Positions 1 through 64,000 of a stretch of DNA of 64,000 nucleotides are shown piece by piece. A program made the translations under genes and the position numbers. The DNA is from Halorhabdus amylolytica. Lineage in GTDB: Archaea; Halobacteriota; Halobacteria; Halobacteriales; Haloarculaceae. The notes under the pieces are model-generated. The model made no database searches. It saw only the letters and a list, made by a program, of their open reading frames with translations, and was not told the DNA's origin. How positions within the stretch are numbered: the first letter of the stretch is position 1; each line of letters begins with the position of its first letter. The stretch covers positions 58,182 through 122,181 of the forward strand of contig NZ_SPQG01000004.1 in assembly GCF_004944975.1 (NCBI RefSeq), given 5' to 3'.

Positions 1-514
1 TCGCACTTCTACAATTTCAAACCGCGCGGAGCTATGTCTCCGCGCCATGTTCTGAATTTGCTGTGTGCGTCAACCGAGATTTGAGCACGCCAGTCGCAGG
101 CCCGCGCAGGCGAACGAAGTGAGCAAGCAGGAACGTCTGGCATCTGTTCAAATTCCGATCGACGGAGTCGATCGGCGTTCGCGAACGTGCAGCGTTCGCT
201 CACTCTCGGCCGTCGCACCTTCTCAACATTCCAACTCCCGAGCGACGCGTTTCATCGCGTCGCGATCCAGAATGCTGTGTGGTGCGGATGAGAGATTTGA
301 ATGAGAGAAGTCACAGCCCGGAACGGCCCGTAGGGCCGCATGCCCGGACTGTCTTCGCGTAGTTCAAATTCCGATCGACGGAGTCGATCGGCGTTCGCTC
401 ACTCCCGAAAGACTCACTTCGTTCCTCTTTCGACGTGTGCTTCGCTTAGCTCAGCACACTCTCGGCCGTCGCACCTTCTCAACATTCCAATACCGCGGAA
501 CGTTCCTCCGCACC
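1..514. repeat. Tandem structured repeat block, no gene
   Basis: No convincing gene is seen here. Three units begin at about 1, 213 and 469 with near-identical text (TCGCAC(C)TTCT..AA..TT.CAA); the third is cut off by the vapC 3' end at 515. Each unit opens with a perfect hairpin whose stem sequence differs between units: 24-31/38-45 (GCGCGGAG with CTCCGCGC), 243-249/256-262 (CGACGCG with CGCGTCG) and 495-499/507-511 (GCGGA with TCCGC). Units 1 and 2 then continue with CTGTGTG, a long-range inverted repeat (79-87 with 145-153; 295-301 with 363-369), and a shared hairpin CCGATCGAC-GGA-GTCGATCGG. The pairing is kept while the sequence changes, which suggests selected RNA or DNA structure. Related text recurs at 31494-31573. 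Confidence 0.7.
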
Positions 515-973
515 TCACCGCGGCAGCTGCTCGAATCCGAGCGTTCGGAAGTCACCGTCGTAGGCGAAGACGTGTCCGACGTCCCGCGATTGCATCTGGA
601 CGCCGCTGAGCTGGTCGGTGAACGAAATCTCGTGATCGTCGTATCGCTGGAACGCCTGCCGGGCGGCGTCGTACTCCTCTTCGGCTTCGGCGATCACGGA
701 GACGTGGTCCGAATCGAGCGTCCGGTCGAGCGCTGCCGTCGCGAGTTCGTAAGTCCCTTTCGAGAGCAGCAACGTCGCCAACTCGTCGACGACGTACGTA
801 CTGGTGTACAACGGTCGATACGGAACCTCGTTCGACCCGACCGCCTGGAGGAACGCCGTCGCTTCCTCGTGTTCGTCAGCCTGTGGGTGAAAGTACGCGA
901 AGAGTCCACTCGTGTCGAGAAACAGCGCCGTTGACCCGTTCGAGGACGGTCGAAAGCGCTCCAGATCAGTCAT
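515..973 (-). CDS. VapC-like PIN-domain toxin
   Basis: A 152-residue PIN-domain protein, probably a Mg-dependent ribonuclease toxin of a type II toxin-antitoxin pair. The acidic active-site pattern is visible: Asp20 in ALFLDTSGLF, Glu64 in VVDELAT, Asp120 in FTDQLSG and a terminal Asp139/Asp141 in YDGDF. The start codon overlaps the stop of the upstream small gene by four bases (ATGA), so the pair is translationally coupled with the antitoxin first. The length is usual for VapC proteins. The RNA target cannot be read from sequence. The gene ends directly against the tandem repeat block at 1-514. Confidence 0.85.
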   Translation of the reverse strand: MTDLERFRPSSNGSTALFLDTSGLFAYFHPQADEHEEATAFLQAVGSNEVPYRPLYTSTYVVDELATLLLSKGTYELATAALDRTLDSDHVSVIAEAEEEYDAARQAFQRYDDHEISFTDQLSGVQMQSRDVGHVFAYDGDFRTLGFEQLPR

Positions 974-1230
974 TCGTAGAGATAGTCGTCGGTTTTCGCC
1001 GCGGTGAGCGACGAATCGTCGTCGTCGGCCGGCACGTCCCCGGCGAAGAACGGGTCGTCGGGATCGTGCTTCTCCTGTCGCTTCGAGAACTCGATCGCCG
1101 CCAGTCGGAGGACCTCTTTCAGCGGGAGTCCCTCCTGGTCGGCCACTCGGCGAAGTCGTTCGTACTCTTGCTCCGTAAGTTGCGTCTGGACAACTTTCGC
1201 ATCGGCATCTGTAGACATGGTATTTTTCAT
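970..1230 (-). CDS. VapB-like antitoxin
   Basis: An 86-residue acidic protein. Its central part (QTQLTEQEYERLRRVADQEG) looks like a ribbon-helix-helix or short HTH DNA-binding segment. The C-terminal part is highly acidic and probably wraps the PIN toxin encoded immediately downstream, which it overlaps by four bases. Such antitoxins normally repress their own operon. A minus-strand TATA-like CTATATG at 1252-1258 lies about 22-28 bases before the ATG at 1230, as expected for leaderless transcription. An alternative start at 1218 (MSTDADAK) cannot be excluded. The family call rests on context more than on motif. Confidence 0.7.
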   Translation of the reverse strand: MKNTMSTDADAKVVQTQLTEQEYERLRRVADQEGLPLKEVLRLAAIEFSKRQEKHDPDDPFFAGDVPADDDDSSLTAAKTDDYLYE

Positions 1231-1387
1231 GAGTATCTACATGCGGAGTGCATATAGTTCCCTCGGCTCAGGAGTAGAATGGACGAACGAGCGCTGTGGT
1301 GTCCAGTAGATGGGCGGGAGTTCGTGATCGATCGATATCGCCGGCTGCGAGTGCTCCCGAGCGAAGCGGTCGCCGACAGAAGTGTGC

Positions 1388-1758
1388 TCACTCGCTGTAC
1401 GTTTCCAGCAACTCCCACTCCTCGCGCATGAGTTCACGCACGCCGTGGGTGAGTACGCCCTCGCCGAGCGAGGTCGCCCGATAGCACGAGTACAGCCCCT
1501 CGGAATCGGGCTCCTTCCGCTTTCGGTTCTCGACGAGACCGACATCGACGAGTTCGTCCAGGTGGTAGTGGAGCGTGTTCGATTCGACCTCGAGGGCGTC
1601 AAGCAACTCCGCCGCGCTCTTCGCACCGCTCTCGACGAGGTAGTTCAGGAGCCGAAACCGGGTCTCGTGCCGGTCGCCCGCTGCATGTCCAGATACTGTT
1701 CCAAGGAGAGTAGACTGTGTTCGGACAGCACCGCGTCGGAATTCCCTTCGACCATCAT
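1388..1758 (-). pseudogene. Frameshifted winged-helix transcriptional regulator
   Basis: The reading frame from ATG 1758 or 1755 gives MVEGNSDAVLSEHSLLSLEQ followed by YLDMQRATG. A second frame then continues with ETRFRLLNYLVESG, the ESNTLHYHLDELVDVGLVEN wHTH core and a C-terminal LMREEWELLETYSE. Together these match a common haloarchaeal ArsR-like regulator of about 125 residues. The two frames join only if one base is added near 1669-1672, where the expected G-(N/H)-E-T-R-F-R context is one nucleotide short. It is therefore either a recent pseudogene or a sequencing or assembly indel. If intact it would be a DNA-binding regulator of unknown targets. Confidence 0.75.
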
Positions 1759-1911
1759 ATCTCCTAGTCACCCATCCTCATTGAAATATCAGGGGATGCA
1801 TCTTCAGCAGGACTCAAATCCATTATCAAAATGCTTCTTCTATGGTAACAGAATCCAGTCTGTAAGTGAACGTTCCCGAACGACAAAGCGCCTGGCACTC
1901 GTAGCGAACAC

Positions 1912-2610
1912 ATGTTTCCCGGACTGAGTTCGCGCGACGTGCTCAGGATGGAGTGGCGAGACGTATTCTTCATCCACTGGCCGGTCGATCCGGCTGTCGT
2001 GGAACCGACCCTTCCCGATAGCCTGGCAGTAGATACCTTCGACGACCGGGCCTGGCTTGGGATCGTCGGCTTCCGGATGGCCGACATCCGGCCACGGTTC
2101 GCCCCGCTCGGTCGCTCGTTCCGGGAACTCAATCTCCGGACGTACGTCCGCCACGACGGCGATCCGGGCGTGTACTTCTACACCCTCGACGCCGACGATC
2201 GCCTGGGGGTCGCCATTGCCCGGCGACTGTTCGCCCTGCCGTACTACCGGGCGGCAATGACCGTCCGGGACCGTGGCGGGGAAACGCGCTTCCGGAGTGA
2301 GCGACGGCATTCCGGGGCTCCACCGGCCACCTTCGATGCCACGATCGACCCGCGAGGCGAGCGCGAATCGGTCGAACCCGGCACGCTCGAAGCGTTTCTG
2401 GTCGAGCGATACCGTTTCTTCACCGAGCGGCGGGGATCGATCGCTGTCGGCGAGATCGATCACGAACCATGGCCCCTGCAGGACGCCGACGTGACGATAC
2501 GGGACAATACGCTGTTCGAGGCTTCTGGATTCGAGACAGCCGGGGAAGACCCACACGTGCGATACAGTCCAGGGATCGACGTGACAGCGGGATGGGTGCG
2601 TGACGCCTGA
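1912..2610 (+). CDS. YqjF-family (DUF2071) protein
   Basis: A 232-residue soluble protein of the YqjF/DUF2071 family, recognised by the N-terminal pattern MEWRDVFFIHWPVDP...VEPTLPDSLAVDTFDDRAWLGIVGF and by ELNLRTYVRHDGDPGVYFYTLDADD. The family has an acetoacetate-decarboxylase-like fold but no established reaction. The start at 1912 gives MFPGLSSRDVLRM; the internal ATG at 1948 (MEWRDVFF) matches many homologues better and may be the true start. It stands alone, divergent from the broken regulator upstream. Confidence 0.8.
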   Translation: MFPGLSSRDVLRMEWRDVFFIHWPVDPAVVEPTLPDSLAVDTFDDRAWLGIVGFRMADIRPRFAPLGRSFRELNLRTYVRHDGDPGVYFYTLDADDRLGVAIARRLFALPYYRAAMTVRDRGGETRFRSERRHSGAPPATFDATIDPRGERESVEPGTLEAFLVERYRFFTERRGSIAVGEIDHEPWPLQDADVTIRDNTLFEASGFETAGEDPHVRYSPGIDVTAGWVRDA

Positions 2611-2676
2611 GCGGCGTGCTCGGTAGATTCGGGAACCCCAGATTCAAGACCGAACGTCTTCGAGGCTTGGGACAGC

Positions 2677-3698
2677 ATGAGCACGGATCCGTTCCGGCAG
2701 ATCGTCGACCACCTCACGGAAGTCATCTGGATGCTTGAGGCGGATCTTGAGTCGGTCGTATACGTGAATCCGGCTTACGAGTCGGTAGTCGGCGTGACGC
2801 CAGAGTGTGATCCTGCGGCAGTCATCCATCCTGACAACGAGCGCGAGGCCAGGGAGTGGCTGGCCGAAATCAGGGCAGACATCGCCGACGGGAACCCGAA
2901 ACGGGAGTACGTCCTGCAGGTGAACGTGGGAGACGGCGAGACCGAACGCTGGCTCGAAACCGTCGGCGTGCCGATCGTCGAGGACGGAGAGATGGTCGGA
3001 CTCGCGGGGATCTCCTCGGACGTGACCGAGTACGTCGAGCGCGAACGCCAGCTCGAGGAACAGGTCGAACGACTCGACCAGTTCGCCAGCATGGTTTCAC
3101 ACGACCTCCGGAACCCGCTATCCGTGGCACTGAGTCACCTGGAACTGATGCGGGCCGGGAACGAGTCGGCGTCTGTCGAGACAGCCATCGACGCCCTCGA
3201 ACGTATCGAGACAATCACCGACGAGTTGCTCGACCTCGCACAGGGCAACGGCGAGACCGGCGAGCGCGAGCGTGTCTCGCTGACCGAGGTGAGTCGGGGG
3301 CCTGGGACAACATCGACAGCCGCACGGCGACGCTGGACGTCGATCCCGCAGTGACCGCCGACGCCGACCCGGCCAAGCTCCGGACCCTCTTCGAGAACCT
3401 CTTCCGCAACGCGGTGGGTCACGGCGGCGACAATGTGACTGTGACGGTCGGCCCCCTCGAGGACGTCGATGGATTCTTCGTGGCGGACGACGGCCCCGGA
3501 ATCGACCCGAGCGACCACGAGCGGGTGTTTGACCACGGCTACTCGACCGGCTACGGCGGCACCGGGGTTGGCCTCACGATCGTCGAACGGATCGCAACCG
3601 CCCACGGCTGGGACATCTCGCTGATCGAGAGCGAGAACGGCGGGGCACGGTTCGAGTTCCGCGACAGGGAGCCGGAGGCCGATCGAACTGGTCCGTAA
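2677..3698 (+). pseudogene. PAS-domain sensor histidine kinase, frameshifted
   Basis: This encodes a soluble PAS sensor (about residues 5-125), a HisKA segment with the phospho-acceptor His142 in SMVSHDLRNPLS, and a HATPase_c domain (N box FENLFRNAVGH, G1 DDGPGI, G2 GGTGVGLTIV). The HATPase part is in a different frame. The first frame runs from ATG 2677 but leaves the family sequence at about 3296, in a run of five Gs. One extra G restores TEVSRGAWDNIDSRTATL and joins both parts into a kinase of about 340 residues. This is a homopolymer indel, real or artefactual. No transmembrane segment is seen, so the sensor would be cytoplasmic. No response regulator gene is adjacent. Confidence 0.85.
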
Positions 3699-3839
3699 GT
3701 GGGGTTACTTTCGACCGTTCGTGGTAAGCTGAGAGTGACGACATAAAGGCGGCCACACTCTGTTGTCGATCCCGGATCAGGTCGCCAGTGGGGGGACAGA
3801 ACCGTCGAACATTTACTGGGCGCTGCCCAAGTGACGCTC

Positions 3840-4157
3840 ATGACAGCGTTCGGCTTCCTGACGGTCGCACCGGTCATCGAAGGGAGCATGTCGGGCGAGG
3901 TCGCCAAAGCGGTGGCGGCCATCGAAGACCACGATGTCGGCTACGAGACGACGCCGATGGGGACGATCATCGAGGCCGAGGACCCTGCGGATATCTTCGC
4001 CGCCGCGGCCGACGCCCACGAGGCGGTCGACGCCGATCGCGTCGAGACGCTGCTAAAGATCGACGACAAGCGAGCCGTCGAGCACGCAGCCGAGGAGAAA
4101 GTCGAGTCCGTCGCTGAGGAACTCGGACACGAACCCGAACATGGACTCGAAGAGTGA
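3840..4157 (+). CDS. MTH1187-family thiamine-binding protein
   Basis: A 105-residue protein of the UPF0045/MTH1187 family (thiamine-binding fold related to YkoF). Visible features are the N-terminal strand GFLTVAPVIEGSMSGEVAKAV, the central YETTPMGTIIEAE and a helical C-terminus. Members are small ferredoxin-like proteins that form oligomers and bind thiamine or related ligands; the physiological role is unsettled. The ATG at 3840 is preferred over the GTG at 3831 because MTAFGFLTVAP fits family N-termini. It lies just before mch in the same direction. Confidence 0.85.
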   Translation: MTAFGFLTVAPVIEGSMSGEVAKAVAAIEDHDVGYETTPMGTIIEAEDPADIFAAAADAHEAVDADRVETLLKIDDKRAVEHAAEEKVESVAEELGHEPEHGLEE

Positions 4158-4214
4158 CGGCGTCAGGCGATCCCGCGTAGAATAGGTTTTCAATCCCCCG
4201 TTCGAAGCAGAGGC

Positions 4215-5147
4215 ATGGATCAGCTCAACCGGATGGCGACCGAACTCGTCGACGAGGCACTGGACTTCGCCGACGAGTTGGGGATCGCCGAGTATCGACT
4301 CGACAACGAGGCGACTGTGCTGGACTTCGGCGTCGAACATTCCGGCGGCGTCGAGGCGGGGTTGATGCTTACCGAGATCCAGACTGCAGGTCTCGCTTCC
4401 GTCACCTCGCGGTTGGCGTCGGTCGGCAACGCCTCGATCCCACACGTCGAACTGACGACCGACCATCCGGCGATGGCGCTACTCGCCTCTCAAAAGGGAG
4501 GGTGGGAACTCGCCGTCGACGACTTCGAGGGGCTGGGCAGCGGTCCCGCGCGAGCGTTGGTTGCTGAGGAAGACATTTTCGACCGACTGGGCTACGCCGA
4601 GGCGTTCGACTTCGCGGTCCTCACCGTCGAGTCCGATTCGCTGCCGACCGATGCGGCGACCGTGCAAGTCGCTGATCTGGCTGGCGTCGGCGAGAGTGGG
4701 GTCTTCCTGCCAGCCTACGCGACGGCGTCGATCACGGGCAGCGTCTCGGCCGCGGCGAGGGCCGGCGAACTCGCGACCTACCGACTGTTCGAGTTGGGCT
4801 ACGATCCGGCCGATATCCACTCGGTTTCAGGGAGCGCTCCCGTCGCGCCGGTCGCCGGAAGCGAGACGGCGGCGATGGCCCGAACGAACGACGCCGTCGC
4901 CTATGGCGGTGAGGTCCACCTGACCGTCGAATCGGCGTTCGACCGCTTCGAAGAGTTGCCCTCGACGGCCAGCGAGGAGTACGACCAGCCCTTCGCCGCT
5001 ATCTTCGAGGATGCTGACTGGGATTTCGAGGAACTACCGGCGGATGTCTTCGGCCCCGCGAAGATCACTGTCGACGTGATCGGCGGGGAGACGACGGTCT
5101 ACGGCGAGACGAACGAGGATCTGCTCGTCGAGAGCTTCGAGCTGTAG
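4215..5147 (+). CDS. mch: Methenyltetrahydromethanopterin cyclohydrolase
   Basis: This 310-residue cytoplasmic enzyme interconverts N5,N10-methenyl- and N5-formyl-tetrahydromethanopterin (or the haloarchaeal folate analogue). Mch hallmarks are seen in the N-terminus MDQLNRMATELVDEALDFAD, the AGLMLTEIQTAGLASV segment, HVELTTDHPAMALLASQKGGW and the conserved SGSAPVAPVAG loop. Length is as expected for the family. Haloarchaea are not methanogens, so the gene most likely serves one-carbon transfer with a tetrahydrofolate-type cofactor. MptD-like dihydroneopterin aldolase at 7679 fits the same cofactor context. Confidence 0.95.
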   Translation: MDQLNRMATELVDEALDFADELGIAEYRLDNEATVLDFGVEHSGGVEAGLMLTEIQTAGLASVTSRLASVGNASIPHVELTTDHPAMALLASQKGGWELAVDDFEGLGSGPARALVAEEDIFDRLGYAEAFDFAVLTVESDSLPTDAATVQVADLAGVGESGVFLPAYATASITGSVSAAARAGELATYRLFELGYDPADIHSVSGSAPVAPVAGSETAAMARTNDAVAYGGEVHLTVESAFDRFEELPSTASEEYDQPFAAIFEDADWDFEELPADVFGPAKITVDVIGGETTVYGETNEDLLVESFEL

Positions 5148-5217
5148 CGTTCGATCCTCCGCTGTGTGGCACTCACATCCGGAGTGGTTTTCAGTCGGCC
5201 CCCCGTCGAAACACTCG

Positions 5218-5892
5218 ATGACAGCTGTCGATGCCGTGCTGTTCGATCTCGACGACACTCTCTGTGAGTATCGGCGACCCGCCGGGGACGTACTCGGAGC
5301 CGCTTTCGCGCAGGTAGGCGTCGAGCCGTGCTTCACGGTCGAGGATTATTACCGACGATTCGGGGAGTTCGTCCGACCTGGCGACGATATCCGGGACGTG
5401 CGACGGCGGTGTTTCAGCACGCTCATCGAAGAATCGGGGCTGGATGTCGACCTGGGCCGAGCGATCGCCGAGGCCTACGAGAGCGAGCGCGACCAGACGA
5501 ACGTCCGCTTTCTCCCGGGAGCGGAGGCCGCCTTCGAGCGGATGATCGACCACTATCATGTCGGCATCGTCACCAACGGCGATCCGTGGATGCAGTCCCA
5601 GAAACTCGCCGGTCTGGGTCTCGACGACCGGGTAGAGACGGTCGTCCACGGCGGCCACGACGCGCCGTACAAGCCCGATCCAGAACCGTTCGACGAAGCC
5701 CTCGACGCGCTCGGCGTCGGCCACGAACGAGCAGTCCACGTGGGGAACTCCCTGGAATCAGACGTCGCTGGCGCACACAATGCCGGCGTCCGGTCGGTGT
5801 GGCTCAAGGGAGACAGCGAGATCGATCCGGATCCAGTCCCCGATTATCGGGTTGAGTCGATGCACGACGTCGCCGAGGAACCCTGGACCTGA
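5218..5892 (+). CDS. HAD-superfamily hydrolase
   Basis: A 224-residue haloacid-dehalogenase-fold phosphatase. Motif I is VLFDLDDTLCEYRR near the N-terminus (nucleophile Asp in DLDD). Motif II is the Thr of GIVTNGDPWMQ. Motif III/IV is seen in KPDPEPFDEAL with HVGNSLESDVAGAHNAGVRSVWL. The helical cap lies between motifs I and II, as in the YjjG/epoxide-hydrolase-like subgroup. ATG 5218 gives the natural start at MTAVDAVLFDLDD. The substrate is unknown. Its stop codon directly abuts the stop of the convergent GTPase gene (no gap). Confidence 0.9.
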   Translation: MTAVDAVLFDLDDTLCEYRRPAGDVLGAAFAQVGVEPCFTVEDYYRRFGEFVRPGDDIRDVRRRCFSTLIEESGLDVDLGRAIAEAYESERDQTNVRFLPGAEAAFERMIDHYHVGIVTNGDPWMQSQKLAGLGLDDRVETVVHGGHDAPYKPDPEPFDEALDALGVGHERAVHVGNSLESDVAGAHNAGVRSVWLKGDSEIDPDPVPDYRVESMHDVAEEPWT

Positions 5893-7530
5893 TCACTCCA
5901 CACCCGTTACGTCCGTCACTGTCCCGACGCCTTTCGACCGCCCTTCCCGGAAGACGAATCGTTGCCCTTCCTCGACGAGATACGGTCGAAATTTGAAACG
6001 AACGCGCGTACGGCCACTGTCGCCCGGCAGGAGTTGCCCCCCCTCGGGGTAGAAGGCGGCGGCCTCGCTGATCGTCTCCAAGTGAACCACCGGTTCGTAT
6101 CCATCGCCGATCCGCGTCGGGTGGTTGAGCACCATCACCTCGGCCTCGAATTCCCGGACTGGGCGGGGATCAGCCTCCCGCGGGAGGAGGACCATCCCGC
6201 GCTCGACCTCGGGTTCCTCGACGCCTTTCAGCGCGATGCCGACGATCCGGCCCGCACGCGCCTTCTCAACGCGGTGGTAGTGCATCTCGATGGAACGCGC
6301 TTTGACCTCGCGGAATCGGCCGTCGGCCATCGGCCCGAGCAGCAGTTCGTCGCCGGCCTCGACGCGGCCGGCGTTGATCGTCCCCGAGGCGACCGCGCCA
6401 ACTCCAGTGACGTTGTAGGATCGGTCGACGTACATCCGGAACTGGGCGGTCTCGTCGCCACCGGTCTTGGGCAGGCGCTCGAAGAGCTCGTCCAGAACGT
6501 CGAGACCTTCCGACGTCACCGCGCTCGTGGTCACCACCGGAACGACTGTTTCGGAGATCTCCTCGACCGCTGCATCGAGACCGTGGCGGTCCACCCGCAG
6601 CGGAGTCTTCTCGACGTCCCGCAGGAGGCGCTCGACCTCGCGTTCGACCTCTACGACGCGCTCCTCATCGACGAGATCGGCCTTCGTGATGGCGACGATA
6701 GTCGGGAGTTCCGTCGCCAGCAGGATCCCGAGGTGTTCGCGGGTCGTCTTGGTCGGTCCGTCGTCGGCGGCGACGGTCAACAGTCCGTAATCGAGTTTCT
6801 GGCCGACGAGCCCCCGGATCGTCGTCCGGAGCCAGGGCTCGTGTCCGACCGTGTCGACGAAACTGACAAGCCGATCGGCTTCCTCGACGACGCGAGCGCG
6901 GTCAGTCTTGCGATCCGGGTTGTCCATCCTGACCGGGCCATCGTCGTCGAACCCATAGACGCCATAGGAGAGGTCCGCCGACAGGCCACGCTCGACCTCG
7001 TGTGGGCGGACGTCGAGGAACGATCGCGTTCCGCCCTCACCATCGTCGGCCTGGCCCGTCACGAGCGATCCCACCAGCGTGGACTTGCCGTGGTCGACGT
7101 GGCCGGCCGTCCCGACGACGATGTGTTCGTCGTCTTCCATCACTGCGCCTTCCCGGATCGTCGCGACGCCGACGATCCCGCGTTCGCCGGCCTCACCACG
7201 GACGGCGTTGCCGTCGCCGTCGACGCCCCACGTTTCGACATCCTCGATGTGAGCGCCAGCCTCATCGGCCAGAAGCGAGAGGACGTCCATCGACTCCGAG
7301 AAGGCGTCGGGTTCCAGGCCCGCGATCCCGCCGTCGTCGGTGACGCCGACGACGTAGGTGGCCTCACCCTCGCCGCTGAGGACGCGGTGGCGTAACTGGG
7401 CAGCCAGACTCTCCAGTCGGCCGTCGGTAAGGTGGATCTCGCGGGTGAGTCGTTCCTTGAACTCGACGCTGCCGCCCTCCCGCTCGCCGCGCTCGATCGC
7501 GCGCTCGAGGACGGCCCGGTCGGGGTTCAT
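5893..7530 (-). CDS. GTPBP1-like translational GTPase
   Basis: A 545-residue GTPase of the GTPBP1/HflX-unrelated EF-Tu-like group common in haloarchaea. The first ~135 residues form an Alba-like or HSP-like N-terminal domain (SVEFKERLTREIHLTDGRLE). The G domain follows with the P loop GTAGHVDHGKST (about residues 141-151), DTVGHEPW as G3, ITKADLV as G4 and TTSAVTSEG as G5. Domain 2 has VDRSYNVTGVGAVASGTI, as in EF-Tu/SelB-type factors, and a C-terminal beta barrel completes it. It probably acts on ribosomes or mRNA decay; the role in archaea is unproven. ATG 7530 (MNPDRAVLER) is chosen over the longer frame from 7557. Confidence 0.9.
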   Translation of the reverse strand: MNPDRAVLERAIERGEREGGSVEFKERLTREIHLTDGRLESLAAQLRHRVLSGEGEATYVVGVTDDGGIAGLEPDAFSESMDVLSLLADEAGAHIEDVETWGVDGDGNAVRGEAGERGIVGVATIREGAVMEDDEHIVVGTAGHVDHGKSTLVGSLVTGQADDGEGGTRSFLDVRPHEVERGLSADLSYGVYGFDDDGPVRMDNPDRKTDRARVVEEADRLVSFVDTVGHEPWLRTTIRGLVGQKLDYGLLTVAADDGPTKTTREHLGILLATELPTIVAITKADLVDEERVVEVEREVERLLRDVEKTPLRVDRHGLDAAVEEISETVVPVVTTSAVTSEGLDVLDELFERLPKTGGDETAQFRMYVDRSYNVTGVGAVASGTINAGRVEAGDELLLGPMADGRFREVKARSIEMHYHRVEKARAGRIVGIALKGVEEPEVERGMVLLPREADPRPVREFEAEVMVLNHPTRIGDGYEPVVHLETISEAAAFYPEGGQLLPGDSGRTRVRFKFRPYLVEEGQRFVFREGRSKGVGTVTDVTGVE

Positions 7531-7678
7531 GCGGGTCGCTAACGGGGGTGCCACCAAAAACCTTCGCCGGTATTGAGTCTGTACCGGTCAGTATCGACCG
7601 GTTGAGAGACGTTGACAATCGCATCCGAAGCGTGACCCGACAGCGAAGGGTTTTGCCAGGTGCCCTCTCAAAGCCAGT

Positions 7679-8020
7679 ATGGCACCGACCGACGCCCAGC
7701 AGGCGTGTTTCGAACTCGGAATCAAGTTCGGATCACTGTACCATCAGTTCGCCGGCACGCCGATCAGCCCGGAAAGCGCGCCCGATTTCGCCGCCGCGAT
7801 CGAGAGCGCGATCGAGAATCAGCCCCACTGTCGGGACGTGACTGTCGAGATGAAGACCGAGGCGATCCGGGGAGCGATCGATGCCGACGTAGGGTACACG
7901 GAGTTTACCGGCGAGTTCGCCGACGTGGAGATCGTCGTCGCCTACGAGGGGATCGAGGCGACCGCTATCATGGAGATGACCGACGGGTATCCGCGGATGC
8001 GGCTGGTCTCGGTGGCGTGA
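7679..8020 (+). CDS. mptD: Archaeal dihydroneopterin aldolase
   Basis: A 113-residue protein of the archaeal MptD family (PF04038), which cleaves 7,8-dihydroneopterin to 6-hydroxymethyl-dihydropterin and glycolaldehyde in pterin cofactor synthesis. The sequence starts MAPTDAQQACFELGIKFGSLYHQFAGTPI and keeps the family's GIKFG..YHQF..TP pattern; the C-terminal half carries EGIEATAIMEMTDGYPRM. MptD is not related in sequence to bacterial FolB. Together with mch nearby it points to synthesis and use of a folate/methanopterin-like C1 carrier. Confidence 0.85.
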   Translation: MAPTDAQQACFELGIKFGSLYHQFAGTPISPESAPDFAAAIESAIENQPHCRDVTVEMKTEAIRGAIDADVGYTEFTGEFADVEIVVAYEGIEATAIMEMTDGYPRMRLVSVA

Positions 8021-8092
8021 GCGGTCCGCACCCCGCTTCAGGGCGTGAAGTCGGGCAACAACGCTAAGACGACTCCGGGTGGAACGGACGGT

Positions 8093-9136
8093 ATGAGCCT
8101 CTACGCGGTCGAACGAATCGACGACGCCGTGGACATGACACGGTCGTTTCTCACCCCCATCGACGCAGGGCGTTGGGGAAGACTGGCAGTGATCGTCGCG
8201 TTCCTGCTCGGTGGTACGGGCGGTGGGGGTGGAGCCGCATCGAGCGTGACGAACGCTCCCACGACTGCCGGATCGATGCCGGAGAGTGGACTCCCCGAGT
8301 TCTCCGTCGAGTTCCCGGAACTCTCCTCGACGGCGGTCGCGGCAGTCCTCGGCGTGATCGCGTTGCTGATACTGGTCGGGTTGATCGTCGCCGGGATCGG
8401 CGCCGTCATGGAGTTCGTCTTCGTCGAGTCGCTCTCGACGGCCGAGGTCCACGTCCGGCGGTACTTCCGTCGCCACGCCGGGAAGGGACTGCGGCTGTTC
8501 GCCTTCCGGTTCGTTCTCGGACTCGGGACACTGGCCGTCCTTGGTGGAGCCACCCTGTTGCTGTTCGGGGACGTCTTTGCGGGTCTGCTCGCCGGTGACG
8601 TCGTCATGCCGTCGGCGAGTCGCCTCGTCGTCGGCGCACTCGTCCTGGTTCCGCTCGGACTCGTCGTCGGGATCGCCGTGGCGCTGGTCAACGGATTCAC
8701 GACGGAGTTCGTCGTCCCGATCATGCTCCGTGAGGACCGCGGTGTCCTCGCAGGGTGGCAACGCTTCTGGCCGACGTTGGTGGGCCAGTGGAAGCAGTAC
8801 GGGACGTACGTGGTGGTCGCGTTCGGCCTCCACATCGTCACCGAGATCGCCGGGAGCATCGTCCTCGGGATCGCCGCCGTCGCACTGGCGATCCCGTTCC
8901 TGATCGTCGCGGTGCCCGTCGGCTTCGGGATGGTCGGCGGCGGGACGATAACGGCCGGGACGATCGTCCTGCTGGCCACGCTACTGGCGCTGTATCTGCT
9001 CGTTCTGTTCGTGGCGGCGGCCGTGATCTACGTTCCGATCAAGGTCTTTCACCGCCAGTTCGCCCTGCTGGTCCTGGGGGACACCAACGCCGAGTTCGAC
9101 GTGCTTGGCGATCGTCGGTCGTCACTGTCGGCGTGA
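8093..9136 (+). CDS. Multi-pass membrane protein, haloarchaeal DUF7544-like
   Basis: A 347-residue integral membrane protein of unknown function. From ATG 8093 it begins MSLYAVERIDDAVDMTRSFL, an amphipathic N-terminus typical of a haloarchaeal family. At least six hydrophobic segments follow (for example LAVIVAFLLGG, AAVLGVIALLILVGLIVAGI, LVVGALVLVPLGLVVGIAVAL, AVALAIPFLIVAVPVGFGMV and IVLLATLLALYLLVLFVAAA). A glycine-rich loop GGTGGGGGAASS follows the first segment. The short charged C-terminus (HRQFALLVLGD) is cytoplasmic. No catalytic motif is evident. The DUF number is a recollection, not a search result. Confidence 0.65.
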   Translation: MSLYAVERIDDAVDMTRSFLTPIDAGRWGRLAVIVAFLLGGTGGGGGAASSVTNAPTTAGSMPESGLPEFSVEFPELSSTAVAAVLGVIALLILVGLIVAGIGAVMEFVFVESLSTAEVHVRRYFRRHAGKGLRLFAFRFVLGLGTLAVLGGATLLLFGDVFAGLLAGDVVMPSASRLVVGALVLVPLGLVVGIAVALVNGFTTEFVVPIMLREDRGVLAGWQRFWPTLVGQWKQYGTYVVVAFGLHIVTEIAGSIVLGIAAVALAIPFLIVAVPVGFGMVGGGTITAGTIVLLATLLALYLLVLFVAAAVIYVPIKVFHRQFALLVLGDTNAEFDVLGDRRSSLSA

Positions 9137-9239
9137 GGACACCCACCACTCCCGTCGCGTGTCCGAGCGCCGCCGACCGAGCTCGTTTACTTTCAGTTTC
9201 GGGCAACCTTTTAACCCGAGTGCGATTGAATTTCCGCTC

Positions 9240-9653
9240 ATGAGTCAGGCAACACTCGACGACGAGGATCTCTTCGGGGAAGCGGCCAGCGAGATGCGCG
9301 AAGACGTCGAGGAACACCTCGATGCGACCCGAGCGGCACTGCCCGACGTGGACGCCATCTGGGCGGTCGAGGCCGACAACACGCTTGGTGTGCTCAACGC
9401 TCTGCGGTCGGGGCTGGACCCGGATGACGCCGAAGAACACCTCCGGGACGCCAAAAAGTGGTATACGATGGGCGAACGCGCCGACGCCTTCGAGGACGCC
9501 GGGGATCTGGAGAACGAGATCGAGGAACTCGAAGGCATCGTCACGGACCTGACCGAGGCCCGCGAGGAGGTGGGCGAGTTGACGAGTACGATCCCGGAAC
9601 TCAAAAGCGCCCTCGAGTCGGCCGCCGAAGCCAACGACGCGGACGACGAGTAA
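9240..9653 (+). CDS. DUF5790-family haloarchaeal protein
   Basis: A 137-residue, strongly acidic and helical protein. The sequence ADNTLGVLNALRSGLDPDDA..HLRDAKKWYTMGERADAFEDAGDLENEIEELE is the hallmark of a conserved haloarchaeal family of unknown function. The second half (about residues 85-130) looks coiled-coil. The ATG at 9240 directly follows a short AT-richer stretch (ACCTTTTAACCC at about 9206), a plausible promoter element. No enzymatic motif is visible. Confidence 0.8.
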   Translation: MSQATLDDEDLFGEAASEMREDVEEHLDATRAALPDVDAIWAVEADNTLGVLNALRSGLDPDDAEEHLRDAKKWYTMGERADAFEDAGDLENEIEELEGIVTDLTEAREEVGELTSTIPELKSALESAAEANDADDE

Positions 9654-9684
9654 GCTCGCACCCGGCAGGACGGTCCGCTCGTCC

Positions 9685-10413
9685 TCACTCCTCGTGACGA
9701 TCACGTTCGGCGACGCGTTCGAGGAGGGTCGCCAATGCGTCGGCGGCCTCGGCGAGCAACCGCTCGCCCAGTTCCCCGTTGCCATCGGCCGGATCTCCCA
9801 CGACCCCGTTCGGCGCGAACTCGTCGGTGTCGTAGGCGAGATTGACGCTTCCCTCCCACTCGCCCCAGCGGTCGGCGGCCCCCTCGCCACCCCTCTCCTT
9901 GCTATCATTGTCGATCAGTTCCGGAGTGACGTGTTCGAGCAGTGCTGTCTCGACGGGTCCCGCGTGGCCCATCTCGATCCCGTCGGGATCGACGGCCTCG
10001 AACCAGGTGAAGGGGACGACGTAGGCGTCGCCGCCTCTTGAGATGCGGGCGCAGACTTCTCTGAGCGCGGCAGTATTACCGCCGTGACCGTTGACAACCA
10101 CGATCCGGTCGAAGCCGTGGTGGGCCAGCGCCTCGATCGTCTCGCGGACGTACGCCCGGAAGGTGTCCTCGCTGACCCACAGTGAACCCGGGAACGCGCG
10201 ATGTTCCGCGGAGACGCCCACGTCGATGGACGGGGCGATGACGACCTCGCGATCGGTGGCGTCGACACCCGCGTGGGCGACTGCCTCCGCGGCGATCGCG
10301 TCGGTACCCAGGGGGGCGTGTGGACCGTGCTGTTCGGTGGATCCGACCGGAAGGAGCGCGAGGGGCGTCTCGAACGCCTCGACATCGGTCCAGGTGGCTT
10401 CGGAGAGCTTCAT
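9685..10413 (-). CDS. Creatininase-family amidohydrolase (ArfB-like)
   Basis: A 242-residue metal-dependent hydrolase of the creatininase family. Metal ligands are visible in LPVGSTEQHGPHAPLGTD (Glu, His, Asp), VVNGHGGNTAALREV (His) and MGHAGPVETALLE (Glu). Archaeal members of this family include ArfB, the formamide hydrolase of F420 and riboflavin synthesis, and other deformylases; which reaction this one carries out cannot be decided from sequence. An insert of about 20 residues (DNDSKERGGEGAADRWGEWE) is charged and probably a surface loop. Confidence 0.8.
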   Translation of the reverse strand: MKLSEATWTDVEAFETPLALLPVGSTEQHGPHAPLGTDAIAAEAVAHAGVDATDREVVIAPSIDVGVSAEHRAFPGSLWVSEDTFRAYVRETIEALAHHGFDRIVVVNGHGGNTAALREVCARISRGGDAYVVPFTWFEAVDPDGIEMGHAGPVETALLEHVTPELIDNDSKERGGEGAADRWGEWEGSVNLAYDTDEFAPNGVVGDPADGNGELGERLLAEAADALATLLERVAERDRHEE

Positions 10414-10472
10414 GTCTCACTCGGGAATCCCCTGGCGCAAAACGTTTCCGCGAACGTCGGCGCCCGATCGCG

Positions 10473-12395
10473 TTAGTCGTCGGCTTCGGTCTCGGTCTGT
10501 GCACGTCGCCGGGCTGCTCGTTCGATGAACTCCTGAGGGAGTTCGTCGATCTCGCCGGCCTGGACCGCCCAGAGTTTGGCGTAGAGACCGTCCTCGGCGA
10601 GCAGATCTGCATGAGTGCCCCACTCGACGATCCGGCCGTCCTCGATGACGACGATCTTCTCGGCGTCCTTGATGGTCGAAAGACGGTGAGCGATCGCGAA
10701 CGTGGTCCGGTCGGCTGTGAGTTCGTTCAGCGAGCGCTGGATCAGCATCTCCGTTTCCGTGTCGACGTCGGAAGTCGCTTCGTCCAGTACGAGGATGTCG
10801 GGATCTTTGAGGATCGCACGGGCCAGAGCGATCCGCTGACGCTGGCCGCCCGAGAGCTTGACTCCGCGTTCGCCGACCTTCGTGTCGTAACCCTCGGGCA
10901 GGTTCTGGATGAACCGGTGGGCTTCAGCCATCTTCGCGGCCTCGACGATCTCCGCCTTCTCGACGTCGAAGGTGCCGTACTCGATGTTCTCCCGGACGGT
11001 CCCGTAGAACAGGAACGTCTCCTGGCTGACGTAGCCCATCGCCTGCCGGAGGCTCGGGATTGTCGCCTCGCGAAGGTCCGTCCCGTCGACCTCGATCGCA
11101 CCGTCGTCGACATCGTACATCCGCAAGAGGAGTTTCATGACCGTCGATTTGCCCGCGCCGGTTGGCCCCACGAGGGCCACGGTGTCGCCGCCTTCCACCT
11201 CGAAAGAGATGTCTTCGACGATAGCTTCTTCGTCATCGTAGCCAAACGTCACGTCGTCGAATTCGACGTGGCCGTCGGTGACTTCCAGCGGTTCGGCGTC
11301 GGGATCCTCGACGATCCGGCTCGGCGTGTCCATCAGCCCGAAGATACGCTCGCTTGAGGCGTAGGCGCGCTGATACATGTTGATTATCTGTCCAAATTGG
11401 GCCATCGGCCAGATGAACCGCTGGGTATAGAGGATAAAGGCGACGAACTGGCCGGCCCGTAGCGACCCCGACAGTGGGCCAAGCGGTTCGCCAAGCACCC
11501 ACAAGCCCCCGACGATGAACGTCAGGACGAACCCGAGCCCGGAGATCAGCCGGAGACCCGGGAAGAACTTGATCCGCGTCCCGATAGCGTCCCAGTTTGC
11601 GTCGAAGTAATCGCTGGAGACGTCATCGACACGGTCGGACTCGAAGCTCTCGGTGTTGGCGGCCTTGATGACCTGGATACCGCCGAGATTGTTCTCAAGA
11701 CGGGAATTGAGTTGCCCTACTGAGGAGCGGACCTCTGCGTACTTGGGCTGGATGATCTCGATGAATTTCTTCGTGAAAAAAGCGATGACTGGGACCGGAA
11801 CCAGGGCGATCAGTGCGAGTTGCCAGTTCATCGAGAAGAGAATGACAGCGATGCCGATCACCATGATGGCGAGTCGGAAGAAGGAGTTCATGCCGTCGTT
11901 GAGAAAGCGTTCGAGGCGGTTGACGTCGTTCGAGAGGATGCTCATGAGTTCGCCGGTCTGCTTGTCGGCGAAAAAGTCCATGTTCAGCCGCTGCATCTTG
12001 TCGTAAGTGTCCGTTCGGACGTTGTGCTGGATGTTCTGAGAGAAGGTGTTCCAGCCCCAGTTGCGCGTCCAGTGGAAGACAGCGCCGATCAGAAAGGCCG
12101 CGGCGATGATACCCACCGTGAGCCACATCTGGGCGACCTGCCCGTCGGGGAGCCAAACATCGGGGACCAGCCAGAGGCTGTAATCTTGCTTGCCGAAGAT
12201 GGCGTCGATGGCGACGGCAAGCAGGAGCGGCGGTAACAGATCGAGAATTCGGGCGACGACGCTACTGACGAACCCGATTGCGAAAGGGAACCGATACTTC
12301 CAGCCGTAGGTCCGAAAGAGCCGGGCCATCGGGCGATCGACGCGCTCGCGGACGTCCTCGAACACGTCGTCGTCCTCAAGATCGGAAACGCCCAT
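10473..12395 (-). CDS. ABC transporter, fused permease-ATPase (exporter type)
   Basis: A 640-residue half-transporter of the MsbA/MDR type that would dimerise in the membrane. About six transmembrane helices occupy residues 35-330 (for example SVVARILDLLPPLLLAVAID and LTVGIIAAAFLIGAVFHW). The nucleotide-binding domain has Walker A GPTGAGKST, a Q loop in MGYVSQETFLFYGTV, signature LSGGQRQRIALARA, Walker B ILVLDEATSDVDTET and the switch His in FAIAHRLSTI. Substrate is not predictable. It stands as a single gene on the minus strand between the creatininase and DUF192 genes. Confidence 0.93.
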   Translation of the reverse strand: MGVSDLEDDDVFEDVRERVDRPMARLFRTYGWKYRFPFAIGFVSSVVARILDLLPPLLLAVAIDAIFGKQDYSLWLVPDVWLPDGQVAQMWLTVGIIAAAFLIGAVFHWTRNWGWNTFSQNIQHNVRTDTYDKMQRLNMDFFADKQTGELMSILSNDVNRLERFLNDGMNSFFRLAIMVIGIAVILFSMNWQLALIALVPVPVIAFFTKKFIEIIQPKYAEVRSSVGQLNSRLENNLGGIQVIKAANTESFESDRVDDVSSDYFDANWDAIGTRIKFFPGLRLISGLGFVLTFIVGGLWVLGEPLGPLSGSLRAGQFVAFILYTQRFIWPMAQFGQIINMYQRAYASSERIFGLMDTPSRIVEDPDAEPLEVTDGHVEFDDVTFGYDDEEAIVEDISFEVEGGDTVALVGPTGAGKSTVMKLLLRMYDVDDGAIEVDGTDLREATIPSLRQAMGYVSQETFLFYGTVRENIEYGTFDVEKAEIVEAAKMAEAHRFIQNLPEGYDTKVGERGVKLSGGQRQRIALARAILKDPDILVLDEATSDVDTETEMLIQRSLNELTADRTTFAIAHRLSTIKDAEKIVVIEDGRIVEWGTHADLLAEDGLYAKLWAVQAGEIDELPQEFIERAARRRAQTETEADD

Positions 12396-12440
12396 CGAAA
12401 CGCACGACGGGCCTGCAGTTGAAAAGGCCGTCGCACCCCC

Positions 12441-12965
12441 TCAATCGTGGACGGACTGGGGAATCGAAACGCGATCGCCGACGCCGATGCCGGTCTCGTT
12501 CGTCCAGCCGTAGGGCACTTCGAGGACGTACCGGCCCTGTCCCCGGTACCCCTGGTTCGGGTTATCGGCATTCTCGGCGAGGGGAGCGTGGTGGACTGTC
12601 GTGATCTGCCCGTCGGCATCGATGAAGATGATGTCGAGCGGGAACGACATGTTGCGGTCGTCATCGTCGGGCATCACGTAGGCGTAAGTCCCCGTATTTT
12701 CGTGGACGAACAGCATCCCTTCGCCATCTTCGAGGGTGTCGGTTTCGCTGAGTCCGACCCAGCGTTCGTGTTCGGTGTCGGCGATCCGGACGTCGACAGT
12801 GGCGAGCGTGGTGTCGTTCTCGTCGTGGATGGTGACGGTGGCTTCGCCGTACTGTAATGGCGAGAACAGTCCGGCGAGTGGCCCGCCCGGACTGGAGAGG
12901 ACGAGAATCGCCGCCAGAATGAGTAGTCCGACGGCGGCGAGGTTGAAGAGGTGACGGGGGGACAC
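12441..12965 (-). CDS. DUF192 membrane-anchored protein
   Basis: From the GTG at 12965 this is a 174-residue protein with one N-terminal hydrophobic helix (LFNLAAVGLLILAAILVLS) and an extracellular DUF192 beta domain. The domain shows DVRIADTEHERWVGLSETDTL, GMLFVHENTG, MSFPLDIIFIDADGQI and RYVLEVPYGWTNETGI, all typical of the family, whose function is unknown. The open frame runs on upstream through the tRNA-Val gene, so the start must be internal; GTG 12977 is an alternative to 12965. Confidence 0.85.
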   Translation of the reverse strand: MSPRHLFNLAAVGLLILAAILVLSSPGGPLAGLFSPLQYGEATVTIHDENDTTLATVDVRIADTEHERWVGLSETDTLEDGEGMLFVHENTGTYAYVMPDDDDRNMSFPLDIIFIDADGQITTVHHAPLAENADNPNQGYRGQGRYVLEVPYGWTNETGIGVGDRVSIPQSVHD

Positions 12966-13049
12966 GTCCGGGTACACGGGTGGCGACGGTGAAAGCGTTC
13001 GGGTGAGAAAGTAAGGGTTATTCCGTCCGGTAGGGAAGGTGGATGTGGC

Positions 13050-13124
13050 GGGTCCGTGGTCTAGGTTGGTTATGACGTGGCCTTTACAAGGCCGAGGTCG
13101 GTGGTTCAAATCCGCCCGGACCCA
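13050..13124 (+). tRNA. tRNA-Val (UAC anticodon)
   Basis: The sequence folds as a cloverleaf. Acceptor arms are GGGTCCG and CGGACCC with discriminator A at 13124. The anticodon stem is TGGCC/GGCCG with loop TTTACAA, giving anticodon UAC, which reads GUA valine codons. The T arm is GGTGG-TTCAAAT-CCGCC. No intron is seen and CCA is not encoded. The 3' 26 bases are repeated at 13233-13258 (see findings), so this tRNA looks like a used integration site. Confidence 0.95.
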
Positions 13125-13146
13125 CTGAGTTTTCGCGGCGCTCACT

Positions 13147-13185
13147 TACGAGCGCCGCGTATGCGAAGCGGCGGGTGGATTTGAA
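13147..13185 (+). repeat. 39-base direct repeat, left copy
   Basis: Identical over 39 bases to 31464-31502. It starts TACGAGCGCCGCGTATGCG and ends GGGTGGATTTGAA. The two copies bracket both CRISPR arrays and all cas genes. Sequences outside the repeat differ, so it marks a boundary rather than a larger duplication. Confidence 0.9.
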
Positions 13186-13232
13186 GCGAGGAGCGAGAGG
13201 TGAGCGAGCGTAGTGATCGAACGGGAGCGACT

Positions 13233-13258
13233 GTGGTTCAAATCCGCCCGGACCCACT
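13233..13258 (+). repeat. Duplicated 3' end of tRNA-Val (possible att site)
   Basis: These 26 bases (GTGGTTCAAATCC followed by GCCCGGACCCACT) repeat 13101-13126, the T loop, 3' acceptor strand and two bases beyond the tRNA-Val gene. Duplicated tRNA 3' ends 107 bases apart are what a small integrative element or att remnant leaves behind. No integrase gene is near. Confidence 0.75.
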
Positions 13259-13484
13259 CACCTTCTGCACGATTCGTAATTACGCCGTTTTCGTGGCGTT
13301 CAATGCTTATTATCGGTGATTGGGTCGTTCCTTCGCCGGTCAAATCGGGGGTCTCGACGGACGAATCCGTTCAGTCCGTGAACGGGTTCGGCTTCCTGAG
13401 GGGGGTTCCAGCCAGATAATGTGGAGAAGTGCTAATCAAAGTATTGGAAAGAACTAGTCAGATCCATACGCCAGATAGCAAGCA

Positions 13485-16400
13485 ACATTAATTCCAGTCT
13501 GGGTTTTCTCCCTGCTCCGACGGTCGTCTACGACAACAGTAGAGGCTCGATCGTCATCGTTTCAATCCCGGTTCGGGTTTTCTGACTCCTGCGACCATCT
13601 GGACCGACCCCGTCCTCGCACTGACCCGCTTGTTTCAATCCCGGTTCGGGTTTTCTGACTCCTGCGACCGGACCAAAACCCTGGTTCAGATGCCGTCACA
13701 GTCTGTTTCAATCCCGGTTCGGGTTTTCTGACTCCTGCGACCCGACTTAGAAGCGGGGACGGGGGTCGTCTTCAAGTTTCAATCCCGGTTCGGGTTTTCT
13801 GACTCCTGCGACGACTGGATTTGGAACGTCAGTCAGCCGTTGCATCGGGTTTCAATCCCGGTTCGGGTTTTCTGACTCCTGCGACGAGAAGAAGGGACTG
13901 AGACTAGAGACATCGAGGACTTGGTTTCAATCCCGGTTCGGGTTTTCTGACTCCTGCGACCCGGTCGCGAGGATCCCGAGGCCGAACAGAGTTAGTTTCA
14001 ATCCCGGTTCGGGTTTTCTGACTCCTGCGACCCTCCAGGTCGAAGTCGTCGGGCCGGATCTCCAGCTGTTTCAATCCCGGTTCGGGTTTTCTGACTCCTG
14101 CGACAGTAGCCGGTTGGCCCGACTTTCGTCAGCTCGCCGAGTTTCAATCCCGGTTCGGGTTTTCTGACTCCTGCGACCCTCGACGCTTTGGGGTGTGGTG
14201 AGCATCACGGCGTTTCAATCCCGGTTCGGGTTTTCTGACTCCTGCGACGATCGAGTACGCGTCGACGACGATCTCGGGCAAGTTTCAATCCCGGTTCGGG
14301 TTTTCTGACTCCTGCGACAGGTGACGATCGGATTTGGCGACGCCGAGGCGATCGAGTTTCAATCCCGGTTCGGGTTTTCTGACTCCTGCGACCGTCGACG
14401 GTCTTGTTCACCAACGGCACGGTCACGTGTTTCAATCCCGGTTCGGGTTTTCTGACTCCTGCGACGACGCTGGTTTTCATGAGGTCCTGCCAGCGGACGT
14501 GTTTCAATCCCGGTTCGGGTTTTCTGACTCCTGCGACTGATTGCCTGCTCTCGCTCGATATCCCGGCACTTCCGTTTCAATCCCGGTTCGGGTTTTCTGA
14601 CTCCTGCGACCGTACCACACCCGTTCACTATCGTCCACGGTCTGCCGTTTCAATCCCGGTTCGGGTTTTCTGACTCCTGCGACGGGGACAAAGCAGCGAC
14701 AGGAACCAAGACGTACCGGTTTCAATCCCGGTTCGGGTTTTCTGACTCCTGCGACCCGCTGACTCACCAGCGACGCGGTGCGCCACTCACCTGTTTCAAT
14801 CCCGGTTCGGGTTTTCTGACTCCTGCGACGACCGCGGGCTGGCCGACAGAACGGACGGCAGCGGGTTTCAATCCCGGTTCGGGTTTTCTGACTCCTGCGA
14901 CCCATGTCTAACTGAATATCCGCTCTAAGAGACTGGTTTCAATCCCGGTTCGGGTTTTCTGACTCCTGCGACAAGACGGCCGACGGCGCTCAGACGCCGT
15001 CGACCAGTTTCAATCCCGGTTCGGGTTTTCTGACTCCTGCGACAGGAGGGATCGGAGAACTCCCACGAATGTCTTCCCGTTTCAATCCCGGTTCGGGTTT
15101 TCTGACTCCTGCGACGGGTAAACGTCGTCGACGGCGAGCTCCTCGGCGGCCTGTTTCAATCCCGGTTCGGGTTTTCTGACTCCTGCGACTCGACATCGCA
15201 GGCTACAGCGACGTCGCGCTCTACAGGTTTCAATCCCGGTTCGGGTTTTCTGACTCCTGCGACGCGTGGATGATACCGGCCAGCAGCAGCAGGTCGACGT
15301 TTCAATCCCGGTTCGGGTTTTCTGACTCCTGCGACGGTGTTTGTGGGTCGGACGATCCGCCCGGGCTTGTTTCAATCCCGGTTCGGGTTTTCTGACTCCT
15401 GCGACAGGACGAGCCACTGTCGCTCGGTCTCGTTGACCGTGTTTCAATCCCGGTTCGGGTTTTCTGACTCCTGCGACCGCCGAGACGCTCTCCCTCCTCG
15501 AGGTCCCCACCCAGTTTCAATCCCGGTTCGGGTTTTCTGACTCCTGCGACGCGAGAACTACGAACGGGGGGCTGACGCCAACGTCGAGTTTCAATCCCGG
15601 TTCGGGTTTTCTGACTCCTGCGACACGAGTCGAAGACGTCCATCGCCAAGCGGCTGACTGTTTCAATCCCGGTTCGGGTTTTCTGACTCCTGCGACAGCG
15701 TGACGTTCGTGTCGACGCGATCAATCGGCGAGTTTCAATCCCGGTTCGGGTTTTCTGACTCCTGCGACCGAGAGATAAAAACCTTGCTGCTTGGATCTGA
15801 CTCGAGTTTCAATCCCGGTTCGGGTTTTCTGACTCCTGCGACCTCGGTGTTGCTCATGTCAAATCACCGCCGTCGATGTTTCAATCCCGGTTCGGGTTTT
15901 CTGACTCCTGCGACTCGTCGACGGCGTGTCCGGGGCGTTGGCATCCCCGCGTTTCAATCCCGGTTCGGGTTTTCTGACTCCTGCGACGGAACTCGTCGTT
16001 TCGGCGTCGGGCGACACGGATGAGTTTCAATCCCGGTTCGGGTTTTCTGACTCCTGCGACATCACCCCGTAGTTGTACCGGACGATATGCACCCACCGTT
16101 TCAATCCCGGTTCGGGTTTTCTGACTCCTGCGACGTCGAATCTTTGACGACCGACTGACTCGTCGTCAGGTTTCAATCCCGGTTCGGGTTTTCTGACTCC
16201 TGCGACCCCGACAGCGTGCCGCCCGAGGATGTGCCGATCTCCGTTTCAATCCCGGTTCGGGTTTTCTGACTCCTGCGACGCGACACTCGACGACTCCGAG
16301 CTCGTCCTTGATGGTTTCAATCCCGGTTCGGGTTTTCTGACTCCTGCGACGAGATCGCCGAACAGTGGGTCGGCCGGGTGCAGGACGTTTCAATCCCGGT

Positions 16401-17738
16401 TCGGGTTTTCTGACTCCTGCGACCGTCGGCCGATCCGACGCGAACCGAACGCATGGGCGTGTTTCAATCCCGGTTCGGGTTTTCTGACTCCTGCGACCTG
16501 ACGGATACCAACTTCCATGACCTCGTGTTGTTTCAATCCCGGTTCGGGTTTTCTGACTCCTGCGACGGCGCAACTGGGTGTGGGAACGGTTCGTCGACGA
16601 CGTGTTTCAATCCCGGTTCGGGTTTTCTGACTCCTGCGACCCCAGAAGTGGGACGCCATGAGGGCCGAGATATGATGTTTCAATCCCGGTTCGGGTTTTC
16701 TGACTCCTGCGACGTGTCGGTCGATGTCTGAGCGCAACGACACCGACAGGTTTCAATCCCGGTTCGGGTTTTCTGACTCCTGCGACCGCGCCGAGCAAGC
16801 CCGTCAGCGTCACCGGCGATGTGTTTCAATCCCGGTTCGGGTTTTCTGACTCCTGCGACTTGTCGAGGACAAGTCGGTACCCCGTCGCTTCCGTGTTTCA
16901 ATCCCGGTTCGGGTTTTCTGACTCCTGCGACCGGTCACAACGTCGTTCGACCGGAGCACGTTATCGTGTTTCAATCCCGGTTCGGGTTTTCTGACTCCTG
17001 CGACGACGCGGTAGCCGTCGCCCTCGCGTTCGTACTCACGGTTTCAATCCCGGTTCGGGTTTTCTGACTCCTGCGACATCCTGTCAGCGGGCGTTGCGTC
17101 GAGTTGGAGGTCTTGTTTCAATCCCGGTTCGGGTTTTCTGACTCCTGCGACAAGGCCAGCGCCCCGCCCGCCCACAGGATGAGGATCGTTTCAATCCCGG
17201 TTCGGGTTTTCTGACTCCTGCGACTCCGAGTCCGTCTCGCGGTCGGTGTCGTCAGGCATCGTTTCAATCCCGGTTCGGGTTTTCTGACTCCTGCGACCGA
17301 GCTCTCCCTTGACGAGATCGTCCGACAGACTGGCGTTTCAATCCCGGTTCGGGTTTTCTGACTCCTGCGACTTGATATAGCCGCGCTTACCCCATTAACA
17401 TCCACCTGTTTCAATCCCGGTTCGGGTTTTCTGACTCCTGCGACCGGAGGATCGGGCGAAAGACCTCCAACTCGACGCAAGTTTCAATCCCGGTTCGGGT
17501 TTTCTGACTCCTGCGACCTCAAGGTGGGCGACTTCTCGATCACTTCTCCGGTCTTGTTTCAATCCCGGTTCGGGTTTTCTGACTCCTGCGACATGCCTGA
17601 CTGCAAGGTGCGCGAACAGACGATCGAAGTTTCAATCCCGGTTCGGGTTTTCTGACTCCTGCGACGGTAACGAGGTTACTCCAATCATACTGGTTGACCT
17701 TGTTTCAATCCCGGTTCGGGTTTTCTGACTCCTGCGAC
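13485..17738 (-). CRISPR. CRISPR array 1 (58 intact repeats, 1 degenerate)
   Basis: 37-base repeats that on the plus strand begin GTTTCAATCCCGGTTCGGG and end GACTCCTGCGAC, separated by spacers of 32-38 bases. Intact repeats run from 13559 to 17738 (58 by my count). The terminal repeat 13485-13521 is degenerate, and its last 23 bases match the array 2 repeat at 22 positions. The conserved ATTGAAAC end, which forms the crRNA 5' handle in related systems, is at the 3' end only when read on the minus strand. Transcription therefore runs leftwards from the leader at 17739-17848 and the newest spacers are at the right end. Spacers are diverse and GC-rich, consistent with haloarchaeal virus or plasmid targets. 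Confidence 0.98.
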
Positions 17739-17848
17739 AGGGGGTGAAAATCCGGCGAGAGGGGCAATAAATCTTCCTCCGGGCGCGAATATCGTCAGTC
17801 AGTTCGTCGATGGGGGCTGTACAGAGAGTTCAAAAAGGTCCACGAAAC
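17739..17848 (-). promoter_or_regulatory. CRISPR array 1 leader
   Basis: The 110 bases between the cas2 stop and the first repeat. Read on the minus strand, it starts GTTTCGTGGACCTTT right after the stop. It ends with a 35-base block (AGATTTATTGCC then CTCTCGCCGGATTTTC and CCCC) that differs at only one internal base from the array 2 leader end. It holds the array promoter and the leader-end signal used in spacer integration. Confidence 0.88.
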
Positions 17849-18121
17849 TCAGAGTACGTTGGACTGCTCGTCGGGTTGGTCCGCACCGAGATTCGAGATA
17901 TCGTCGAGGCAGGACTCACAGAGTCGGTAGATCCGAATCCGATCTCCGTCATCCGGATCGATGTGTTTCTCCAACTCATCCTCCAGCTCGACACGTTCGG
18001 TTTTGTTCACCTCCAGTTCGAACACGCTGTACTGCTTCCAGGCTCCGTACTTCTGGAGCGTTCGGTAGACCTGCCGGCGATTGGCGTCCTCGCTCACGTC
18101 GTAGGCGATTGCCAGGCGCAT
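17849..18121 (-). CDS. cas2: Cas2 endonuclease
   Basis: A 90-residue Cas2 with ferredoxin fold. The N-terminal strand MRLAIAYDVSED carries the conserved Asp8, followed by RRQVYRTLQKYGAWKQYSVFE. The Cas1-Cas2 complex captures and integrates new spacers. It is the last gene of the operon, two bases after cas1, and its stop codon touches the array 1 leader. Confidence 0.96.
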   Translation of the reverse strand: MRLAIAYDVSEDANRRQVYRTLQKYGAWKQYSVFELEVNKTERVELEDELEKHIDPDDGDRIRIYRLCESCLDDISNLGADQPDEQSNVL

Positions 18122-18123
18122 GG

Positions 18124-19128
18124 TTAGCGATCGAACGCAAGGGCGTGGTATTCGTCGAGTTCGTTCGTGATCGCCTTTCGCAATAGTATCGCCTGCTGGC
18201 GGACGGCTTTCCGACGCGTCACTTTGTACTCGAAGTACGGATGGGTCAACTCTTCCTGCATGAAGTCGTCGAACTTCGAAAGGTACGTCTTGAAGGCGTC
18301 GTCGCTCAGATGGTTGTCCTTCGTGAAGTCGTCGTGGGTGAACACGCCACGGTTGATCAACCGCGTCACGAACGCGTCACAGAAGATCGGCCGGAACTCC
18401 TCTTCGAGGTCGAGCGCCAGCGACGGACGACCGTGCCGATCAGCGTGGAGGATGCCGAGGAACGGATCAAGGTTGTACTGGCGCAGAGCGCTCATCGCCT
18501 CGTTCTTCATGAACGTGTAGGTCAGCGACAGCAGCGAGTTGACGTGGTCTTCAGGTGGACGTTTGGTCCGCTTTTCGAAGGTCCAGCCCGAGACCAAAGT
18601 CTCGTCGAGGCGATCGAAGTACCGCTCGGCAGCTTCGCCTTCCGTCCCGCGGAGGTCGTCCTTGTTCGAAGCGTTTCGAACCCGCTCGCCGAGGTCCTTC
18701 AGTACGTCCGTGCCGTGGACGCCCTTCCGGGAGAGGAGCGTCCGCTGGTTACGGATCTTCGCCGCGATCATCGCCTTCGCGATGGCGAGTTCCTCGGTGT
18801 ATCCTAGCGAATACTGAGCACGGCGGATCTCGGCGATGGTGTTCTTCTCGGGGACGAAACTCCCGCGGTACTTGCCGTTCTGGGTGAAGTAGTTGAGGAC
18901 GATCCCGTGTTCGTTGGCCTCGGCGACGAACGGCGTCGTGAAGTTCACGCCCCCGAAGACGTTGATCGTGTCCAGTTTCTCCTTGGGGTAGGTTGCGAGT
19001 TCCGGATCTTCATCTTCCTCGGCGTCGACGTCCCAGACGACGATCCGTCCCTCGTCGGTCCGGACTTGGGTTCCCTGCTTGGTGACGTAGACGACCGACT
19101 CGTCGAACATCCCCTCTGTGGCCTTCAT
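18124..19128 (-). CDS. cas1: Cas1 integrase
   Basis: A 334-residue Cas1 that inserts prespacers into the arrays. The N-terminal beta domain (YVTKQGTQVRTDEGRIVVWD) precedes the helical catalytic domain. The metal-binding Glu is in YTFMKNEAMSALRQ, the His in GILHADRHGRPSLALDLEEEF, and the Asp in the same segment. ATG 19128 overlaps the cas4 stop by four bases and gives the usual Cas1 length; longer upstream frames read through cas4. Confidence 0.96.
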   Translation of the reverse strand: MKATEGMFDESVVYVTKQGTQVRTDEGRIVVWDVDAEEDEDPELATYPKEKLDTINVFGGVNFTTPFVAEANEHGIVLNYFTQNGKYRGSFVPEKNTIAEIRRAQYSLGYTEELAIAKAMIAAKIRNQRTLLSRKGVHGTDVLKDLGERVRNASNKDDLRGTEGEAAERYFDRLDETLVSGWTFEKRTKRPPEDHVNSLLSLTYTFMKNEAMSALRQYNLDPFLGILHADRHGRPSLALDLEEEFRPIFCDAFVTRLINRGVFTHDDFTKDNHLSDDAFKTYLSKFDDFMQEELTHPYFEYKVTRRKAVRQQAILLRKAITNELDEYHALAFDR

Positions 19129-19733
19129 GCGTGATCCTCCCAGCCCGTGCCTTGGGCGCGTTCGGGCTCGAGTTGGGCTGTTTCGGCAGGCATGCAGTAT
19201 TCGCGGGCTGAACAGCCGTTGCACTTGTTCGGGTTGTCGGTGAACGGTGGAATCGAATCGACTGACATCGATTGAATCCGGGAAACGATTTTTGAAACCG
19301 CATCGCGATGCTCCTCGGTGATGTGAATCGCGTGACGTTCGTCGGTCGAATAGAGATAGATGTAGCCGACGTTCACCGGCTCACCGATGGCTTCTTCGAG
19401 CAATAGACAGTACGCCGCGATCTGTACCTCGTCGCTTGGGTAGTAATCCCCACTCTCGGCGCGTTTTCGCTCGATCGGAGTAAGAGACCCACGATCACTC
19501 TCGACGAGGTCGATCTTTCCGTGCAACCCAAGAGTGTCCGACCGGAAGTACCGTTCCCTGGTCCACCCGCCACGTCGAGACTGTGCGGCGTGTTTCGACC
19601 GGCCATCGACGAGTTCGTACGGCGTAGCGATCTGATCGTGATACCGCTGGTAATAGTATCTCCGTGGGCAGTAGACGTACTCCTGTAACGCACTCACGTG
19701 AACCAGTTCGTCGCGAAAGTTCGTCCTCGTCAT
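19125..19733 (-). CDS. cas4: Cas4 nuclease
   Basis: A 202-residue RecB-type nuclease with an iron-sulfur cluster that trims prespacers and selects PAM-containing ends. Cys22 (EYVYCPRRYYY) and Cys171, Cys174, Cys180 (CNGCSAREYC) would hold the cluster. Catalytic residues are Asp75 in HGKIDLVE and Glu88/Lys90 in IERKR, with Gln104 in the QxxxY motif. It overlaps both cas3' upstream and cas1 downstream by four bases. Confidence 0.95.
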   Translation of the reverse strand: MTRTNFRDELVHVSALQEYVYCPRRYYYQRYHDQIATPYELVDGRSKHAAQSRRGGWTRERYFRSDTLGLHGKIDLVESDRGSLTPIERKRAESGDYYPSDEVQIAAYCLLLEEAIGEPVNVGYIYLYSTDERHAIHITEEHRDAVSKIVSRIQSMSVDSIPPFTDNPNKCNGCSAREYCMPAETAQLEPERAQGTGWEDHA

Positions 19734-21835
19734 AAGCCATCGAGGAACGACCCGTCGTCACTGCCTGTAAGCCGTTGCTCTTGTTCGAGTAAGTGACAAT
19801 TGAGGTATAGAGCGTCCGTGCCGATTGCCAGACTGTGTAGCTCTTTGTTCTGGACGCGGATCGGATACAGGAAGAAAAAGTCATCGAGATTGTACTGCCG
19901 TTTCACTCGACTCGGTGCCCCGCTGACAGCGTAACAGAGAAGCCCTGACTCATCGCCATCAGAACGCTCGCCACGTTCGCGAAGTCGTTCGTTCACCTTC
20001 GTCACCGATGGGACGCGGGAACCAGTCCCGTTCGGATCGACACCGATCTGCAATCCCGACTGTAGCTGCGGTTTCCGACCCGTGTTCGACGTGTCGTCAA
20101 TCCACGCGTTCAGGGCTGGCCCAGTGAAATACACGCTCCGACCGAACCCGTCGTCGTTCGTGTCGATCGTTCCGTCGTAGACGCAGAACCCATCCACGTA
20201 GCGCTCCTTGCGCTCTATTTCAGGGTGCTGTTCCGACGGCACGTGTCTTTGGAAGGTGGTTCTGTCGACAAACTCGACATCGCCATACCGAAGCAAATAG
20301 AACAGGTCGTAGGTCGTGACGCGATCAGTCGTCCGATCGTAGACGAGCGCCTGAACGTTGTCGCCTCGGTACCATTGCAGGGCCGTCAGGACGCGCCAGT
20401 CGAGTGCGTCAGTGAACGCCTCCATGTCACGGAGCGAAAAATCTGTTCCAGAGCCGACGCCGAAGTGTCGTCTAATCCGATCCAGCGTGGCTTGTTTGAT
20501 CGCCTGCTGGTCGTCGGGCGGCGCGTTCCGGAGTCGATAATCGAGGTGCTCGAAGGCTTCGGCGGCGGAATACCGTGCATCGAACGTCTCAGGTTGTCGT
20601 GGGTCCGGATAGACTTCGTCGAGGATCTCGTCGAGTTCGTACCGCGTGATCTTTCGTTTTCCCTGGTCTGACAGGGCATCCGCCACTGTCGAAGGGACAT
20701 AACAGCGCGCTTCTTTCGGGTCGCTTGCCGAACGCAACCGCCCGAGGCGCTGCAGGAAGCTCGCACGATTGTGTCCGGCGAATAGGATTCGATTCACGTC
20801 GAAGTCGATCCCGACCTCGACGGCCGAATTGCTGACCAAGACGTCGAATCGGTCGAGCTTTTCGGCTTTGTTTTCCCCGTAGAAACCGTCGATCCGTTCT
20901 ACGTTCCCGTCCAGTTCATCATCGAGCCACGAGTACACCTCTCCGACTTCGTGAATCCCGTCTAGCATCACGACAGTCCGTCCGCCGCGACAGAACTCGA
21001 GCGTCTCGTCGCTGTCTTCGAACAGCTGATCGGCCGTGCTGAACGTCTGAGCGGAACGAACGTCGAGTTCGACCGGTGGCATCACGCCGAACCAGTCGTC
21101 GCCGGGCGAATCCGTGTAGGCTTTCCGTTCCTCACTCTCGTGTTCTGTCACCCGGTAATACGGGGCCTCCATCGCGTCCTCGAACAGTCGTCGTTGGCGC
21201 TGGTCCGGCGTGGCGCTGAGAAACGCCACCTTCCGGAGTGCGACGATCGCCTCGTCCTCGGATTGCATTTCGTCGAGGAGAAACCTGAGCGTGTTCTGTT
21301 CTTTCCGACCGGCGCGGTGGAACTCGTCGACGACCGCGACGTCGAAGTCCTTGTACTCGCGAGAGCCCTTTCGGTAGAGCCCACGTCGCATCATCACGAA
21401 GATGTCCGGGTTCGTGAGGAGAATGCGCTGGTCGTTGTACCGCCCTTCTTGTCGCAGCCAGTCGTCGAGGACCGCTCCGTGAGACGTCGAGCCGAAATCG
21501 TCGCTGCGTTCTGCGAGCGTCGACGCCGTCGCTTTCAACACCGCGACGTCGTGGTCGATGTACTCATCGACTCGGCGCTGAATTGCCTCCTGCTGGTCGG
21601 CGACGAGAGCATTAGTGGGATAGACTGCGATCGCGTCCATCCGATTGTCGAGTACAGGGGCGAGCCACGCCGACGTCTTTCCACCCCCTGTGGGACTGTC
21701 GTTGACGGCGACGAACCGATCCTCGTTTTCGAACAGTCGCTGCATCTCTCCCTGGTGAGCGAACGGGGATACATCGAACGGGTACGGTTCGTCGCGTGTC
21801 CGCAAGGCGACCCCAGCGAGATCGAGTGCCGTCAT
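19730..21835 (-). CDS. cas3': Type I-D Cas3' helicase
   Basis: A 701-residue superfamily 2 helicase that unwinds target DNA after Cascade binding. Walker A is SPTGGGKTS (Lys53), the DExH box is VVDEFHRAG (Asp170-His173), motif III is FLSATP (207-209) and motif VI is LQRLGRLRS. There is no HD nuclease domain: in type I-D the HD domain is carried by Cas10d, as found here at 23976-26477. It overlaps csc1 and cas4 by four bases each. Confidence 0.93.
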   Translation of the reverse strand: MTALDLAGVALRTRDEPYPFDVSPFAHQGEMQRLFENEDRFVAVNDSPTGGGKTSAWLAPVLDNRMDAIAVYPTNALVADQQEAIQRRVDEYIDHDVAVLKATASTLAERSDDFGSTSHGAVLDDWLRQEGRYNDQRILLTNPDIFVMMRRGLYRKGSREYKDFDVAVVDEFHRAGRKEQNTLRFLLDEMQSEDEAIVALRKVAFLSATPDQRQRRLFEDAMEAPYYRVTEHESEERKAYTDSPGDDWFGVMPPVELDVRSAQTFSTADQLFEDSDETLEFCRGGRTVVMLDGIHEVGEVYSWLDDELDGNVERIDGFYGENKAEKLDRFDVLVSNSAVEVGIDFDVNRILFAGHNRASFLQRLGRLRSASDPKEARCYVPSTVADALSDQGKRKITRYELDEILDEVYPDPRQPETFDARYSAAEAFEHLDYRLRNAPPDDQQAIKQATLDRIRRHFGVGSGTDFSLRDMEAFTDALDWRVLTALQWYRGDNVQALVYDRTTDRVTTYDLFYLLRYGDVEFVDRTTFQRHVPSEQHPEIERKERYVDGFCVYDGTIDTNDDGFGRSVYFTGPALNAWIDDTSNTGRKPQLQSGLQIGVDPNGTGSRVPSVTKVNERLRERGERSDGDESGLLCYAVSGAPSRVKRQYNLDDFFFLYPIRVQNKELHSLAIGTDALYLNCHLLEQEQRLTGSDDGSFLDGL

Positions 21836-22539
21836 CGTTTCGTCGCGAGGAAGGTGAGTTCAGTAGGGAACCGAACCCGGTCGTCGGCCCCTCGGTCGAT
21901 AGTGAGGTACTCTCCGGTGTAGTCGCCTTGCATGACGATGGGGGTCGGTTTCATCGATTTCGTGATGACGTTCCCCTCCGGTGGTTCCGGATGGTCGTAT
22001 GCACCGATCGGGTGATTCAACCTGAACTCTCCGGACTGTCTGGTCGCGGACCGATGCTGAATATCGAGTCGCGCCTTCCCCCGTTTCTTCCCAAGGCGAA
22101 CGTATTGGGGTAATCTTTCGTCGACTTCCATCGCGGACGGACCGCGGGGAATGACGAAAAACCTGAGCGGAGTGCCATGTGCGAGCGAGCGCCGCCGCCC
22201 GTAGGACGGCAGATTTTGCTTGGCGTTCGGATCGTCCTGGGCCGAATAGTTCACTTCGGCGTACTCGTCACGCGTCGCGTTGTAGGTCGTCGTCACGTAG
22301 TTCGGAGACGTTTCTGGCACGGGGGCCGCGGGCGAGACGTACACGTCGGTAATGTCCGCGGTATCCTCGACGTAGGTGGGTTCGTACGACGTGTCCACGT
22401 AGCGACCGCTCGCCAGGCCCAGCGCGTAGTAGAGGGCCGTATTGAGGATGTAGGGCTCGGTGTCCGCCAGGCGTCCGACCTCTCGGGACGTGAAGGTGAC
22501 TTCGCCCCGCGTTCTGAGGGTCGCTTCGAGAACCTCCAT
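21832..22539 (-). CDS. csc1: Csc1 (Cas5d) of type I-D Cascade
   Basis: A 235-residue Cas5-type RAMP subunit that would cap the crRNA 5' handle in the type I-D complex. Identification rests on its place between csc2 and cas3', its length, and the Csc1-like N-terminus MEVLEATLRTRGEVTFTSRE followed by YILNTALYYALGLASGRY. The C-terminal part PTPIVMQGDYTGEYLTIDRG is typical of the family. ATG 22539 lies four bases after the csc2 stop. Longer frames would overlap csc2 and look spurious. Confidence 0.88.
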   Translation of the reverse strand: MEVLEATLRTRGEVTFTSREVGRLADTEPYILNTALYYALGLASGRYVDTSYEPTYVEDTADITDVYVSPAAPVPETSPNYVTTTYNATRDEYAEVNYSAQDDPNAKQNLPSYGRRRSLAHGTPLRFFVIPRGPSAMEVDERLPQYVRLGKKRGKARLDIQHRSATRQSGEFRLNHPIGAYDHPEPPEGNVITKSMKPTPIVMQGDYTGEYLTIDRGADDRVRFPTELTFLATKR

Positions 22540-22543
22540 CGCT

Positions 22544-23539
22544 CTATTCAGCCTGACCCAAGAACGCGGTCGAGTGGTCGCGTTGTTCGGCGAGCACCTC
22601 GGCGAAGTCGTCACCAGTTGCCACGTCAACGATACTGTCGACGGTTTCCTGGGGAACCCGCTGTAAGTCGAGGCGGTCCGCGTCGATCGAATCTTCGAAT
22701 GCACTACTGACGTGTTCGGCCGTGCGACCGGGATCGAGGGCCTCAGCCATCACGACATCCGTCGCTGACTCGTAGTCCGTCGCGTCGTCAGCCTGGAGTC
22801 GGGCGATCGTCTCGCGAGTGAGCTCGAGGTTTGCCGGCCCTTCCTCGCCGCCGACGTAGACGCCGAGGATCCGATTGTTGACCCGGCCAAGGCGTGACGT
22901 CGTGGCACCGTACCGCTTGTTTTTCGCCGTAATTCCGAGCACGAATGCGAGTTCCGCAGGCGTCGCATCCCGAAGCGTGACGACGCTGGGGAACATCGTC
23001 CCCGGCTCGAAGAAGTCGGGTTCACGGATGGTCGCCTCGGCCGACTTGGCGTAATCGTCGCCAGGGGCGTTCTGGAACTTCTCGTCGATCACGACACTCG
23101 CGTCCCGGAGGGAGTAAGCCGTATCGTACATCACCCGAGACGTGATCGAGACGTCACTGCCTTCGTCACTGCTCGCGGCACTCCCGTAGAGGATGCACTC
23201 GACGCAGTCCTGGCACATCTCGTTGACCTGCATCGTGCATTCGTCTTCGTCGTCCTCGAAGAGTCCCAGGTCACGCTGGAGGGCCTTGCCGAAGCGCCGA
23301 TCGCTGCCGGTCTGCTTTCGCATGAACATCAGCCCGGGAGCGTAATCCATCTGTCCGTCTTCGGCGTCGAGTGCGACTGTCGCGATGTCGGCGTCTTCAC
23401 CGTTCGTCGTGAAGACGGCGTGGCTCTCGAGTTCACGCAGGACGAGGATGTTCACGAAGTTGCTCCGCGGGCGGAGCGTCATTTCGTCTGCGGGGACGGT
23501 ACCGGGTTCGAGTTCGGGATAGGTGCTCTGGTCGATCAT
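22544..23539 (-). CDS. csc2: Csc2 (Cas7d) backbone subunit
   Basis: A 331-residue Cas7-type RAMP that polymerises along the crRNA spacer in type I-D Cascade. Features are RSNFVNILVLRELESHAVFTTNG near the N-terminus, a cysteine pattern CTMQVNEMCQDCVECILYGSA that may bind zinc, SRVMYDTAYSLRDASVVIDEKFQNAP, and the C-terminal KNKRYGATTSRLGRVNNRILG. The start overlaps the stop of the small upstream gene by four bases. Confidence 0.92.
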   Translation of the reverse strand: MIDQSTYPELEPGTVPADEMTLRPRSNFVNILVLRELESHAVFTTNGEDADIATVALDAEDGQMDYAPGLMFMRKQTGSDRRFGKALQRDLGLFEDDEDECTMQVNEMCQDCVECILYGSAASSDEGSDVSITSRVMYDTAYSLRDASVVIDEKFQNAPGDDYAKSAEATIREPDFFEPGTMFPSVVTLRDATPAELAFVLGITAKNKRYGATTSRLGRVNNRILGVYVGGEEGPANLELTRETIARLQADDATDYESATDVVMAEALDPGRTAEHVSSAFEDSIDADRLDLQRVPQETVDSIVDVATGDDFAEVLAEQRDHSTAFLGQAE

Positions 23540-23979
23540 TGATCGTCAGTATCGTCGGATTCGTTGTCGAACTGTTCTCGCTGCAGGCGGAGCGTCGCGG
23601 CGTAGAACCCGTCGGCGAGGTTGTTGGCCCGCCGTTTCAATCGAGAAGGTTTGCCGTCGAACATGTCGATCAGTACCTTATCGACGAAAAACTCGGCGTA
23701 CCGCTCGACGCGCTCGTCGTAGGTTCCATCCACGGTACTGTCTTCATGCGGGACACGGTACACCTGTTCGCTCCGCTCGGGGACCTTCCCGACGCGGCCG
23801 GCGACGGCGTCGATGGCGTCCTGCCGGGAAATGTCGAGCGGACCGAACTCCTTGACTGCCTTGACGCTCTCGCGGAACACGCGCTCGATTGCGTACGCCT
23901 TGTCGTTCCCTGGCGCGGGCCGGATCACGTCGAACGCTCGAGCTGCGAGTTCCGATATCGTATCGCTCGTTTCTTTCAT
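23536..23979 (-). CDS. Cas11-like small subunit (split-off Cas10d C-terminus)
   Basis: A 147-residue, mostly helical protein with no catalytic motif, between cas10d and csc2. It overlaps both neighbours by four bases (ATGA) and starts MKETSDTISELAARAFDVIR. The adjacent cas10d is only 833 residues; from memory, type I-D Cas10d proteins usually approach 950-1000. The C-terminal helical segment is expressed separately as the small subunit Cas11d in other I-D systems, there by internal translation initiation. Size, position and helical character fit a dedicated cas11d gene here. The identification is an inference, since no motif proves it. If right, it would line the non-target strand path of Cascade. 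Confidence 0.7.
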   Translation of the reverse strand: MKETSDTISELAARAFDVIRPAPGNDKAYAIERVFRESVKAVKEFGPLDISRQDAIDAVAGRVGKVPERSEQVYRVPHEDSTVDGTYDERVERYAEFFVDKVLIDMFDGKPSRLKRRANNLADGFYAATLRLQREQFDNESDDTDDQ

Positions 23980-26477
23980 TCGTGTGATGATTTCGTTTCA
24001 ATAGTCGTCGAGTCGATGCCGGTTTCCTGATCAAGCACTCGCGCTTCCTCCAGCAGGTAGCGAGCGTTACTGCCATCATCGGCCTGCGCGATGCGCTTGA
24101 GCAGGTGCGATCCAGGGAGTAGCTTGTTTCTGGTCACTCGGAGGAATTTCGCGAACAGCGCGTCGTTCCGGTCCGTACCGTACCCGAGTTTGATCAGGGC
24201 CGAGGCGGCGCGTAAACGGGACTTCAGCTCGGATAGCCGGATCTCGGTCCCGTAGAAGTCGTGGACTTGCGTGAATCCGGCCCCGATCCTGGCGTACGTC
24301 TGGAAGTCTCTCCCTCTAACGTCCGGGATCGGCGACTCCGAGACGTACACGCGCAGCCCGGCGTAAGCCGCGACGGCGAGTGCGACGTACACGCCGAAAA
24401 ACTGGAACTCCGTTTCGTTGTCCTCCGGTTTGTAGTATCCGAGCGTGCGCGCCCCGAACTGCGAGCCAGGATCGAAGCCCTGGTCGAGCGTCTCGGCCAT
24501 CTGTCGGCCCGACTCCTCGTCGAACAGTGCGCTCTCGAATCCATCCACCTCGGTCGAGTCGAGATCGCCAGTCAACCAGAGAACTGCCTCGGCAAGTCGA
24601 CCGAGTTCGATCCGGCTCTCGCCGCTGAATTGGCTGAGCACGTTACCGTATGAGCGCCACGAGAGCGGCGTATAGAAGTAATCGGGCACCAGGTGGATGA
24701 ACAGTCGGCCACCCTCGCGACGGGAGGCACCAGTTTCCCGGAGGGACAGTTCGATCTGACAGGGAACGCACGCGAGCAGATCGTCCGGTTTGCCGGCGTC
24801 CACAGGGACGTGATTCGAGTATCCGGCCTGGAGTGTCGTCAGCGACTTCGGTGCTTCGAGGTCGCTCTTGCGCGTGCTCGTGGTCCCTCGGTTGCAGAGG
24901 ACACACGTCTTCCCGCGTCGAGTGGCATGGTACTCCTCGAAGGGATCGCTGAGCGTCGTGTCGCTCGCCGGCATCGGTCGCCCATCGATCGACACTACGT
25001 CGGAAACGTACGCTTCGAGTTCCGATCGGAGATTTCCGGCGTGAGCTTCTTCGACGATGTCGGTCCAGTCATCAGCAAGTCGATCGAGACCCGCCCGGAC
25101 GCGATCTGTAATGTCTCCCACCGAAGTCACGCCGTCCTCGATCAGTACCTGGCCGATGCCGTAGGAGTATTCCCATTTCCCGCCGGCCGTGGGGGACAGA
25201 TCGTCGTCTTCACTTGCGGCGATTAGGCCATCGCGGACGCCGGATGAAACACCAAAAACGTCACAGGTGACTTCGAGGCTCGACCGGTCGTCGTCGATCT
25301 TTTCGAGGATCGGATCGACGAACGCCCGACGGACGGTATACGCCAGTCTTGCGTACCCGACAGGCCTCCGCGTTCGTTCTATCTCTATTGGGAGGTGTTC
25401 CTCTATGCCAGCCATCGAGTCTGCCATGCTGTCGGTGGGTTCGTCGTCCCCGTCAGCATCGCCGACTGACTTCCGGACGACTGCACCGAGAACCTTGTCG
25501 GCACCGGCATAGAAGAACTCCTGATCATTGATTCCGTAGAATCCCATCGAACGCGTGGCGAGGTTATTCGTCAATTCACTCGAATCAGCGTAGGCATCGT
25601 GGGAGCCCCGAATGTTGGTCTGTAACTGATCGATGATCTCGGCCACAAACTCTTGATCGACGGACGGCCGGTCCGCACCCTTTGGAACGACATACACACA
25701 GCCATCCTGATATATAGCAAGAGGTTGATATTCGAACGTACCCAGGCAATCGGAAATCGCACTATTGAGGAGGTTCGTCAAGATGCCTTTCACGTCATCA
25801 AGGACGTGCCGTCGGAGTTCAAACTCCGATTTGAGATACGCGCTATCGATCGCGCTCTGGACTGACCCGTCGGTGGCTGCTTCAGGAGTGTCGCACGAGG
25901 CGAGTCCGTCAGCGACGCGGATGAACGGTCGAAGATCGTCGAATCGCCTGGTCGTCTGGTCGTAGTTAGCCGTCCAGTCGTCGTGGTGATCGATCGCACA
26001 CGAGCGGAAGTCCTTCGGATCGAGACCCGGCGCGAATGTGTCGAGTCCGAATCTCTCGACGTACTGCTGAACTTCATTGGCCGGGATGTCGAATCGACTG
26101 TTCGGCTCTGCGTCGCGCTCTGGATCGAGTTTGTGAACGTCGTGTATCGTGAACAGAGCGATTGCGGCCCGCAAGTCGTCCTCATCGAGAGTATACCCAT
26201 CGAGCGAGCGCACGGCGTCGTTCAACTGTGCGAGGACGAACACGCCGTTTCGTACGTGATTGAGCAGTGACTGATCGGTCTTTCCATATTCTACGCTCTT
26301 CGCCGCCTCGAATCCCCAGCCTTCGTTTACGAGTTGAGGATCGACCTCGGTCCGGAAATGCTCCAGAACCGTTTCTTCGACCGTTTGGTCCTCTTCGCTT
26401 GCTTCGTCTTCTGGTGCCGAATGGAGGTTCCCGAGAACTGAGTCTAGAACCTCCATCTCCGATCGTTCATCAGTCAT
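23976..26477 (-). CDS. cas10d: Cas10d (Csc3), HD-nuclease large subunit of type I-D
   Basis: An 833-residue large subunit. The N-terminal HD nuclease domain has His74 (LLNHVRNGVF), His112-Asp113 (TIHDVHKL), His164/165 (AIDHHDDW) and Asp190 (VADGLAS). A Cys4 zinc finger sits mid-protein (Cys525, Cys528, Cys570, Cys573: CVLCN and CVPC), between degenerate palm-like regions. No GGDD cyclase motif is seen, so it should not make cyclic oligoadenylate. In type I-D it both recognises the PAM and cleaves target DNA. The ATG at 26477 overlaps the cas6 end. The C-terminus is shorter than usual, matching the separate small-subunit gene downstream. Confidence 0.93.
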   Translation of the reverse strand: MTDERSEMEVLDSVLGNLHSAPEDEASEEDQTVEETVLEHFRTEVDPQLVNEGWGFEAAKSVEYGKTDQSLLNHVRNGVFVLAQLNDAVRSLDGYTLDEDDLRAAIALFTIHDVHKLDPERDAEPNSRFDIPANEVQQYVERFGLDTFAPGLDPKDFRSCAIDHHDDWTANYDQTTRRFDDLRPFIRVADGLASCDTPEAATDGSVQSAIDSAYLKSEFELRRHVLDDVKGILTNLLNSAISDCLGTFEYQPLAIYQDGCVYVVPKGADRPSVDQEFVAEIIDQLQTNIRGSHDAYADSSELTNNLATRSMGFYGINDQEFFYAGADKVLGAVVRKSVGDADGDDEPTDSMADSMAGIEEHLPIEIERTRRPVGYARLAYTVRRAFVDPILEKIDDDRSSLEVTCDVFGVSSGVRDGLIAASEDDDLSPTAGGKWEYSYGIGQVLIEDGVTSVGDITDRVRAGLDRLADDWTDIVEEAHAGNLRSELEAYVSDVVSIDGRPMPASDTTLSDPFEEYHATRRGKTCVLCNRGTTSTRKSDLEAPKSLTTLQAGYSNHVPVDAGKPDDLLACVPCQIELSLRETGASRREGGRLFIHLVPDYFYTPLSWRSYGNVLSQFSGESRIELGRLAEAVLWLTGDLDSTEVDGFESALFDEESGRQMAETLDQGFDPGSQFGARTLGYYKPEDNETEFQFFGVYVALAVAAYAGLRVYVSESPIPDVRGRDFQTYARIGAGFTQVHDFYGTEIRLSELKSRLRAASALIKLGYGTDRNDALFAKFLRVTRNKLLPGSHLLKRIAQADDGSNARYLLEEARVLDQETGIDSTTIETKSSHE

Positions 26478-27363
26478 CTGTAACGGTCACCTCCACACTC
26501 CCACATCCCCGAGCCACGGCACTTCCCACACCACTGTATTCCCCGAACAGCGCCAGTGCTGTCACCGCGTTCTCGACGCTCTCGCTCGCGCCCTTGAACT
26601 CGTAGGCGCACGTGCCCGTGAACCCTTGCGAGAAGAGGTTCCGGTTCTCCCCGTCGTCGTTCTCGACGCGATTGACCAGCACGCTGTGGGTATCGAGACA
26701 GTAGCCGTCGCGTCGTCCCGGATCGGGTTTCTCGATCACGCCCGCCTTGATATCCTCCTTAGACAGATCTATTTCCAGATCGTCAGGACACGAATTTTCC
26801 CACTTTCCCAACAGTGAGTTGAACACCGCCCACCGATGCGGAAACATCGTTGTCACTTCCCCACTCTCTTCGATGCACGTCGCCGTCTCGAATTCCATCT
26901 CGATTGTTGGATCGTCGAACTCGCTCGCCCGCTCGAGTAACCCTTCGTAAGTCGCGTTCTCGCTCTCGAAACTCTCCACGCGGAGCGTTCCGTGTGAGAG
27001 CTCGATCGAATCGTTCTCGAGTACCAACCCGGAGACGAGCCCCTGGAAGATCTCCTCGTCGGCGGGATCGACCACCCCGAGTGAGAGATCGTAGGTGTTG
27101 TTCGCCCGAACGGTCTTGTGGTGTGGTCGATCGCTACCGTCGAACCCTCCCAATAGCCCACTCACGTGCAGACTTCCTAACGCGCTGTCGTGGACTCGAG
27201 CACTCACTGACGAGTCTACGTCATCGAGGACGGACAGCAGGGCACTGTACACGGAGTACCCGTCGGAGACGGGAACTGGAAACGACTCCGCCGGACGGAG
27301 CGTGAGATCGATCCGACGGAGTCGACCCGCTCCGTCGGTCTCGTTTTCTAACTGACGTGCCAT
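26470..27363 (-). CDS. cas6: Cas6 crRNA-processing endoribonuclease
   Basis: A 297-residue Cas6 that cuts the repeat RNA to leave the eight-base 5' handle. The C-terminal glycine-rich loop GVGSAVARGCGSVEV is the family signature, and FTGTCAYEFKG precedes it. ATG 27363 begins MARQLENETDG; an open frame continues further upstream but crosses the promoter and csa3. It is the first gene of the cas operon and probably processes transcripts of both arrays even though their repeats differ at 8 of 37 positions. Confidence 0.9.
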   Translation of the reverse strand: MARQLENETDGAGRLRRIDLTLRPAESFPVPVSDGYSVYSALLSVLDDVDSSVSARVHDSALGSLHVSGLLGGFDGSDRPHHKTVRANNTYDLSLGVVDPADEEIFQGLVSGLVLENDSIELSHGTLRVESFESENATYEGLLERASEFDDPTIEMEFETATCIEESGEVTTMFPHRWAVFNSLLGKWENSCPDDLEIDLSKEDIKAGVIEKPDPGRRDGYCLDTHSVLVNRVENDDGENRNLFSQGFTGTCAYEFKGASESVENAVTALALFGEYSGVGSAVARGCGSVEVTVTDD

Positions 27364-27392
27364 CGAATACCGCCACACTCGACCGGGAGAGT

Positions 27393-27402
27393 GATAAAAA
27401 TA
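27393..27402 (-). promoter_or_regulatory. Candidate TATA box of the cas operon
   Basis: Minus-strand TATTTTTATC, 30-39 bases before the cas6 ATG at 27363, in the 126-base gap shared with divergent csa3. It is the only clearly AT-rich stretch in the gap. Csa3 is a likely regulator acting here, but no operator palindrome stands out. Confidence 0.5.
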
Positions 27403-27489
27403 CCGGCGCACTGATACGAAATACTTCCAAACAGATCCCACTGAAGTGCAACGGTACGCCTTAGTGAGCCGGCTGCGATGGGACGGTAA

Positions 27490-28164
27490 ATGCGAACGTA
27501 CATCTCGACGCTGGGATTCCACGAGACCAGGGTCACGCGACCGGTAATCAAACACGGGATCGACGATGGAGATCGCGTCGTCCTCGTTCGGCCTGCTAAT
27601 GACGGGAACAGCGAGAGGGCTGCAGACGCGGTCGGGTACGTCGAAGATATGATCGCGGAGATCGAACCCGATGCCACAGTCACGACCGAGCAGGTGGACA
27701 CGAGTGGGTTCATGGCGACGACATTGCAGTGTAGCGATCTGTTGACCGCGGTCGATCAGGATCGCGATCTCGTCGTTAACTTCGGTGGAGGCGCACGCGA
27801 GGTACTGCTTCCGTTGTTGATCGCGACAGTACTCCATGCGCCGATCGTTGATCAAGCGTTCCAGTACACAGACGTTGACCAGGAGGTGGAGACGGTCCCG
27901 ATCCCGAATTTGACGACACAGATTCCCTCGAGTGCCGTCGATACGTTCGAGTTGCTGGTCCATCTCGATCGTGAAATGGCGCTGCCGGAACTGGCTACAG
28001 AGAGCGACAAGAGCAAGAGCACGGTCAGTCGACACGTGGAGTCGCTGGCCGAAGCTGGCGTGTTTGAAACTTGGCTGGAGGACAACGCGAAGTACGTCTC
28101 ATTGTCACAGACTGGTGTATTGATCGCCCGTGCCTGCCCAAGTGAGGACTTGACTGCTCTGTAG
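27490..28164 (+). CDS. csa3: Csa3 CARF-wHTH regulator
   Basis: A 224-residue CRISPR-associated regulator. Residues 1-125 form a CARF domain (MRTYISTLGFHETRVTRPVIKH, VVLVRPANDG, VVNFGGGAREVLLPLLIATV). Residues ~140-210 form a winged helix (LATESDKSKSTVSRHVESLAEAGVFETW). Csa3 proteins in other archaea activate adaptation genes or array transcription. A cyclic oligoadenylate ligand would have to come from elsewhere because Cas10d here lacks a cyclase motif. It is divergent from cas6 and its stop codon touches the array 2 leader. Confidence 0.9.
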   Translation: MRTYISTLGFHETRVTRPVIKHGIDDGDRVVLVRPANDGNSERAADAVGYVEDMIAEIEPDATVTTEQVDTSGFMATTLQCSDLLTAVDQDRDLVVNFGGGAREVLLPLLIATVLHAPIVDQAFQYTDVDQEVETVPIPNLTTQIPSSAVDTFELLVHLDREMALPELATESDKSKSTVSRHVESLAEAGVFETWLEDNAKYVSLSQTGVLIARACPSEDLTAL

Positions 28165-28273
28165 TTTCGTAGACCTTTATCAAATGGCTGTATAGCCCCG
28201 GTCGACGAACGACCACCACAAAATGACGTCACCACAAAGATTTATTGCCTCTCTCGCCGGATTTTCACCCCCA
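28165..28273 (+). promoter_or_regulatory. CRISPR array 2 leader
   Basis: The 109 bases from the csa3 stop to the first repeat. It begins TTTCGTAGACCTTTATCAA and ends with the block AGATTTATTGCC, CTCTCGCCGG, ATTTTCACCCCC that is shared almost base for base with the array 1 leader. TTTATCAA near 28177 may serve as a TATA element. The conservation immediately next to the repeat fits an integration-host or Cas1-Cas2 recognition role. Confidence 0.88.
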
Positions 28274-31200
28274 GTCGAAGCAGGGAGAAAACCCAGGACG
28301 GGATTGAAACTCACCTTGCGGGTTGCCCGTTCCATCGCCGAACTGACGTCGAAGCAGGGAGAAAACCCAGGACGGGATTGAAACATCGACGCCGTCGAGT
28401 CCATGACGGACGCCCTCGGCGTCGAAGCAGGGAGAAAACCCAGGACGGGATTGAAACACGTTGATCGCCGATTTCGCGTCTTCGCTATCGACGCGTCGAA
28501 GCAGGGAGAAAACCCAGGACGGGATTGAAACGAGGTGACGGAGGTGGCGGACGGAGCGGGGGAGTCCGTCGAAGCAGGGAGAAAACCCAGGACGGGATTG
28601 AAACGAGGTGACGGCGAATGAGTGACGAGAACCTCGGCGCGTCGAAGCAGGGAGAAAACCCAGGACGGGATTGAAACCAGAAGCGGGTCGGCGTCACCGT
28701 CGACGAACCCGAGCAGTCGAAGCAGGGAGAAAACCCAGGACGGGATTGAAACGTCGCCGATGCGTTCGGCGAGGCGGTCGACCTCGGCGGTCGAAGCAGG
28801 GAGAAAACCCAGGACGGGATTGAAACGCCGCCGAAGACGATACCGACTACTCGGCCGTGGCCGTCGAAGCAGGGAGAAAACCCAGGACGGGATTGAAACG
28901 TGTGAACGCTGACATGTTGGAAGGGGATCACTACATGTCGAAGCAGGGAGAAAACCCAGGACGGGATTGAAACTCGTCGAGCTGCTCGCGAAGGGTCTCG
29001 ACCGCTGCGGTCGAAGCAGGGAGAAAACCCAGGACGGGATTGAAACTGGAACTCACCGTCGAAGGGCGCTACGTCCCGCGAGGTCGAAGCAGGGAGAAAA
29101 CCCAGGACGGGATTGAAACTTGCGGCCGTGATCCAGAAAGACGCCGATGTCGCCCCGTCGAAGCAGGGAGAAAACCCAGGACGGGATTGAAACGCTATTC
29201 GTGTATCTGCTGGCAGGTTATACAATCGTCGAAGCAGGGAGAAAACCCAGGACGGGATTGAAACTTGTAGGTTTTCCCGTCCGGCGTTTCCACGGTTGGT
29301 CGAAGCAGGGAGAAAACCCAGGACGGGATTGAAACATCTAAACGTTCCATCAACGCTTCTGTATCAACCGTCGAAGCAGGGAGAAAACCCAGGACGGGAT
29401 TGAAACTTGCACCCTTCCCAGAGGCTTTGACACTCTTGGGTGCGTCGAAGCAGGGAGAAAACCCAGGACGGGATTGAAACAGGAGATCGCCCGTGCTGTC
29501 CCCGCCCTCTTGCCCGGTCGAAGCAGGGAGAAAACCCAGGACGGGATTGAAACAGCGCTCAAGGAGGTCGGTCGGAAGCATCGCCTGGTCGAAGCAGGGA
29601 GAAAACCCAGGACGGGATTGAAACAATAATGGGCCGTGTGACCGTTCTCGGCCGGTCCGGTCGAAGCAGGGAGAAAACCCAGGACGGGATTGAAACGCGT
29701 CGATCAGCTCCCAGCCGTTGACGGGATCGGGCGTCGAAGCAGGGAGAAAACCCAGGACGGGATTGAAACACAACTACGAGACCGCAACTGAAGGATCGGA
29801 CTACGAGTCGAAGCAGGGAGAAAACCCAGGACGGGATTGAAACTACATCGTCGCCGAAGACGTCCCGTACCCGGACCACGTCGAAGCAGGGAGAAAACCC
29901 AGGACGGGATTGAAACCGGATTCGGTTGTACGGAGTCGATACTGAGTCGCAAGGTCGAAGCAGGGAGAAAACCCAGGACGGGATTGAAACGAACAGACAG
30001 CCTGGTCTATTGCTATGAGCCATAACGTCGAAGCAGGGAGAAAACCCAGGACGGGATTGAAACTGCTCCCGAGCGTCGTGATGGAGTGGGGTGGCTGGGG
30101 TCGAAGCAGGGAGAAAACCCAGGACGGGATTGAAACCGGGAGACCGCCCCCTAATGCGTCCTCCTCGATGACGTCGAAGCAGGGAGAAAACCCAGGACGG
30201 GATTGAAACAAACGGGTAGTTCGACATATACTGATACGGACGATGTCGAAGCAGGGAGAAAACCCAGGACGGGATTGAAACTTTTCCGACGCGTTCACGA
30301 CTGACGACGCACTCGGGTCGAAGCAGGGAGAAAACCCAGGACGGGATTGAAACAATAGCGACTTGTCGCCTTCTTCGTCTTGCCATTCTGGTCGAAGCAG
30401 GGAGAAAACCCAGGACGGGATTGAAACGAGTTTTTCGAGGAGTGGCCTGAGGATGAGTCGAAAGTCGAAGCAGGGAGAAAACCCAGGACGGGATTGAAAC
30501 ATCCGGTCGGGTACTGGTGCGATTACTGCGGTGAATGTCGAAGCAGGGAGAAAACCCAGGACGGGATTGAAACATCCGGTCGGGTACTGGTGCGATTACT
30601 GCGGTGAATGTCGAAGCAGGGAGAAAACCCAGGACGGGATTGAAACTGGATAGCGTTTGCCAGAGAGAACGTCAATCCAGTGTCGAAGCAGGGAGAAAAC
30701 CCAGGACGGGATTGAAACTGGATAGCGTTTGCCAGAGAGAACGTCAATCCAGTGTCGAAGCAGGGAGAAAACCCAGGACGGGATTGAAACATGATGAATG
30801 GATTCGCTTTCAGCAAGAGAAACATGTCGAAGCAGGGAGAAAACCCAGGACGGGATTGAAACACCGGCTACGCCGACCCGTCGGATGCGAACGCCTGGAG
30901 TCGAAGCAGGGAGAAAACCCAGGACGGGATTGAAACCCCATCGCCATTGTTGTTGATGACTGATGCGGCGTGTCGAAGCAGGGAGAAAACCCAGGACGGG
31001 ATTGAAACTACGTGTTCCCGTCAGTCGTCGTGACGGTCTGGCCCGTCGAAGCAGGGAGAAAACCCAGGACGGGATTGAAACAGTACACCTACGACATCGA
31101 CGTCCTGTGTATCTACGGTCGAAGCAGGGAGAAAACCCAGGACGGGATTGAAACAGCGGTCGTGGGAAAATGGTAGTGGACGACGGCTCTGGTCGAAGCA

Positions 31201-31448
31201 GGGAGAAAACCCAGGACGGGATTGAAACACAGTGCGGACACTCCAACCGACAGAACTCGTCGAGGTCGAAGCAGGGAGAAAACCCAGGACGGGATTGAAA
31301 CAGTTGATCGCTAGCCATTTCTTCCGGCATGGCGACGACGTCGAAGCAGGGAGAAAACCCAGGACGGGATTGAAACGTGGGCCTCTGCATCGCTCTGATG
31401 CTCGTCTGAATGTCGAAGCAGGGAGAAAACCCAGGACGGGATTGAAAC
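28274..31448 (+). CRISPR. CRISPR array 2 (44 repeats)
   Basis: Forty-four 37-base repeats that begin GTCGAAGCAGGGAG and end GGACGGGATTGAAAC, with 43 spacers of 34-38 bases. The orientation (ATTGAAAC at the 3' end) shows plus-strand transcription from the leader at 28165-28273, so newest spacers are at the left. The repeat differs from that of array 1 at 8 positions but keeps AGAAAACCC and GGGATTGAAAC. Two spacers occur twice in a row near the old end (30501-30753). The last repeat is intact, with no degenerate trailer. Confidence 0.98.
30501..30753 (+). repeat. Tandemly duplicated spacers in array 2
   Basis: The 36-base spacer 30501-30536 recurs exactly at 30574-30609, and the 35-base spacer 30647-30681 recurs exactly at 30719-30753, giving order A-A-B-B. 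Both duplications include one repeat each. The first spacer can be read as coding for a Cys-X-X-Cys peptide (YWCDYCGE), as in zinc-finger proteins of mobile elements. Confidence 0.9.
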
Positions 31449-31463
31449 GTCACAATTCAGGCA

Positions 31464-31502
31464 TACGAGCGCCGCGTATGCGAAGCGGCGGGTGGATTTG
31501 AA
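31464..31502 (+). repeat. 39-base direct repeat, right copy
   Basis: Perfect copy of 13147-13185, starting only 15 bases after the last repeat of array 2. Its first bases also form a hairpin with the preceding sequence (31461-31467 GCATACG with 31475-31481 CGTATGC), an arm absent from the left copy. Confidence 0.9.
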
Positions 31503-31573
31503 CCCTGGAAGTCACAGCCCGCGCAGCCGAGTGAAACGAGGCGAGCAGGAATGTCTTCAGCCGGTTCAAAGCC
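31494..31573. repeat. Structured repeat element related to 1-514
   Basis: GGATTTGAACC (31494-31504) pairs with GGTTCAAAGCC (31563-31573) at 10 of 11 positions. Inside it GAAG (31508-31511) can pair with CTTC (31555-31558). The text GAAGTCACAGCCCG and ATGTCTTC recur in unit 2 of the repeat block at 307-356. The element overlaps the last codons of the adjoining minus-strand gene. Confidence 0.65.
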
Positions 31574-31913
31574 GGTCCAGCCGACCCTGTCGAACGGTCC
31601 ACTCACCGCCGTCTAGGAGTTCCTCGAGCATCGGCCGTAGGTCGGCGCCAGCGACGCCGAAGAACTTCTCGCGACCGACGGGGGTCCGGAAACGGACAAT
31701 ATAGGTGTAGTCGGTCGCCTCAAAGACGGAAAGCGACGCATTGGCACCCTGATTATGTACGTCCAGCTGTGGCGGCGCGTCCCCGCCAGTGACGCGCGAT
31801 CCCAGCCCCCAGCTCAGCGATTCGATCGCCGCCCGATCGATCGGCAACACGTCGGTGAGGTGGCCATCCTGTCCCGATCCGTGCTCGCCCGGCCCCGTCT
31901 CACGGGATGACAT
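31566..31913 (-). CDS. Conserved-looking protein of unknown function
   Basis: From ATG 31913 this is a 115-residue protein, MSSRETGPGEHGSGQDGHLT..., which I do not recognise. The body DRAAIESLSWGLGSRVTGG..ASLSVFEATDYTYIVRFRTPVGREKFFGV looks like a small alpha-beta fold; no catalytic motif, membrane segment or cysteine pair is seen. Codon use is normal for the chromosome, so it is probably a real gene. An upstream ATG at 31940 would add nine residues. Confidence 0.6.
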   Translation of the reverse strand: MSSRETGPGEHGSGQDGHLTDVLPIDRAAIESLSWGLGSRVTGGDAPPQLDVHNQGANASLSVFEATDYTYIVRFRTPVGREKFFGVAGADLRPMLEELLDGGEWTVRQGRLDRL

Positions 31914-32061
31914 GTCCACCCGTACGACACCGACACCCAAAAAGCGATCCCTTTCCGCGCGGTCAGCAATGACCCTGCGACCGGGTCGTTAACAGTGGAT
32001 TTCCTTCCAAAAGAGGTTCGCGTTATCTAGTGACGTGGTAACACGTGTATGAACCAACAAA

Positions 32062-32069
32062 CATATATG
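32062..32069 (+). promoter_or_regulatory. TATA box for zinc-finger gene
   Basis: CATATATG centred about 28 bases before the ATG at 32094. The spacing fits a leaderless transcript and argues for that start over the in-frame ATG at 32049, which lies upstream of the box. Confidence 0.55.
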
Positions 32070-32093
32070 CTGGTGTGGTATACCATGTCATGT

Positions 32094-32279
32094 ATGGCCA
32101 CCGCACCGAGCACCGACGAGGTGATCGACGAGTTCCTCTCCCAGCGTGGACACGAAACCGGGACGGTCGATTGGGAGGAGAACTATAACAAGAAGCAGTG
32201 TCCGGACTGTGGTGGGTTACACGAGTCGACAGCAACCGAGTGCTCGGTCTGCGGGTGGGTACCCGCGGGTCCGAATTGA
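32094..32279 (+). CDS. HVO_0416-like small zinc-finger protein
   Basis: A 61-residue protein beginning MATAPSTDEVIDEFLSQRGH, with two zinc knuckles CPDC and CSVC (KQCPDCGGLHESTATECSVCGWVP). Such short Cys-X2-Cys proteins are abundant in haloarchaea, and at least some affect stress survival and biofilm formation; this member's role is unknown. The start is set by the upstream TATA box. Confidence 0.75.
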   Translation: MATAPSTDEVIDEFLSQRGHETGTVDWEENYNKKQCPDCGGLHESTATECSVCGWVPAGPN

Positions 32280-32370
32280 CGTCTACCGCCCGATAGAGAC
32301 GGGATATCACCGTCAGCTGACACCACTCGCCTCACAACATTTTTGAGTACTGCTTGGGTACCTCACTGCA

Positions 32371-32721
32371 GTGGGAGACGAACGACCGATCGAGGAAGTC
32401 CTCGACACGATCGGGGACGAACACGCGCGACACGTTCTGGCGGCTGTCAGCGAGGAGGCAAAGTCCGCCAAGGAGCTCAGCGAGCAACTCGACCTCTCCC
32501 TGCCGACCGTCTACCGTCGGCTGGAGATCCTCCAGGAGCACGACCTGGTCACCGATCAGACAGCCGTCGCCGACGACGGCAACCACTACAAAGTCTACCA
32601 GTCGAACTTCGAGAGTACCGTCATCCGTCTGGAGGACGACGAGTATCGGGTCCGGATCTACCGCTCGGAGAACCTCCCCGACCGGTTCGGGAAACTCTGG
32701 GACGATCTCAATGTGGATTGA
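32371..32721 (+). CDS. Winged-helix transcriptional regulator
   Basis: A 116-residue ArsR-type protein from GTG 32371. The wHTH core is DEHARHVLAAVSEEAKSAKELSEQLDLSLPTVYRRLEILQEHDLVTDQ. The C-terminal half (HYKVYQSNFESTVIRLEDDEYRVRIYR) forms a beta wing or dimer region. It is followed by a small three-helix membrane protein. This regulator-membrane pair recurs in haloarchaea, suggesting the two work together, perhaps as a membrane-associated sensor and repressor. Confidence 0.8.
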   Translation: MGDERPIEEVLDTIGDEHARHVLAAVSEEAKSAKELSEQLDLSLPTVYRRLEILQEHDLVTDQTAVADDGNHYKVYQSNFESTVIRLEDDEYRVRIYRSENLPDRFGKLWDDLNVD

Positions 32722-32870
32722 CAGTCCGAGACGTGTCCGGTCGCGGCGACGGATGACGGTCCCGTGATCGGCGAAAAAAGCTCTGGAGTCCGGCCCCAGT
32801 CCGACCGTCGTCGGCCGTATCTGTCAATGATTACATTGATATACCGGGCTCATCAACTGACGAGCGAACG

Positions 32871-33173
32871 ATGGTTTCCAGCGTCGTCCAGTACGGGCAG
32901 GCGTTTCTCGTGTTGTTGCGACTCATTCTGTTCGGCCTGACGCTGGGTATCACGGTTATCAGTTTTCAGGCCTACCAGCAACGCAGATCCGAACGACTCC
33001 AGTACGCGTTCATCGGCTTCGCGTTCATCAGTATGGGAGTCGCGGTGACGAACATCGTCTCCCAGATGTTCACGGCCGATCCCTCTCCAGGTGCGCGATT
33101 GTTCTTCAACATCACCCAGACGATCCCGTTCATTATCGGTTTTGCTATGCTGTACCTTTCGCTGTATCGGTGA
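32871..33173 (+). CDS. DUF7521-like membrane protein
   Basis: A 100-residue protein with three predicted transmembrane helices (AFLVLLRLILFGLTLGITVI, FIGFAFISMGVAVTNIV and IPFIIGFAMLYLSLY), separated by a basic loop QQRRSERLQ. No enzyme motif is present. Its position 149 bases after the wHTH gene in the same direction fits the regulator-membrane pair. The DUF number is from memory. Confidence 0.65.
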   Translation: MVSSVVQYGQAFLVLLRLILFGLTLGITVISFQAYQQRRSERLQYAFIGFAFISMGVAVTNIVSQMFTADPSPGARLFFNITQTIPFIIGFAMLYLSLYR

Positions 33174-33286
33174 CTGTGGGTACCTCTCGCTGTCTCGGTG
33201 ATGTCAATCCGGGAGACACACGTCGCGTTCGCGACTACCGGCAAAAGTCACGGCGCTTATGAGGGAGTAGCCCCACCAGTTGTGCA

Positions 33287-35128
33287 ATGACCGATTCGAC
33301 GCAGGTGACGCGCCTGTTCGGCGGGCCCGGCAGCGGGAAGACGACGGCCCTGCTCGACCGTGTCGAGGAACTGCTCGAGGACGACGACGTCGACGTTCGT
33401 GACGTCCTGGTGGTCTCGTACACGCGAGCGGCGGCCGCGGAGGTCCGTGAACGGCTGGCCGAACGACTGGACGTTTCCTCGCGGTCGCTGAAGGGCAACG
33501 TCTGTACGATGCACGCCAAGGCCTACGAGTTGCTCAACCTCTCACGGGGAGACGTGGTGAGCGAGTCCGACAAACAGGAGTTCTGTGAGGAGTATGGCAT
33601 CGAGTACGAGGACCAGTACGAGGGCGGCGGCCGTCGGACGGCCCGCTCGACCACCATCGGCAACAAGATCATCGCCACCAGCCAGTGGCTCCAGCGAACC
33701 CGCCGGGACGTCGCCGACTGGTACGACGTCCCCTTCAAGTGGAACGAGGAGACGGTCCGACTCCCGCCGGATATCGACGAGAACGCCCAGACGGGAAACA
33801 AGTATACGCCGACCTGGCCCAGCGACGACGACCGAATCGACGTGCCCGAGGTGATCCGTGCCTGGCGGTCATACAAGGGCGAACACGAGGTCGTCGGGTT
33901 CGCGGATATGCTCGAACGCGTCGCCCAGCGTTCGTTGCTCCCGAACGTCGAATACCTCGCTATCGACGAGTTCCAGGACATCACTACGCTACAGTACGAC
34001 GTGTACGAGGAGTGGAAGCCCCACATGGAGAAGGCCCTGATCGCGGGCGACGACGACCAGGTCGTCTACGCCTGGCAGGGGGCCGATCCACGACTGCTCT
34101 TAGAGGAGGAAGGCAAGGACGTCATCCTCGATACGTCCCACCGTCTCCCCTCGAAAATCCTCGATGTCGTCCAGCGTGAGGTCAGCCACATCGACGAGCG
34201 CCAGGAGAAGGACCTCTCGCCGCGCAAGCAGGGCGGGGCAGTCGAGGCCGTCAGGACCCCCTCGGTGCTCGACCTCGTGCGGAACGTCCGCTCGACCGTC
34301 GAGGAGGACGACGGCTCGCTGATGATCCTCTTTCGGGCGCGCTACCAGATGTTCCAATTCATCGACGAGTTCATCGACGAGGGGATCCCCTTCGACGTGA
34401 TGACCGACCAGCGCATGTGGACCGATCGGTTGAGCGACTACGTCAGCGGGATCGAAGCGTTGGCCGACGACGAGGATCTGACGGCACTGGAGGTTCGCCG
34501 GCTGGCGGATATGCTCGCCGACACCGCCTTCGGGACCGGCGAGCGCGACGACCTCTTCGACGCCGTCGAGGAGCGCCAGGAGGACGCCGAGACGGACGAC
34601 CTGGAAGCCATCATGGTCGAACCGGACCTGGTTCGTGATCACGCCCCCTTCCTGCCGGAACCGCCGGCCGCCGCGGACATGGTCCGGAAGGTCACCAGCT
34701 TCCAGGAGCGAGCCATCGAGGCGTACTTCCGCGGAGACTACCAGGACATGCCGACCGACAGGGTGCGGGTCGGGACGATCCACAGCGCGAAGGGTCGCGA
34801 GGCCGATCACGTCTTCGTCGCGACGGACCTCACCGAGAAGGTCGTCGAGCAGATGGCCGCGACCGTCGATCAGGAGGGTATCGAGGTCCCGGGCGTCGAG
34901 GAGTTCACCAAACACACCAGTCCGGTCCCGACACTGACCGACAACGAGCGCCGCGTCTTCTACGTCGGCATGTCCCGAGCGCGCGAACGGCTCGTCGTCC
35001 TCGAGAATCTCGTCGACGGTGCGCCGACCCTTCCGATCGACGTTCTCCTGCACAACGAGCCCACCGGCGCCGATCCCGAGGAGAGTCTCGCTGAGATCCT
35101 CGGCGAGGAAGTCGCCGTCGTCCACTGA
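33287..35128 (+). CDS. UvrD/Rep-family DNA helicase
   Basis: A 613-residue superfamily 1A helicase. Motif I is FGGPGSGKTT (Lys18), Ia is VVSYTRAAAAEV, II is AIDEFQDIT, III is AGDDDQVVYAWQGA, IV is ILDTSHRLP, V is VGTIHSAKGREADHVFVA and VI is VFYVGMSRARERLVVL. It is shorter than bacterial UvrD, with reduced 1B/2B subdomains, as usual for the haloarchaeal group. It probably acts in DNA repair. It ends 24 bases from the convergent RNA ligase gene. Confidence 0.93.
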   Translation: MTDSTQVTRLFGGPGSGKTTALLDRVEELLEDDDVDVRDVLVVSYTRAAAAEVRERLAERLDVSSRSLKGNVCTMHAKAYELLNLSRGDVVSESDKQEFCEEYGIEYEDQYEGGGRRTARSTTIGNKIIATSQWLQRTRRDVADWYDVPFKWNEETVRLPPDIDENAQTGNKYTPTWPSDDDRIDVPEVIRAWRSYKGEHEVVGFADMLERVAQRSLLPNVEYLAIDEFQDITTLQYDVYEEWKPHMEKALIAGDDDQVVYAWQGADPRLLLEEEGKDVILDTSHRLPSKILDVVQREVSHIDERQEKDLSPRKQGGAVEAVRTPSVLDLVRNVRSTVEEDDGSLMILFRARYQMFQFIDEFIDEGIPFDVMTDQRMWTDRLSDYVSGIEALADDEDLTALEVRRLADMLADTAFGTGERDDLFDAVEERQEDAETDDLEAIMVEPDLVRDHAPFLPEPPAAADMVRKVTSFQERAIEAYFRGDYQDMPTDRVRVGTIHSAKGREADHVFVATDLTEKVVEQMAATVDQEGIEVPGVEEFTKHTSPVPTLTDNERRVFYVGMSRARERLVVLENLVDGAPTLPIDVLLHNEPTGADPEESLAEILGEEVAVVH

Positions 35129-35152
35129 CGCCTTTCCTGTCACCTCCGCCGT

Positions 35153-36274
35153 TCATTCGTCGATCAGTTTGCCTTCGAGGTAGTCGCGGGTGTTGTCGCG
35201 TGTCGCCTGTGCGACCTTGACGAACGAAACCACGCGCTGGCCGTCCTCACGACGGTCGCTCCCGATCTCGAGTTCGATGCCCTGATCGCGGAGATGGGAG
35301 AGCAACGCCTCGATCACGTCGGGATCGCCCCGGACCGTGTGTTCCTCACCGACGGTTTCACCGCGTTGGACCGCTCGAATGGTTTCGATCGCGGGTAGGA
35401 GGATCGACTCCCCCAGTTCCTGTGCGCGCTGGCGGGACTCACCCCGCGTTCGATCCAGTTCGACGGCCTGGAACGCTTCCCGGACGATCCGCGGGAAGAC
35501 GAAGTCACGCCCGTAGTCGAAGGGAAGCGAGAAGGCGTGGTCGAGATCGGCCCGATGCGTGACCGACGTGGTGTACTTCAACTGGTGCGTGCCGTCGATC
35601 GATTGCATGACGACGCCTTCCCGCCCCTCGCGGTCGAGGTCGGCGATTATCTCCCGGAGTGCCTCCGGCGTTTCCTCCGGCTTGTACTCGCCGAATGCGG
35701 GAACCTGCGGGAGACCGTACTCTTCGCACAGTTCGCGTCGGCGTGGCACTGATAGCGGCGTTCCAGTCTCACGGTGGCGCACGTCGAAGACCTCGACCCG
35801 CGCCGATTCGACTTCCGGATAGTCGTGTGGCGTGTAGGGGTTTTCGGGACCGAGCAACTCCCCACAGAGCATGAGATCCGGGTAGTCGTCGAAGAACGCG
35901 CCGGGATCGAGCAGCTCGCGAACCTTCGCGGTGGTGTACGGACAGAGATAGCCGCTCCGGGTGAACCCCAGGACGTCGCCGTCGATCGCGGCGACCCGGA
36001 CGTTGTAACCGTTGCGTTTCTCTTCGACGGTCACCCGGCTGTCGAAGTACTCGGGGATTCCGGGGTCGAGCACGAGTGTTCGCGGGATCGATGGGAATCC
36101 GTGGACGACCTCGCCGTCGACGATCGCCGTCCCGCGTTCGAGACCCCGGCGCGCGTCAGTGAGATGGCGATAGCGCCGCCCCTCAAAGGTATCGTGCTGG
36201 AACTGTTCGAGGAGATCCCCGAGATCGTCCGGCGGTACGCCGAGGGCAGCGGCCAGTTCCGGGTCGGCGTCCAT
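35153..36274 (-). CDS. ATP-dependent RNA ligase (Pab1020 family)
   Basis: A 373-residue RNA ligase of the archaeal Rnl3 type. The nucleotidyl-accepting lysine is in motif I EEKRNGYNVRV. Further motifs are LMLCGELLGPENPY (III/IIIa region), REGVVMQSIDGTHQLKYTT (IV/V), and the C-terminal dimerisation domain. In related archaea this ligase circularises or seals RNA and is found with a PIN-domain partner protein; that partner is encoded here at 38395, separated by two unrelated genes. ATG 36274 (MDADPELAAALGV) is chosen over a longer frame. Confidence 0.9.
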   Translation of the reverse strand: MDADPELAAALGVPPDDLGDLLEQFQHDTFEGRRYRHLTDARRGLERGTAIVDGEVVHGFPSIPRTLVLDPGIPEYFDSRVTVEEKRNGYNVRVAAIDGDVLGFTRSGYLCPYTTAKVRELLDPGAFFDDYPDLMLCGELLGPENPYTPHDYPEVESARVEVFDVRHRETGTPLSVPRRRELCEEYGLPQVPAFGEYKPEETPEALREIIADLDREGREGVVMQSIDGTHQLKYTTSVTHRADLDHAFSLPFDYGRDFVFPRIVREAFQAVELDRTRGESRQRAQELGESILLPAIETIRAVQRGETVGEEHTVRGDPDVIEALLSHLRDQGIELEIGSDRREDGQRVVSFVKVAQATRDNTRDYLEGKLIDE

Positions 36275-36410
36275 ACCTCGATCTACGGTCGCGGGCGATA
36301 TAGGTGTGGTGCCACACCGCACAGCCCAGCTCACGCGAGCACGAGGAGAGTCCTCGGCGAGGCCGAAGAGATCCGCGCGGAACTCGAACGGGATGCAAAA
36401 CCGGGCGCGA

Positions 36411-37301
36411 TCACAGGGACAGCACGTTCATCCGGATGGCGAGCCGGAACAGACCGATCCCGATGATGAGTAAAGTTCCCAGGAAAGCCAGGACCTGGAT
36501 CGTCGTGAGCTGGCGCTGTCGGTGTTGCTCGGACGTGATCTCGATATTCTTGAACAGCATCCCCACGATCTCCTTGGCGTAATCGATGTGCTGGCCGAGT
36601 TCGGGATCGTCCAGATCCCACTTTTCGACGGCGTAGGCGTATCCGGCCTCGGTCTGCTCGACGCGCTGGAGCAGGTCGGAGATTTCGCTCTCGTCCGTGC
36701 CCGGATCGAAGTCCCTGGTCTTCCGGATACACTGTGAGAGGAAGTCGTGACAGACCTGGCTGAAGACGGCGTTCCTGTCGTAGGCGTCCGTCTCCACCAC
36801 CGCGGTCCCGACGGGGATGTCATCCAGGTCGAGTTGCTCGCCCAGTACCGTCCACTCAGTACGGGCGATGTGACGGTACAGCGATTCGACGATCCGCAGG
36901 ACATCGTCGGCATCTCGGTCGTCCGGGACCTCCGCTATCAGGGTCCCGATGACGGTGTAGCGACACGCGATCGGGTTCTCGGTGTCCCAGCCACTCGCCG
37001 GCAATCCCTCGATCTCGAACGGATCCCCGGTCTCCGTTGGGGGCCGGAAATCGCGACCGCCGTCCCGGTTCACCCCGTCGAATCGATCCGTTTCCGGTGG
37101 CACCTCGCGGAGGTTCCTGGCTCCAAGTTCGAGCGTGAATCGGATCGTGTCCCCGGCGAAGCGGTCGCCGTCGTCGATCCAGTTTCTAACCCGACACGGG
37201 ACCACGATCCGCGGATCGACGATCGGCCCGTCCCCCAGTTCCCGTTTGAATTCCGTGTAATGAGCGATAGAGCGCGGCACCCAGACCGCGACATACGTCA
37301 T
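36411..37301 (-). CDS. Unknown protein with C-terminal membrane anchor
   Basis: A 296-residue protein that I do not recognise. Residues 1-260 look soluble and alpha-beta, with an acidic tone (MTYVAVWVPRSIAHYTEFKR, VPDDRDADDVLRIVESLYRH). The C-terminal 40 residues hold one or two hydrophobic helices (LTTIQVLAFLGTLLIIGIGLF) after a basic stretch HRQRQ. The layout, a large cytoplasmic part plus tail anchor, recalls CorA-like or DUF-type proteins, but no signature motif is present. Confidence 0.6.
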   Translation of the reverse strand: MTYVAVWVPRSIAHYTEFKRELGDGPIVDPRIVVPCRVRNWIDDGDRFAGDTIRFTLELGARNLREVPPETDRFDGVNRDGGRDFRPPTETGDPFEIEGLPASGWDTENPIACRYTVIGTLIAEVPDDRDADDVLRIVESLYRHIARTEWTVLGEQLDLDDIPVGTAVVETDAYDRNAVFSQVCHDFLSQCIRKTRDFDPGTDESEISDLLQRVEQTEAGYAYAVEKWDLDDPELGQHIDYAKEIVGMLFKNIEITSEQHRQRQLTTIQVLAFLGTLLIIGIGLFRLAIRMNVLSL

Positions 37302-37362
37302 ACGTCCGGACTGGCAGTCGTCCCTAAAACCGATATGGTTCCCGGTAACACATGCCAATGAG

Positions 37363-38262
37363 TCAGGATCGGGCCACGACCAGCCCCGCGACGAGTTGCT
37401 GGATGACGTAGTACGTGACGACGGCCACGACGACGCCCTCGGCCTGGAGTGCCCCGCTTACGACGACGGCGACGCCGAGGTTCTTCAGTCCGGTGGCGAA
37501 GAACAGTGCGCGGCCCCGCGCTGAACCGACGCCGGGGATGGCGGCCGCCCCCGTCGCCGCCCCGAGCACGAGCACCGTCACGCACAGTGCCACCACCGCG
37601 ACGCGCCCGACGTCGGCCGGGACGGCCGTCCCGAACGGGCTGGTCGCGATCCCCACGTACACCAAGGTCCCGATGACGGCCAGCGAGAGGCGGTCCAGTC
37701 CTCGCTCGCCGACCGTGCCCGCCGGCACGATCCAGGCGAGCACGAACCCGCCCGCGACGACGAGTGCCACTTCGATCAGCAACGAAACAGGGGACAGCGA
37801 GACGCCCGTTCCGAGCAACCCGGTGATGACCAACGGCGTGACAACCGGCGCGAGAAAGAGGGTGACGAATGTGATGCCGGCCGTCAGGACGACATCCGCG
37901 TCACTGAGCCGCGCCCAGACCAGCGCGCTCCCGGTCGTCGTGGGTCCTGCGGTCACGACGACGACGCCAGCCAGCGCCGCCGGGGGGAGGACTGCCCGCC
38001 CCACTCCGAACGCGACGACCGGAAGCGCCAGGAAGGTCCCGATCAGTCCGGCACTCACGAGCCACCACGGCCTCTCCAGTACGTCCCCGACGTCGGCCGC
38101 TCTGATCGACGTGTAGACCAGCATCGCAACGAGGGGTCCGACGAGCGGTTCGAGCCCCGATCCGGGGCCCGGCACCGCGATCCCGAGCGTCGACGCCGCT
38201 ACCACCACCCCCACGCTCCGGAATCGTGCGAGTATCGTGATCCATCCGTCCGGGATCGACAC
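37363..38262 (-). CDS. Bile acid-sodium symporter-like transporter
   Basis: A roughly 299-residue hydrophobic protein with eight to ten predicted transmembrane helices (for example [55 protein letters not shown]). The segment [22 protein letters not shown] resembles the substrate-binding crossover region of BASS/SBF transporters, as does [18 protein letters not shown]. Substrate unknown. The start is uncertain: GTG 38262 or 38265 are used because the longer frame starts inside the divergent gene's promoter region. Confidence 0.65.
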
Positions 38263-38394
38263 CACGCTCTCTCTACGCGCGGTATTCGTCGACGTCAATT
38301 GTTTCTGTCGCTCCCGGACATCCCGTTTCGCGGTTGTCTGCTTCAGTTCGGAAGCCGGCGGAGAACCTTTGCCGGAGGCCACACAAGTCCCTTT

Positions 38395-39048
38395 ATGTCC
38401 GAGAACCCGCTCAAACAACGGTTCGTCCTCGATACCTCGGTGTTCATCACTCCGGAAATTCGCACCGAAGACGAGGACCTGGAGGCGGCCGTCGAACGGT
38501 TACTTGACCTCGTTGCGGAGGCGAAACTCGAACACAACATCTCCTGTTACATGCCGCCCTCGATCAACGAGGAACTGACGACGATGCTGGAGGAGCGCGA
38601 CGTCGGCGAGGAGACGATCGAGAAGCTGAACACGTGGGTCATCACGAAGAGTCCGGCCCAGTACGAGGTGATGATCCCCGCCGAGATCGTCTACGGGTTC
38701 ATCGACGAGATGAGTGACCGGGTCAACCGGGGGCTTCGCGTCTCCGAGAAAGCCGTCCGGAAGGCCGAACAGTCCCGAAAGGAACCAGACCACGAGCACA
38801 TGAGCGAGGTGGACAAGGTCATCTCCGATCTGCGGGACGAATACCGGCGGGCGCTCCGGCAGGGGGTGCTTGACTCCCGTGAGGACTTCGACCTGCTGAT
38901 CCTGGCGCGGGAACTGGACGCTGGCGTCGTCACCGAGGACACTGGGATCATCAACTGGGCGGAGGACTTCGGCCTCCGTTATCTTCGCGGGCGGTCGTTC
39001 CCGCCGCTGATCGAGGAGTACCTGGCGGCCGGTGACCGGATCGGGTAA
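38395..39048 (+). CDS. RNA ligase partner protein (PIN-like)
   Basis: A 217-residue protein of the archaeal RNA-ligase-partner family (UPF0278 type). The PIN fold is visible: [13 protein letters not shown] (first Asp), [11 protein letters not shown] (Glu), [26 protein letters not shown] (Asp cluster). The family co-occurs with Pab1020-type RNA ligase and presumably processes ends before ligation. Here the ligase lies at 35153-36274, not adjacent. ATG 38395 begins [15 protein letters not shown], which fits family starts. Confidence 0.88.
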
Positions 39049-39244
39049 ACGGTCGAGCCTACGGCTTGCGTTACCGGAAAAAGTTGAACTATTCGTTTCG
39101 GTTGACGCATTTTTTGCGAAAGTCATAATACCACGAGAGCAGTGGATCCGCTACCCGACAGTCTATGTTGAACTACGTCATTACACGTCGGATCGGAGGG
39201 TCCGTGGAGAGGGTATCCGGACGCCGTCGGTCGACGGAGGGGCT

Positions 39245-40459
39245 ATGATCGTCGGCGTCCCGGCCGCACGCGAACCTGAGACGCGCGTCGCGATGACGCC
39301 GGCTGTCGCCGAGGACCTCATCGAGGTCGACCACGAGGTACACGTCGAGTCCGGCGCTGGCGAGGGGGCTGGCTGGGACGATGTGGCCTACCGCGAGGCG
39401 GGCTGTGAGATCCGCGACGACCGCGAGAGCGTCCTCGCGGATGCCGAAGTCGTCTTCGAGGTCACGGCGCTGGGCGCCGTCGACGATCCCGACCCCACAC
39501 AGTACCGTGAGGGACAGGTCGTCGTCGGGATGCTCGGTCCGTTCGGGATCGACGACGCGACCCAGAAAACGCTGGCCGAGGGCGGTGTCACGGCCCTGGC
39601 GATCGAACTCGTCCCGCGGATTTCCCGCGCCCAGAGTATGGACGCCAACTCCTCGCAGGCCAACGTCGCTGGCTACAAGGCCGCCGTCCAGGCCGCCGAG
39701 CAACTCGACCGGATGGTCCCGATGCAGATGACCGCCGCCGGGACGGTCCAGCCCGCGGAGGTGTTCGTCATCGGGGCCGGCGTCGCCGGTCTGCAGGCTA
39801 TCTCGACGGCCGACCGGCTGGGCGCGTCGGTGAGTGCCTACGACATCCGGCCGGAGGCCGCAGAGGAGATCACGAGTGTCGGCGCGGAGTTCGTCGAACT
39901 CGATGTCCACACCGACGACGCATCGGACGAGGAGGGCCACGCCGTCGAACAGGACGAGGAGTTCTACCGCAAGCAACGCGACCAACTCGGCGAAGTCGTC
40001 GCCGAGTCGGACGCGCTGATCACGACCGCAGCGGTCGCAAGCGGTGAGGCGCCCCGACTCGTCACCGATGAGGCGATCGCTGCGATGGACGACGGCTCCG
40101 TTGTGATCGACCTGGCGGCCGACGGCGGCGGGAACTGCGATCCGACCAGGCCCGACCAGCGGGTCGATCACGAGGGCGTGACCGTCCTCGGGCCGACGAA
40201 CCTCCCGGCGACGGTCCCCCGAACGGCGAGTCAACTCTACGCCAACAACCTGGTGAATTTCATCGAGAACATGCTCGAAGACGGCGAACTGACCGTCGAC
40301 ACTGACGACGAAATCGTCGACGCCACGCTGCTGACCCACGACGGGACCGTTCGGAACCCCCACCGCGACGATAGCGAGGCGGACGATAGTGAATCGAACG
40401 GGGACGGACAGCCTGAGGAAGCTGACGACGACGCTACTGACGGAGGTGAGTCGGCGTGA
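39245..40459 (+). CDS. pntA: NAD(P) transhydrogenase alpha subunit, NAD-binding part
   Basis: A 404-residue subunit (domain I) that binds NAD(H) and passes hydride to NADP in proton-coupled transhydrogenase. Typical sequences are MIVGVPAAREPETRVAMTP, PRISRAQSMDANSSQANVAGYKAA, the Rossmann motif VIGAGVAGLQAISTADRLGA, and VTVLGPTNLPATVPRTAS. The C-terminal 45 residues are an extra acidic tail (EADDSESNGDGQPEEADDDA). It overlaps the membrane subunit gene by four bases; three genes form one operon. Confidence 0.95.
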   Translation: MIVGVPAAREPETRVAMTPAVAEDLIEVDHEVHVESGAGEGAGWDDVAYREAGCEIRDDRESVLADAEVVFEVTALGAVDDPDPTQYREGQVVVGMLGPFGIDDATQKTLAEGGVTALAIELVPRISRAQSMDANSSQANVAGYKAAVQAAEQLDRMVPMQMTAAGTVQPAEVFVIGAGVAGLQAISTADRLGASVSAYDIRPEAAEEITSVGAEFVELDVHTDDASDEEGHAVEQDEEFYRKQRDQLGEVVAESDALITTAAVASGEAPRLVTDEAIAAMDDGSVVIDLAADGGGNCDPTRPDQRVDHEGVTVLGPTNLPATVPRTASQLYANNLVNFIENMLEDGELTVDTDDEIVDATLLTHDGTVRNPHRDDSEADDSESNGDGQPEEADDDATDGGESA

Positions 40460-40737
40460 GTCTCGTCACTAACCTCACACTGTTCGTCCTGGCGGCGTTC
40501 TTGGGCTACGAGATCATCACGAAGATCCCCACGAACCTCCATACGCCGCTGATGTCCGGGGCGAACGCTATCTCCGGGATCACGCTCATCGGTTCCGTAC
40601 TCGTCGCTGGCTCGGGTGAGACGACGCTGGCGACGGTGCTCGGGGTACTGGCGGTCGTGATGGCGACGATCAACGTCGTCGGCGGGTACCTCGTGAGTCA
40701 CTTCATGCTCTCGCAGTTCAACCGGGGTGGGCGCTGA
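40456..40737 (+). CDS. NAD(P) transhydrogenase alpha subunit, membrane part
   Basis: A 93-residue membrane protein from GTG 40456, equal to the C-terminal transmembrane part of bacterial PntA. Three hydrophobic helices are seen (TLFVLAAFLGYEIIT, GITLIGSVLVAG, TVLGVLAVVMATINVVGGYLVS), with the family sequence IPTNLHTPLMSGANAISGI. With PntB it forms the proton channel. The stop is followed directly by the pntB ATG. Confidence 0.93.
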   Translation: MSLVTNLTLFVLAAFLGYEIITKIPTNLHTPLMSGANAISGITLIGSVLVAGSGETTLATVLGVLAVVMATINVVGGYLVSHFMLSQFNRGGR

Positions 40738-42171
40738 ATGGCCGACGGCGTTCTCGGACACCTGCCCCCGTCGGCGCTCGAACTCGCCTATCTGGTCGCG
40801 GCGATCTTCTTCATCCAGGGGCTACGGGACATGACCCATCCCCGGACGGCCACGCGAGGAAACCTCACCTCCTCGGGCGGGATGTTCCTGGCTGTCGTCG
40901 CGACGGTCCTCTATTTCGAGATCCTCTCGCCGGCACTGCTGGCTGTCTCGCTTTTGATCGGCGGAGCGGTCGGCACCTGGCTCGCGGTCAGCGTCGAGAC
41001 GACCGAGATGCCCCAGCTCGTCGGGCTGTTCAACGGCTTTGGCGGCGGAGCATCGACGCTTGTGGCCGGTGCCGAACTCGTCGACGCGACCGGGGGTGGG
41101 CTCGGACTCGAACTGACCACCACGGCGGCGATCGCGGGGATCGTCGGGACGGTCACCTTCTTTGGGAGCCTCGTCGCCGCGGGGAAACTCCACGGGCTGG
41201 TCGGAGACTCGCCGATCGAGGGGCGGACGAACCAGATCCTACAGGTCGTCTTCTTCGCCGGCGCGGTACTTGCCGGGCTCTTCCTGATGGTTCAAACTGG
41301 ATTGCTCGGCGAAGCGCCCCTGGCCGGTTGGCTGCCTGCCTACTGGGTGTTGGTCGCCGCCGCGGCGATCTTCGGCATCCTGCTGGTGTATCCGATCGGG
41401 GGCGCGGACATGCCGGTCGTGATCGCGCTGTTGAACTCCATGTCGGGACTGGCCGCCGCAACGACAGGGTTCGTTCTGGACAACACGGCGCTGATCGTCG
41501 CCGGGACGCTTGTCGGCGCGGCCGGACTCATCCTCACCTTCATCATGTGTGAGTCGATGAACCGCACGCTGACGAACGTCCTCTTTGGCAGCATGGCCGA
41601 GGGGAGCGACGAGGACATGGAGGACATCTACGAGGGCAATATCACCGAGACCTCCCCCGAAGAAGTCGAGATGATGCTCGACGCTGCCGAGCGCGTCGTC
41701 ATCGTCCCCGGCTACGGAATGGCGGTCGCCCAGGCCCAACACGCCGTCGCGGAACTGGCCGACCTGCTCGAAGAGAACGGCGTCGACGTCGAGTTCGGCA
41801 TCCACCCCGTCGCCGGCCGGATGCCCGGACACATGAACGCCCTGCTCGCCGAAGCGGACGTCGACTACGAGAAGATGCGCGAGTTAGAGCAAGTCAACCC
41901 CACGTTCTCCCAGACGGACGTGGTGATCATCACCGGCGCGAACGACGTGGTCAACCCCTCGGCCAAGGAAGACGAGGGGAGTCCGATCGCCGGGATGCCG
42001 GTCCTGGAAGTCTGGGAGGCCCGGTCGGTGATCGTCAACAAGCGCAGCCTCTCGCCGGGCTTCTCGGGAATCCCGAATCCGCTGTTTGCCAACGACAACA
42101 CGAGCATGCTCTTTGGCGACGCCAAGCAGTCGATGCAGGATCTGGTCGACGCGTACAACGAGAATCACTGA
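40738..42171 (+). CDS. pntB: NAD(P) transhydrogenase beta subunit
   Basis: A 477-residue subunit with nine or so transmembrane helices in residues 1-270 and an NADP-binding domain III at the C-terminus. The latter shows VVIVPGYGMAVAQAQHAVAELADLL, FGIHPVAGRMPGHMNALLAEA, VVIITGANDVVNPSA and KRSLSPGFSGIPNPLFANDNTSMLFGDAK, all diagnostic. The complex uses the proton gradient to make NADPH. The gene starts one base after the preceding stop. Confidence 0.96.
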   Translation: MADGVLGHLPPSALELAYLVAAIFFIQGLRDMTHPRTATRGNLTSSGGMFLAVVATVLYFEILSPALLAVSLLIGGAVGTWLAVSVETTEMPQLVGLFNGFGGGASTLVAGAELVDATGGGLGLELTTTAAIAGIVGTVTFFGSLVAAGKLHGLVGDSPIEGRTNQILQVVFFAGAVLAGLFLMVQTGLLGEAPLAGWLPAYWVLVAAAAIFGILLVYPIGGADMPVVIALLNSMSGLAAATTGFVLDNTALIVAGTLVGAAGLILTFIMCESMNRTLTNVLFGSMAEGSDEDMEDIYEGNITETSPEEVEMMLDAAERVVIVPGYGMAVAQAQHAVAELADLLEENGVDVEFGIHPVAGRMPGHMNALLAEADVDYEKMRELEQVNPTFSQTDVVIITGANDVVNPSAKEDEGSPIAGMPVLEVWEARSVIVNKRSLSPGFSGIPNPLFANDNTSMLFGDAKQSMQDLVDAYNENH

Positions 42172-42216
42172 TCGCGTTGCGAGTCAGCGCTCGTTTTCCG
42201 GCGAACTTCAGTGGTC

Positions 42217-42462
42217 TCAATCGTCGTCAGTCGAGTCGGTTTTCACGATCCGTTCAACGAGACCGCCGAGCCCCCGTTCGAGTAGATCACCGAACGTGAC
42301 GATGTAGCGTTCGATAGCGAAGATCAGGCCGACGATTCCCAGAAACGCGAGCCCCCCGAGGAGTCGGCCGCTGGCGAGGAAATCCAGCGCGATCACGACG
42401 ATCGGGGCGACGATGACGACCGTCCCGGCCTGCCCGATCATCTCCAGTATCCCCGAAGCCAT
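42217..42462 (-). CDS. Small haloarchaeal membrane protein (DUF7533-like)
   Basis: An 81-residue protein with two hydrophobic segments (GTVVIVAPIVVIALDFLA and LLGGLAFLGIVGLIFAIERYIV), preceded by MASGILEMIGQAG and followed by an amphipathic, acidic tail. I recall similar proteins as a haloarchaeal family of unknown function. It is convergent with pntB, 45 bases apart, and followed by the PrsW-like gene's end 45 bases on. Confidence 0.6.
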   Translation of the reverse strand: MASGILEMIGQAGTVVIVAPIVVIALDFLASGRLLGGLAFLGIVGLIFAIERYIVTFGDLLERGLGGLVERIVKTDSTDDD

Positions 42463-42507
42463 GGAGGTCCGTACCGTTCCAACGGTAAAAAGACCAACGT
42501 CAGCGAT

Positions 42508-43524
42508 TCACGGATCGAACTCGGTCAATTCGGACTCGACCGAGCGATCCGGGTCTGGTCGTGTCGCCAGGTAGGCCCGTCGGTAGGCGCGCAATTTGCC
42601 GAGCAGGAACGTCAGTAACAGGCCGTCGTAGACGATCACGAACCCGACGAGGGCGACGAAGGGGCCGATCCCGAAGGCGTTTGCCACGCCGAAGGGGACG
42701 AACGAGACCAGTGCGTTGTACCCACCGTGAACCAATGCGGCGATCAGCAGGCCCTTGACGACGATCGGGCCGGCGTCGTCGGGATTGAACTTCGCCAGCC
42801 CGAGGTAGTAACCCGCGATCGCCGAGTAAATGACGTGGCCTGGGCCGGCGAGCGCCCGGACAGTCGCGATCCCACTGCCGCCCGCGAGTGTCTGTAACCC
42901 GCCCTGGGCAGACGTCTGTGCGGTGATGTAGAGGGTGTTCTCGATCGTGGCGAACCCGAGTCCGGCGATGGCCCCGTAGACGGCGCCGTCGATCACTGCG
43001 TCGAAGCGGCCGTCCCGGAAGGCGTGTAAGCGAACCGCAAGAAGTTTCACGCCCTCCTCGACGGGACCGACGACGACGAAAAACATCGCGACCATCCCGA
43101 GGGCGGGGACGCCGACCAGCGCGGCCGATCCGACGAACACCGGCTCCAGCAGGGAGTTGACGATCCCGGCGAAGCCCGCGAACAACACGCCGAGCAGGAA
43201 GGTAGCCACGAGCAGGGACAGGGGTTCGCCAGTCGTCACGTCGGCTCGCCAGACGTACACCGCCAACGCGAGGGCGGGAACGGCCGAGAGAACGGTCAAC
43301 GTACCGATCGCCGGATCGGTCACGGTCCCCAGGCCACCGAGGACCACTTGCACGACGAGGATCAACGCGGCCAGCGCCACGACAGCCGAACGCGCGAGCG
43401 CCAACAGTACGTGATAGACGATCACGGCGACCCGGTCGAGACGACTCCGGGGGTCCCACTCGACGATGTCCTGTAGATCCAGCGAGTCGTCTGCGACGGC
43501 CTGGATCGGATCGCGGCGGTCCAT
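42508..43524 (-). CDS. PrsW-family intramembrane protease
   Basis: A 338-residue integral membrane protein. The glutamate-rich catalytic motif is VVGPVEEGVKLLAVRLHAF in the middle of the protein, followed by FDAVIDGAVYGAIAGLGFATIEN and the histidine-bearing GPGHVIYSAIAGYYLG and ALVHGGYNALV. Eight or so helices are predicted. PrsW proteins cleave anti-sigma factors in bacteria; the archaeal substrate is unknown. ATG 43524 gives MDRRDPIQAVADDSL with a soluble N-terminal stretch. Confidence 0.9.
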   Translation of the reverse strand: MDRRDPIQAVADDSLDLQDIVEWDPRSRLDRVAVIVYHVLLALARSAVVALAALILVVQVVLGGLGTVTDPAIGTLTVLSAVPALALAVYVWRADVTTGEPLSLLVATFLLGVLFAGFAGIVNSLLEPVFVGSAALVGVPALGMVAMFFVVVGPVEEGVKLLAVRLHAFRDGRFDAVIDGAVYGAIAGLGFATIENTLYITAQTSAQGGLQTLAGGSGIATVRALAGPGHVIYSAIAGYYLGLAKFNPDDAGPIVVKGLLIAALVHGGYNALVSFVPFGVANAFGIGPFVALVGFVIVYDGLLLTFLLGKLRAYRRAYLATRPDPDRSVESELTEFDP

Positions 43525-43625
43525 GCGAGTCCGTCCGGCCGGCGGCGACAAGTGTCTACCGGCGATCCCCGCGAGCGATACCGGACGTCACCCGGATTTA
43601 AACGATGGCGGCCCAAGTCACGCCC

Positions 43626-44660
43626 ATGCCACGGTCGGTCTGCGTCGTCGGTGGGGGCATCGCCGGTGCCGGGACCGCCTACGCGCTTCCCGAGGACGTC
43701 GAGGTAAGCGTCCTCGAGTCCCGGTCGGTGGGCGGGCGACTGGCGAGTCGCCGTCGCGAGGGGTGTGTCTACGATCACGGCGCGGATCACCTCCGGCTGG
43801 CCGACGACGACCGCGCCGAACTGGTCAAAGCCGTTGTTGGTGATACATTGATCGAGATTCCCGAGCCGATCCACCAGTTCGAGGCCGACGGGACGATCAC
43901 CGACCGACCCGACGAATTCACACGCTGGAGCGGCGAGAACGGCATCGACGGCATCGTCTGGGCCGTTCTCGAGGCGGCCGGCGCAGATGTCGAAGAGGGC
44001 GCGACCGTCACCGGACTCGCCTGCGACGACGGTGAGTGGGTCGTCTCGACCGGGCGCGACAGCCGACGTTTCGATGCGATCGTACTCGCGACGCCGGCCG
44101 CCGCGACGGCAGTCCTGCTGGAAGCCGCTAACTGGGACGCTCCCGTCCGGCGGCGACTGGCGGACGTCGCCGCTGACGTCCCGCATCAACCCGTCGACGT
44201 CGTTGCGTTACACTATCCTTTCGAACTCGACGTGTCCTACTACGGCCTGGTCAGCGTCGAGCGTGCCAGCGACGTCGTCTGGCTCGGCCGCCAGGAGTGC
44301 AAACCCGGGCACGTTCCCGACGGTGAGTCGTTGTTGACTGTCCAGCTTGGCACCCTCTGGTCGGCCGCTAACGCTGGCGCTCGCCCCCAGGAGACCGCTC
44401 TGGAGGTCGCCCACCGCGTCGCCCCGCTGGTCGGGGACGACCGTCTGCGGGAACCGGACTGGTGGGACCACCACCGCTGGGGTCGCGGACTGCCGTCCGG
44501 GGGTCCCGAAGCGTCGCTGTGTGATAGAACCCTCGAGTACGATCTCGCGGTCGCCGGGGACTGGGTGGCCGGCGTCGGCCAAGCCCACGCCGCACTCGAT
44601 AGTGGGCTGGCTGCCGGCCGGAAGCTTGCCGAACAGTTCGGGCTCGAACCGGTCGTCTGA
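43626..44660 (+). CDS. FAD-dependent amine oxidase-like oxidoreductase
   Basis: A 344-residue flavoprotein with the N-terminal dinucleotide fold MPRSVCVVGGGIAGAGTAYAL and the following ESRSVGGRLASRRREG motif of renalase/amine-oxidase-like enzymes. YDHGADHLRL and the C-terminal AVAGDWVAGVGQAHAALDSGLAAGRKLAE complete the FAD site. The substrate is unknown. ATG 43626 is chosen because it starts directly at the Rossmann fold; ATG 43605 is possible. Confidence 0.85.
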   Translation: MPRSVCVVGGGIAGAGTAYALPEDVEVSVLESRSVGGRLASRRREGCVYDHGADHLRLADDDRAELVKAVVGDTLIEIPEPIHQFEADGTITDRPDEFTRWSGENGIDGIVWAVLEAAGADVEEGATVTGLACDDGEWVVSTGRDSRRFDAIVLATPAAATAVLLEAANWDAPVRRRLADVAADVPHQPVDVVALHYPFELDVSYYGLVSVERASDVVWLGRQECKPGHVPDGESLLTVQLGTLWSAANAGARPQETALEVAHRVAPLVGDDRLREPDWWDHHRWGRGLPSGGPEASLCDRTLEYDLAVAGDWVAGVGQAHAALDSGLAAGRKLAEQFGLEPVV

Positions 44661-44731
44661 GCCCACCGTAGTTCCCGGTCGTCGACGACCCGAAGGGAGA
44701 GCTTTTTCGCGTTCGATCGGCAAGCCGTAGT

Positions 44732-45310
44732 ATGGCCATCACCGCCGGTGTCGTCGCCGTCCAAGGGGACGTCAGCGAACACGCCGAGGCCGTCATCGAG
44801 GCCGCCGCCAGCCACGGCGAGGCCGCCGAAGTCATCGAGATCCGCGAGTCCGGGCTCGTCGGGGAGTGTGACGTGCTTTTGATGCCCGGGGGCGAATCGA
44901 CGACGATCTCCCGGCTGATCCACCGCGAGGGGATCGCTTCCGAGATCCGCGAGCACGTCGCCGCGGGCAAGCCCGTCCTCGCTACCTGTGCCGGGCTGAT
45001 CGTCGCTGCGAACGACGCCGGCGACGACCGGATCGAGACGCTCGATCTGCTGGACATCCGCGTCCAGCGCAACGCCTTCGGCCGCCAGAAGGATAGTTTC
45101 GAAGCCCCGCTCGACGTCGATGGGCTTGACGACCCCTTCCACGCGGTGTTCATCCGCGCGCCCGTCATCAGTGAGGTGGGCGACGCCGAGATCCTCGCCA
45201 CCTGGGAAGACCGGCCGGTCGCGGTCCGTGACGGTCCCGTCGTTGGGACGTCTTTCCACCCGGAACTGACTGGCGACCACCGGATCCACGACCTCGCCTT
45301 CTTCGATTAG
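44732..45310 (+). CDS. pdxT: Pyridoxal 5'-phosphate synthase glutaminase subunit
   Basis: A 192-residue class I glutaminase that supplies ammonia to PdxS for vitamin B6 synthesis. It shows GVVAVQGDVSEHAEAV, the LMPGGESTTISRL loop, the nucleophile in LATCAGLIV, and the catalytic His-Glu in GTSFHPELTGD. PdxS is not encoded next to it. Length and motifs are standard for the family. Confidence 0.95.
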   Translation: MAITAGVVAVQGDVSEHAEAVIEAAASHGEAAEVIEIRESGLVGECDVLLMPGGESTTISRLIHREGIASEIREHVAAGKPVLATCAGLIVAANDAGDDRIETLDLLDIRVQRNAFGRQKDSFEAPLDVDGLDDPFHAVFIRAPVISEVGDAEILATWEDRPVAVRDGPVVGTSFHPELTGDHRIHDLAFFD

Positions 45311-45415
45311 ACGGCGCCCCCGGTGGAGGACGTTCGGATCACGTATCCCGGGCGGCTGACGACGCGATCAATTACCCTCGACTTTTGCCGCTTCAGAAAA
45401 TACAGTTCGCCCAAA

Positions 45416-45430
45416 CATAAAAATATTTTC
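45416..45430 (+). promoter_or_regulatory. Candidate promoter upstream of cydA
   Basis: CATAAAAATATTTTC is the most AT-rich tract in the 190-base gap between pdxT and cydA, 70-85 bases before the cydA ATG. That spacing implies a 5' untranslated leader of about 45 bases. Confidence 0.4.
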
Positions 45431-45500
45431 GGCAATTCTCGATCGATGGGAGAAAACCGCTGTCTTATCGGTCCGGTAGTTCGAACCCGCCCCCAAACGA

Positions 45501-46970
45501 ATGCACGTAGCTAGCCAGATACTCGAGGGTGCGTTCGGGGCCGGACCGGCGCTGGATGGATGGGTGTTGTTCCTGCCAGCCGAGTTCGCAAGTCGAGTCC
45601 AGTTCGGGTGGACGATCAGCGTTCACATTCTCTTTGCGGCCCTCTCGATCGGGCTCGCGCCGTTCATCGTCTACTTCACGTGGAAAGACGTCAGGACCGA
45701 CACGGAGCGCTTCAGTCGGTTGCGGTCGTTCTGGCTGAAGGTCTTCGCCGTCGGGTTCGTCATGGGGACGGTCACCGGGATCCCGATGAGCTTCCAGTTC
45801 GGGACGAACTTCCCGCAGTTCTCGGCGGTCGCGGGCGAGTTGATCGGCGGTCCGCTGGCCTTCGAGGCGAAGATGGCGTTCTTCCTCGAAGCGGTTTTCC
45901 TCGGTGTGTTGTTGTTCGGTCGCGAGAAGGTCAGCGACCGGACGTACGTCCTCTCATCGGTGCTGGTCGGCTTTGGCGCGTGGCTGTCGGGTTTCTGGAT
46001 CCTGGTCGTCAATGCCTGGATGCAGACCCCCCAGGGCTACGAGATGATCACGCGCAACGGGATGGAAGTCGCGAAGCTGACCGACCCCATCGCGGCGTTT
46101 CTCAACCCGCGACTCCCCTGGATGTACGTGCACATGATCAACGCGTCGGTGATCTCCGTGGCGCTACTGGTCGCCGGTGTCGCCGCCTACATCGTCTGGA
46201 AGAAACGTAACGCGAAAGCCTGGAACACGGCGCTGAAGATCGCCATCCTGATTTTGATCGTCGCCGCGCCGCTGCAGGCGGTCCACGGCGACGCCTACGG
46301 TCGTCACGTCGAGAACACCCAGCCACAGAAGTTCGCCGCCATGGAGGCCCACTACGAGACGGGGACGGCGGACCTACACCTCTTTGCGATCCCGACGAGC
46401 CCCGACGCGATCATGAACCCGAGCGAGGAGAACCTCTTCGCGATCAGCCTTCCGAGAGTCGGCTCGTTCCTCGCCAGCGGGGGTGACTTCGACGCGGTCG
46501 TGAAAGGCCTCGACGAGTACGAACAGAACCCGCCAGTGCCGCTCGTGTTCTGGTCGTTCCGGATCATGGTCGGACTCGGGTTCCTGTTCATCGCCCTGGC
46601 GTTCTGGGGTGGCTATCTCACCTACCGCGGCCGACTCGCCGACAGCAAACGCTATTTGCGGGCGATGATCGCCGCCTCGCCGCTGGGTTTCGCCGCCCTG
46701 CTCACCGGCTGGTACGTCACGGAGATCGGCCGCCAGCCGTGGGTGATCCAGGACGTACTCACGACGAGCGAGGCTGTCTCGACAACGCTGTCCTCGGCAG
46801 AGGCGACCACGAGCCTGGTCGCGTTCGTCGTCATTTATATCGGTCTGGTGCTAGCTGCGCTGTACGTCCTGCGGTGGCTGATCGAGGATGAACTCCGCGA
46901 CCTCGGCGTCGAGGAGTCCGCGGACGATCACTGGTACGGCCCGCTTCCGGAGGTGGCAAGCGATGATTGA
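45501..46970 (+). CDS. cydA: Cytochrome bd-type oxidase subunit I
   Basis: A 489-residue membrane subunit with about nine helices that carries the b- and d-type haems and reduces O2 to water with quinol. Recognised by FASRVQFGWTISVHILFAALSIG (haem-ligand His), FWLKVFAVGFVMGTVTGIPMSFQFGTNF, FLEAVFLGVLLFG, and the conserved GRQPWVIQDVLTTSEAVS. The quinol loop is of the short type. It overlaps cydB by eight bases. It would support growth at low oxygen. Confidence 0.95.
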   Translation: MHVASQILEGAFGAGPALDGWVLFLPAEFASRVQFGWTISVHILFAALSIGLAPFIVYFTWKDVRTDTERFSRLRSFWLKVFAVGFVMGTVTGIPMSFQFGTNFPQFSAVAGELIGGPLAFEAKMAFFLEAVFLGVLLFGREKVSDRTYVLSSVLVGFGAWLSGFWILVVNAWMQTPQGYEMITRNGMEVAKLTDPIAAFLNPRLPWMYVHMINASVISVALLVAGVAAYIVWKKRNAKAWNTALKIAILILIVAAPLQAVHGDAYGRHVENTQPQKFAAMEAHYETGTADLHLFAIPTSPDAIMNPSEENLFAISLPRVGSFLASGGDFDAVVKGLDEYEQNPPVPLVFWSFRIMVGLGFLFIALAFWGGYLTYRGRLADSKRYLRAMIAASPLGFAALLTGWYVTEIGRQPWVIQDVLTTSEAVSTTLSSAEATTSLVAFVVIYIGLVLAALYVLRWLIEDELRDLGVEESADDHWYGPLPEVASDD

Positions 46971-47967
46971 GCCACTGGTGATTCCGGTCGATAGGTATCT
47001 CCACCCATCGCTGCCGGAGATCTGGTTCGGGGTGGTAATGTTCGCGCTGGCGATGTACGTCGTATTGGACGGTTTGGACTTCGGGATCGGGATGTTGTAT
47101 GCGACCCGTGACGACGACCACGACCGTGAGACGATGCTCGCGGCGTTCGGACCGATCTGGGACGCCAACGAGGTGTGGCTGATCGCCTTCGGGACGATGT
47201 TGCTGGCGGCGTTCCCGGACGTCTACTCTCGACTGCTGGCCGACAACTACCTGATCGCGCTCGGATTCGTCCTCGCCTTGCTGTTTCGCGGTGTCGGTCC
47301 GGAGTTGCGCGAGCAACGCGAGGACGAACAGTGGCGACGAGCCTGTGACTACTCTTTCGTCGGTGGGAGTGTACTCGCCCCGTTCCTGTTCGGCGTGCTC
47401 GCCGGCTCGTGGGTGTTCAGTGTGGGGGCGCTCTCGCTGCCCGCGATCCTGACCGGCGTCGGCCTGGTGGCCGTTTCGGCGGCCACCGGCGCGGCGTTCC
47501 TGGCAGCCAAGACCGGCCCCGCGCTGGCCGAAGAGATGCGCGATCTCGGGATACTCGCGACGATCGCCTATCTCGGTGGCGTGGTGGTCTTGCTCGCGGT
47601 CGTGATCTGGACTGACGCCGGGGGAGCCGCCGGGACGATCCTCTCGGCTCCCGGGATCGGCATCGTCGCCCTCTCCGTCATCGCGGGTCTCGGTGGCATC
47701 GTCCTCGCCCTCCGCGATCGCTATCGGGCGTGGCTCGCGAGCGCGCTCGCCCTGCCCACGTTGCTGAGCGTCCTCGTCGCGCTGTTGCTGTATCCGACGA
47801 TCTATCCCGCGACGGGGCTGACGGTGAGCGATGCCGTGGTCTCGCCGCTGGCACTCAACCTCACAACCGTCCTCGGGTTCCCTGTCCTCGTCGTCGTGCT
47901 GTGGTACTTCAAGTTCCTCTATGGCGTCTTCAGCGGGCCGATCGAGGCTGAGGGATACGGCACGTAG
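46963..47967 (+). CDS. cydB: Cytochrome bd-type oxidase subunit II
   Basis: A 334-residue membrane subunit paired with CydA. Typical sequences are LPEIWFGVVMFALAMYVVLDGLDFGIGMLY and GPIWDANEVWLIAFGTMLLAAFPDVYS, with eight predicted helices. The ATG at 46963 lies inside the last codons of cydA, so the two are co-translated. No cydX-like small gene or cydCD maturation genes are adjacent. Confidence 0.95.
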   Translation: MIEPLVIPVDRYLHPSLPEIWFGVVMFALAMYVVLDGLDFGIGMLYATRDDDHDRETMLAAFGPIWDANEVWLIAFGTMLLAAFPDVYSRLLADNYLIALGFVLALLFRGVGPELREQREDEQWRRACDYSFVGGSVLAPFLFGVLAGSWVFSVGALSLPAILTGVGLVAVSAATGAAFLAAKTGPALAEEMRDLGILATIAYLGGVVVLLAVVIWTDAGGAAGTILSAPGIGIVALSVIAGLGGIVLALRDRYRAWLASALALPTLLSVLVALLLYPTIYPATGLTVSDAVVSPLALNLTTVLGFPVLVVVLWYFKFLYGVFSGPIEAEGYGT

Positions 47968-48041
47968 GTCGTGATCGTCCGCCGTGACGCTTGGACGGTC
48001 GCTTCGACGCGCTTAGGGGCCGGCCACGCGTGGACTCTGGC

Positions 48042-48335
48042 ATGACCGACGACGAGGCGATACTCGACGAACTGTTCGCGGTGATCGAGGACCGCAAGGA
48101 GACGTTGCCCGAAGACTCCTATACAGCGTCGCTGTTCGCCCACGAAAAGGGCGAGAACGCCGTCCTGGAGAAGTTAGGCGAAGAGTCAACGGAACTGATT
48201 CTCGCTGCCAAGGACGACGATCACGAGGAGATCGCCCACGAGAGCGCCGACATCGTCTATCATCTGCTCGTGTTGCTTTCGATGAACGACATGGATTTGA
48301 CGGACCTTCGGGCGGAGTTACGCGAACGGCGGTAG
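48042..48335 (+). CDS. hisE: Phosphoribosyl-ATP pyrophosphatase
   Basis: A 97-residue helical enzyme for the second step of histidine synthesis (PR-ATP to PR-AMP). The MazG-like acidic helix motif is LGEESTELILAAKDDDHEEIAHESADIVYHLLVLL. It is a stand-alone HisE, not fused to HisI. HisG is encoded at 63015. ATG 48042 is preferred over an upstream frame that lacks family similarity. Confidence 0.92.
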   Translation: MTDDEAILDELFAVIEDRKETLPEDSYTASLFAHEKGENAVLEKLGEESTELILAAKDDDHEEIAHESADIVYHLLVLLSMNDMDLTDLRAELRERR

Positions 48336-48454
48336 CGAGGTCGAGCGACCGACGGGAGCGAGACCTCGAACAGGTGAGCGGTGACGAAGGAACCGCGAAC
48401 AGCGAGGCCGACCGCAGGGAGGCCTCGGAACGGGCGAGCGGTGACGAAGGAACC
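48336..48454. repeat. Two hairpin repeat units behind hisE
   Basis: Unit 1 (48336-48394) and unit 2 (48403-48454) each have a stem, CGAGGTC/GACCTCG in the first and CGAGGCC/GGCCTCG in the second, followed by a near-identical tail with GAGCGGTGACGAAGGAACC. The central base pair of the stem changes from T-A to C-G, so pairing is kept. They start at the hisE stop codon and may act as terminators or structured 3' ends. Confidence 0.65.
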
Positions 48455-48469
48455 GGAATCAGCAGACAC

Positions 48470-48871
48470 TCATCGTTCGGCGATCCACTCGCGGGCTTCG
48501 TCCATGTCGGCGGTCACCATGCTCTCGAAATCGAGATCGGACATCTCCTCGTAGAACTCCTCCATGTCCATCTGGGAGATCACGCTGTCTCGATGGACGG
48601 TGACGTCGTACTCGATGCCGGCGTCGATGACCTTCGGTAACCACTCCCCTAAGAGCCACTGTTGGTCCTCTTCGTTGTGTGCTTTGATCCCACGCGTGTT
48701 CACGATCAGTTTCCGGGCGTCCTGCTCTTTGATGAACGCAAGGAGGTCGTTTGCCCCGTCACGAAACTGTTCCCCCGTCGAGAACGCTTCCCAGTAAAAG
48801 ACGACGGCATCGATCTCCTCGTCGTACTCCATGGTGTACAGATCCGTTTCTTTATGGGCATTCTGTGCCAT
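48470..48871 (-). CDS. STAS/SpoIIAA-like protein, copy 1
   Basis: A 133-residue protein, MAQNAHKETDLYTMEYDEEI..., closely related along its whole length to the next gene. Shared features are EYDEEIDAVVFYWEAFSTGEQFRDGANDLL, DARKLIVNTRGIKAHNEEDQQWL and the C-terminal DMDEAREWIAER. The fold pattern recalls SpoIIAA/STAS-like proteins, but no known motif is certain. Function unknown. Confidence 0.65.
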   Translation of the reverse strand: MAQNAHKETDLYTMEYDEEIDAVVFYWEAFSTGEQFRDGANDLLAFIKEQDARKLIVNTRGIKAHNEEDQQWLLGEWLPKVIDAGIEYDVTVHRDSVISQMDMEEFYEEMSDLDFESMVTADMDEAREWIAER

Positions 48872-48999
48872 AAAACGATCTTTTACCGCTTCCCTAATGA
48901 TTCAACCCCTCTAAATATCACGAGAGATAACCAGGGCGTCGCTCGGAGGTGCTCGTCCACGCGACGAGAAGTCTCGACTTCACGCACGAGCAGTCTGGG

Positions 49000-49401
49000 T
49001 CACTGGGAAGCGAGCCACTCGCGGGCTTCAGCCATGTCGTCCGTTATCAGGTTCTCGAACGGCGCGTCTTCGATCGGGTCGACGGTTTCTTGAATATCCA
49101 TCTCGGCGATGACACTCGATCGATGGACGTTGACGGAGTACTCCATCCCGGCCTCGATCATGTTGGGGATCCACTCTGCTTGGAGCCACTGTTTGTCCTC
49201 GTCGTCGTGGGCCTTGACCTCCCTCGTGTCGACGATCAGTTTCGAGACGTCACGCTCTTCGAAGATATTCAGCAACTCGTTGGCTCCCTCCCGGAACTTC
49301 TCGCCGCTGGAAAACATGTTCCAGGTGTGGACGACCGCGTCGATCTCGTCGTCGTATTCGATGGTGTAGGCGGTCTCGTCTCGGAGTATCTCTCCCGGCA
49401 T
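49000..49401 (-). CDS. STAS/SpoIIAA-like protein, copy 2
   Basis: A 133-residue paralogue of the gene at 48470, same length and order: EYDDEIDAVVHTWNMFSSGEKFREGANELL, VSKLIVDTREVKAHDDEDKQWLQAEWIP and DMAEAREWLASQ. The two sit head to tail, 128 bases apart, and each has its own upstream region, so they are an older tandem duplication rather than one operon copy. ATG 49401 aligns with the start of copy 1. Function unknown. Confidence 0.65.
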   Translation of the reverse strand: MPGEILRDETAYTIEYDDEIDAVVHTWNMFSSGEKFREGANELLNIFEERDVSKLIVDTREVKAHDDEDKQWLQAEWIPNMIEAGMEYSVNVHRSSVIAEMDIQETVDPIEDAPFENLITDDMAEAREWLASQ

Positions 49402-49530
49402 AGTGAGATGTGGACAGATATCGGTCTTAAATCTCCGTTTCCGAATATCACTCCTGATACGCGACCGTCGATATCGCTCGCTGCGGCGGGAAGAACGCCC
49501 TTTTACCCGCCGACGGCCTATCGTGCTCCA

Positions 49531-50499
49531 ATGAGTCATCCATTCGAGAACCTCCCGACGACCCCGACGTCGGAGGAACTCATCGACAAGGCCTTCTCGC
49601 GGGCAGCCCGAGCGGGCCGGGCCAAACAAGGCCACGAAGCCCAGGAATCGATGCTCCAGACTGCGTCGAACATCCTCTCTGACAACTTAGAGAACGTCGT
49701 CACTGCCTGGCCGGACTTCGACGAACTGGACCCCTTCTACCGGGAGTTGGCCGACGCCGAGAGCAGCGTCGACGAGTTGCGTCAACACCTCTCTGAGGTC
49801 ACCTGGGCGAGCCGGAAGACCGACGACATCCGCGACGAGTACCAGTCCCGACTGCGTAACGCGGACGTTGACGGCGCACGGAAACTCCGCAAGCAAGCGT
49901 TCGCCCGACTGGCGGACGTCACCCGCGAAGTGAGCGACGATCTCGCGGCACTGGGTGAGGCGCGGGACTCCCTCCGGCAATTCCCTGACATCCGGCCCGA
50001 CGAACCAGCGATCGTCGTCGCGGGCTACCCCAACGTCGGGAAGTCCTCGTTCGTCAACAGGGTGACGCGGGCCGACAACGAGATCGCTGCCTACCCGTTC
50101 ACCACCACGCAGATCCACGTCGGCCACCTCGAACGCGATCACATCCGCTATCAACTCGTGGACACGCCAGGGCTGCTCGATCGTCCGCCGGAGGAGCGTA
50201 ACGACATCGAGAACCAGGCCGTGAGTGCGCTGGAACACCTCGCCGACGCCGTGCTCGTACTGGTCGACCCCAGCGGCGAATGTGGCTTCCCGATCGACGT
50301 GCAACTCGATCTCCGGAACGATATTCTCGACCGGTTCGAGGACGCGCCCGTCCTGACGGTCGCCAACAAAGCCGACCGATCGCGGGACGTCGAAGCCGAT
50401 CACTACATGAGTGTCACCGAAGACGAGAACGTCGAGGGGGTCCTCGAGGCGGCGATCGAGGCCGTTGGCTACGAACCGGAACTGCCCTTCGAGGAGTGA
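49531..50499 (+). CDS. NOG1/Obg-family GTPase
   Basis: A 322-residue GTPase likely involved in large ribosomal subunit assembly. The N-terminal ~150 residues are a helical bundle (DNLENVVTAWPDFDELDPFYRELAD). The G domain follows: G1 GYPNVGKSS (165-173), G2 AYPFTTTQIHVGHL, G3 DTPGLLDRPPEERN, G4 ANKADRS. The ATG at 49531 gives MSHPFENLPTTPTSEELIDKAF, which matches archaeal NOG1-like starts; a longer frame crosses the divergent gene. Confidence 0.92.
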   Translation: MSHPFENLPTTPTSEELIDKAFSRAARAGRAKQGHEAQESMLQTASNILSDNLENVVTAWPDFDELDPFYRELADAESSVDELRQHLSEVTWASRKTDDIRDEYQSRLRNADVDGARKLRKQAFARLADVTREVSDDLAALGEARDSLRQFPDIRPDEPAIVVAGYPNVGKSSFVNRVTRADNEIAAYPFTTTQIHVGHLERDHIRYQLVDTPGLLDRPPEERNDIENQAVSALEHLADAVLVLVDPSGECGFPIDVQLDLRNDILDRFEDAPVLTVANKADRSRDVEADHYMSVTEDENVEGVLEAAIEAVGYEPELPFEE

Positions 50500-50652
50500 G
50501 TCCGTTAGACGAACGTCTCCATCCAGGCCGGTCGCCCCCAGAAGTGAAACGATCGATCATCCTGATTTCGTGCCACTCGCCTGTGATCTTCCGGGTTTCA
50601 CGGCCCGACGCGTCCGAAACGCTGAAATAGACGCTGGACAGGGTACACGAAC

Positions 50653-51516
50653 ATGAAACGCGAATTCAGCATGGATCGTCGCGCTTACCTCAAGAGTGTC
50701 GGTGCCGTCGGGGTTGCCGGCCTGGTTTCCGGGTGTCAGGGAAGCGAAACGACGACCGAGCCGGCCGAGGACGCGGAGACGGACACCGGCGCGGGAGCGA
50801 CGACCGACGCCGGCGCGGGCATGACCACCGAAGGAGCCGCGGGGACCATCGTTCCGGGGACTGCACCGGGATTCCCGCCGTTCGAGTACCGGACCGACGA
50901 GGGCGAACTGGTCGGGTTCGACGTCGACCTCGTCGCCGAGGTCGTCGGGCGGACCGACTATCAGCTCGGGGAGTGGGTCGACATGGACTTCGGCGCCCTG
51001 ATTGGCTCGCTGAACAACGGGGAGATCGACCTTATCGCCGCCGGCATGACCATCAACGACAAGCGCGACCAGCAGATCGACTTCTCGGATCCGTACTGGG
51101 AGGCCAACCAGGCCGTCATCGTCCGCGAAGACGGCGACTTCCAGCCGTCGGCTGTCGGCGACCTCTCGGGTCACCGCGTGGGCGCCCAGTCGGGGACGAC
51201 CGGCGAGGACCAGGTTGAGGGACTCATCGAGGACGGCACACTCTCAGGGAGCGACTACCGGCAGTACGACAACTACACGCTGGCCGTCCAGGACTTAGAG
51301 AACGGCAACGTCGACGCCGTCGTGATCGACGTACCGGTCGCCGAGAACTTCGCCGCGAACCGCGCGGTGACGATCGCGTTCACGATTGAGACCGGCGAGC
51401 GCTTCGGCCTGGGGCTGCGCGAGGACGACGACCGTGTTTCGGCGATCAACGACGCCCTCGCCGAAGTGCGGGACGACGGGACGTACGACGAACTGGTCGC
51501 TGAATACTTCGAGTAA
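50653..51516 (+). CDS. Amino acid ABC transporter substrate-binding lipoprotein
   Basis: A 287-residue extracellular binding protein (family 3, polar amino acids). The signal MDRRAYLKSVGAVGVAGLVS ends in a lipobox with Cys (VSGCQGSE), so it is lipid-anchored; the two arginines suggest Tat export, usual in haloarchaea. A Thr/Glu-rich linker of about 40 residues precedes the SBP domain (FPPFEYRTDEGELVGFDVDLV, MTINDKRDQQIDFSDPYW, VGAQSGTTGEDQVE). It is the first gene of a four-gene transporter operon. Confidence 0.92.
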   Translation: MKREFSMDRRAYLKSVGAVGVAGLVSGCQGSETTTEPAEDAETDTGAGATTDAGAGMTTEGAAGTIVPGTAPGFPPFEYRTDEGELVGFDVDLVAEVVGRTDYQLGEWVDMDFGALIGSLNNGEIDLIAAGMTINDKRDQQIDFSDPYWEANQAVIVREDGDFQPSAVGDLSGHRVGAQSGTTGEDQVEGLIEDGTLSGSDYRQYDNYTLAVQDLENGNVDAVVIDVPVAENFAANRAVTIAFTIETGERFGLGLREDDDRVSAINDALAEVRDDGTYDELVAEYFE

Positions 51517-51520
51517 GTCG

Positions 51521-52282
51521 ATGGTCGTGTCTGGCGCGTTACGGAGCCTCGATCCGGCGCTCACGAGGACGGCCATCGTCCTCCAGAGCGGTGACTGGGG
51601 CGTCGTCGCGAGCAACTTCGACTTCCTGCTGGTCGGGACCGCCGTCACCATTCTACTGACTGTCAGCAGTCTCGTCCTCGGGTTCCTGGCTGGGTTCCCC
51701 GCAGGGGCGATCGAGGTCTACGGGACGGGGCGGCTCCGGGGACTGGTTGCCGGTGCCGGCGTCGTCCTGCGGGGGACGCCGATCGTCGTCCTGATGATGC
51801 TGTTTTACCTGGGTCTGCCGATCCCGCAGCTCGGGACCGTTCCCGGCCTGGAGATCCGCGTATCGCCGTTTATCGCGGCGACGCTGGCGCTTGGCCTCCG
51901 GAGCGCGGCTTATCAGGGACAGGTGTTTCGCGGGGCGATCCAGTCCATCGACGACGGGCAGATGGAAGCCGCCCGCGCGATCGGCCTCCCGCGGCGCGGG
52001 GCCGTCCGTCACGTGATCTTCCCGCAGGCTGTGAGGCGGGCGCTTCCGGGCTTTCAAAACGAGTTCACGATCGTCCTGAAAGACACGAGCGTGGCTATCG
52101 CGATCGGACTGGCCGAGTTGCTGACCCGCGCTGAGTACCTCTTCGTCCAGCCCGAGCGCTCGACGGCGATGTTCGAACTCATTCTCGCGGTGAGTGCCAT
52201 CTACTTCGTGCTGACGTTCGCGACCAACCGGACGCTCGATCGGCTACAGACACGCTACGCGATCCCGGAGGGAGACGGATGA
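51521..52282 (+). CDS. Amino acid ABC transporter permease 1
   Basis: A 253-residue permease of the His/Glu/Gln/Arg family. Helices include FLLVGTAVTILLTVSSLVLGFLA and the EAA loop QMEAARAIGLPRRGAVRHVIFPQAVRRALP, which contacts the ATPase. RGTPIVVLMMLFYLGLPIPQ is also typical. ATG 51521 follows the binding protein stop by four bases. Its stop overlaps the ATPase start by four. Confidence 0.92.
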   Translation: MVVSGALRSLDPALTRTAIVLQSGDWGVVASNFDFLLVGTAVTILLTVSSLVLGFLAGFPAGAIEVYGTGRLRGLVAGAGVVLRGTPIVVLMMLFYLGLPIPQLGTVPGLEIRVSPFIAATLALGLRSAAYQGQVFRGAIQSIDDGQMEAARAIGLPRRGAVRHVIFPQAVRRALPGFQNEFTIVLKDTSVAIAIGLAELLTRAEYLFVQPERSTAMFELILAVSAIYFVLTFATNRTLDRLQTRYAIPEGDG

Positions 52283-53010
52283 CACTACTGGAACTCGAAG
52301 ACATCGAAAAGGCCTACGAGAACGAGGAGGTATTGCACGGCGTCAGCCTCGGCATGGAACAGGGCGACGTCGAGGTGCTGGTCGGCCCCAGCGGCGCCGG
52401 GAAGTCGACGCTGCTGCGGTGTGTCAACCGCCTGACCGAGATCGATGCCGGAACCATCCGGCTGGCCGGCGAATCGATCCACGACCTCGACTCGAACGAC
52501 CTTCGCCAGCGCGTGGGCATGGTCTTTCAGGACTTCAACCTCTTTGCCCACCGGACGGCGCGGGGCAACGTCACGCTCGGACTCGAGGAAGTCCTCGGGA
52601 TGGATCACGACGAGGCGGTCGAACGGGCCGAGGCCCACCTCGATCAGGTCGGTCTGGCCGAACAGGCCGACTCCTATCCCGCCGAGTTGTCCGGCGGTCA
52701 GCAACAGCGCGTGGGCATCGCCCGCGCACTGGCGATGGACCCCGAACTCATGCTGTTCGACGAGCCAACCAGTTCGCTCGATCCGGAACTCATCGGCGAC
52801 GTACTGGCTGTGATGAACGACCTCGCGGCCGAAGGAATGACGATGCTGTGTGTCACCCACGAGATGGGGTTTGCCCGTTCGGCGGCCGACACGCTGACGA
52901 TGCTCGACGGCGGGCGGATCGTCGAGCGTGGGCCGCCCGAGCGACTGTTCGAGAACCCACAGCACGAACGGACCGAATCGTTCCTCGGCCAGTTCACGGA
53001 CTTCGAGTGA
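52279..53010 (+). CDS. Amino acid ABC transporter ATPase
   Basis: A 243-residue GlnQ-type ATPase. Walker A GPSGAGKST, Q loop VFQDFNLFAH, signature LSGGQQQRVGIARAL, Walker B LMLFDEPTSSLDPEL and switch His in CVTHEMGFA are all intact. It energises uptake through the two flanking permeases. The ATG overlaps the first permease by four bases. Confidence 0.95.
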   Translation: MTLLELEDIEKAYENEEVLHGVSLGMEQGDVEVLVGPSGAGKSTLLRCVNRLTEIDAGTIRLAGESIHDLDSNDLRQRVGMVFQDFNLFAHRTARGNVTLGLEEVLGMDHDEAVERAEAHLDQVGLAEQADSYPAELSGGQQQRVGIARALAMDPELMLFDEPTSSLDPELIGDVLAVMNDLAAEGMTMLCVTHEMGFARSAADTLTMLDGGRIVERGPPERLFENPQHERTESFLGQFTDFE

Positions 53011-53050
53011 CGATGGGTTGCGATCGTCACACTTCGGCGGTGATCGACCC

Positions 53051-54091
53051 GTGACTGACGGCAACACGACCGACGACCTTGCCGATGAGCGCGCCTCGCT
53101 CGTCGAGCAGGTTCCGGAACGTCGTCGGATTGCGATCGCTATCGTCGGCGCGGTGTTCTGGACCTGGTTACTTGCCCGCTGGGCGTACCATAACGCGCTG
53201 CTGGATGTGATCGCGACGGCACTGGGGTTCCCGGATCTGATCCGATCGGAGGTGCCGGTGTTGGTCCGGCAAGGCTGGATCCCCGGGGGCCCGTTCCGGG
53301 CCGTCGCGGATGCGGTCGCGGGCGTCGCGAACGCGCTCGGTCCGGCCGACGTGCTGCTTGAGTGGCTGGTCTGGCTGGCCGACCTGGCGGCGTTCGCGGC
53401 CACGATCGCGCCGAAACTCGCAGACGGAGCGTTCATCACTGTCTACCTGACGGTCGTCTCGTTGCTCCTCGGGCTGGTAATCGCCGTGCCGCTGGCGGTG
53501 GCCCGTGTCTACGGTGGCCGCGTCCTCAGTACGCTCTCGCTGGGGTACACCGAACTGATCCGGGGGACGCCCCTGCTCGCACAGTTGTTTTTCCTGTGGT
53601 ACGCGCTACAACTGGGGAGCGTGGCCCGCGCGATCGGGTTCACCGGTGAGCCGCCGATCCCACAGGCGGCCGCGATGGTCGCAGTCGTCGGGTTCACGAT
53701 CAACTCCGCGGCCTACCAGGCCGAGTACATCCGGTCTGCGCTACAGTCGATCGATGCGGGACAGCTGACCGCCGCCCGTGCCGTGGGGCTGGACATGCGG
53801 GGGACGATCCGCCACGTCGTTCTGCCCCAGGGGTTGCGGCTGGCGATTCCCGGCTGGACCAACGAATTCGTCTATCTGATCAAGTACTCCTCGCTGGCGG
53901 CGTTCATCACCGTCCCGGAACTGTTCCGGGCGGCAGAAGGCGTCGGCTCGGACACGTTCCGGTACACCAAGGTGTACGTGATCGTCGGGCTGTTCTACCT
54001 CGCGCTGGTGCTGACGACGGCCCTTGCGATGGGACGCTTCGAGGCTGCCGTCTCCATCCCGGGACTGGACAGTTCCGGGAACCAAGAGTAG
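53051..54091 (+). CDS. Amino acid ABC transporter permease 2
   Basis: A 346-residue permease starting at GTG 53051. The second half is a normal amino acid permease: VYLTVVSLLLGLVIAVPLAVAR, LIRGTPLLAQLFFLWYALQLGSV and the EAA loop AGQLTAARAVGLDMRGTIRHVVLPQGLRLAIP. The first ~130 residues are an extra N-terminal stretch with a hydrophobic helix (IAIVGAVFWTWLLARWAY) and an Ala-rich region, longer than in permease 1. Both permeases may form one heterodimer, or it may be an alternative partner. Confidence 0.9.
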   Translation: MTDGNTTDDLADERASLVEQVPERRRIAIAIVGAVFWTWLLARWAYHNALLDVIATALGFPDLIRSEVPVLVRQGWIPGGPFRAVADAVAGVANALGPADVLLEWLVWLADLAAFAATIAPKLADGAFITVYLTVVSLLLGLVIAVPLAVARVYGGRVLSTLSLGYTELIRGTPLLAQLFFLWYALQLGSVARAIGFTGEPPIPQAAAMVAVVGFTINSAAYQAEYIRSALQSIDAGQLTAARAVGLDMRGTIRHVVLPQGLRLAIPGWTNEFVYLIKYSSLAAFITVPELFRAAEGVGSDTFRYTKVYVIVGLFYLALVLTTALAMGRFEAAVSIPGLDSSGNQE

Positions 54092-54139
54092 CCGGCCGGC
54101 CGTCGATGTTTCGGCGAGGCAAACGACTGCACGGACGTA

Positions 54140-54877
54140 TCACGCCGTCGCGTTGTAGACGACCTGGACGGACGCAGAGACGTCGACCGGACCGCTCTCG
54201 ATCGACGTCGATCCGCCGGCGTCGGCGGTTTCGGTCATCATCGCTTGCTCGACACGGTACGGCCGGACGTTGACGTCGCTGGCACTGATCGCTGCAGCCC
54301 CTTCGACGGTGAGATCGGCGCTGTTAGCCAGCGTTCTCGCCTCCTTTCGGGCGGCGTCCATCGCATTCCGGAGAGCCTTCTGTCGGAGGTCTGCTCGACG
54401 GTCCACGGAAAGCGTAAAGGAGACGCCCTGAACTCGGTTCGCTCCACTGTCGACGACGCCGTCGATCACTTCCCCGACGCGATCGGTGTCATCGAGGGTG
54501 ATCTCGAAGGCGTGGATCGCCCGGTACTGGGTTGCCCGCTCCGATTCGGGACCTTCCCGGACTTCCCGGATGTTGTAGTAGTCAGTCTCGACCCGGTCGT
54601 CCGGGATCCCGAGTTCTTCGAGGGTAGACCGCAAGGAGGTCACGTTCTCGGCGACCTGGGTGCGGGCAATCGCCGCGTCGTCGGTGGTCGCGACGACGCC
54701 GACACGCAACTGGGCCTGATCGGGGTCGGCCGAAACGTCACCCGACGCGGCGACCTCTATCTGTCTGTTCGGTTCATCCGCCTGTCCGTCCGGCGAAACA
54801 GCAACCGCAACGCCGACCGCAGCGAGTACCGTCACTGCGACGAGTGTAACCACGAGTAGTATTCTGTTCGTACGCAT
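54140..54877 (-). CDS. SIMPL-domain (DUF541) secreted protein
   Basis: A 245-residue protein with an N-terminal signal or anchor (ILLVVTLVAVTVLAAVGVAVAV) and a SIMPL domain: IEVAASGDVSADPDQAQLRVGVV, GIPDDRVETDYYNIRE, and VSFTLSVDRRADLRQKALRNAMDAARKEARTLA. The family is found in the periplasm or at the cell surface and has no settled function. Convergent with the transporter operon. Confidence 0.88.
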   Translation of the reverse strand: MRTNRILLVVTLVAVTVLAAVGVAVAVSPDGQADEPNRQIEVAASGDVSADPDQAQLRVGVVATTDDAAIARTQVAENVTSLRSTLEELGIPDDRVETDYYNIREVREGPESERATQYRAIHAFEITLDDTDRVGEVIDGVVDSGANRVQGVSFTLSVDRRADLRQKALRNAMDAARKEARTLANSADLTVEGAAAISASDVNVRPYRVEQAMMTETADAGGSTSIESGPVDVSASVQVVYNATA

Positions 54878-54967
54878 CTCTTCCCAGTTCGGGCGGGACG
54901 TAAATACCCGTATCCATAGCTCAAACGAGCCTTTGAGTCTCGGGACGGTCGTCCCGGCCCGCCACTT

Positions 54968-56281
54968 TCAGGTTGTCGACTCGGTCGTGACGTACCGGAC
55001 CTCGGTCGAGACGTCCCGGTTGACGAGGGCGTCGAGACGATCGTCGAGTCGATCAGCCAGGTCGGGGGGGCCGTCGTCGGGCGGGACGCCGACCGTGACG
55101 ACGATTCGCCGGGGTTGCTGGAAGAACAGCCCGCCGGTCCGTTCGATCGAGACGTCCTGTACGGTCACATCCGGTGTTCCGGCGACGGTCTCGGCGACGA
55201 CCTCGTCGATCTGTCCGTCGACGGTCGCTCGCGTGTAGGTGTCGAAAGTGACGCCGCCGAGGAACACGGACAGGACGGCGATGGCGATAGCGAGTGCAAG
55301 CACACGCTTGATCGTGCTCGAACGCGCGTCGTCCTCGCGGAACCAGTGGGTCGGCCGATAGCCCATGTACCACAGCACGGCCAGGGCAGCCAGATTGATC
55401 GAGAGAACGTTCACGAGCGTCAATACTCCCGATCCGAGACTAACTGTCGGCAACCCCCAGGCGATCCCGATCCCGACCGTCGCCGCGGGCGGGATCAACG
55501 CGACGGCGATCATGACGCCGACCAGCGCCGTCGAGACGCCCGTCGAGAGGCTGACGACACCCGCGACGCCGGCCCCGAGTGCGACCACCAGCGAAAGGAA
55601 ATCGGGCAGGAGACGTTCCCGGACGGCCGGGATACCGGTTACGTCGAGCCCGGGTGGGACGAGAAACAGGTTCCGGACGAGGAAGGCAAAAACGGCGGAG
55701 CTAAGGACTGCCAGTCCGAGCCCCGCGATCTGTAGCCCCACACCCCGCCGGAAGAGTTCGTCGTCGTCGACGACCGTCCCGACGCTTGCGGCCATCGCCG
55801 GGCCGATCAGCGGCGCGATCACCATCGAACCGACGATGACAGCCGGCGAGTCCAACAGCAGTCCGGCGGTGGCGATCACCGCGGAGACGACCGTCAGGAC
55901 GACGTAACTCGGCGTCGCGGGCGCCAGGTCGGCAGCCTTCGAGGTGAGCTCCTCGCGAGCGATCCGCTCCTCGTCGCGCTCCTCGGCGTAGCGCTCTGCG
56001 AGTTCATCAAACCGTCGGGAGATAACGGTGTTGGCCTCGACGACCACGGTGTAGGCCTGCTCGTCGAGGCCCGCCTCCCGAAGTCGTTCGAGTACTGGCT
56101 CGACGGCGTTGGTCGGCAGCGGAACGTACGCCACAGCCGTGTACTCCCGGCCGCTGGTCTCGTCGGTCAGGACGTAGTCGACGTCCTCGGCGTCCAGGGC
56201 GTCCTCGATGGCTTCCCGCTTGCCCGACGGGATCGTGATCTGGACGAGACGCACACCCGGCCGGTCGGTCGGTACGCCCAA
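54968..56281 (-). CDS. DUF389 (TIGR00341-type) membrane protein
   Basis: A 437-residue protein. Residues 1-105 form a soluble ferredoxin-like domain (MGVPTDRPGVRLVQITIPSGKREAIEDALD). The membrane core has six or more helices with the DUF389 pattern SYVVLTVVSAVIATAGLLLDSPAVIVGSMVIAPLIGPAMA and MIAVALIPPAATVGIGIAWG. A soluble tail of about 90 residues ends the protein (VDGQIDEVVAETVAGTPDVT). The family's role, possibly transport or stress related, is unproven. Confidence 0.88.
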   Translation of the reverse strand: MGVPTDRPGVRLVQITIPSGKREAIEDALDAEDVDYVLTDETSGREYTAVAYVPLPTNAVEPVLERLREAGLDEQAYTVVVEANTVISRRFDELAERYAEERDEERIAREELTSKAADLAPATPSYVVLTVVSAVIATAGLLLDSPAVIVGSMVIAPLIGPAMAASVGTVVDDDELFRRGVGLQIAGLGLAVLSSAVFAFLVRNLFLVPPGLDVTGIPAVRERLLPDFLSLVVALGAGVAGVVSLSTGVSTALVGVMIAVALIPPAATVGIGIAWGLPTVSLGSGVLTLVNVLSINLAALAVLWYMGYRPTHWFREDDARSSTIKRVLALAIAIAVLSVFLGGVTFDTYTRATVDGQIDEVVAETVAGTPDVTVQDVSIERTGGLFFQQPRRIVVTVGVPPDDGPPDLADRLDDRLDALVNRDVSTEVRYVTTESTT

Positions 56282-56384
56282 ATACTTGTGGTTGGTCGGC
56301 CTGGCTCAACGAAGGGGTCCATAGACTGACAGCACGGACGACGACGAGTTCACCGCTTCTCGCGAACGTAGCGCGACCGGGTAC

Positions 56385-56540
56385 TCATCGCTCTTGACGG
56401 GTGTCCCGCCGGGCGGCCCGTTCGGCGTCGTCGCGGTCCATCGTCTCACGCTGGTCGTGTTCGGCCCGGACGAGGCCATAGAGGACGAGCGGGAGGGCGA
56501 GCGCGACTACGAGCGCCAGGATGACGATTCCCGTGGCCAT
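56385..56540 (-). CDS. Small single-pass membrane protein (51 aa)
   Basis: Short gene reading MATGIVILALVVALALPLVL then YGLVRAEHDQRETMDRDDAE and a basic-acidic end. One N-terminal transmembrane helix is followed by a charged cytoplasmic tail of about 28 residues. Its ATG shares one base with the stop of the upstream zinc-ribbon gene (TGATG), so the two are probably co-translated. Haloarchaeal genomes contain many such membrane peptides; function unknown. Confidence 0.6.
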   Translation of the reverse strand: MATGIVILALVVALALPLVLYGLVRAEHDQRETMDRDDAERAARRDTRQER

Positions 56541-56758
56541 CACCCAAGGAACACGTCGACGATGTCACTCGTCCCGGAAGTCGTGTCCCGGTAGAGTTCC
56601 GAGTACCCGCAGTTGGTACAGGAAACGACCTTGAAACTGTTCGTCTGGATATCGAACATCTTGCTAAGCCCGCCGCCGGTCGTCGAGATTTCACCGACCT
56701 CGGTCTCTTCGTGACCACACTTCGGACAGCCGCGTTCGGAATCTGATTCGGGGACCAT
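56540..56758 (-). CDS. Zinc-ribbon protein (DUF2082-like)
   Basis: A 72-residue protein with two Cys-X2-Cys knuckles, CPKC (GCPKCGHEETEVGEI) and CTNC (VVSCTNCGYSELY), separated by about 35 residues with STTGGGLSKMFDIQTNSFKV. This arrangement is typical of the nucleic-acid-binding-like zinc-ribbon family. It is coupled to the 51-residue membrane protein downstream. Confidence 0.8.
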   Translation of the reverse strand: MVPESDSERGCPKCGHEETEVGEISTTGGGLSKMFDIQTNSFKVVSCTNCGYSELYRDTTSGTSDIVDVFLG

Positions 56759-56908
56759 ACAGGGGCGTATTCAACGGTCCAGCAAAAACTTTGTCACCTC
56801 CCAAGGCCATATCGACGCTGCTTCCGCAGAGCTACGTGGCGATTTCGCTCGATCACGATCACAGTATCACAATGGTCTCCACCAAGTGCAAGTGGGGGGA
56901 AAAGGCTG

Positions 56909-57370
56909 TCAGGTATCCACGATCGTGACGTTGACTGTATCGATGACGGCATCCGATCCGTTCAGGGCCTCGACTCGGTACCGGTATTTGTCAGTACTGG
57001 GGTAGATGGGGGTTTCTAGACCGAGCGTGTCGTCCTGGTCGAAATCTGATCGATGGGTTACGTCATGTACTTTTGTATCATTCTCTTGAGTTTTGACTAT
57101 TCGTATCGAAGCCAATGCTTCCGTTTGATTCGGTAACTTGAATCCTACCTCTCCGCCAGTTTCGTGGATGCTTCCGATCGAATATATCCCCTCGAAGATC
57201 TCGCCAGTCGTCGGTTCGCCGATGGTGAGATTATAGCCCCCCAGTTCCTGTGGGCCAGGTGATTCATCCACCTCCATCTGGACTCCTGCACAACCAGTCA
57301 GGGCGACCACACTACAGATCATGGCGGCGATTACCAATCCCCTCCATCCAATTGTGCTCATAGTATTCAT
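56909..57370 (-). CDS. Putative lipoprotein, unknown function
   Basis: A 153-residue protein with an N-terminal signal (WRGLVIAAMICSVVALTGCA) whose lipobox LTGC marks a lipid-anchored secreted protein. The mature part is beta-rich (YNLTIGEPTTGEIFEGIYSI, KYRYRVEALNGSDAVIDTVN) and has possible N-glycosylation sites (NLT, NQT, NGS, NVT). Base composition is visibly lower in GC than the neighbouring genes. It follows the Tat-exported phospholipase-like gene by 11 bases, so they are likely one transcript. Confidence 0.65.
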   Translation of the reverse strand: MNTMSTIGWRGLVIAAMICSVVALTGCAGVQMEVDESPGPQELGGYNLTIGEPTTGEIFEGIYSIGSIHETGGEVGFKLPNQTEALASIRIVKTQENDTKVHDVTHRSDFDQDDTLGLETPIYPSTDKYRYRVEALNGSDAVIDTVNVTIVDT

Positions 57371-57381
57371 GATCTGAACAG

Positions 57382-58824
57382 TTACGCATACAGCGGGTGA
57401 ATCTCCCCAATCAATCCCATGGAGTATGTCGTCGTTTTCTCGAGGACTGATTGGGTATCGGTGACTAACTCATCACTGTTTGCCAGCGGGTCTTCACCCT
57501 CATGTTCCATGATGATGGTAAGGAAATCAGATGCATAATTTGCAGAGAATGTCGCTAATTGGTGTCCATGTTCGCCCCACTTCGAGCCTTCCCATGGGAG
57601 GGGATCCGGGACAGGATTGTAACCCTCTAAGTTCTCAACATTTTCCGTGAGTATATGTCCGTCTTCAAGATACTCCGCAACTTTCCGTTCGTATTTATAG
57701 TGGACCCACTCATTCAGTTTTTGTTCCAGAAACATATTAGTGTGTAATGGATTTCCGAGATCTTGGAGAAAGTGCATAGCATAGCCGACTTCTTGATACC
57801 GTTCGGTACTCTCTTCAGCGTGATCTACCGCATTGTTCATTCGCTCGTCTAAGAAATGATCAGCATGACCGATCTTTGTCAACGGATTCCAGGCATGTGC
57901 ATATGAGTGGGCTCGGTCATTTCCAGTCGGTGGATCTTCGAATCTCTCTGGGATCTTCGGGAAATCATAGTCCCACCCATCCGGCTTTGGGGCATTGTTA
58001 AATAACGCATCAGATAAATCGTCGTCAATATTCATATTCTTTCCCGCCCAACGCGCGAGATAATTGTGCCCCTCATGCTTATCTTTGGTTCCACGCTTCC
58101 ATTGAGGTGATATGTTTTCGGAACCTTCTTCGTTTTCACCAGATGAGGTCGCACCCGATTCAATCACGCTTGATAGATTTGCCAGAGATTCTGCGTCCTG
58201 GGTTGTAGCCACAGAGACAGCTCCGGTTTGACGGACTGTTCGTTCGGTATCTTCCAACACCGTCCTTACCTTCTGTTTGTCTCCTTTCAATTTGTAGACT
58301 GTCGTTGTATCATCACGCCGGATTTGGGGCTTGGCGTTGCCGCCTTTCTGGGACTTCTGTCTCTTCTTGTGGCCTTGCCCCCCTCGTCGGTCGCTGTCGT
58401 GTGTATTCGGTTTCTCTCGTCGCTCTTTTTCACGTTGTTTCTGGATTACATGCCAGGGCTTGGTCTTGGATTTGATCTCAACTTCTGCCCAGATGTCTTT
58501 CAGAGATTCGCGGGCCGTCCGTTTCTGTTCCCGGCTAACTGTGGCATCGTCAACGTAGCCGGTGAGTGCGTCGGCCATCGAATCTCGCTCGTTCCCAAGG
58601 AGGATCGGCCAGTTGAACTCGCGGAGATCTGGCGCGATGTGAATAGCAGGTGCAGGCGCAGGCTCGGGATCACTGACGGGCTGTGGACGCGATCCCTCGG
58701 CACCTCGACCGAGCGGTGCCAGTGAACTCACTCCTGAGAGCCCGGCGATCGAAGCCGCAGTTGTCTTGAGGACCGTGCGTCGACTCGTTTCGCGGGACCA
58801 ATTCTGTTCAGACATTCTGAACAA
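57382..58824 (-). CDS. Tat-exported zinc-dependent phospholipase C-like protein
   Basis: A 480-residue secreted protein. The Tat signal is ETSRRTVLKTTAASIAGLSG. A Lys/Arg-rich linker (about residues 120-175) follows. The C-terminal ~240 residues resemble the zinc-dependent phospholipase C / S1-P1 nuclease fold: HNYLARWAGK, HSYAHAWNPLTKIGHADHFLDE, GYAMHFLQDLGNPLHTNMF and WVHYKYERKVAEYLE provide the expected His/Asp zinc ligands. Enzymatic activity is an inference. GC is low for this genome. An alternative start MSEQNWSRETS lies at 58815. Confidence 0.75.
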   Translation of the reverse strand: MFRMSEQNWSRETSRRTVLKTTAASIAGLSGVSSLAPLGRGAEGSRPQPVSDPEPAPAPAIHIAPDLREFNWPILLGNERDSMADALTGYVDDATVSREQKRTARESLKDIWAEVEIKSKTKPWHVIQKQREKERREKPNTHDSDRRGGQGHKKRQKSQKGGNAKPQIRRDDTTTVYKLKGDKQKVRTVLEDTERTVRQTGAVSVATTQDAESLANLSSVIESGATSSGENEEGSENISPQWKRGTKDKHEGHNYLARWAGKNMNIDDDLSDALFNNAPKPDGWDYDFPKIPERFEDPPTGNDRAHSYAHAWNPLTKIGHADHFLDERMNNAVDHAEESTERYQEVGYAMHFLQDLGNPLHTNMFLEQKLNEWVHYKYERKVAEYLEDGHILTENVENLEGYNPVPDPLPWEGSKWGEHGHQLATFSANYASDFLTIIMEHEGEDPLANSDELVTDTQSVLEKTTTYSMGLIGEIHPLYA

Positions 58825-58896
58825 TCAATCTTCCATTCCAGATATAGGTATTTATATTTTGATGTTTGGCAGTCCTAAACCTTCGAAATAATAGTA

Positions 58897-59896
58897 AACG
58901 CTCTTGCGAAGTAGATTGTTGATAGCGAGAGTTGCGGCTGAAAGTCGAAGAGGGCAAGGGCACCGCGCCAGCGGTGCCCGATATGTTCCCAATAAGCCGG
59001 TTCGTGTCGGAATCGGCTGCAGCGGACCTGCTCCAACAGGTTCGCTGGCGTGATGGCGTCGAGTGCCCCCGCTGCCGTTCTGACCTGACGGTCAGAAACG
59101 GCAGCTATCGGGAGTATCAACGGTATCTGTGTAAGAATTGCGGTCGGACGTTCAACGACAAGACCGGCACGATCTTTGCTCATTCGAAGCTCTCACTGAA
59201 AGAGTGGTACTTCACGATCTACGTGTTCTTACGGTTCAACACGAGTATTCGGCAGATCGAGGCGGAGCTCGATCTTTCGTACAGAACGGTGAGACGGCGC
59301 GTCGAGCGCTTCGCCAGCGCGCTCGACGCGCCTTCGATCACACTGTCTGGACCGGTCGAAATCGACGAAGTGTACGTCTCGGCCGGCCTGAAAGGCCGCG
59401 AGCGCGACCAGGAGTCGCGCTCGCGTGGCTTATCCACGCGTGGACGAGGTTCGTACGACGGCGACAAACCGCCGGTGTTCACGCTGGTCGATCGTGGCTC
59501 GGACGAGCGCTATGTCGTGCCAGCGAAATCCGCTGACGAATCGACGATTCGACTCCTGCTTGCTGACCACGATGAGGAGTCGCTGACCGTCTATACGGAC
59601 GGATTTCGATCGTACGAACCGCTCGAAGAAGACGACGCATTCACCCGCAAATACGTCGTCCACGGCGACGGCGAATACGCTGACGGCGACATCCACGTCA
59701 ACACCTGCGAGAGCCACGCGTCGCTGACGCGACGGTGGCTCTCGCCCCACCGAGGAGTGTCAAAAGACAAGCTAACACCGTATCTTAGAGCCTTTCAGCT
59801 CCGCCGCGAACTCTACAGAAAACCTGGTGACGAAGCACTCAAACATGCTCTCGACGCCGCTCTCTGAAAATCAACAACGTGCTTCACAAGAGCGTT
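58897..59896 (+). mobile_element. IS1595-family insertion sequence
   Basis: An element of about 1.0 kb. Terminal inverted repeats are 58897-58923 and 59870-59896, each starting AACGCTCTTG; 23 of 27 positions match. One transposase gene fills the inside. Only AGTA is found on both outer edges (58893-58896, 59897-59900); no clear 8-base target duplication, as usual for this family, is visible. The element sits at the upstream edge of the low-GC lipoprotein/phospholipase pair. Confidence 0.8.
58983..59867 (+). CDS. IS1595-family transposase
   Basis: A 294-residue transposase from ATG 58983. The N-terminal zinc ribbon is ECPRCRSDLT...YLCKNCGRTFNDKTGT. An HTH segment follows (LDLSYRTVRRRVERFASALD). 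The catalytic core has Asp in VEIDEVYVSAG, Asp in VYTDGFRSYEPL, and the Asn/Glu region HVNTCESHASLTRRWLSPHRG. The frame is intact, so the element may be active. An upstream TTG frame start (58932) adds unrelated residues. Confidence 0.88.
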   Translation: MFPISRFVSESAAADLLQQVRWRDGVECPRCRSDLTVRNGSYREYQRYLCKNCGRTFNDKTGTIFAHSKLSLKEWYFTIYVFLRFNTSIRQIEAELDLSYRTVRRRVERFASALDAPSITLSGPVEIDEVYVSAGLKGRERDQESRSRGLSTRGRGSYDGDKPPVFTLVDRGSDERYVVPAKSADESTIRLLLADHDEESLTVYTDGFRSYEPLEEDDAFTRKYVVHGDGEYADGDIHVNTCESHASLTRRWLSPHRGVSKDKLTPYLRAFQLRRELYRKPGDEALKHALDAAL

Positions 59897-60045
59897 AGTA
59901 AAAATCATCCTCAAATCACGTGAGTGGTTCGATCTGCACGCTGGTTCGAAATGTCGGAAACAATCCGAACCGAGTCACCTCTCCGGCCAGAACGGTTCTG
60001 CCGAGGGATCGCGATCCCTTTCCCGCCCCACGTTGTAGCCCGGGT

Positions 60046-60672
60046 ATGTTCGAGACGCGGCCGGATCGCGATAGTGAGGTCGTCCTCCTCGGGCGGTCGA
60101 ACGTGGGCAAATCCACGCTCATGCGGGAGTTGACCGGCCACACCTTCGACACCGGCCAGCGCCCCGGCGTGACCCGCGAACCCAACCACTACGACTGGAC
60201 GAGCCAGGACTTCGTCCTGACGGATCTGCCAGGGTTCGGTTACATGGAAGGCGTTCCCGACGACGCTCGCGAGGAGATCAAAACCGACGTTATCCGTTAC
60301 GTCGAGGAGTACGCGGAGAATATCTTGGTCGGCGTGCTCGTCGTCGACGGCAAGAGCGTCATCGACATCATCGATCGCCATTCCGGTCCCGACGAGATCC
60401 CCCACGACGTCGAACTGTTTCACTTCCTTCGAGACGTGGGTATCCCACCAGTCGTCGCTGTCAACAAGATGGACAAGGTCGACGACCGCGACGACCGCCT
60501 GAACGATCTCTGTGATCGCCTCGGCCTGCATCCGCCCTGGAAACAGTGGCAGGACACCATCGCGCCGATCACTGCCAAACGCGGATCGATCGATTCACTG
60601 AACGAGGCCGTCCGGACGCACCTCCACGAGGCCGAACGCGACGACCTCTTCCAGTTCTTCCCCGTCGGGTGA
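60046..60672 (+). CDS. engB: EngB ribosome-assembly GTPase
   Basis: A 208-residue GTPase of the EngB/YihA group. G1 is GRSNVGKST (16-24), G2 region [14 protein letters not shown]3 DLPGFGYM, G4 VNKMDK, and G5 ITAKRGS. Bacterial EngB acts in large ribosomal subunit maturation and the archaeal form is assumed similar. ATG 60046 gives [19 protein letters not shown]. Confidence 0.92.
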
Positions 60673-60796
60673 GGCTTTGTCTCCCGGATCCGATGCGGAT
60701 TGTATTTCATTTATTGTCCATTACTGTTCGTTCGGCTTGGTGGGATATACGAATCAATTGCAGCACGTGAGTGACACACTTGCGTGGATCGAGGCG

Positions 60797-60804
60797 TTTA
60801 TATC
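60797..60804 (+). promoter_or_regulatory. TATA box of the reductase gene
   Basis: TTTATATC, 27-34 bases before the ATG at 60831, so the transcript is probably leaderless or nearly so. Confidence 0.55.
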
Positions 60805-60830
60805 CCGTAGTATTGTACAATAGGCACACA

Positions 60831-61742
60831 ATGGCAGATGTTGCAATCATCGGTGGTGGGCCGGCCGGCCTGGCCGCTGGCGTCTACACCGCACGCGCAG
60901 ATCAGGAGACGCTCGTCTTCGACAAGGGCGACGGAACGACCAGGGACGTCGACTGGATGGAGAACGTCTATGGCTTCCCGGAGGGTGCAAGCGGTCCGGA
61001 ACTCGTCGAGGCGGGCCAGGAACACGCTACCAAGTTCGGCGCGGAGATCGTCGCCGAGGAGGTCGTCCGCGTCGCCGAGGAGGGCGACGGGTACGTCGTC
61101 GAGACGGAAGCAGGCGAGTACGAGGTCCGCGGGATCGTCCTCGCGACCGGCGCATCCTACGAGAGTCCGGCGATCAAGGACGTCGACGAATACGAGGGCG
61201 GGGGCGTCTCCTACTGCGTCGAGTGTGACGCATTCTTCTATCAGGATTCCCCGGTCGCAGTCGTCGGCGCCGGCAACTACGCCGCCAAGGAGGCCGAGAT
61301 GTTGCTGGACTACACCGACGACGTGCGCGTCCTGACCAACGGCAACGACCTGGAGATGGACGACGCACTGATCGAGCGCTTGGCGGAGCAGGGCATCGAG
61401 ATCATCGAGGAGCCGGCCAAGCGAATCGTCGGCGACGACGTCGTCGAAGGCGTCGAGTTGAAGTCCGGCGACGTCATCGAGGTCGAGGGCGTCTTCGTCG
61501 CACTGGGTGCCGCGGGCGGAACTGACATCGCGGACATGCTGGGAATCCCCCGAGACGGCGACTATCTCGACGTCGACAGCGAACAGTACACCGGCGTCGA
61601 TCGGGTTTACGCAGCGGGCGACATCACGGGCGGTCAGCGTCAGGTCAACGTCTCCGTCGGCGAGGGCACGACGGCGGCGATCAACTTACTCGAGGACTTT
61701 CGCGGCGGCGAGTACGTCGACTACAAGAAGATCGAAGCCTAG
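60831..61742 (+). CDS. trxB: Thioredoxin reductase-like flavoprotein
   Basis: A 303-residue NAD(P)/FAD-dependent oxidoreductase. FAD fold: MADVAIIGGGPAGLAAGVYTAR. Redox pair: Cys129-Val-Glu-Cys132 in SYCVECDAFF, where classical enzymes have CATC. NADPH site: VAVVGAGNYAAKEAEML. C-terminal FAD contact: VYAAGDITGGQRQVNVSVGEG. The variant CVEC pair suggests a partner or donor different from bacterial TrxB. The last ~20 codons are repeated at 62924-62990. Confidence 0.88.
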   Translation: MADVAIIGGGPAGLAAGVYTARADQETLVFDKGDGTTRDVDWMENVYGFPEGASGPELVEAGQEHATKFGAEIVAEEVVRVAEEGDGYVVETEAGEYEVRGIVLATGASYESPAIKDVDEYEGGGVSYCVECDAFFYQDSPVAVVGAGNYAAKEAEMLLDYTDDVRVLTNGNDLEMDDALIERLAEQGIEIIEEPAKRIVGDDVVEGVELKSGDVIEVEGVFVALGAAGGTDIADMLGIPRDGDYLDVDSEQYTGVDRVYAAGDITGGQRQVNVSVGEGTTAAINLLEDFRGGEYVDYKKIEA

Positions 61743-61824
61743 GACGGACAGCGATCGGTTCGGGTCTTGAACTGAGACAGGATTTTCGACGGCCAGCAGC
61801 CGATCTCCGGACGGGACCGCGATC

Positions 61825-62370
61825 TCAGGGGAGTGACTCCCCAGCACTGACGAGTTCGTCCTCGGTTCGCCAGCGGTACAGCCGTCCCTCGTGCTCGAAC
61901 AGTTCGAAGACGCCGTCCTGCATCCAGCCGAACGGGTGCTCTGTGTCGTCGTACTCGCGTTTGAGGACATGACTCTTCGAGAAGTACTCCGTCGTGCCGA
62001 CAAGCAACCCCTGCTCGACGAGGAAGTCACTTGGCTCCTTCTCGGCGACGCCGACGAGAAACGTCACGATATCCGCGATCAGACAAAACTTCTGAATGCT
62101 GTTGTCCCACTCGCCCCTGACATCGACCATCCGGAAGGCGTAGGCGTCTTGCCGGCGGTTGAGGCGGTCCACGACCAGGTTGAGTCGCCGGATCGGCTCT
62201 CGATCGTAGTTCCCGAGCACGAAGTACGATCGGTCGTTCTCATAGATGGGCGTCAGCTCGCTCAGCGCGTGGAGAATCTCTTCGTTATCCGAAAGCGAGA
62301 GTTCTTCCTCGTCGAGTTGCTCCGTCGCACTCGTGAGGGCGTCCGCTGAAACTTGTGGTTCTTCGGACAT
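61825..62370 (-). CDS. Unknown protein in trxB-tail cassette
   Basis: A 181-residue acidic protein that I do not recognise. From ATG 62370: MSEEPQVSADALTSATEQLD, then ALSELTPIYENDRSYFVLGNYDREPIRRLNLVVDRLNRRQDAYAF, FCLIADIVTFLVGVAEKEPSDFLVEQGLL and a C-terminal LYRWRTEDELVSAG. No membrane segment or catalytic motif is seen. Divergent from the wHTH gene across a palindrome-bearing gap; the pair is bracketed by duplicated trxB tails, which suggests mobile-element or virus origin. Confidence 0.65.
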   Translation of the reverse strand: MSEEPQVSADALTSATEQLDEEELSLSDNEEILHALSELTPIYENDRSYFVLGNYDREPIRRLNLVVDRLNRRQDAYAFRMVDVRGEWDNSIQKFCLIADIVTFLVGVAEKEPSDFLVEQGLLVGTTEYFSKSHVLKREYDDTEHPFGWMQDGVFELFEHEGRLYRWRTEDELVSAGESLP

Positions 62371-62447
62371 ACCCCACTCTCTCGACACCGGAAAATGTAG
62401 TTTACGGATTAATTAACTAACGACATCAGGATGTTGTTTATCCTGGA

Positions 62448-62471
62448 GTAGTTTACTTGAGAGTAAACTAC
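62448..62471. promoter_or_regulatory. Palindromic operator between the divergent cassette genes
   Basis: GTAGTTTAC (62448-62456) and its exact inverse GTAAACTAC (62463-62471) are separated by six bases. A further direct copy of GTAGTTTAC lies at 62397-62405, next to the start of the minus-strand gene. This is a classic site layout for a dimeric wHTH repressor, most likely the product of the gene at 62499, controlling both promoters. Confidence 0.65.
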
Positions 62472-62498
62472 TTGTCGTCAGGGCACGAATTGTGACGT

Positions 62499-62909
62499 AT
62501 GAGTACAGACCTGGAAACCGGGGAGGAGATTGAAACCCGCGAACTCGTCCACTTCGTCACTCAGAAGACTCGGTTCGCGCTCGTCAATAACATCCTCCAG
62601 CATCCCGAACAACTCCCCTCGATGTACGAACTCGAGGAACTCAATCCCAGTGTGAGCGAAGCCACTGTCTATAAGCACGTCCAGAAACTCATCGACTCCG
62701 GCGTCGTCGAGGAAGTCGTCCTTGCGGACGACCGGCGACGGCAGGGGTATCCCTGGAAGTTCTACGGTCTGACCGAGGAGGGTCAAGCATTCCTCGAGGA
62801 GCACAACCTGCTCGCAGCCGAGGTGACGCTCCAACGAATCTACGAGACCATTTCCGACAAACCCGAGAAGATGGTTAAATACGAGAACGCACCACGTCCT
62901 GGGACGTGA
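62499..62909 (+). CDS. Winged-helix transcriptional regulator
   Basis: A 136-residue regulator with wHTH core FALVNNILQHPEQLPSMYELEELNPSVSEATVYKHVQKLIDSGVVEEV and a wing DDRRRQGYPWKFYGLTEEGQAFLEEH, followed by a helical dimerisation tail. It resembles PadR/MarR-like and halovirus-associated repressors. The inverted repeat 28-51 bases upstream of its ATG suggests autoregulation and joint control of the divergent gene. Confidence 0.8.
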   Translation: MSTDLETGEEIETRELVHFVTQKTRFALVNNILQHPEQLPSMYELEELNPSVSEATVYKHVQKLIDSGVVEEVVLADDRRRQGYPWKFYGLTEEGQAFLEEHNLLAAEVTLQRIYETISDKPEKMVKYENAPRPGT

Positions 62910-62923
62910 CGTACAGCACCGAC

Positions 62924-62990
62924 GGCGATTAACTTGCTAGAGGACTTTCGCGGCGGCGAGTACGTCGACTACAAGAAGATCGAAGCGTGA
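62924..62990 (+). pseudogene. Duplicated 3' tail of trxB
   Basis: Reads INLLEDFRGGEYVDYKKIEA and a stop, identical in protein to the end of trxB (61679-61742). Forty-seven bases in the middle are identical. The outer codons differ silently (ATC/ATT, TTA/TTG, CTC/CTA, GCC/GCG) and the stop changes from TAG to TGA. No upstream coding part is present, so it is a fragment and not a gene. Confidence 0.85.
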
Positions 62991-63014
62991 GCAGGCTGGA
63001 GGACGACCGGTAAC

Positions 63015-63863
63015 TCACTCGACGAGCCGTTCTATCTCCGTGACGAGCACGTCGCTGGCACCGAGTTCTTTCACCCGGTTGATGGTCTCGAAGACCGCCC
63101 CCTCCTCGACTACGGCGTGGACAGCGACGTCTTCGGTCCCGGCGATGTCCATCACTGTCGGGCCACCCATCCCCGGCATGACGTCTTTGACCGCTTCGAG
63201 TTGGGATTCGGGGACGTTCATCATGAGGTAGCGTTTGTTCTCGGCGGTCAACACTGATTCGAGTGCCATCCGGATCTGTTCGACCTTCGGGTCGGCGGCG
63301 ACATCCTCGCGGGCGACGAGCCGGACGGAACTGTCGAGGACATCGTCGATGATTTCGAGGCGGTTCATCCGCAGGGTCGTGCCCGTCGAGGTGATGTCGA
63401 CGATACCGTCGGCGATGTCGACGTGTGGCGTGAGTTCGGTTGCCCCCGAGACTTCGGTGATCTCGGCGTCGATACCTTCGTCGTCGAGATAGTTCCGGGT
63501 CACGTTCGGGAATTCAGTGGCGATGGTGCCACCGTGGAGGTCGGCTGGTTCCTCGACGTCGCTGTCCTCAGGGGCGGCGAGGACGAGCTTGCACTCGCCG
63601 AATTCGAGGTCGAGCAGATCGACGAGGTTGTCCCGATCGGCCTCCCGTATCTGGTCAAATCCCGTGATACCGACGTCCGCGGCGCCGTCCGAGACGTATT
63701 CCGGGATGTCGGCGGCGCGGGCGTACAGCACGGTCACGTCCTCGTCGACAGTGTGCGCGTAGAGCTGTCGGTCCGCGCCGTCGACGAGGTGAAGCCCGGC
63801 GCGTTCGAGTACGTCGACGCTCGGGTCGTGGAGCCGGCCCTTGTTGGGCAGGGCAATGCGCAT
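63015..63863 (-). CDS. hisG: ATP phosphoribosyltransferase
   Basis: A 282-residue long-form HisG, the first enzyme of histidine synthesis, feedback inhibited by histidine through its C-terminal ACT-like domain. Seen: [40 protein letters not shown], the PRPP loop region [16 protein letters not shown], and the regulatory domain [36 protein letters not shown] 63863 is the family start; longer frames extend into the promoter region. Confidence 0.95.
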
Positions 63864-63961
63864 ACCTCCCCTGGGAACGAGAGCCGCAACTGTCTTTCGA
63901 CACGCTTCGGCCTTTCGACACGACTCGACGGACCGTTCCGCCGGAAGATACATTCATTACG

Positions 63962-64000
63962 ATGGCTACGGAATATTTCCCATGGGAAGGACAGGTGAGT
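63962..64000 (+). CDS. Possible start of a gene cut by the window end
   Basis: An ATG at 63962 opens MATEYFPWEGQVS and stays open to the end; another ATG at 63981 in a different frame (MGRTGE) is also possible. The region is divergent from hisG, so a gene start is expected, but too little is present to identify it. Confidence 0.25.
   Translation, partial: MATEYFPWEGQVS

What the first reader, a model, noticed from the sequence alone, without database searches (positions are those of the whole stretch)
23536..26477. Type I-D Cas10d with a separate, coupled small-subunit gene
Seen: an 833-residue HD/zinc-finger Cas10d is followed by a 147-residue helical gene that overlaps it by ATGA and overlaps csc2 by ATGA. 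Known: in studied type I-D systems the small subunit Cas11d comes from internal translation inside cas10d, and Cas10d is usually longer (lengths from memory). Inference: here the C-terminal helical module has become an independent gene. The clean start/stop overlap and frame change argue against a random frameshift. This would show how internal-start and stand-alone small subunits interconvert in evolution.
Basis: partly seen in the sequence, partly recalled or inferred. Interest (0 to 1): 0.75.

Follow-up and report, generated by a model that had tools for sequence, protein, structure and literature searches.

The report
Stand-alone Cas11d gene in type I-D
In this salt-loving archaeon and many relatives, a CRISPR defence protein that textbooks place at the end of a larger protein is made from its own gene, and the family tree shows the two arrangements have changed into each other repeatedly.

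Summary
The window holds a complete type I-D operon (csa3 / cas6-cas10d-X-csc2-csc1-cas3'-cas4-cas1-cas2) between two CRISPR arrays. Cas10d (833 aa) stops where the small-subunit domain of other Cas10d proteins begins. X (147 aa, overlapping it by ATGA) is that missing domain: it matches only the last ~125 positions of the Csc3/Cas10d model, and its predicted structure has Cas11d of the solved I-D Cascade (7SBA) as best PDB match (TM 0.76). It is not a sequencing error or a decayed gene. The same split occurs in 12 of 26 haloarchaeal genomes with a match and in all close methanogen/ANME relatives found, under strong purifying selection. In fused relatives an in-frame ATG sits at the start position of X. 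On the Cas10d tree neither the split nor the fused form has one origin (AU p = 8e-10 and 4e-7). A split ancestor with about four re-fusions is favoured, not proven. Published I-D work that I could read describes Cas11d only as an internal translation product. I file this as a new variant: type I-D with a dedicated cas11d and a Cas10d lacking the Cas11 domain. Complex, stoichiometry and expression are inferred.

The parts
23536..23979 (-). stand-alone cas11d (147 aa), small subunit of type I-D Cascade
   Evidence: Csc3 model positions 823-946 only; AF2 pLDDT 88.8 / pTM 0.85; best PDB fold match 7sba_J Cas11d, TM 0.76/0.77; dN/dS about 0.05 to nearest relatives
23976..26477 (-). cas10d/csc3 (833 aa): HD and zinc-finger large subunit without the C-terminal Cas11 domain
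   Evidence: Csc3 model 1-787 of 946; AF2 model finds only I-D Cas10d structures at E<=0.001; profile of the small proteins aligns only to the C-terminal extension of fused rows, where P0002 has gaps
23976..23979 (-). ATGA: cas11d start codon overlapping the cas10d stop codon (-1 frame)
   Evidence: sequence; same junction in nearly all split haloarchaeal loci
23536..23539 (-). ATGA: csc2 start overlapping the cas11d stop
   Evidence: sequence
22544..23539 (-). csc2/cas7d
   Evidence: TIGR03157 E 9.5e-89
21832..22539 (-). csc1/cas5d (start chosen at MEVLEATL)
   Evidence: TIGR03159 E 3.3e-52; start coordinate
19730..21835 (-). cas3' helicase (type I-D)
   Evidence: TIGR03158 E 4.3e-87
19125..19733 (-). 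cas4
   Evidence: TIGR00372 E 4.1e-33
18124..19128 (-). cas1
   Evidence: TIGR04093 cas1 of type I-D E 3.7e-115; start coordinate
17849..18121 (-). cas2
   Evidence: TIGR01573
26470..27363 (-). cas6d (297 aa from MARQLENE; overlaps cas10d by 8 nt)
   Evidence: PDLC02043 Cas6d E 1e-131 over residues 239-519 of the longer ORF; start coordinate
27490..28164 (+). csa3, CARF-HTH regulator, divergent from cas6
   Evidence: TIGR01884 E 2.5e-20
28274..31448 (+). CRISPR array, 44 exact 37-nt repeats GTCGAAGCAGGGAGAAAACCCAGGACGGGATTGAAAC
13559..17738 (-). CRISPR array, 58 exact 37-nt repeats (GTTTCAATCCCGGTTCGGGTTTTCTGACTCCTGCGAC on the + strand)

Best explanation
[quoted passage not shown] Cas10d ends just before the Cas11 domain. 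The ribosome ends cas10d at the TGA of ATGA and, in the likely case, restarts at the overlapping ATG to make Cas11d (inferred; such coupling is measured for other overlapping pairs in Haloferax). Cas11d then lines the belly of Cascade and stabilises the displaced DNA strand. It should also fill the slot that Cas10d's own C-terminal domain fills elsewhere, so about three free Cas11d per complex are expected, against two plus one fused domain in Synechocystis (inferred). Fused and split forms differ by a small change in a short linker between the core and a conserved start codon. The start site hides an out-of-frame stop, in ATGA or in the ribosome-binding site GGTGA, so a one- or two-base shift can turn one form into the other. 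This has happened several times. Shown: the split, homology, fold, conservation, repeated change on the tree. Inferred: coupling, stoichiometry, direction of change.
For: Model coverage 1-787 plus 823-946 of 946 and 14-817 plus 825-963 of 964. The profile of small proteins has 7sba_J Cas11d as top PDB sequence hit, though marginal (E 0.051, collinear). Its fold search ranks 7sba_J Cas11d first (TM 0.76/0.77, probability 1.00); the next four hits are I-D Cas10d chains and the rest fall to TM <= 0.36. Offsets place Cas11d at residue ~830 of the 975-residue Synechocystis Cas10d; here Cas10d ends at 833. Split in 12 of 26 haloarchaeal genomes with matches, in Methanothrix/Methanosaeta, ANME-2, Methanoperedens and Methanocrinis relatives and a Halococcus plasmid. 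Fused forms keep an in-frame ATG at that position, preceded by GGAGG or AGGTGATC in the fused outgroup; AGGTGATC also precedes the stand-alone gene in most Methanothrix relatives, often with the cas10d TGA inside it. dN/dS mostly 0.02-0.12. The small-domain tree agrees with the large-part tree in its main clades. One clade of split rejected (p 8e-10), one clade of fused rejected (p 4e-7). Only one cas10d and one cas11d in the genome.
Against: No expression or complex data. Sequence identity to the solved Cas11d is low (17% in the structural alignment) and the sequence-only hit is marginal. Direction is not settled: a two-way model beats split-only change by only 2.7 log-likelihood units, and a tree with ~7 independent splits is nearly as short as one with a split ancestor and four re-fusions. 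The key primary paper on internal translation (McBride 2020) is not held, so a remark there on separate archaeal cas11d genes cannot be excluded.
Confidence: 0.87

Rival explanations
1. A frameshift, real or from sequencing, has broken a normal fused cas10d in this genome and the two pieces are decaying.
For: Fused forms are the published norm; a fused relative with 82% identical small domain exists (Halorussus pelagicus); a small indel suffices.
Against: The same split lies in complete and draft genomes of many genera and in methanogens. Both parts are under purifying selection after the split. Junction and start codon are conserved. Adaptation genes and arrays are intact.
Confidence: 0.02
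2. Programmed -1 frameshifting or stop readthrough also makes a full-length fused Cas10d, so the split is only apparent.
For: In ATGA loci the small frame is -1; in some Methanothrix loci the genes share a frame with a single TGA between them.
Against: No slippery heptamer in the usable stretch in 26 of 27 loci examined; frames differ between lineages (same, +1, -1); in the window only 19 nt are usable.
Confidence: 0.04
3. The small protein is only the detached tail of Cas10d, bound 1:1 to it, and does not act as the repeated filament subunit.
For: Strict coupling at an ATGA overlap could give near 1:1 synthesis; haloarchaeal junctions mostly lack a strong ribosome-binding site.
Against: The same start is kept as an internal start in fused relatives, where the only evident purpose of a second start would be extra free copies; the fold matches free Cas11d over its whole length; methanogen forms carry their own strong ribosome-binding site.
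Confidence: 0.1
4. The split was never ancestral: each split lineage arose separately from a fused, internal-start gene. (This concerns direction only and is compatible with the identity of the gene as cas11d.)
For: All outgroup I-D genes except one divergent case are fused; junction types differ between Methanothrix, ANME-2 and haloarchaea.
Against: Needs about 7 splits against 1 split and 4 re-fusions; the one-way model is worse by 2.7 log-likelihood units at equal parameter number.
Confidence: 0.3

Closest known systems
Type I-D Cascade of Synechocystis PCC6803 (7SBA/7SBB; PMC9123187)
   Same: HD-Cas10d, Csc1, Csc2, separate Cas3' helicase; Cas11d fold and its boundary at residue ~830 of Cas10d
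   Different: There Cas11d is an internal in-frame product of cas10d and Cas10d keeps its own C-terminal Cas11 domain; here Cas11d has its own gene and Cas10d has no such domain
Fused haloarchaeal type I-D (Halorubrum lacusprofundi plasmid NC_012030, Halorussus pelagicus plasmid NZ_CP035122)
   Same: Closely related Cas10d and, in Halorussus pelagicus, the same gene order; conserved internal ATG at the same position
   Different: One gene of about 966-1059 aa instead of two
Cas11b of Haloferax volcanii type I-B (PMC11899642)
   Same: Small subunit needed for efficient interference in a haloarchaeon
   Different: Made by an internal start within cas8b; different subtype and large subunit
Type I-A and I-E small subunits (Csa5, Cse2) and type III Csm2/Cmr5
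   Same: Small subunit encoded by its own gene (established knowledge; PMC11899642 for I-A and I-E)
   Different: No sequence relation was detected here; large subunits are Cas8 or cyclase-type Cas10

Membership tests
Type I-D CRISPR-Cas | Cas10d/Csc3 with N-terminal HD domain and zinc finger | tested here: met
   TIGR03174 E 4e-146; conserved H112, D113, D190 and four cysteines; fold search finds only I-D Cas10d at E<=0.001
Type I-D CRISPR-Cas | Csc1 (Cas5d), Csc2 (Cas7d) and a separate Cas3' helicase in the same operon | tested here: met
   TIGR03159, TIGR03157, TIGR03158 above cut-off
Type I-D CRISPR-Cas | Adaptation genes and CRISPR arrays | tested here: met
   cas4, cas1, cas2; arrays of 44 and 58 repeats
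Cas10d as described in studied I-D systems | C-terminal Cas11-like helical domain within Cas10d | tested here: not met
   P0002 ends at Csc3 model position 787 of 946; small-protein profile aligns only to the fused rows' extension, where P0002 has gaps
Cas11d (I-D small subunit) | Homology to the C-terminus of Cas10d | tested here: met
   Csc3 model 823-946, E 4e-22; PADLOC E 3.9e-53
Cas11d (I-D small subunit) | Helical fold of solved Cas11d | tested here: met
   7sba_J, TM 0.76/0.77, rank 1
Cas11d (I-D small subunit) | Produced by internal in-frame translation of cas10d | tested here: not met
   Own gene in another frame with the cas10d stop at its start codon
Cas11d (I-D small subunit) | Several copies along the belly of Cascade, binding the displaced strand | not testable with these tools
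   needs purified complex

The most novel reading that the evidence does not exclude
Probability: 0.12. Interest if true: 0.8.

Novelty: new variant of a known kind. Interest (0 to 1): 0.6.

Why it matters
A 2023 review states that internal expression of Cas11d appears widely conserved across all I-D groups and that the evolutionary lineage of Cas11 in type I systems is unknown (PMC10212523). Here is an archaeal clade where about half or more of the I-D systems carry a dedicated cas11d gene and a Cas10d without the Cas11 domain, with fused and split sister lineages. That gives natural before/after pairs for testing how genes-within-genes and separate genes interconvert. It also gives a Cascade predicted to need one more free small subunit, and a natural two-gene I-D effector that would suit hosts where internal starts do not work. 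Annotation pipelines can label both genes cas10d, which hides the variant.

Tried and rejected
Sequence-only search of single proteins against the PDB gave no useful hit for either; profiles and structure were needed. A viral-contig scan found no relatives. Programmed frameshifting was considered and no conserved slippery site was found. Long-branch rows (L047, L048, L103, L110) made the first tree's root part unsafe, so the careful tree leaves them out. Literature searches for a separate Cas11d in type I-D found none. McBride et al. 2020 is not held, so absence there is not shown. The argument 'ATGA overlap excludes a frameshift' was rejected. ATGA after the internal Met in all fused close relatives was considered as a relic of past splitting, but Thr or Ser after Met is common for other reasons, so it counts little.
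Full report
OBSERVATION. They lie in a full type I-D operon: csa3 (divergent) / cas6, cas10d, small gene, csc2, csc1, cas3', cas4, cas1, cas2. Two arrays with different 37-nt repeats, 44 and 58 exact copies, point outward on either side. Most junctions in the operon are short overlaps, so ATGA is normal here and is not in itself proof of design.

IDENTITY OF THE SMALL GENE. The Csc3 model of NCBIfam (946 positions) is covered 1-787 by the 833-aa protein and 823-946 by the 147-aa protein, both above the curated cut-off. PADLOC's Cas10_Id model gives 14-817 and 825-963 of 964. In the Synechocystis structure, Cas11d (146 aa) equals residues ~830-975 of Cas10d, by the offset between the two matched chains. 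So the window's Cas10d ends where Cas11d starts. A profile of the small proteins has 7sba_J Cas11d as first PDB hit, though at E 0.051. AlphaFold2 gives an all-helical model with pLDDT 88.8 and pTM 0.85. Foldseek against the PDB ranks Cas11d 7sba_J first (TM 0.76/0.77); the next four hits are chains of I-D Cas10d; everything listed after that falls to TM 0.36 or less. The model of the 833-aa protein is less sure (pLDDT 76.5) but finds only I-D Cas10d structures at E<=0.001. Profile-profile comparison places the small protein solely on the C-terminal extension of fused relatives, where the window's Cas10d has gaps.

SURVEY. In two overlapping draws of 392 haloarchaeal genomes each, 26 genomes have a match to the small protein: 12 as a separate open frame of 153-212 aa and 14 as part of a 966-1229 aa frame. 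A scan of GTDB contigs added named relatives. Split: Halorientalis (MAG), Natrialba asiatica, Haloferax sulfurifontis, three Halarchaeum species, Halorutilus salinus, and all close methanogen or methanotroph relatives found (Methanothrix/Methanosaeta, ANME-2, Methanoperedens, Methanocrinis); also a Halococcus dombrowskii plasmid, where RefSeq calls both genes cas10d. Fused: Halorussus pelagicus (82% identical small domain), Halobacteriales YIM A00013, the Halorubrum lacusprofundi group, Methanocalculus and others. Nine of eleven split-locus pairs have dN/dS of 0.02-0.12 for the small gene; the two exceptions (0.20 and 0.27) are still well below 1. The window's genome has one copy of each gene.

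THE JUNCTION. In the alignment, fused proteins carry an in-frame Met at the position where the split gene starts. The linker from the last conserved Asp of the core to that ATG is mostly 18-57 nt (83 in one case). Its length is a multiple of 3 in all fused loci and usually not in split ones. In the fused outgroup (L104-L108 and Methanocalculus L073) the internal ATG follows a ribosome-binding site (GGAGG, GGAGGTGAT or AGGTGATC). In most Methanothrix-group relatives AGGTGATC or a close variant lies 4 nt before the stand-alone start, and in several of them the cas10d stop TGA is inside it (AGG TGA TC); in two others the same element is read in another frame and the stop is the TGA of ATGA. Haloarchaea mostly lack the site and use ATGA. 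The conserved unit is thus the start site of the small subunit; whether cas10d runs through it depends on a base or two in the linker. Termination-reinitiation at overlapping gene pairs has been tested for nine pairs in Haloferax volcanii and five in E. coli, with strict coupling in 13 of 14 (PMC6728339); that it acts here is inference.

HISTORY. On the tree of the large part only (47 rows, careful), 41 archaeal rows form a clade with 28 split and 13 fused. Split lineages branch first; fused ones are nested as one group of ten and three single rows. The small-domain tree agrees in its main clades, so the two parts descended together. Holding all split rows, or all fused rows of the clade, as one clade is rejected (p-AU 8e-10 and 4e-7). 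A simple two-state model puts split at the base of the clade with probability 0.91-0.94; a model with splitting only is worse by 2.7 log-likelihood units. I take repeated change as shown and its direction as likely but open. One divergent row (L103) is split too, apparently independently.

HOW IT LIKELY WORKS. By analogy with the solved I-D Cascade (one Cas10d, seven Cas7d, one Cas5d, two Cas11d; PMC9123187), Cas11d forms the minor filament and holds the displaced strand. Here Cas10d has no Cas11 domain of its own, so a third free Cas11d should fill that place. This is inference and easy to test.

KNOWN OR NEW. The papers I could read describe Cas11d of type I-D only as an internal product (PMC9123187, PMC10212523, PMC7694759); the 2025 classification passages I saw mention no separate Cas11d in I-D (PMC12669027). 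The 2011 prediction that the extra C-terminal helices of Cas10d are a fused small subunit (PMC3150331) fits well. The primary 2020 paper is not held, so novelty is likely but not proven. I call it a new variant of type I-D.

Noticed in passing
L035 versus L038 (two Halarchaeum loci), cas11d: The two loci are about 95% identical in DNA across most of the compared cas10d and csc2 region, but a patch of about 300 nt inside cas11d falls to 55-75%, as if only the small subunit had been exchanged by recombination.
   Followed up: partly
L027 and L028 (G224:C1, ~61 kb apart): One haloarchaeal genome holds two split I-D loci with identical cas10d and cas11d.
   Followed up: no
L078, NZ_CP095009.1 189394-192329: RefSeq names both the large gene (WP_280518337) and the stand-alone small gene (WP_280518338) cas10d, probably because one model hits both; the variant is hidden in annotation.
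   Followed up: yes
L062 (Mesotoga MAG) and L063 (Eremiobacterota MAG): These bacterial MAG contigs carry Cas10d nearly identical to Methanosaeta (L069) and ANME-2 (L061) loci, so they are probably mis-binned.
   Followed up: no
window 30463-30752: Two spacers of the 28274-31448 array occur as tandem duplicates (41 unique of 43 spacers).
   Followed up: no
window 33287-36334: A UvrD/Rep-like helicase ORF (33287-35128 +) next to an RNA ligase (TIGR01209, 35153-36334 -) beyond the array.
   Followed up: no
L047 and L048: Very divergent fused Cas10d proteins (open frames of 1139 and 1229 aa) in two haloarchaea, on long branches away from the other archaeal sequences.
   Followed up: no

Follow-up and report, generated by a model that had tools for sequence, protein, structure and literature searches.

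The question raised by this locus is how the last codons of the trxB gene came to stand on both sides of a cassette of two divergent genes, and by which route the cassette arrived there. Throughout, the window refers to the whole 64,000-nt stretch of Halorhabdus amylolytica DNA which was analysed, and G000 to the genome which contains it.

The duplicated end of trxB

The trxB gene encodes a thioredoxin reductase-like protein (Pyr_redox_2, 3e-37; TIGR01292, 4.6e-66, which is under the cut-off of TIGR01292 itself), sharing 83-92% amino acid identity with the corresponding proteins of six other Halorhabdus genomes. A sequence-only reading of the window had noted that the tail of this gene recurs downstream with 47 identical bases, and this recurrence is real: copies A and B (Table 1) are identical at 63 of 67 positions, representing the last 22 codons of trxB short of the final codon position and the stop, and the longest unbroken identity is 47 nt (61692-61738 in copy A, 62940-62986 in copy B). 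As the longest exact repeats in 20 first-order shuffles of the window were 14-19 nt and never exceeded 19 nt, the 47-nt repeat is not explained by chance. Other exact repeats of at least 25 nt in the window are mostly found inside its two CRISPR arrays.

The differences between the copies had been described as silent only, and this holds for the stretch noted at the time (ATC/ATT, TTA/TTG, CTC/CTA and GCC/GCG), but not just outside it, at 62922, where a GCG/ACG change would alter the amino acid; upstream of 62922 the match stops or requires indels. The stop codons also differ (TAG for copy A, TGA for copy B). All four mismatches are located within the first 20 of the 67 nt (P 0.006), a clustering which favours recombination or conversion rather than simple drift. 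In a comparison of 13 tails, TTR as the first Leu codon is confined to A and B, making these two the nearest to each other; a distant lineage is thus not the source of copy B, and it is doubtful that one of the tails was acquired from another lineage, as had been proposed. Between the copies we found the two genes previously read there, g1 and a divergent winged helix-turn-helix (wHTH) gene with the palindrome GTAGTTTACTTGAGAGTAAACTAC between them, and neither an integrase gene nor a transposase gene.

Table 1. Features of the trxB-hisG region, with positions as numbered in the window
Feature	Position	Strand	Remarks
trxB (thioredoxin reductase-like)	60831..61742	+	ends GAAGCC TAG; the stop TAG adjoins the cassette
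Tail copy A, within intact trxB	61672..61738	+	
Spacer from trxB stop to g1 stop, 82 nt	61743..61824		initial part similar to left spacers in G003 and G006
g1, conserved haloarchaeal protein, 181 aa	61825..62370	-	without Pfam, PHROGs or NCBIfam match
Operator-like palindrome GTAGTTTACTTGAGAGTAAACTACTT (also read as GTAGTTTACTTGAGAGTAAACTAC)	62448..62473		between the divergent genes
wHTH regulator (PadR/HTH_20-like), 136 aa	62499..62909	+	weak PadR/HTH_20 matches
Tail copy B, displaced trxB tail	62920..62986	+	stop TGA at 62988-62990; native neighbour is hisG
hisG, which follows trxB directly at the empty site	63015..63863	-	hisG of G004 91% identical (aa)

Occupied and empty sites in Halorhabdus

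The earlier reading had suggested looking for relatives in which a single-tailed trxB is directly followed by hisG, and exactly this is seen in Halorhabdus genome G004, where the gene order is engB-trxB-hisG. The trxB stop codon and the hisG end are separated by 24 nt in G004, as are the copy B stop codon and the hisG end in G000, and this identical spacer identifies copy B as the downstream tail of the resident gene. An insertion at the trxB 3' end, which pushed the original tail away from the gene and gave it a new stop codon, is thus supported. The trxB tail pattern was detected in 12 of 392 genomes, only within trxB genes, and G000 alone has two tails; there was no second strong tail match in the other Halorhabdus genomes (G001-G006) or in four Halapricum genomes. 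Decayed full-length second copies of trxB in relatives, which had been named as the sign of simple gene duplication and deletion, were likewise absent from the six Halorhabdus and four Halapricum genomes.

Two further genomes, G003 and G006, have the order trxB-g1-wHTH (87-88% amino acid identity for g1, 92% for the wHTH protein), with a different right neighbourhood and no second tail; the junctions read GAAGCC-TAG on the left and AT-GCCTGAGACGG on the right. G005, which is 94% identical to G006 around the site, contains no cassette and reads GAAGCC TGA GACGG unbroken. The 20 nt from the left GCC onward match the right junction at 15/20 positions in G003 and at 12/20 in G006, and this likeness could possibly represent an older, shorter duplication across the stop codon. 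No cassette adjoins trxB in G001, G002 and G008. The DNA following trxB comes in three contexts, these being hisG (G000 and G004), a shared block (G003, G005 and G006) and another one in G001 and G002.

The g1-wHTH pair on plasmids and chromosomes

The g1 family was found in 244 of the 392 genomes of the order and in 63 plasmid records, with no g1 in phage records and none of 76 pattern matches confirmed in viral contigs. We compared 90 g1 loci (30 returned by the searches and 60 fetched), which are a non-random sample consisting of the locus in the window, the top-scoring family matches, the decayed pair L203 and a distant relative from the same genome, L204; at least 12 further strong g1 matches lie outside these loci. 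Divergent adjacency of g1 and the wHTH gene was seen in 30/30 search-returned and 59/60 fetched loci (89/90), and the sole locus without the pair is L204, with a g1 relative of 45% identity. Removal of L204 left 89 pairs, 86 of which were used for a tree (three dropped for length) and 87 for a test of the flanks (two dropped). The g1-wHTH pair is a widespread haloarchaeal module which is often plasmid-borne, and its strong conservation is combined with the lack of a name: no earlier description of the pair or of the trxB site was found in the open-licence literature, where the pair has no name to search by. Such persistence of a nameless pair on both plasmids and chromosomes gives it an interest beyond the trxB site.

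The haloarchaeal megaplasmids pHrrPV6 and pMBLA003601 contain the same divergent pair as the cassette, with g1 at 83-86% amino acid identity, while pNG600 has a diverged version of which g1 is just 47-49% identical. On megaplasmids the pair is annotated as "hypothetical protein" plus a MarR family or helix-turn-helix protein. The cassette at trxB has the composition which defines the plasmid pairs, namely g1, a divergent wHTH gene and the common operator, but it stands alone on the chromosome, whereas the pairs on these three replicons are flanked by plasmid genes. Three plasmid contexts were inspected, with orc1/cdc6 and type B DNA polymerase genes near two of the pairs, and transposase and nucleotidyltransferase genes near the third.

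No match for the g1 family was found in Pfam, PHROGs or NCBIfam, a PDB profile search gave a single match (E 0.63) taken as chance, the single-sequence AlphaFold2 model has a mean pLDDT of 39, and PADLOC returned only SAVED for g1 (E 0.056) and weak Csa3/CARF matches for the wHTH protein. In the region between the genes, an alignment of 30 loci displays an array of GTTTAC/GTAAAC half-sites, and the motif GTAAACTACTT is located 5' of the wHTH gene; it is exact in 70/89 pairs and, allowing one mismatch, present in 80/89. This conserved motif together with the half-site array suggests that the wHTH protein probably autoregulates the pair, and the conservation of the operator-like motif makes the regulation of g1 and wHTH testable. 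On contig C25 of the same genome there is a related wHTH gene with a similar palindrome and without an adjacent g1.

Several other observations were made at these loci. At L203 (G004:C1:1895871-1902404), elsewhere in the chromosome of the genome which is empty at trxB, g1 has decayed, with two stops, and the wHTH gene next to it is diverged (53%). An inverted repeat, TTAACCAAC-N(8-35)-GTTGGTTAA, is present near plasmid genes, for instance at 5820-5860 and 8155-8195 of L006; it lies left of g1, at no more than 200 nt, in 20/89 pairs and right of the wHTH gene, at no more than 300 nt, in 8/89, and was found in 0/1780 shuffled left flanks. This repeat is possibly an operator or a recombination site. 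The CRISPR spacers of the window gave no convincing match to the fetched g1 loci, the best being 18 nt at full identity.

Age of the trxB linkage and routes of entry

In the 86-pair tree, the cassettes from G000, G003 and G006 group together as a single clade (100/98), and at four-fold sites G000 and G003 differ at 39/128 positions in the cassette and at 52/140 in trxB (Fisher p 0.30). As the cassette is about as diverged as trxB at silent sites, its linkage to trxB appears old, although this argument is coarse because silent sites are near saturation. Most other species pairs of tails differ at several silent positions, whereas the two tails of G000 are identical over 47 nt, which suggests that the repeat is either younger than the linkage or has been homogenised; gene conversion is documented in haloarchaea (PMC8223754, PMC11276520). 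Foreign DNA bracketed by two copies of a gene tail is by itself no proof of an integrase, and here the link with trxB appears older than the duplication.

A comparable arrangement was found in Halapricum. In G008 (G008:C1:702581), the pair is located behind a C-terminal stretch of a restriction-modification (R-M) gene, amid ~155-160 bp units in which the R-M tail is combined with a dispersed repeat, and a diverged R-M tail lies beyond the cassette. G287 has a single copy of the R-M tail and repeat and no cassette, thus representing an empty site, while G236 shares the R-M tail and the cassette with G008 but differs from it to the right of the cassette. In both G008 and G287, what is present of the R-M gene seems to be a C-terminal remnant. 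The Halapricum and trxB cases are alike in having g1-wHTH behind a gene tail, a duplicated tail and an empty-site relative, but differ in that the Halapricum cassette has the opposite orientation to the gene and lies in tandem units with a dispersed repeat. The dispersed repeat itself measures ~130-140 bp, and in L131 (2563-3038 and 4143-4497) the tandem ~155-160 bp units include the last R-M codons.

Across the 87 loci of the flank test, translated direct repeats of at least 40 bits flank six, versus 27/7482 cross pairs, and translated inverted repeats flank none (0/87 versus 44/7482). Two of the six are clear, at trxB (L051) and at the R-M tail (L071); L172 is doubtful, L158 is non-coding, L195 has no explanation and L162 is decayed, giving two clear, one decayed and one doubtful gene-tail cases. 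In L162 (G384) the pair is bracketed by two copies (2735-2967 and 4279-4510, 90% identity) of a 232-bp stretch from the C-terminal part of a gene for an ArdC-like zincin, a label given by eye from a related gene; the copies differ in their last codons, and the left copy is itself broken upstream. Nucleotide flank repeats at L147, L161, L163, L174 and L078 were set aside as distant, short, non-coding or low-complexity. A rule that g1-wHTH always lies between duplicated gene tails was therefore rejected, since just 6/87 loci are flanked and gene tails account for only part of the six.

Which process could have produced the arrangement at trxB? An assembly artefact or a chance repeat is highly improbable: the genome is a 26-contig draft, but G003 and G006 have the same trxB-cassette junction, G004 has the same tail-hisG junction, and the shuffled windows did not approach the length of the repeat. 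Transposition of an IS or transposon is not supported either, with no transposase between the tails and 0/87 loci showing an inverted flank match of at least 40 bits. In a third scenario, the resident trxB gained a neighbour, either another copy of trxB or a segment with trxB and the cassette, and was then lost except for its last 22 codons. This would fit copy B being contiguous with hisG as at the empty site, the closeness of A and B to each other and the fraying of the match upstream of B; we nevertheless regard it as improbable, as a longer second trxB copy was found in none of 11 genomes searched, and for the body of trxB the closest match to G000 is G004, which has the same neighbourhood, so that the intact copy looks like the resident one.

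Site-specific integration has more in its favour, yet we still consider it somewhat unlikely. Here the attP site would have been a trxB tail and the tyrosine integrase would have acted in trans or have since been deleted, leaving the end of trxB as attL and the displaced tail as attR. The features of an integrase-dependent island are indeed present, with the gene 3' end intact, the displaced tail on the far side and an empty site in a relative; the anatomy is exact down to the exchanged stop codon and the 47-nt core, the location of the mismatches solely outside this core suits attP and attB, and 13 Phage_integrase matches are present across G000. Crenarchaeal att sites are cited as 29-69 bp in PMC6563490, and with a core of 47 nt falling inside this range an integrase event would look alike; the same source describes archaeal elements located at protein-gene 3' ends, including one with an exchanged stop codon. 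The window, however, contains no Phage_integrase (PF00589) match, the nearest on the contig being ~104 kb away, and there is no second use of the core: larger elements with an integrase on the same 47 bases, which the sequence-only reading had suggested looking for elsewhere, were absent from the 392 genomes and the viral contigs (searched with a degenerate core pattern), and tail B found no other such element in 11 genomes. Tail A gave nothing relevant in plasmids, and tail B gave one 25-nt chance match in phages. A larger integrase-borne element at trxB was thus rejected on the tail pattern, the viral contigs and the 11-genome tail and Phage_integrase searches. The sister cassettes of G003 and G006 adjoin the trxB stop without a tail copy, and the Halapricum cassette is oppositely oriented behind an unrelated gene, both of which also speak against site-specific integration. 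What stands of the original comparison with tRNA-integrating elements is the insertion at the trxB 3' end with a new stop codon, and what does not is an integrase of its own.

We therefore lean towards recombination with homology on one side only, through which a cassette already linked to trxB entered this chromosome, an account on which our own judgement is evenly divided. It is favoured by the lack of an integrase and of a reused core, by the trxB and Halapricum cases sharing neither target nor orientation, and by the fact that in both clear cases the cassette goes with the neighbouring gene tail while the far-side contexts vary. A ~1.2-kb cassette of g1 and the divergent wHTH gene, lacking an integrase, would first have been placed close to or exactly at the stop codon of trxB in a different Halorhabdus chromosome, with a plasmid as the probable source of the cassette given that the pair is common on plasmids. 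DNA comprising the trxB tail and the cassette would later have reached a chromosome with the order trxB-hisG, where pairing would have been possible on the trxB side alone, since the downstream DNA differs between lineages. Homologous recombination on this one side, either of a circle by a single crossover or of a linear fragment with an illegitimate right-hand join, would leave trxB whole with its stop codon replaced and the old tail beyond the cassette. With such one-sided entry, lineages sharing the downstream order, such as G005 and G006, would either have the cassette cleanly or lack it cleanly, and lineages with a differing order, such as G000, would show a duplicated tail. Against this account, the clustering of the mismatches is not predicted by a plain recent duplication followed by drift, and gene conversion or a tail on the incoming DNA must be added. 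For ordinary homologous recombination 47 nt would be a short stretch, and no donor, circle or intermediate was found among the sequences searched. More generally, and as a tentative proposal which we think unlikely in its full extent, g1-wHTH may be a minimal integrase-free mobile module of haloarchaea which spreads with a host gene tail as homology arm, entering one-sidedly where the downstream order differs and supplying the last codons and stop, while the displaced tail could permit exit.

In bacteria, phages such as e14 and phage 21 sit at the 3' end of the protein gene icd, where the gene tail held in attP restores the gene; these have integrases and whole phage genomes, unlike the trxB cassette. 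Attachment at the 3' ends of archaeal protein genes had been thought to be rarely described, but is already published for Thaumarchaeota, with 14/68 integrated elements located in 3' regions of protein genes and one replacing the stop codon (PMC6563490). As described in that source, the thaumarchaeal elements (NitEve-E2 for the stop exchange) resemble the trxB site in the use of a protein-gene 3' end, the gene left open, the element-borne stop, the direct repeat and the empty relative, and differ from it in that the trxB cassette is ~1.2 kb with two genes and no integrase, and that its sister cassettes lack a long repeat. The trxB scar is therefore of a known kind, with the carrier-free cargo of two genes and the old link with trxB making it a variant; trxB was not found named as an archaeal attachment site in the open-licence literature.

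Elsewhere in the window, a type I-D CRISPR-Cas locus (cas3d, cas5d, cas7d, cas10d, cas1d and cas6d) is located between two arrays of 58 and 44 repeats (13559-17738, 18124-28035 and 28274-31448), and duplicated spacers are suggested by 78-79 bp stretches at 30480-30776 which are identical. A gene for an IS1595-family (ISXO2-like) transposase is present at 58932-59867, ~1 kb 5' of trxB.
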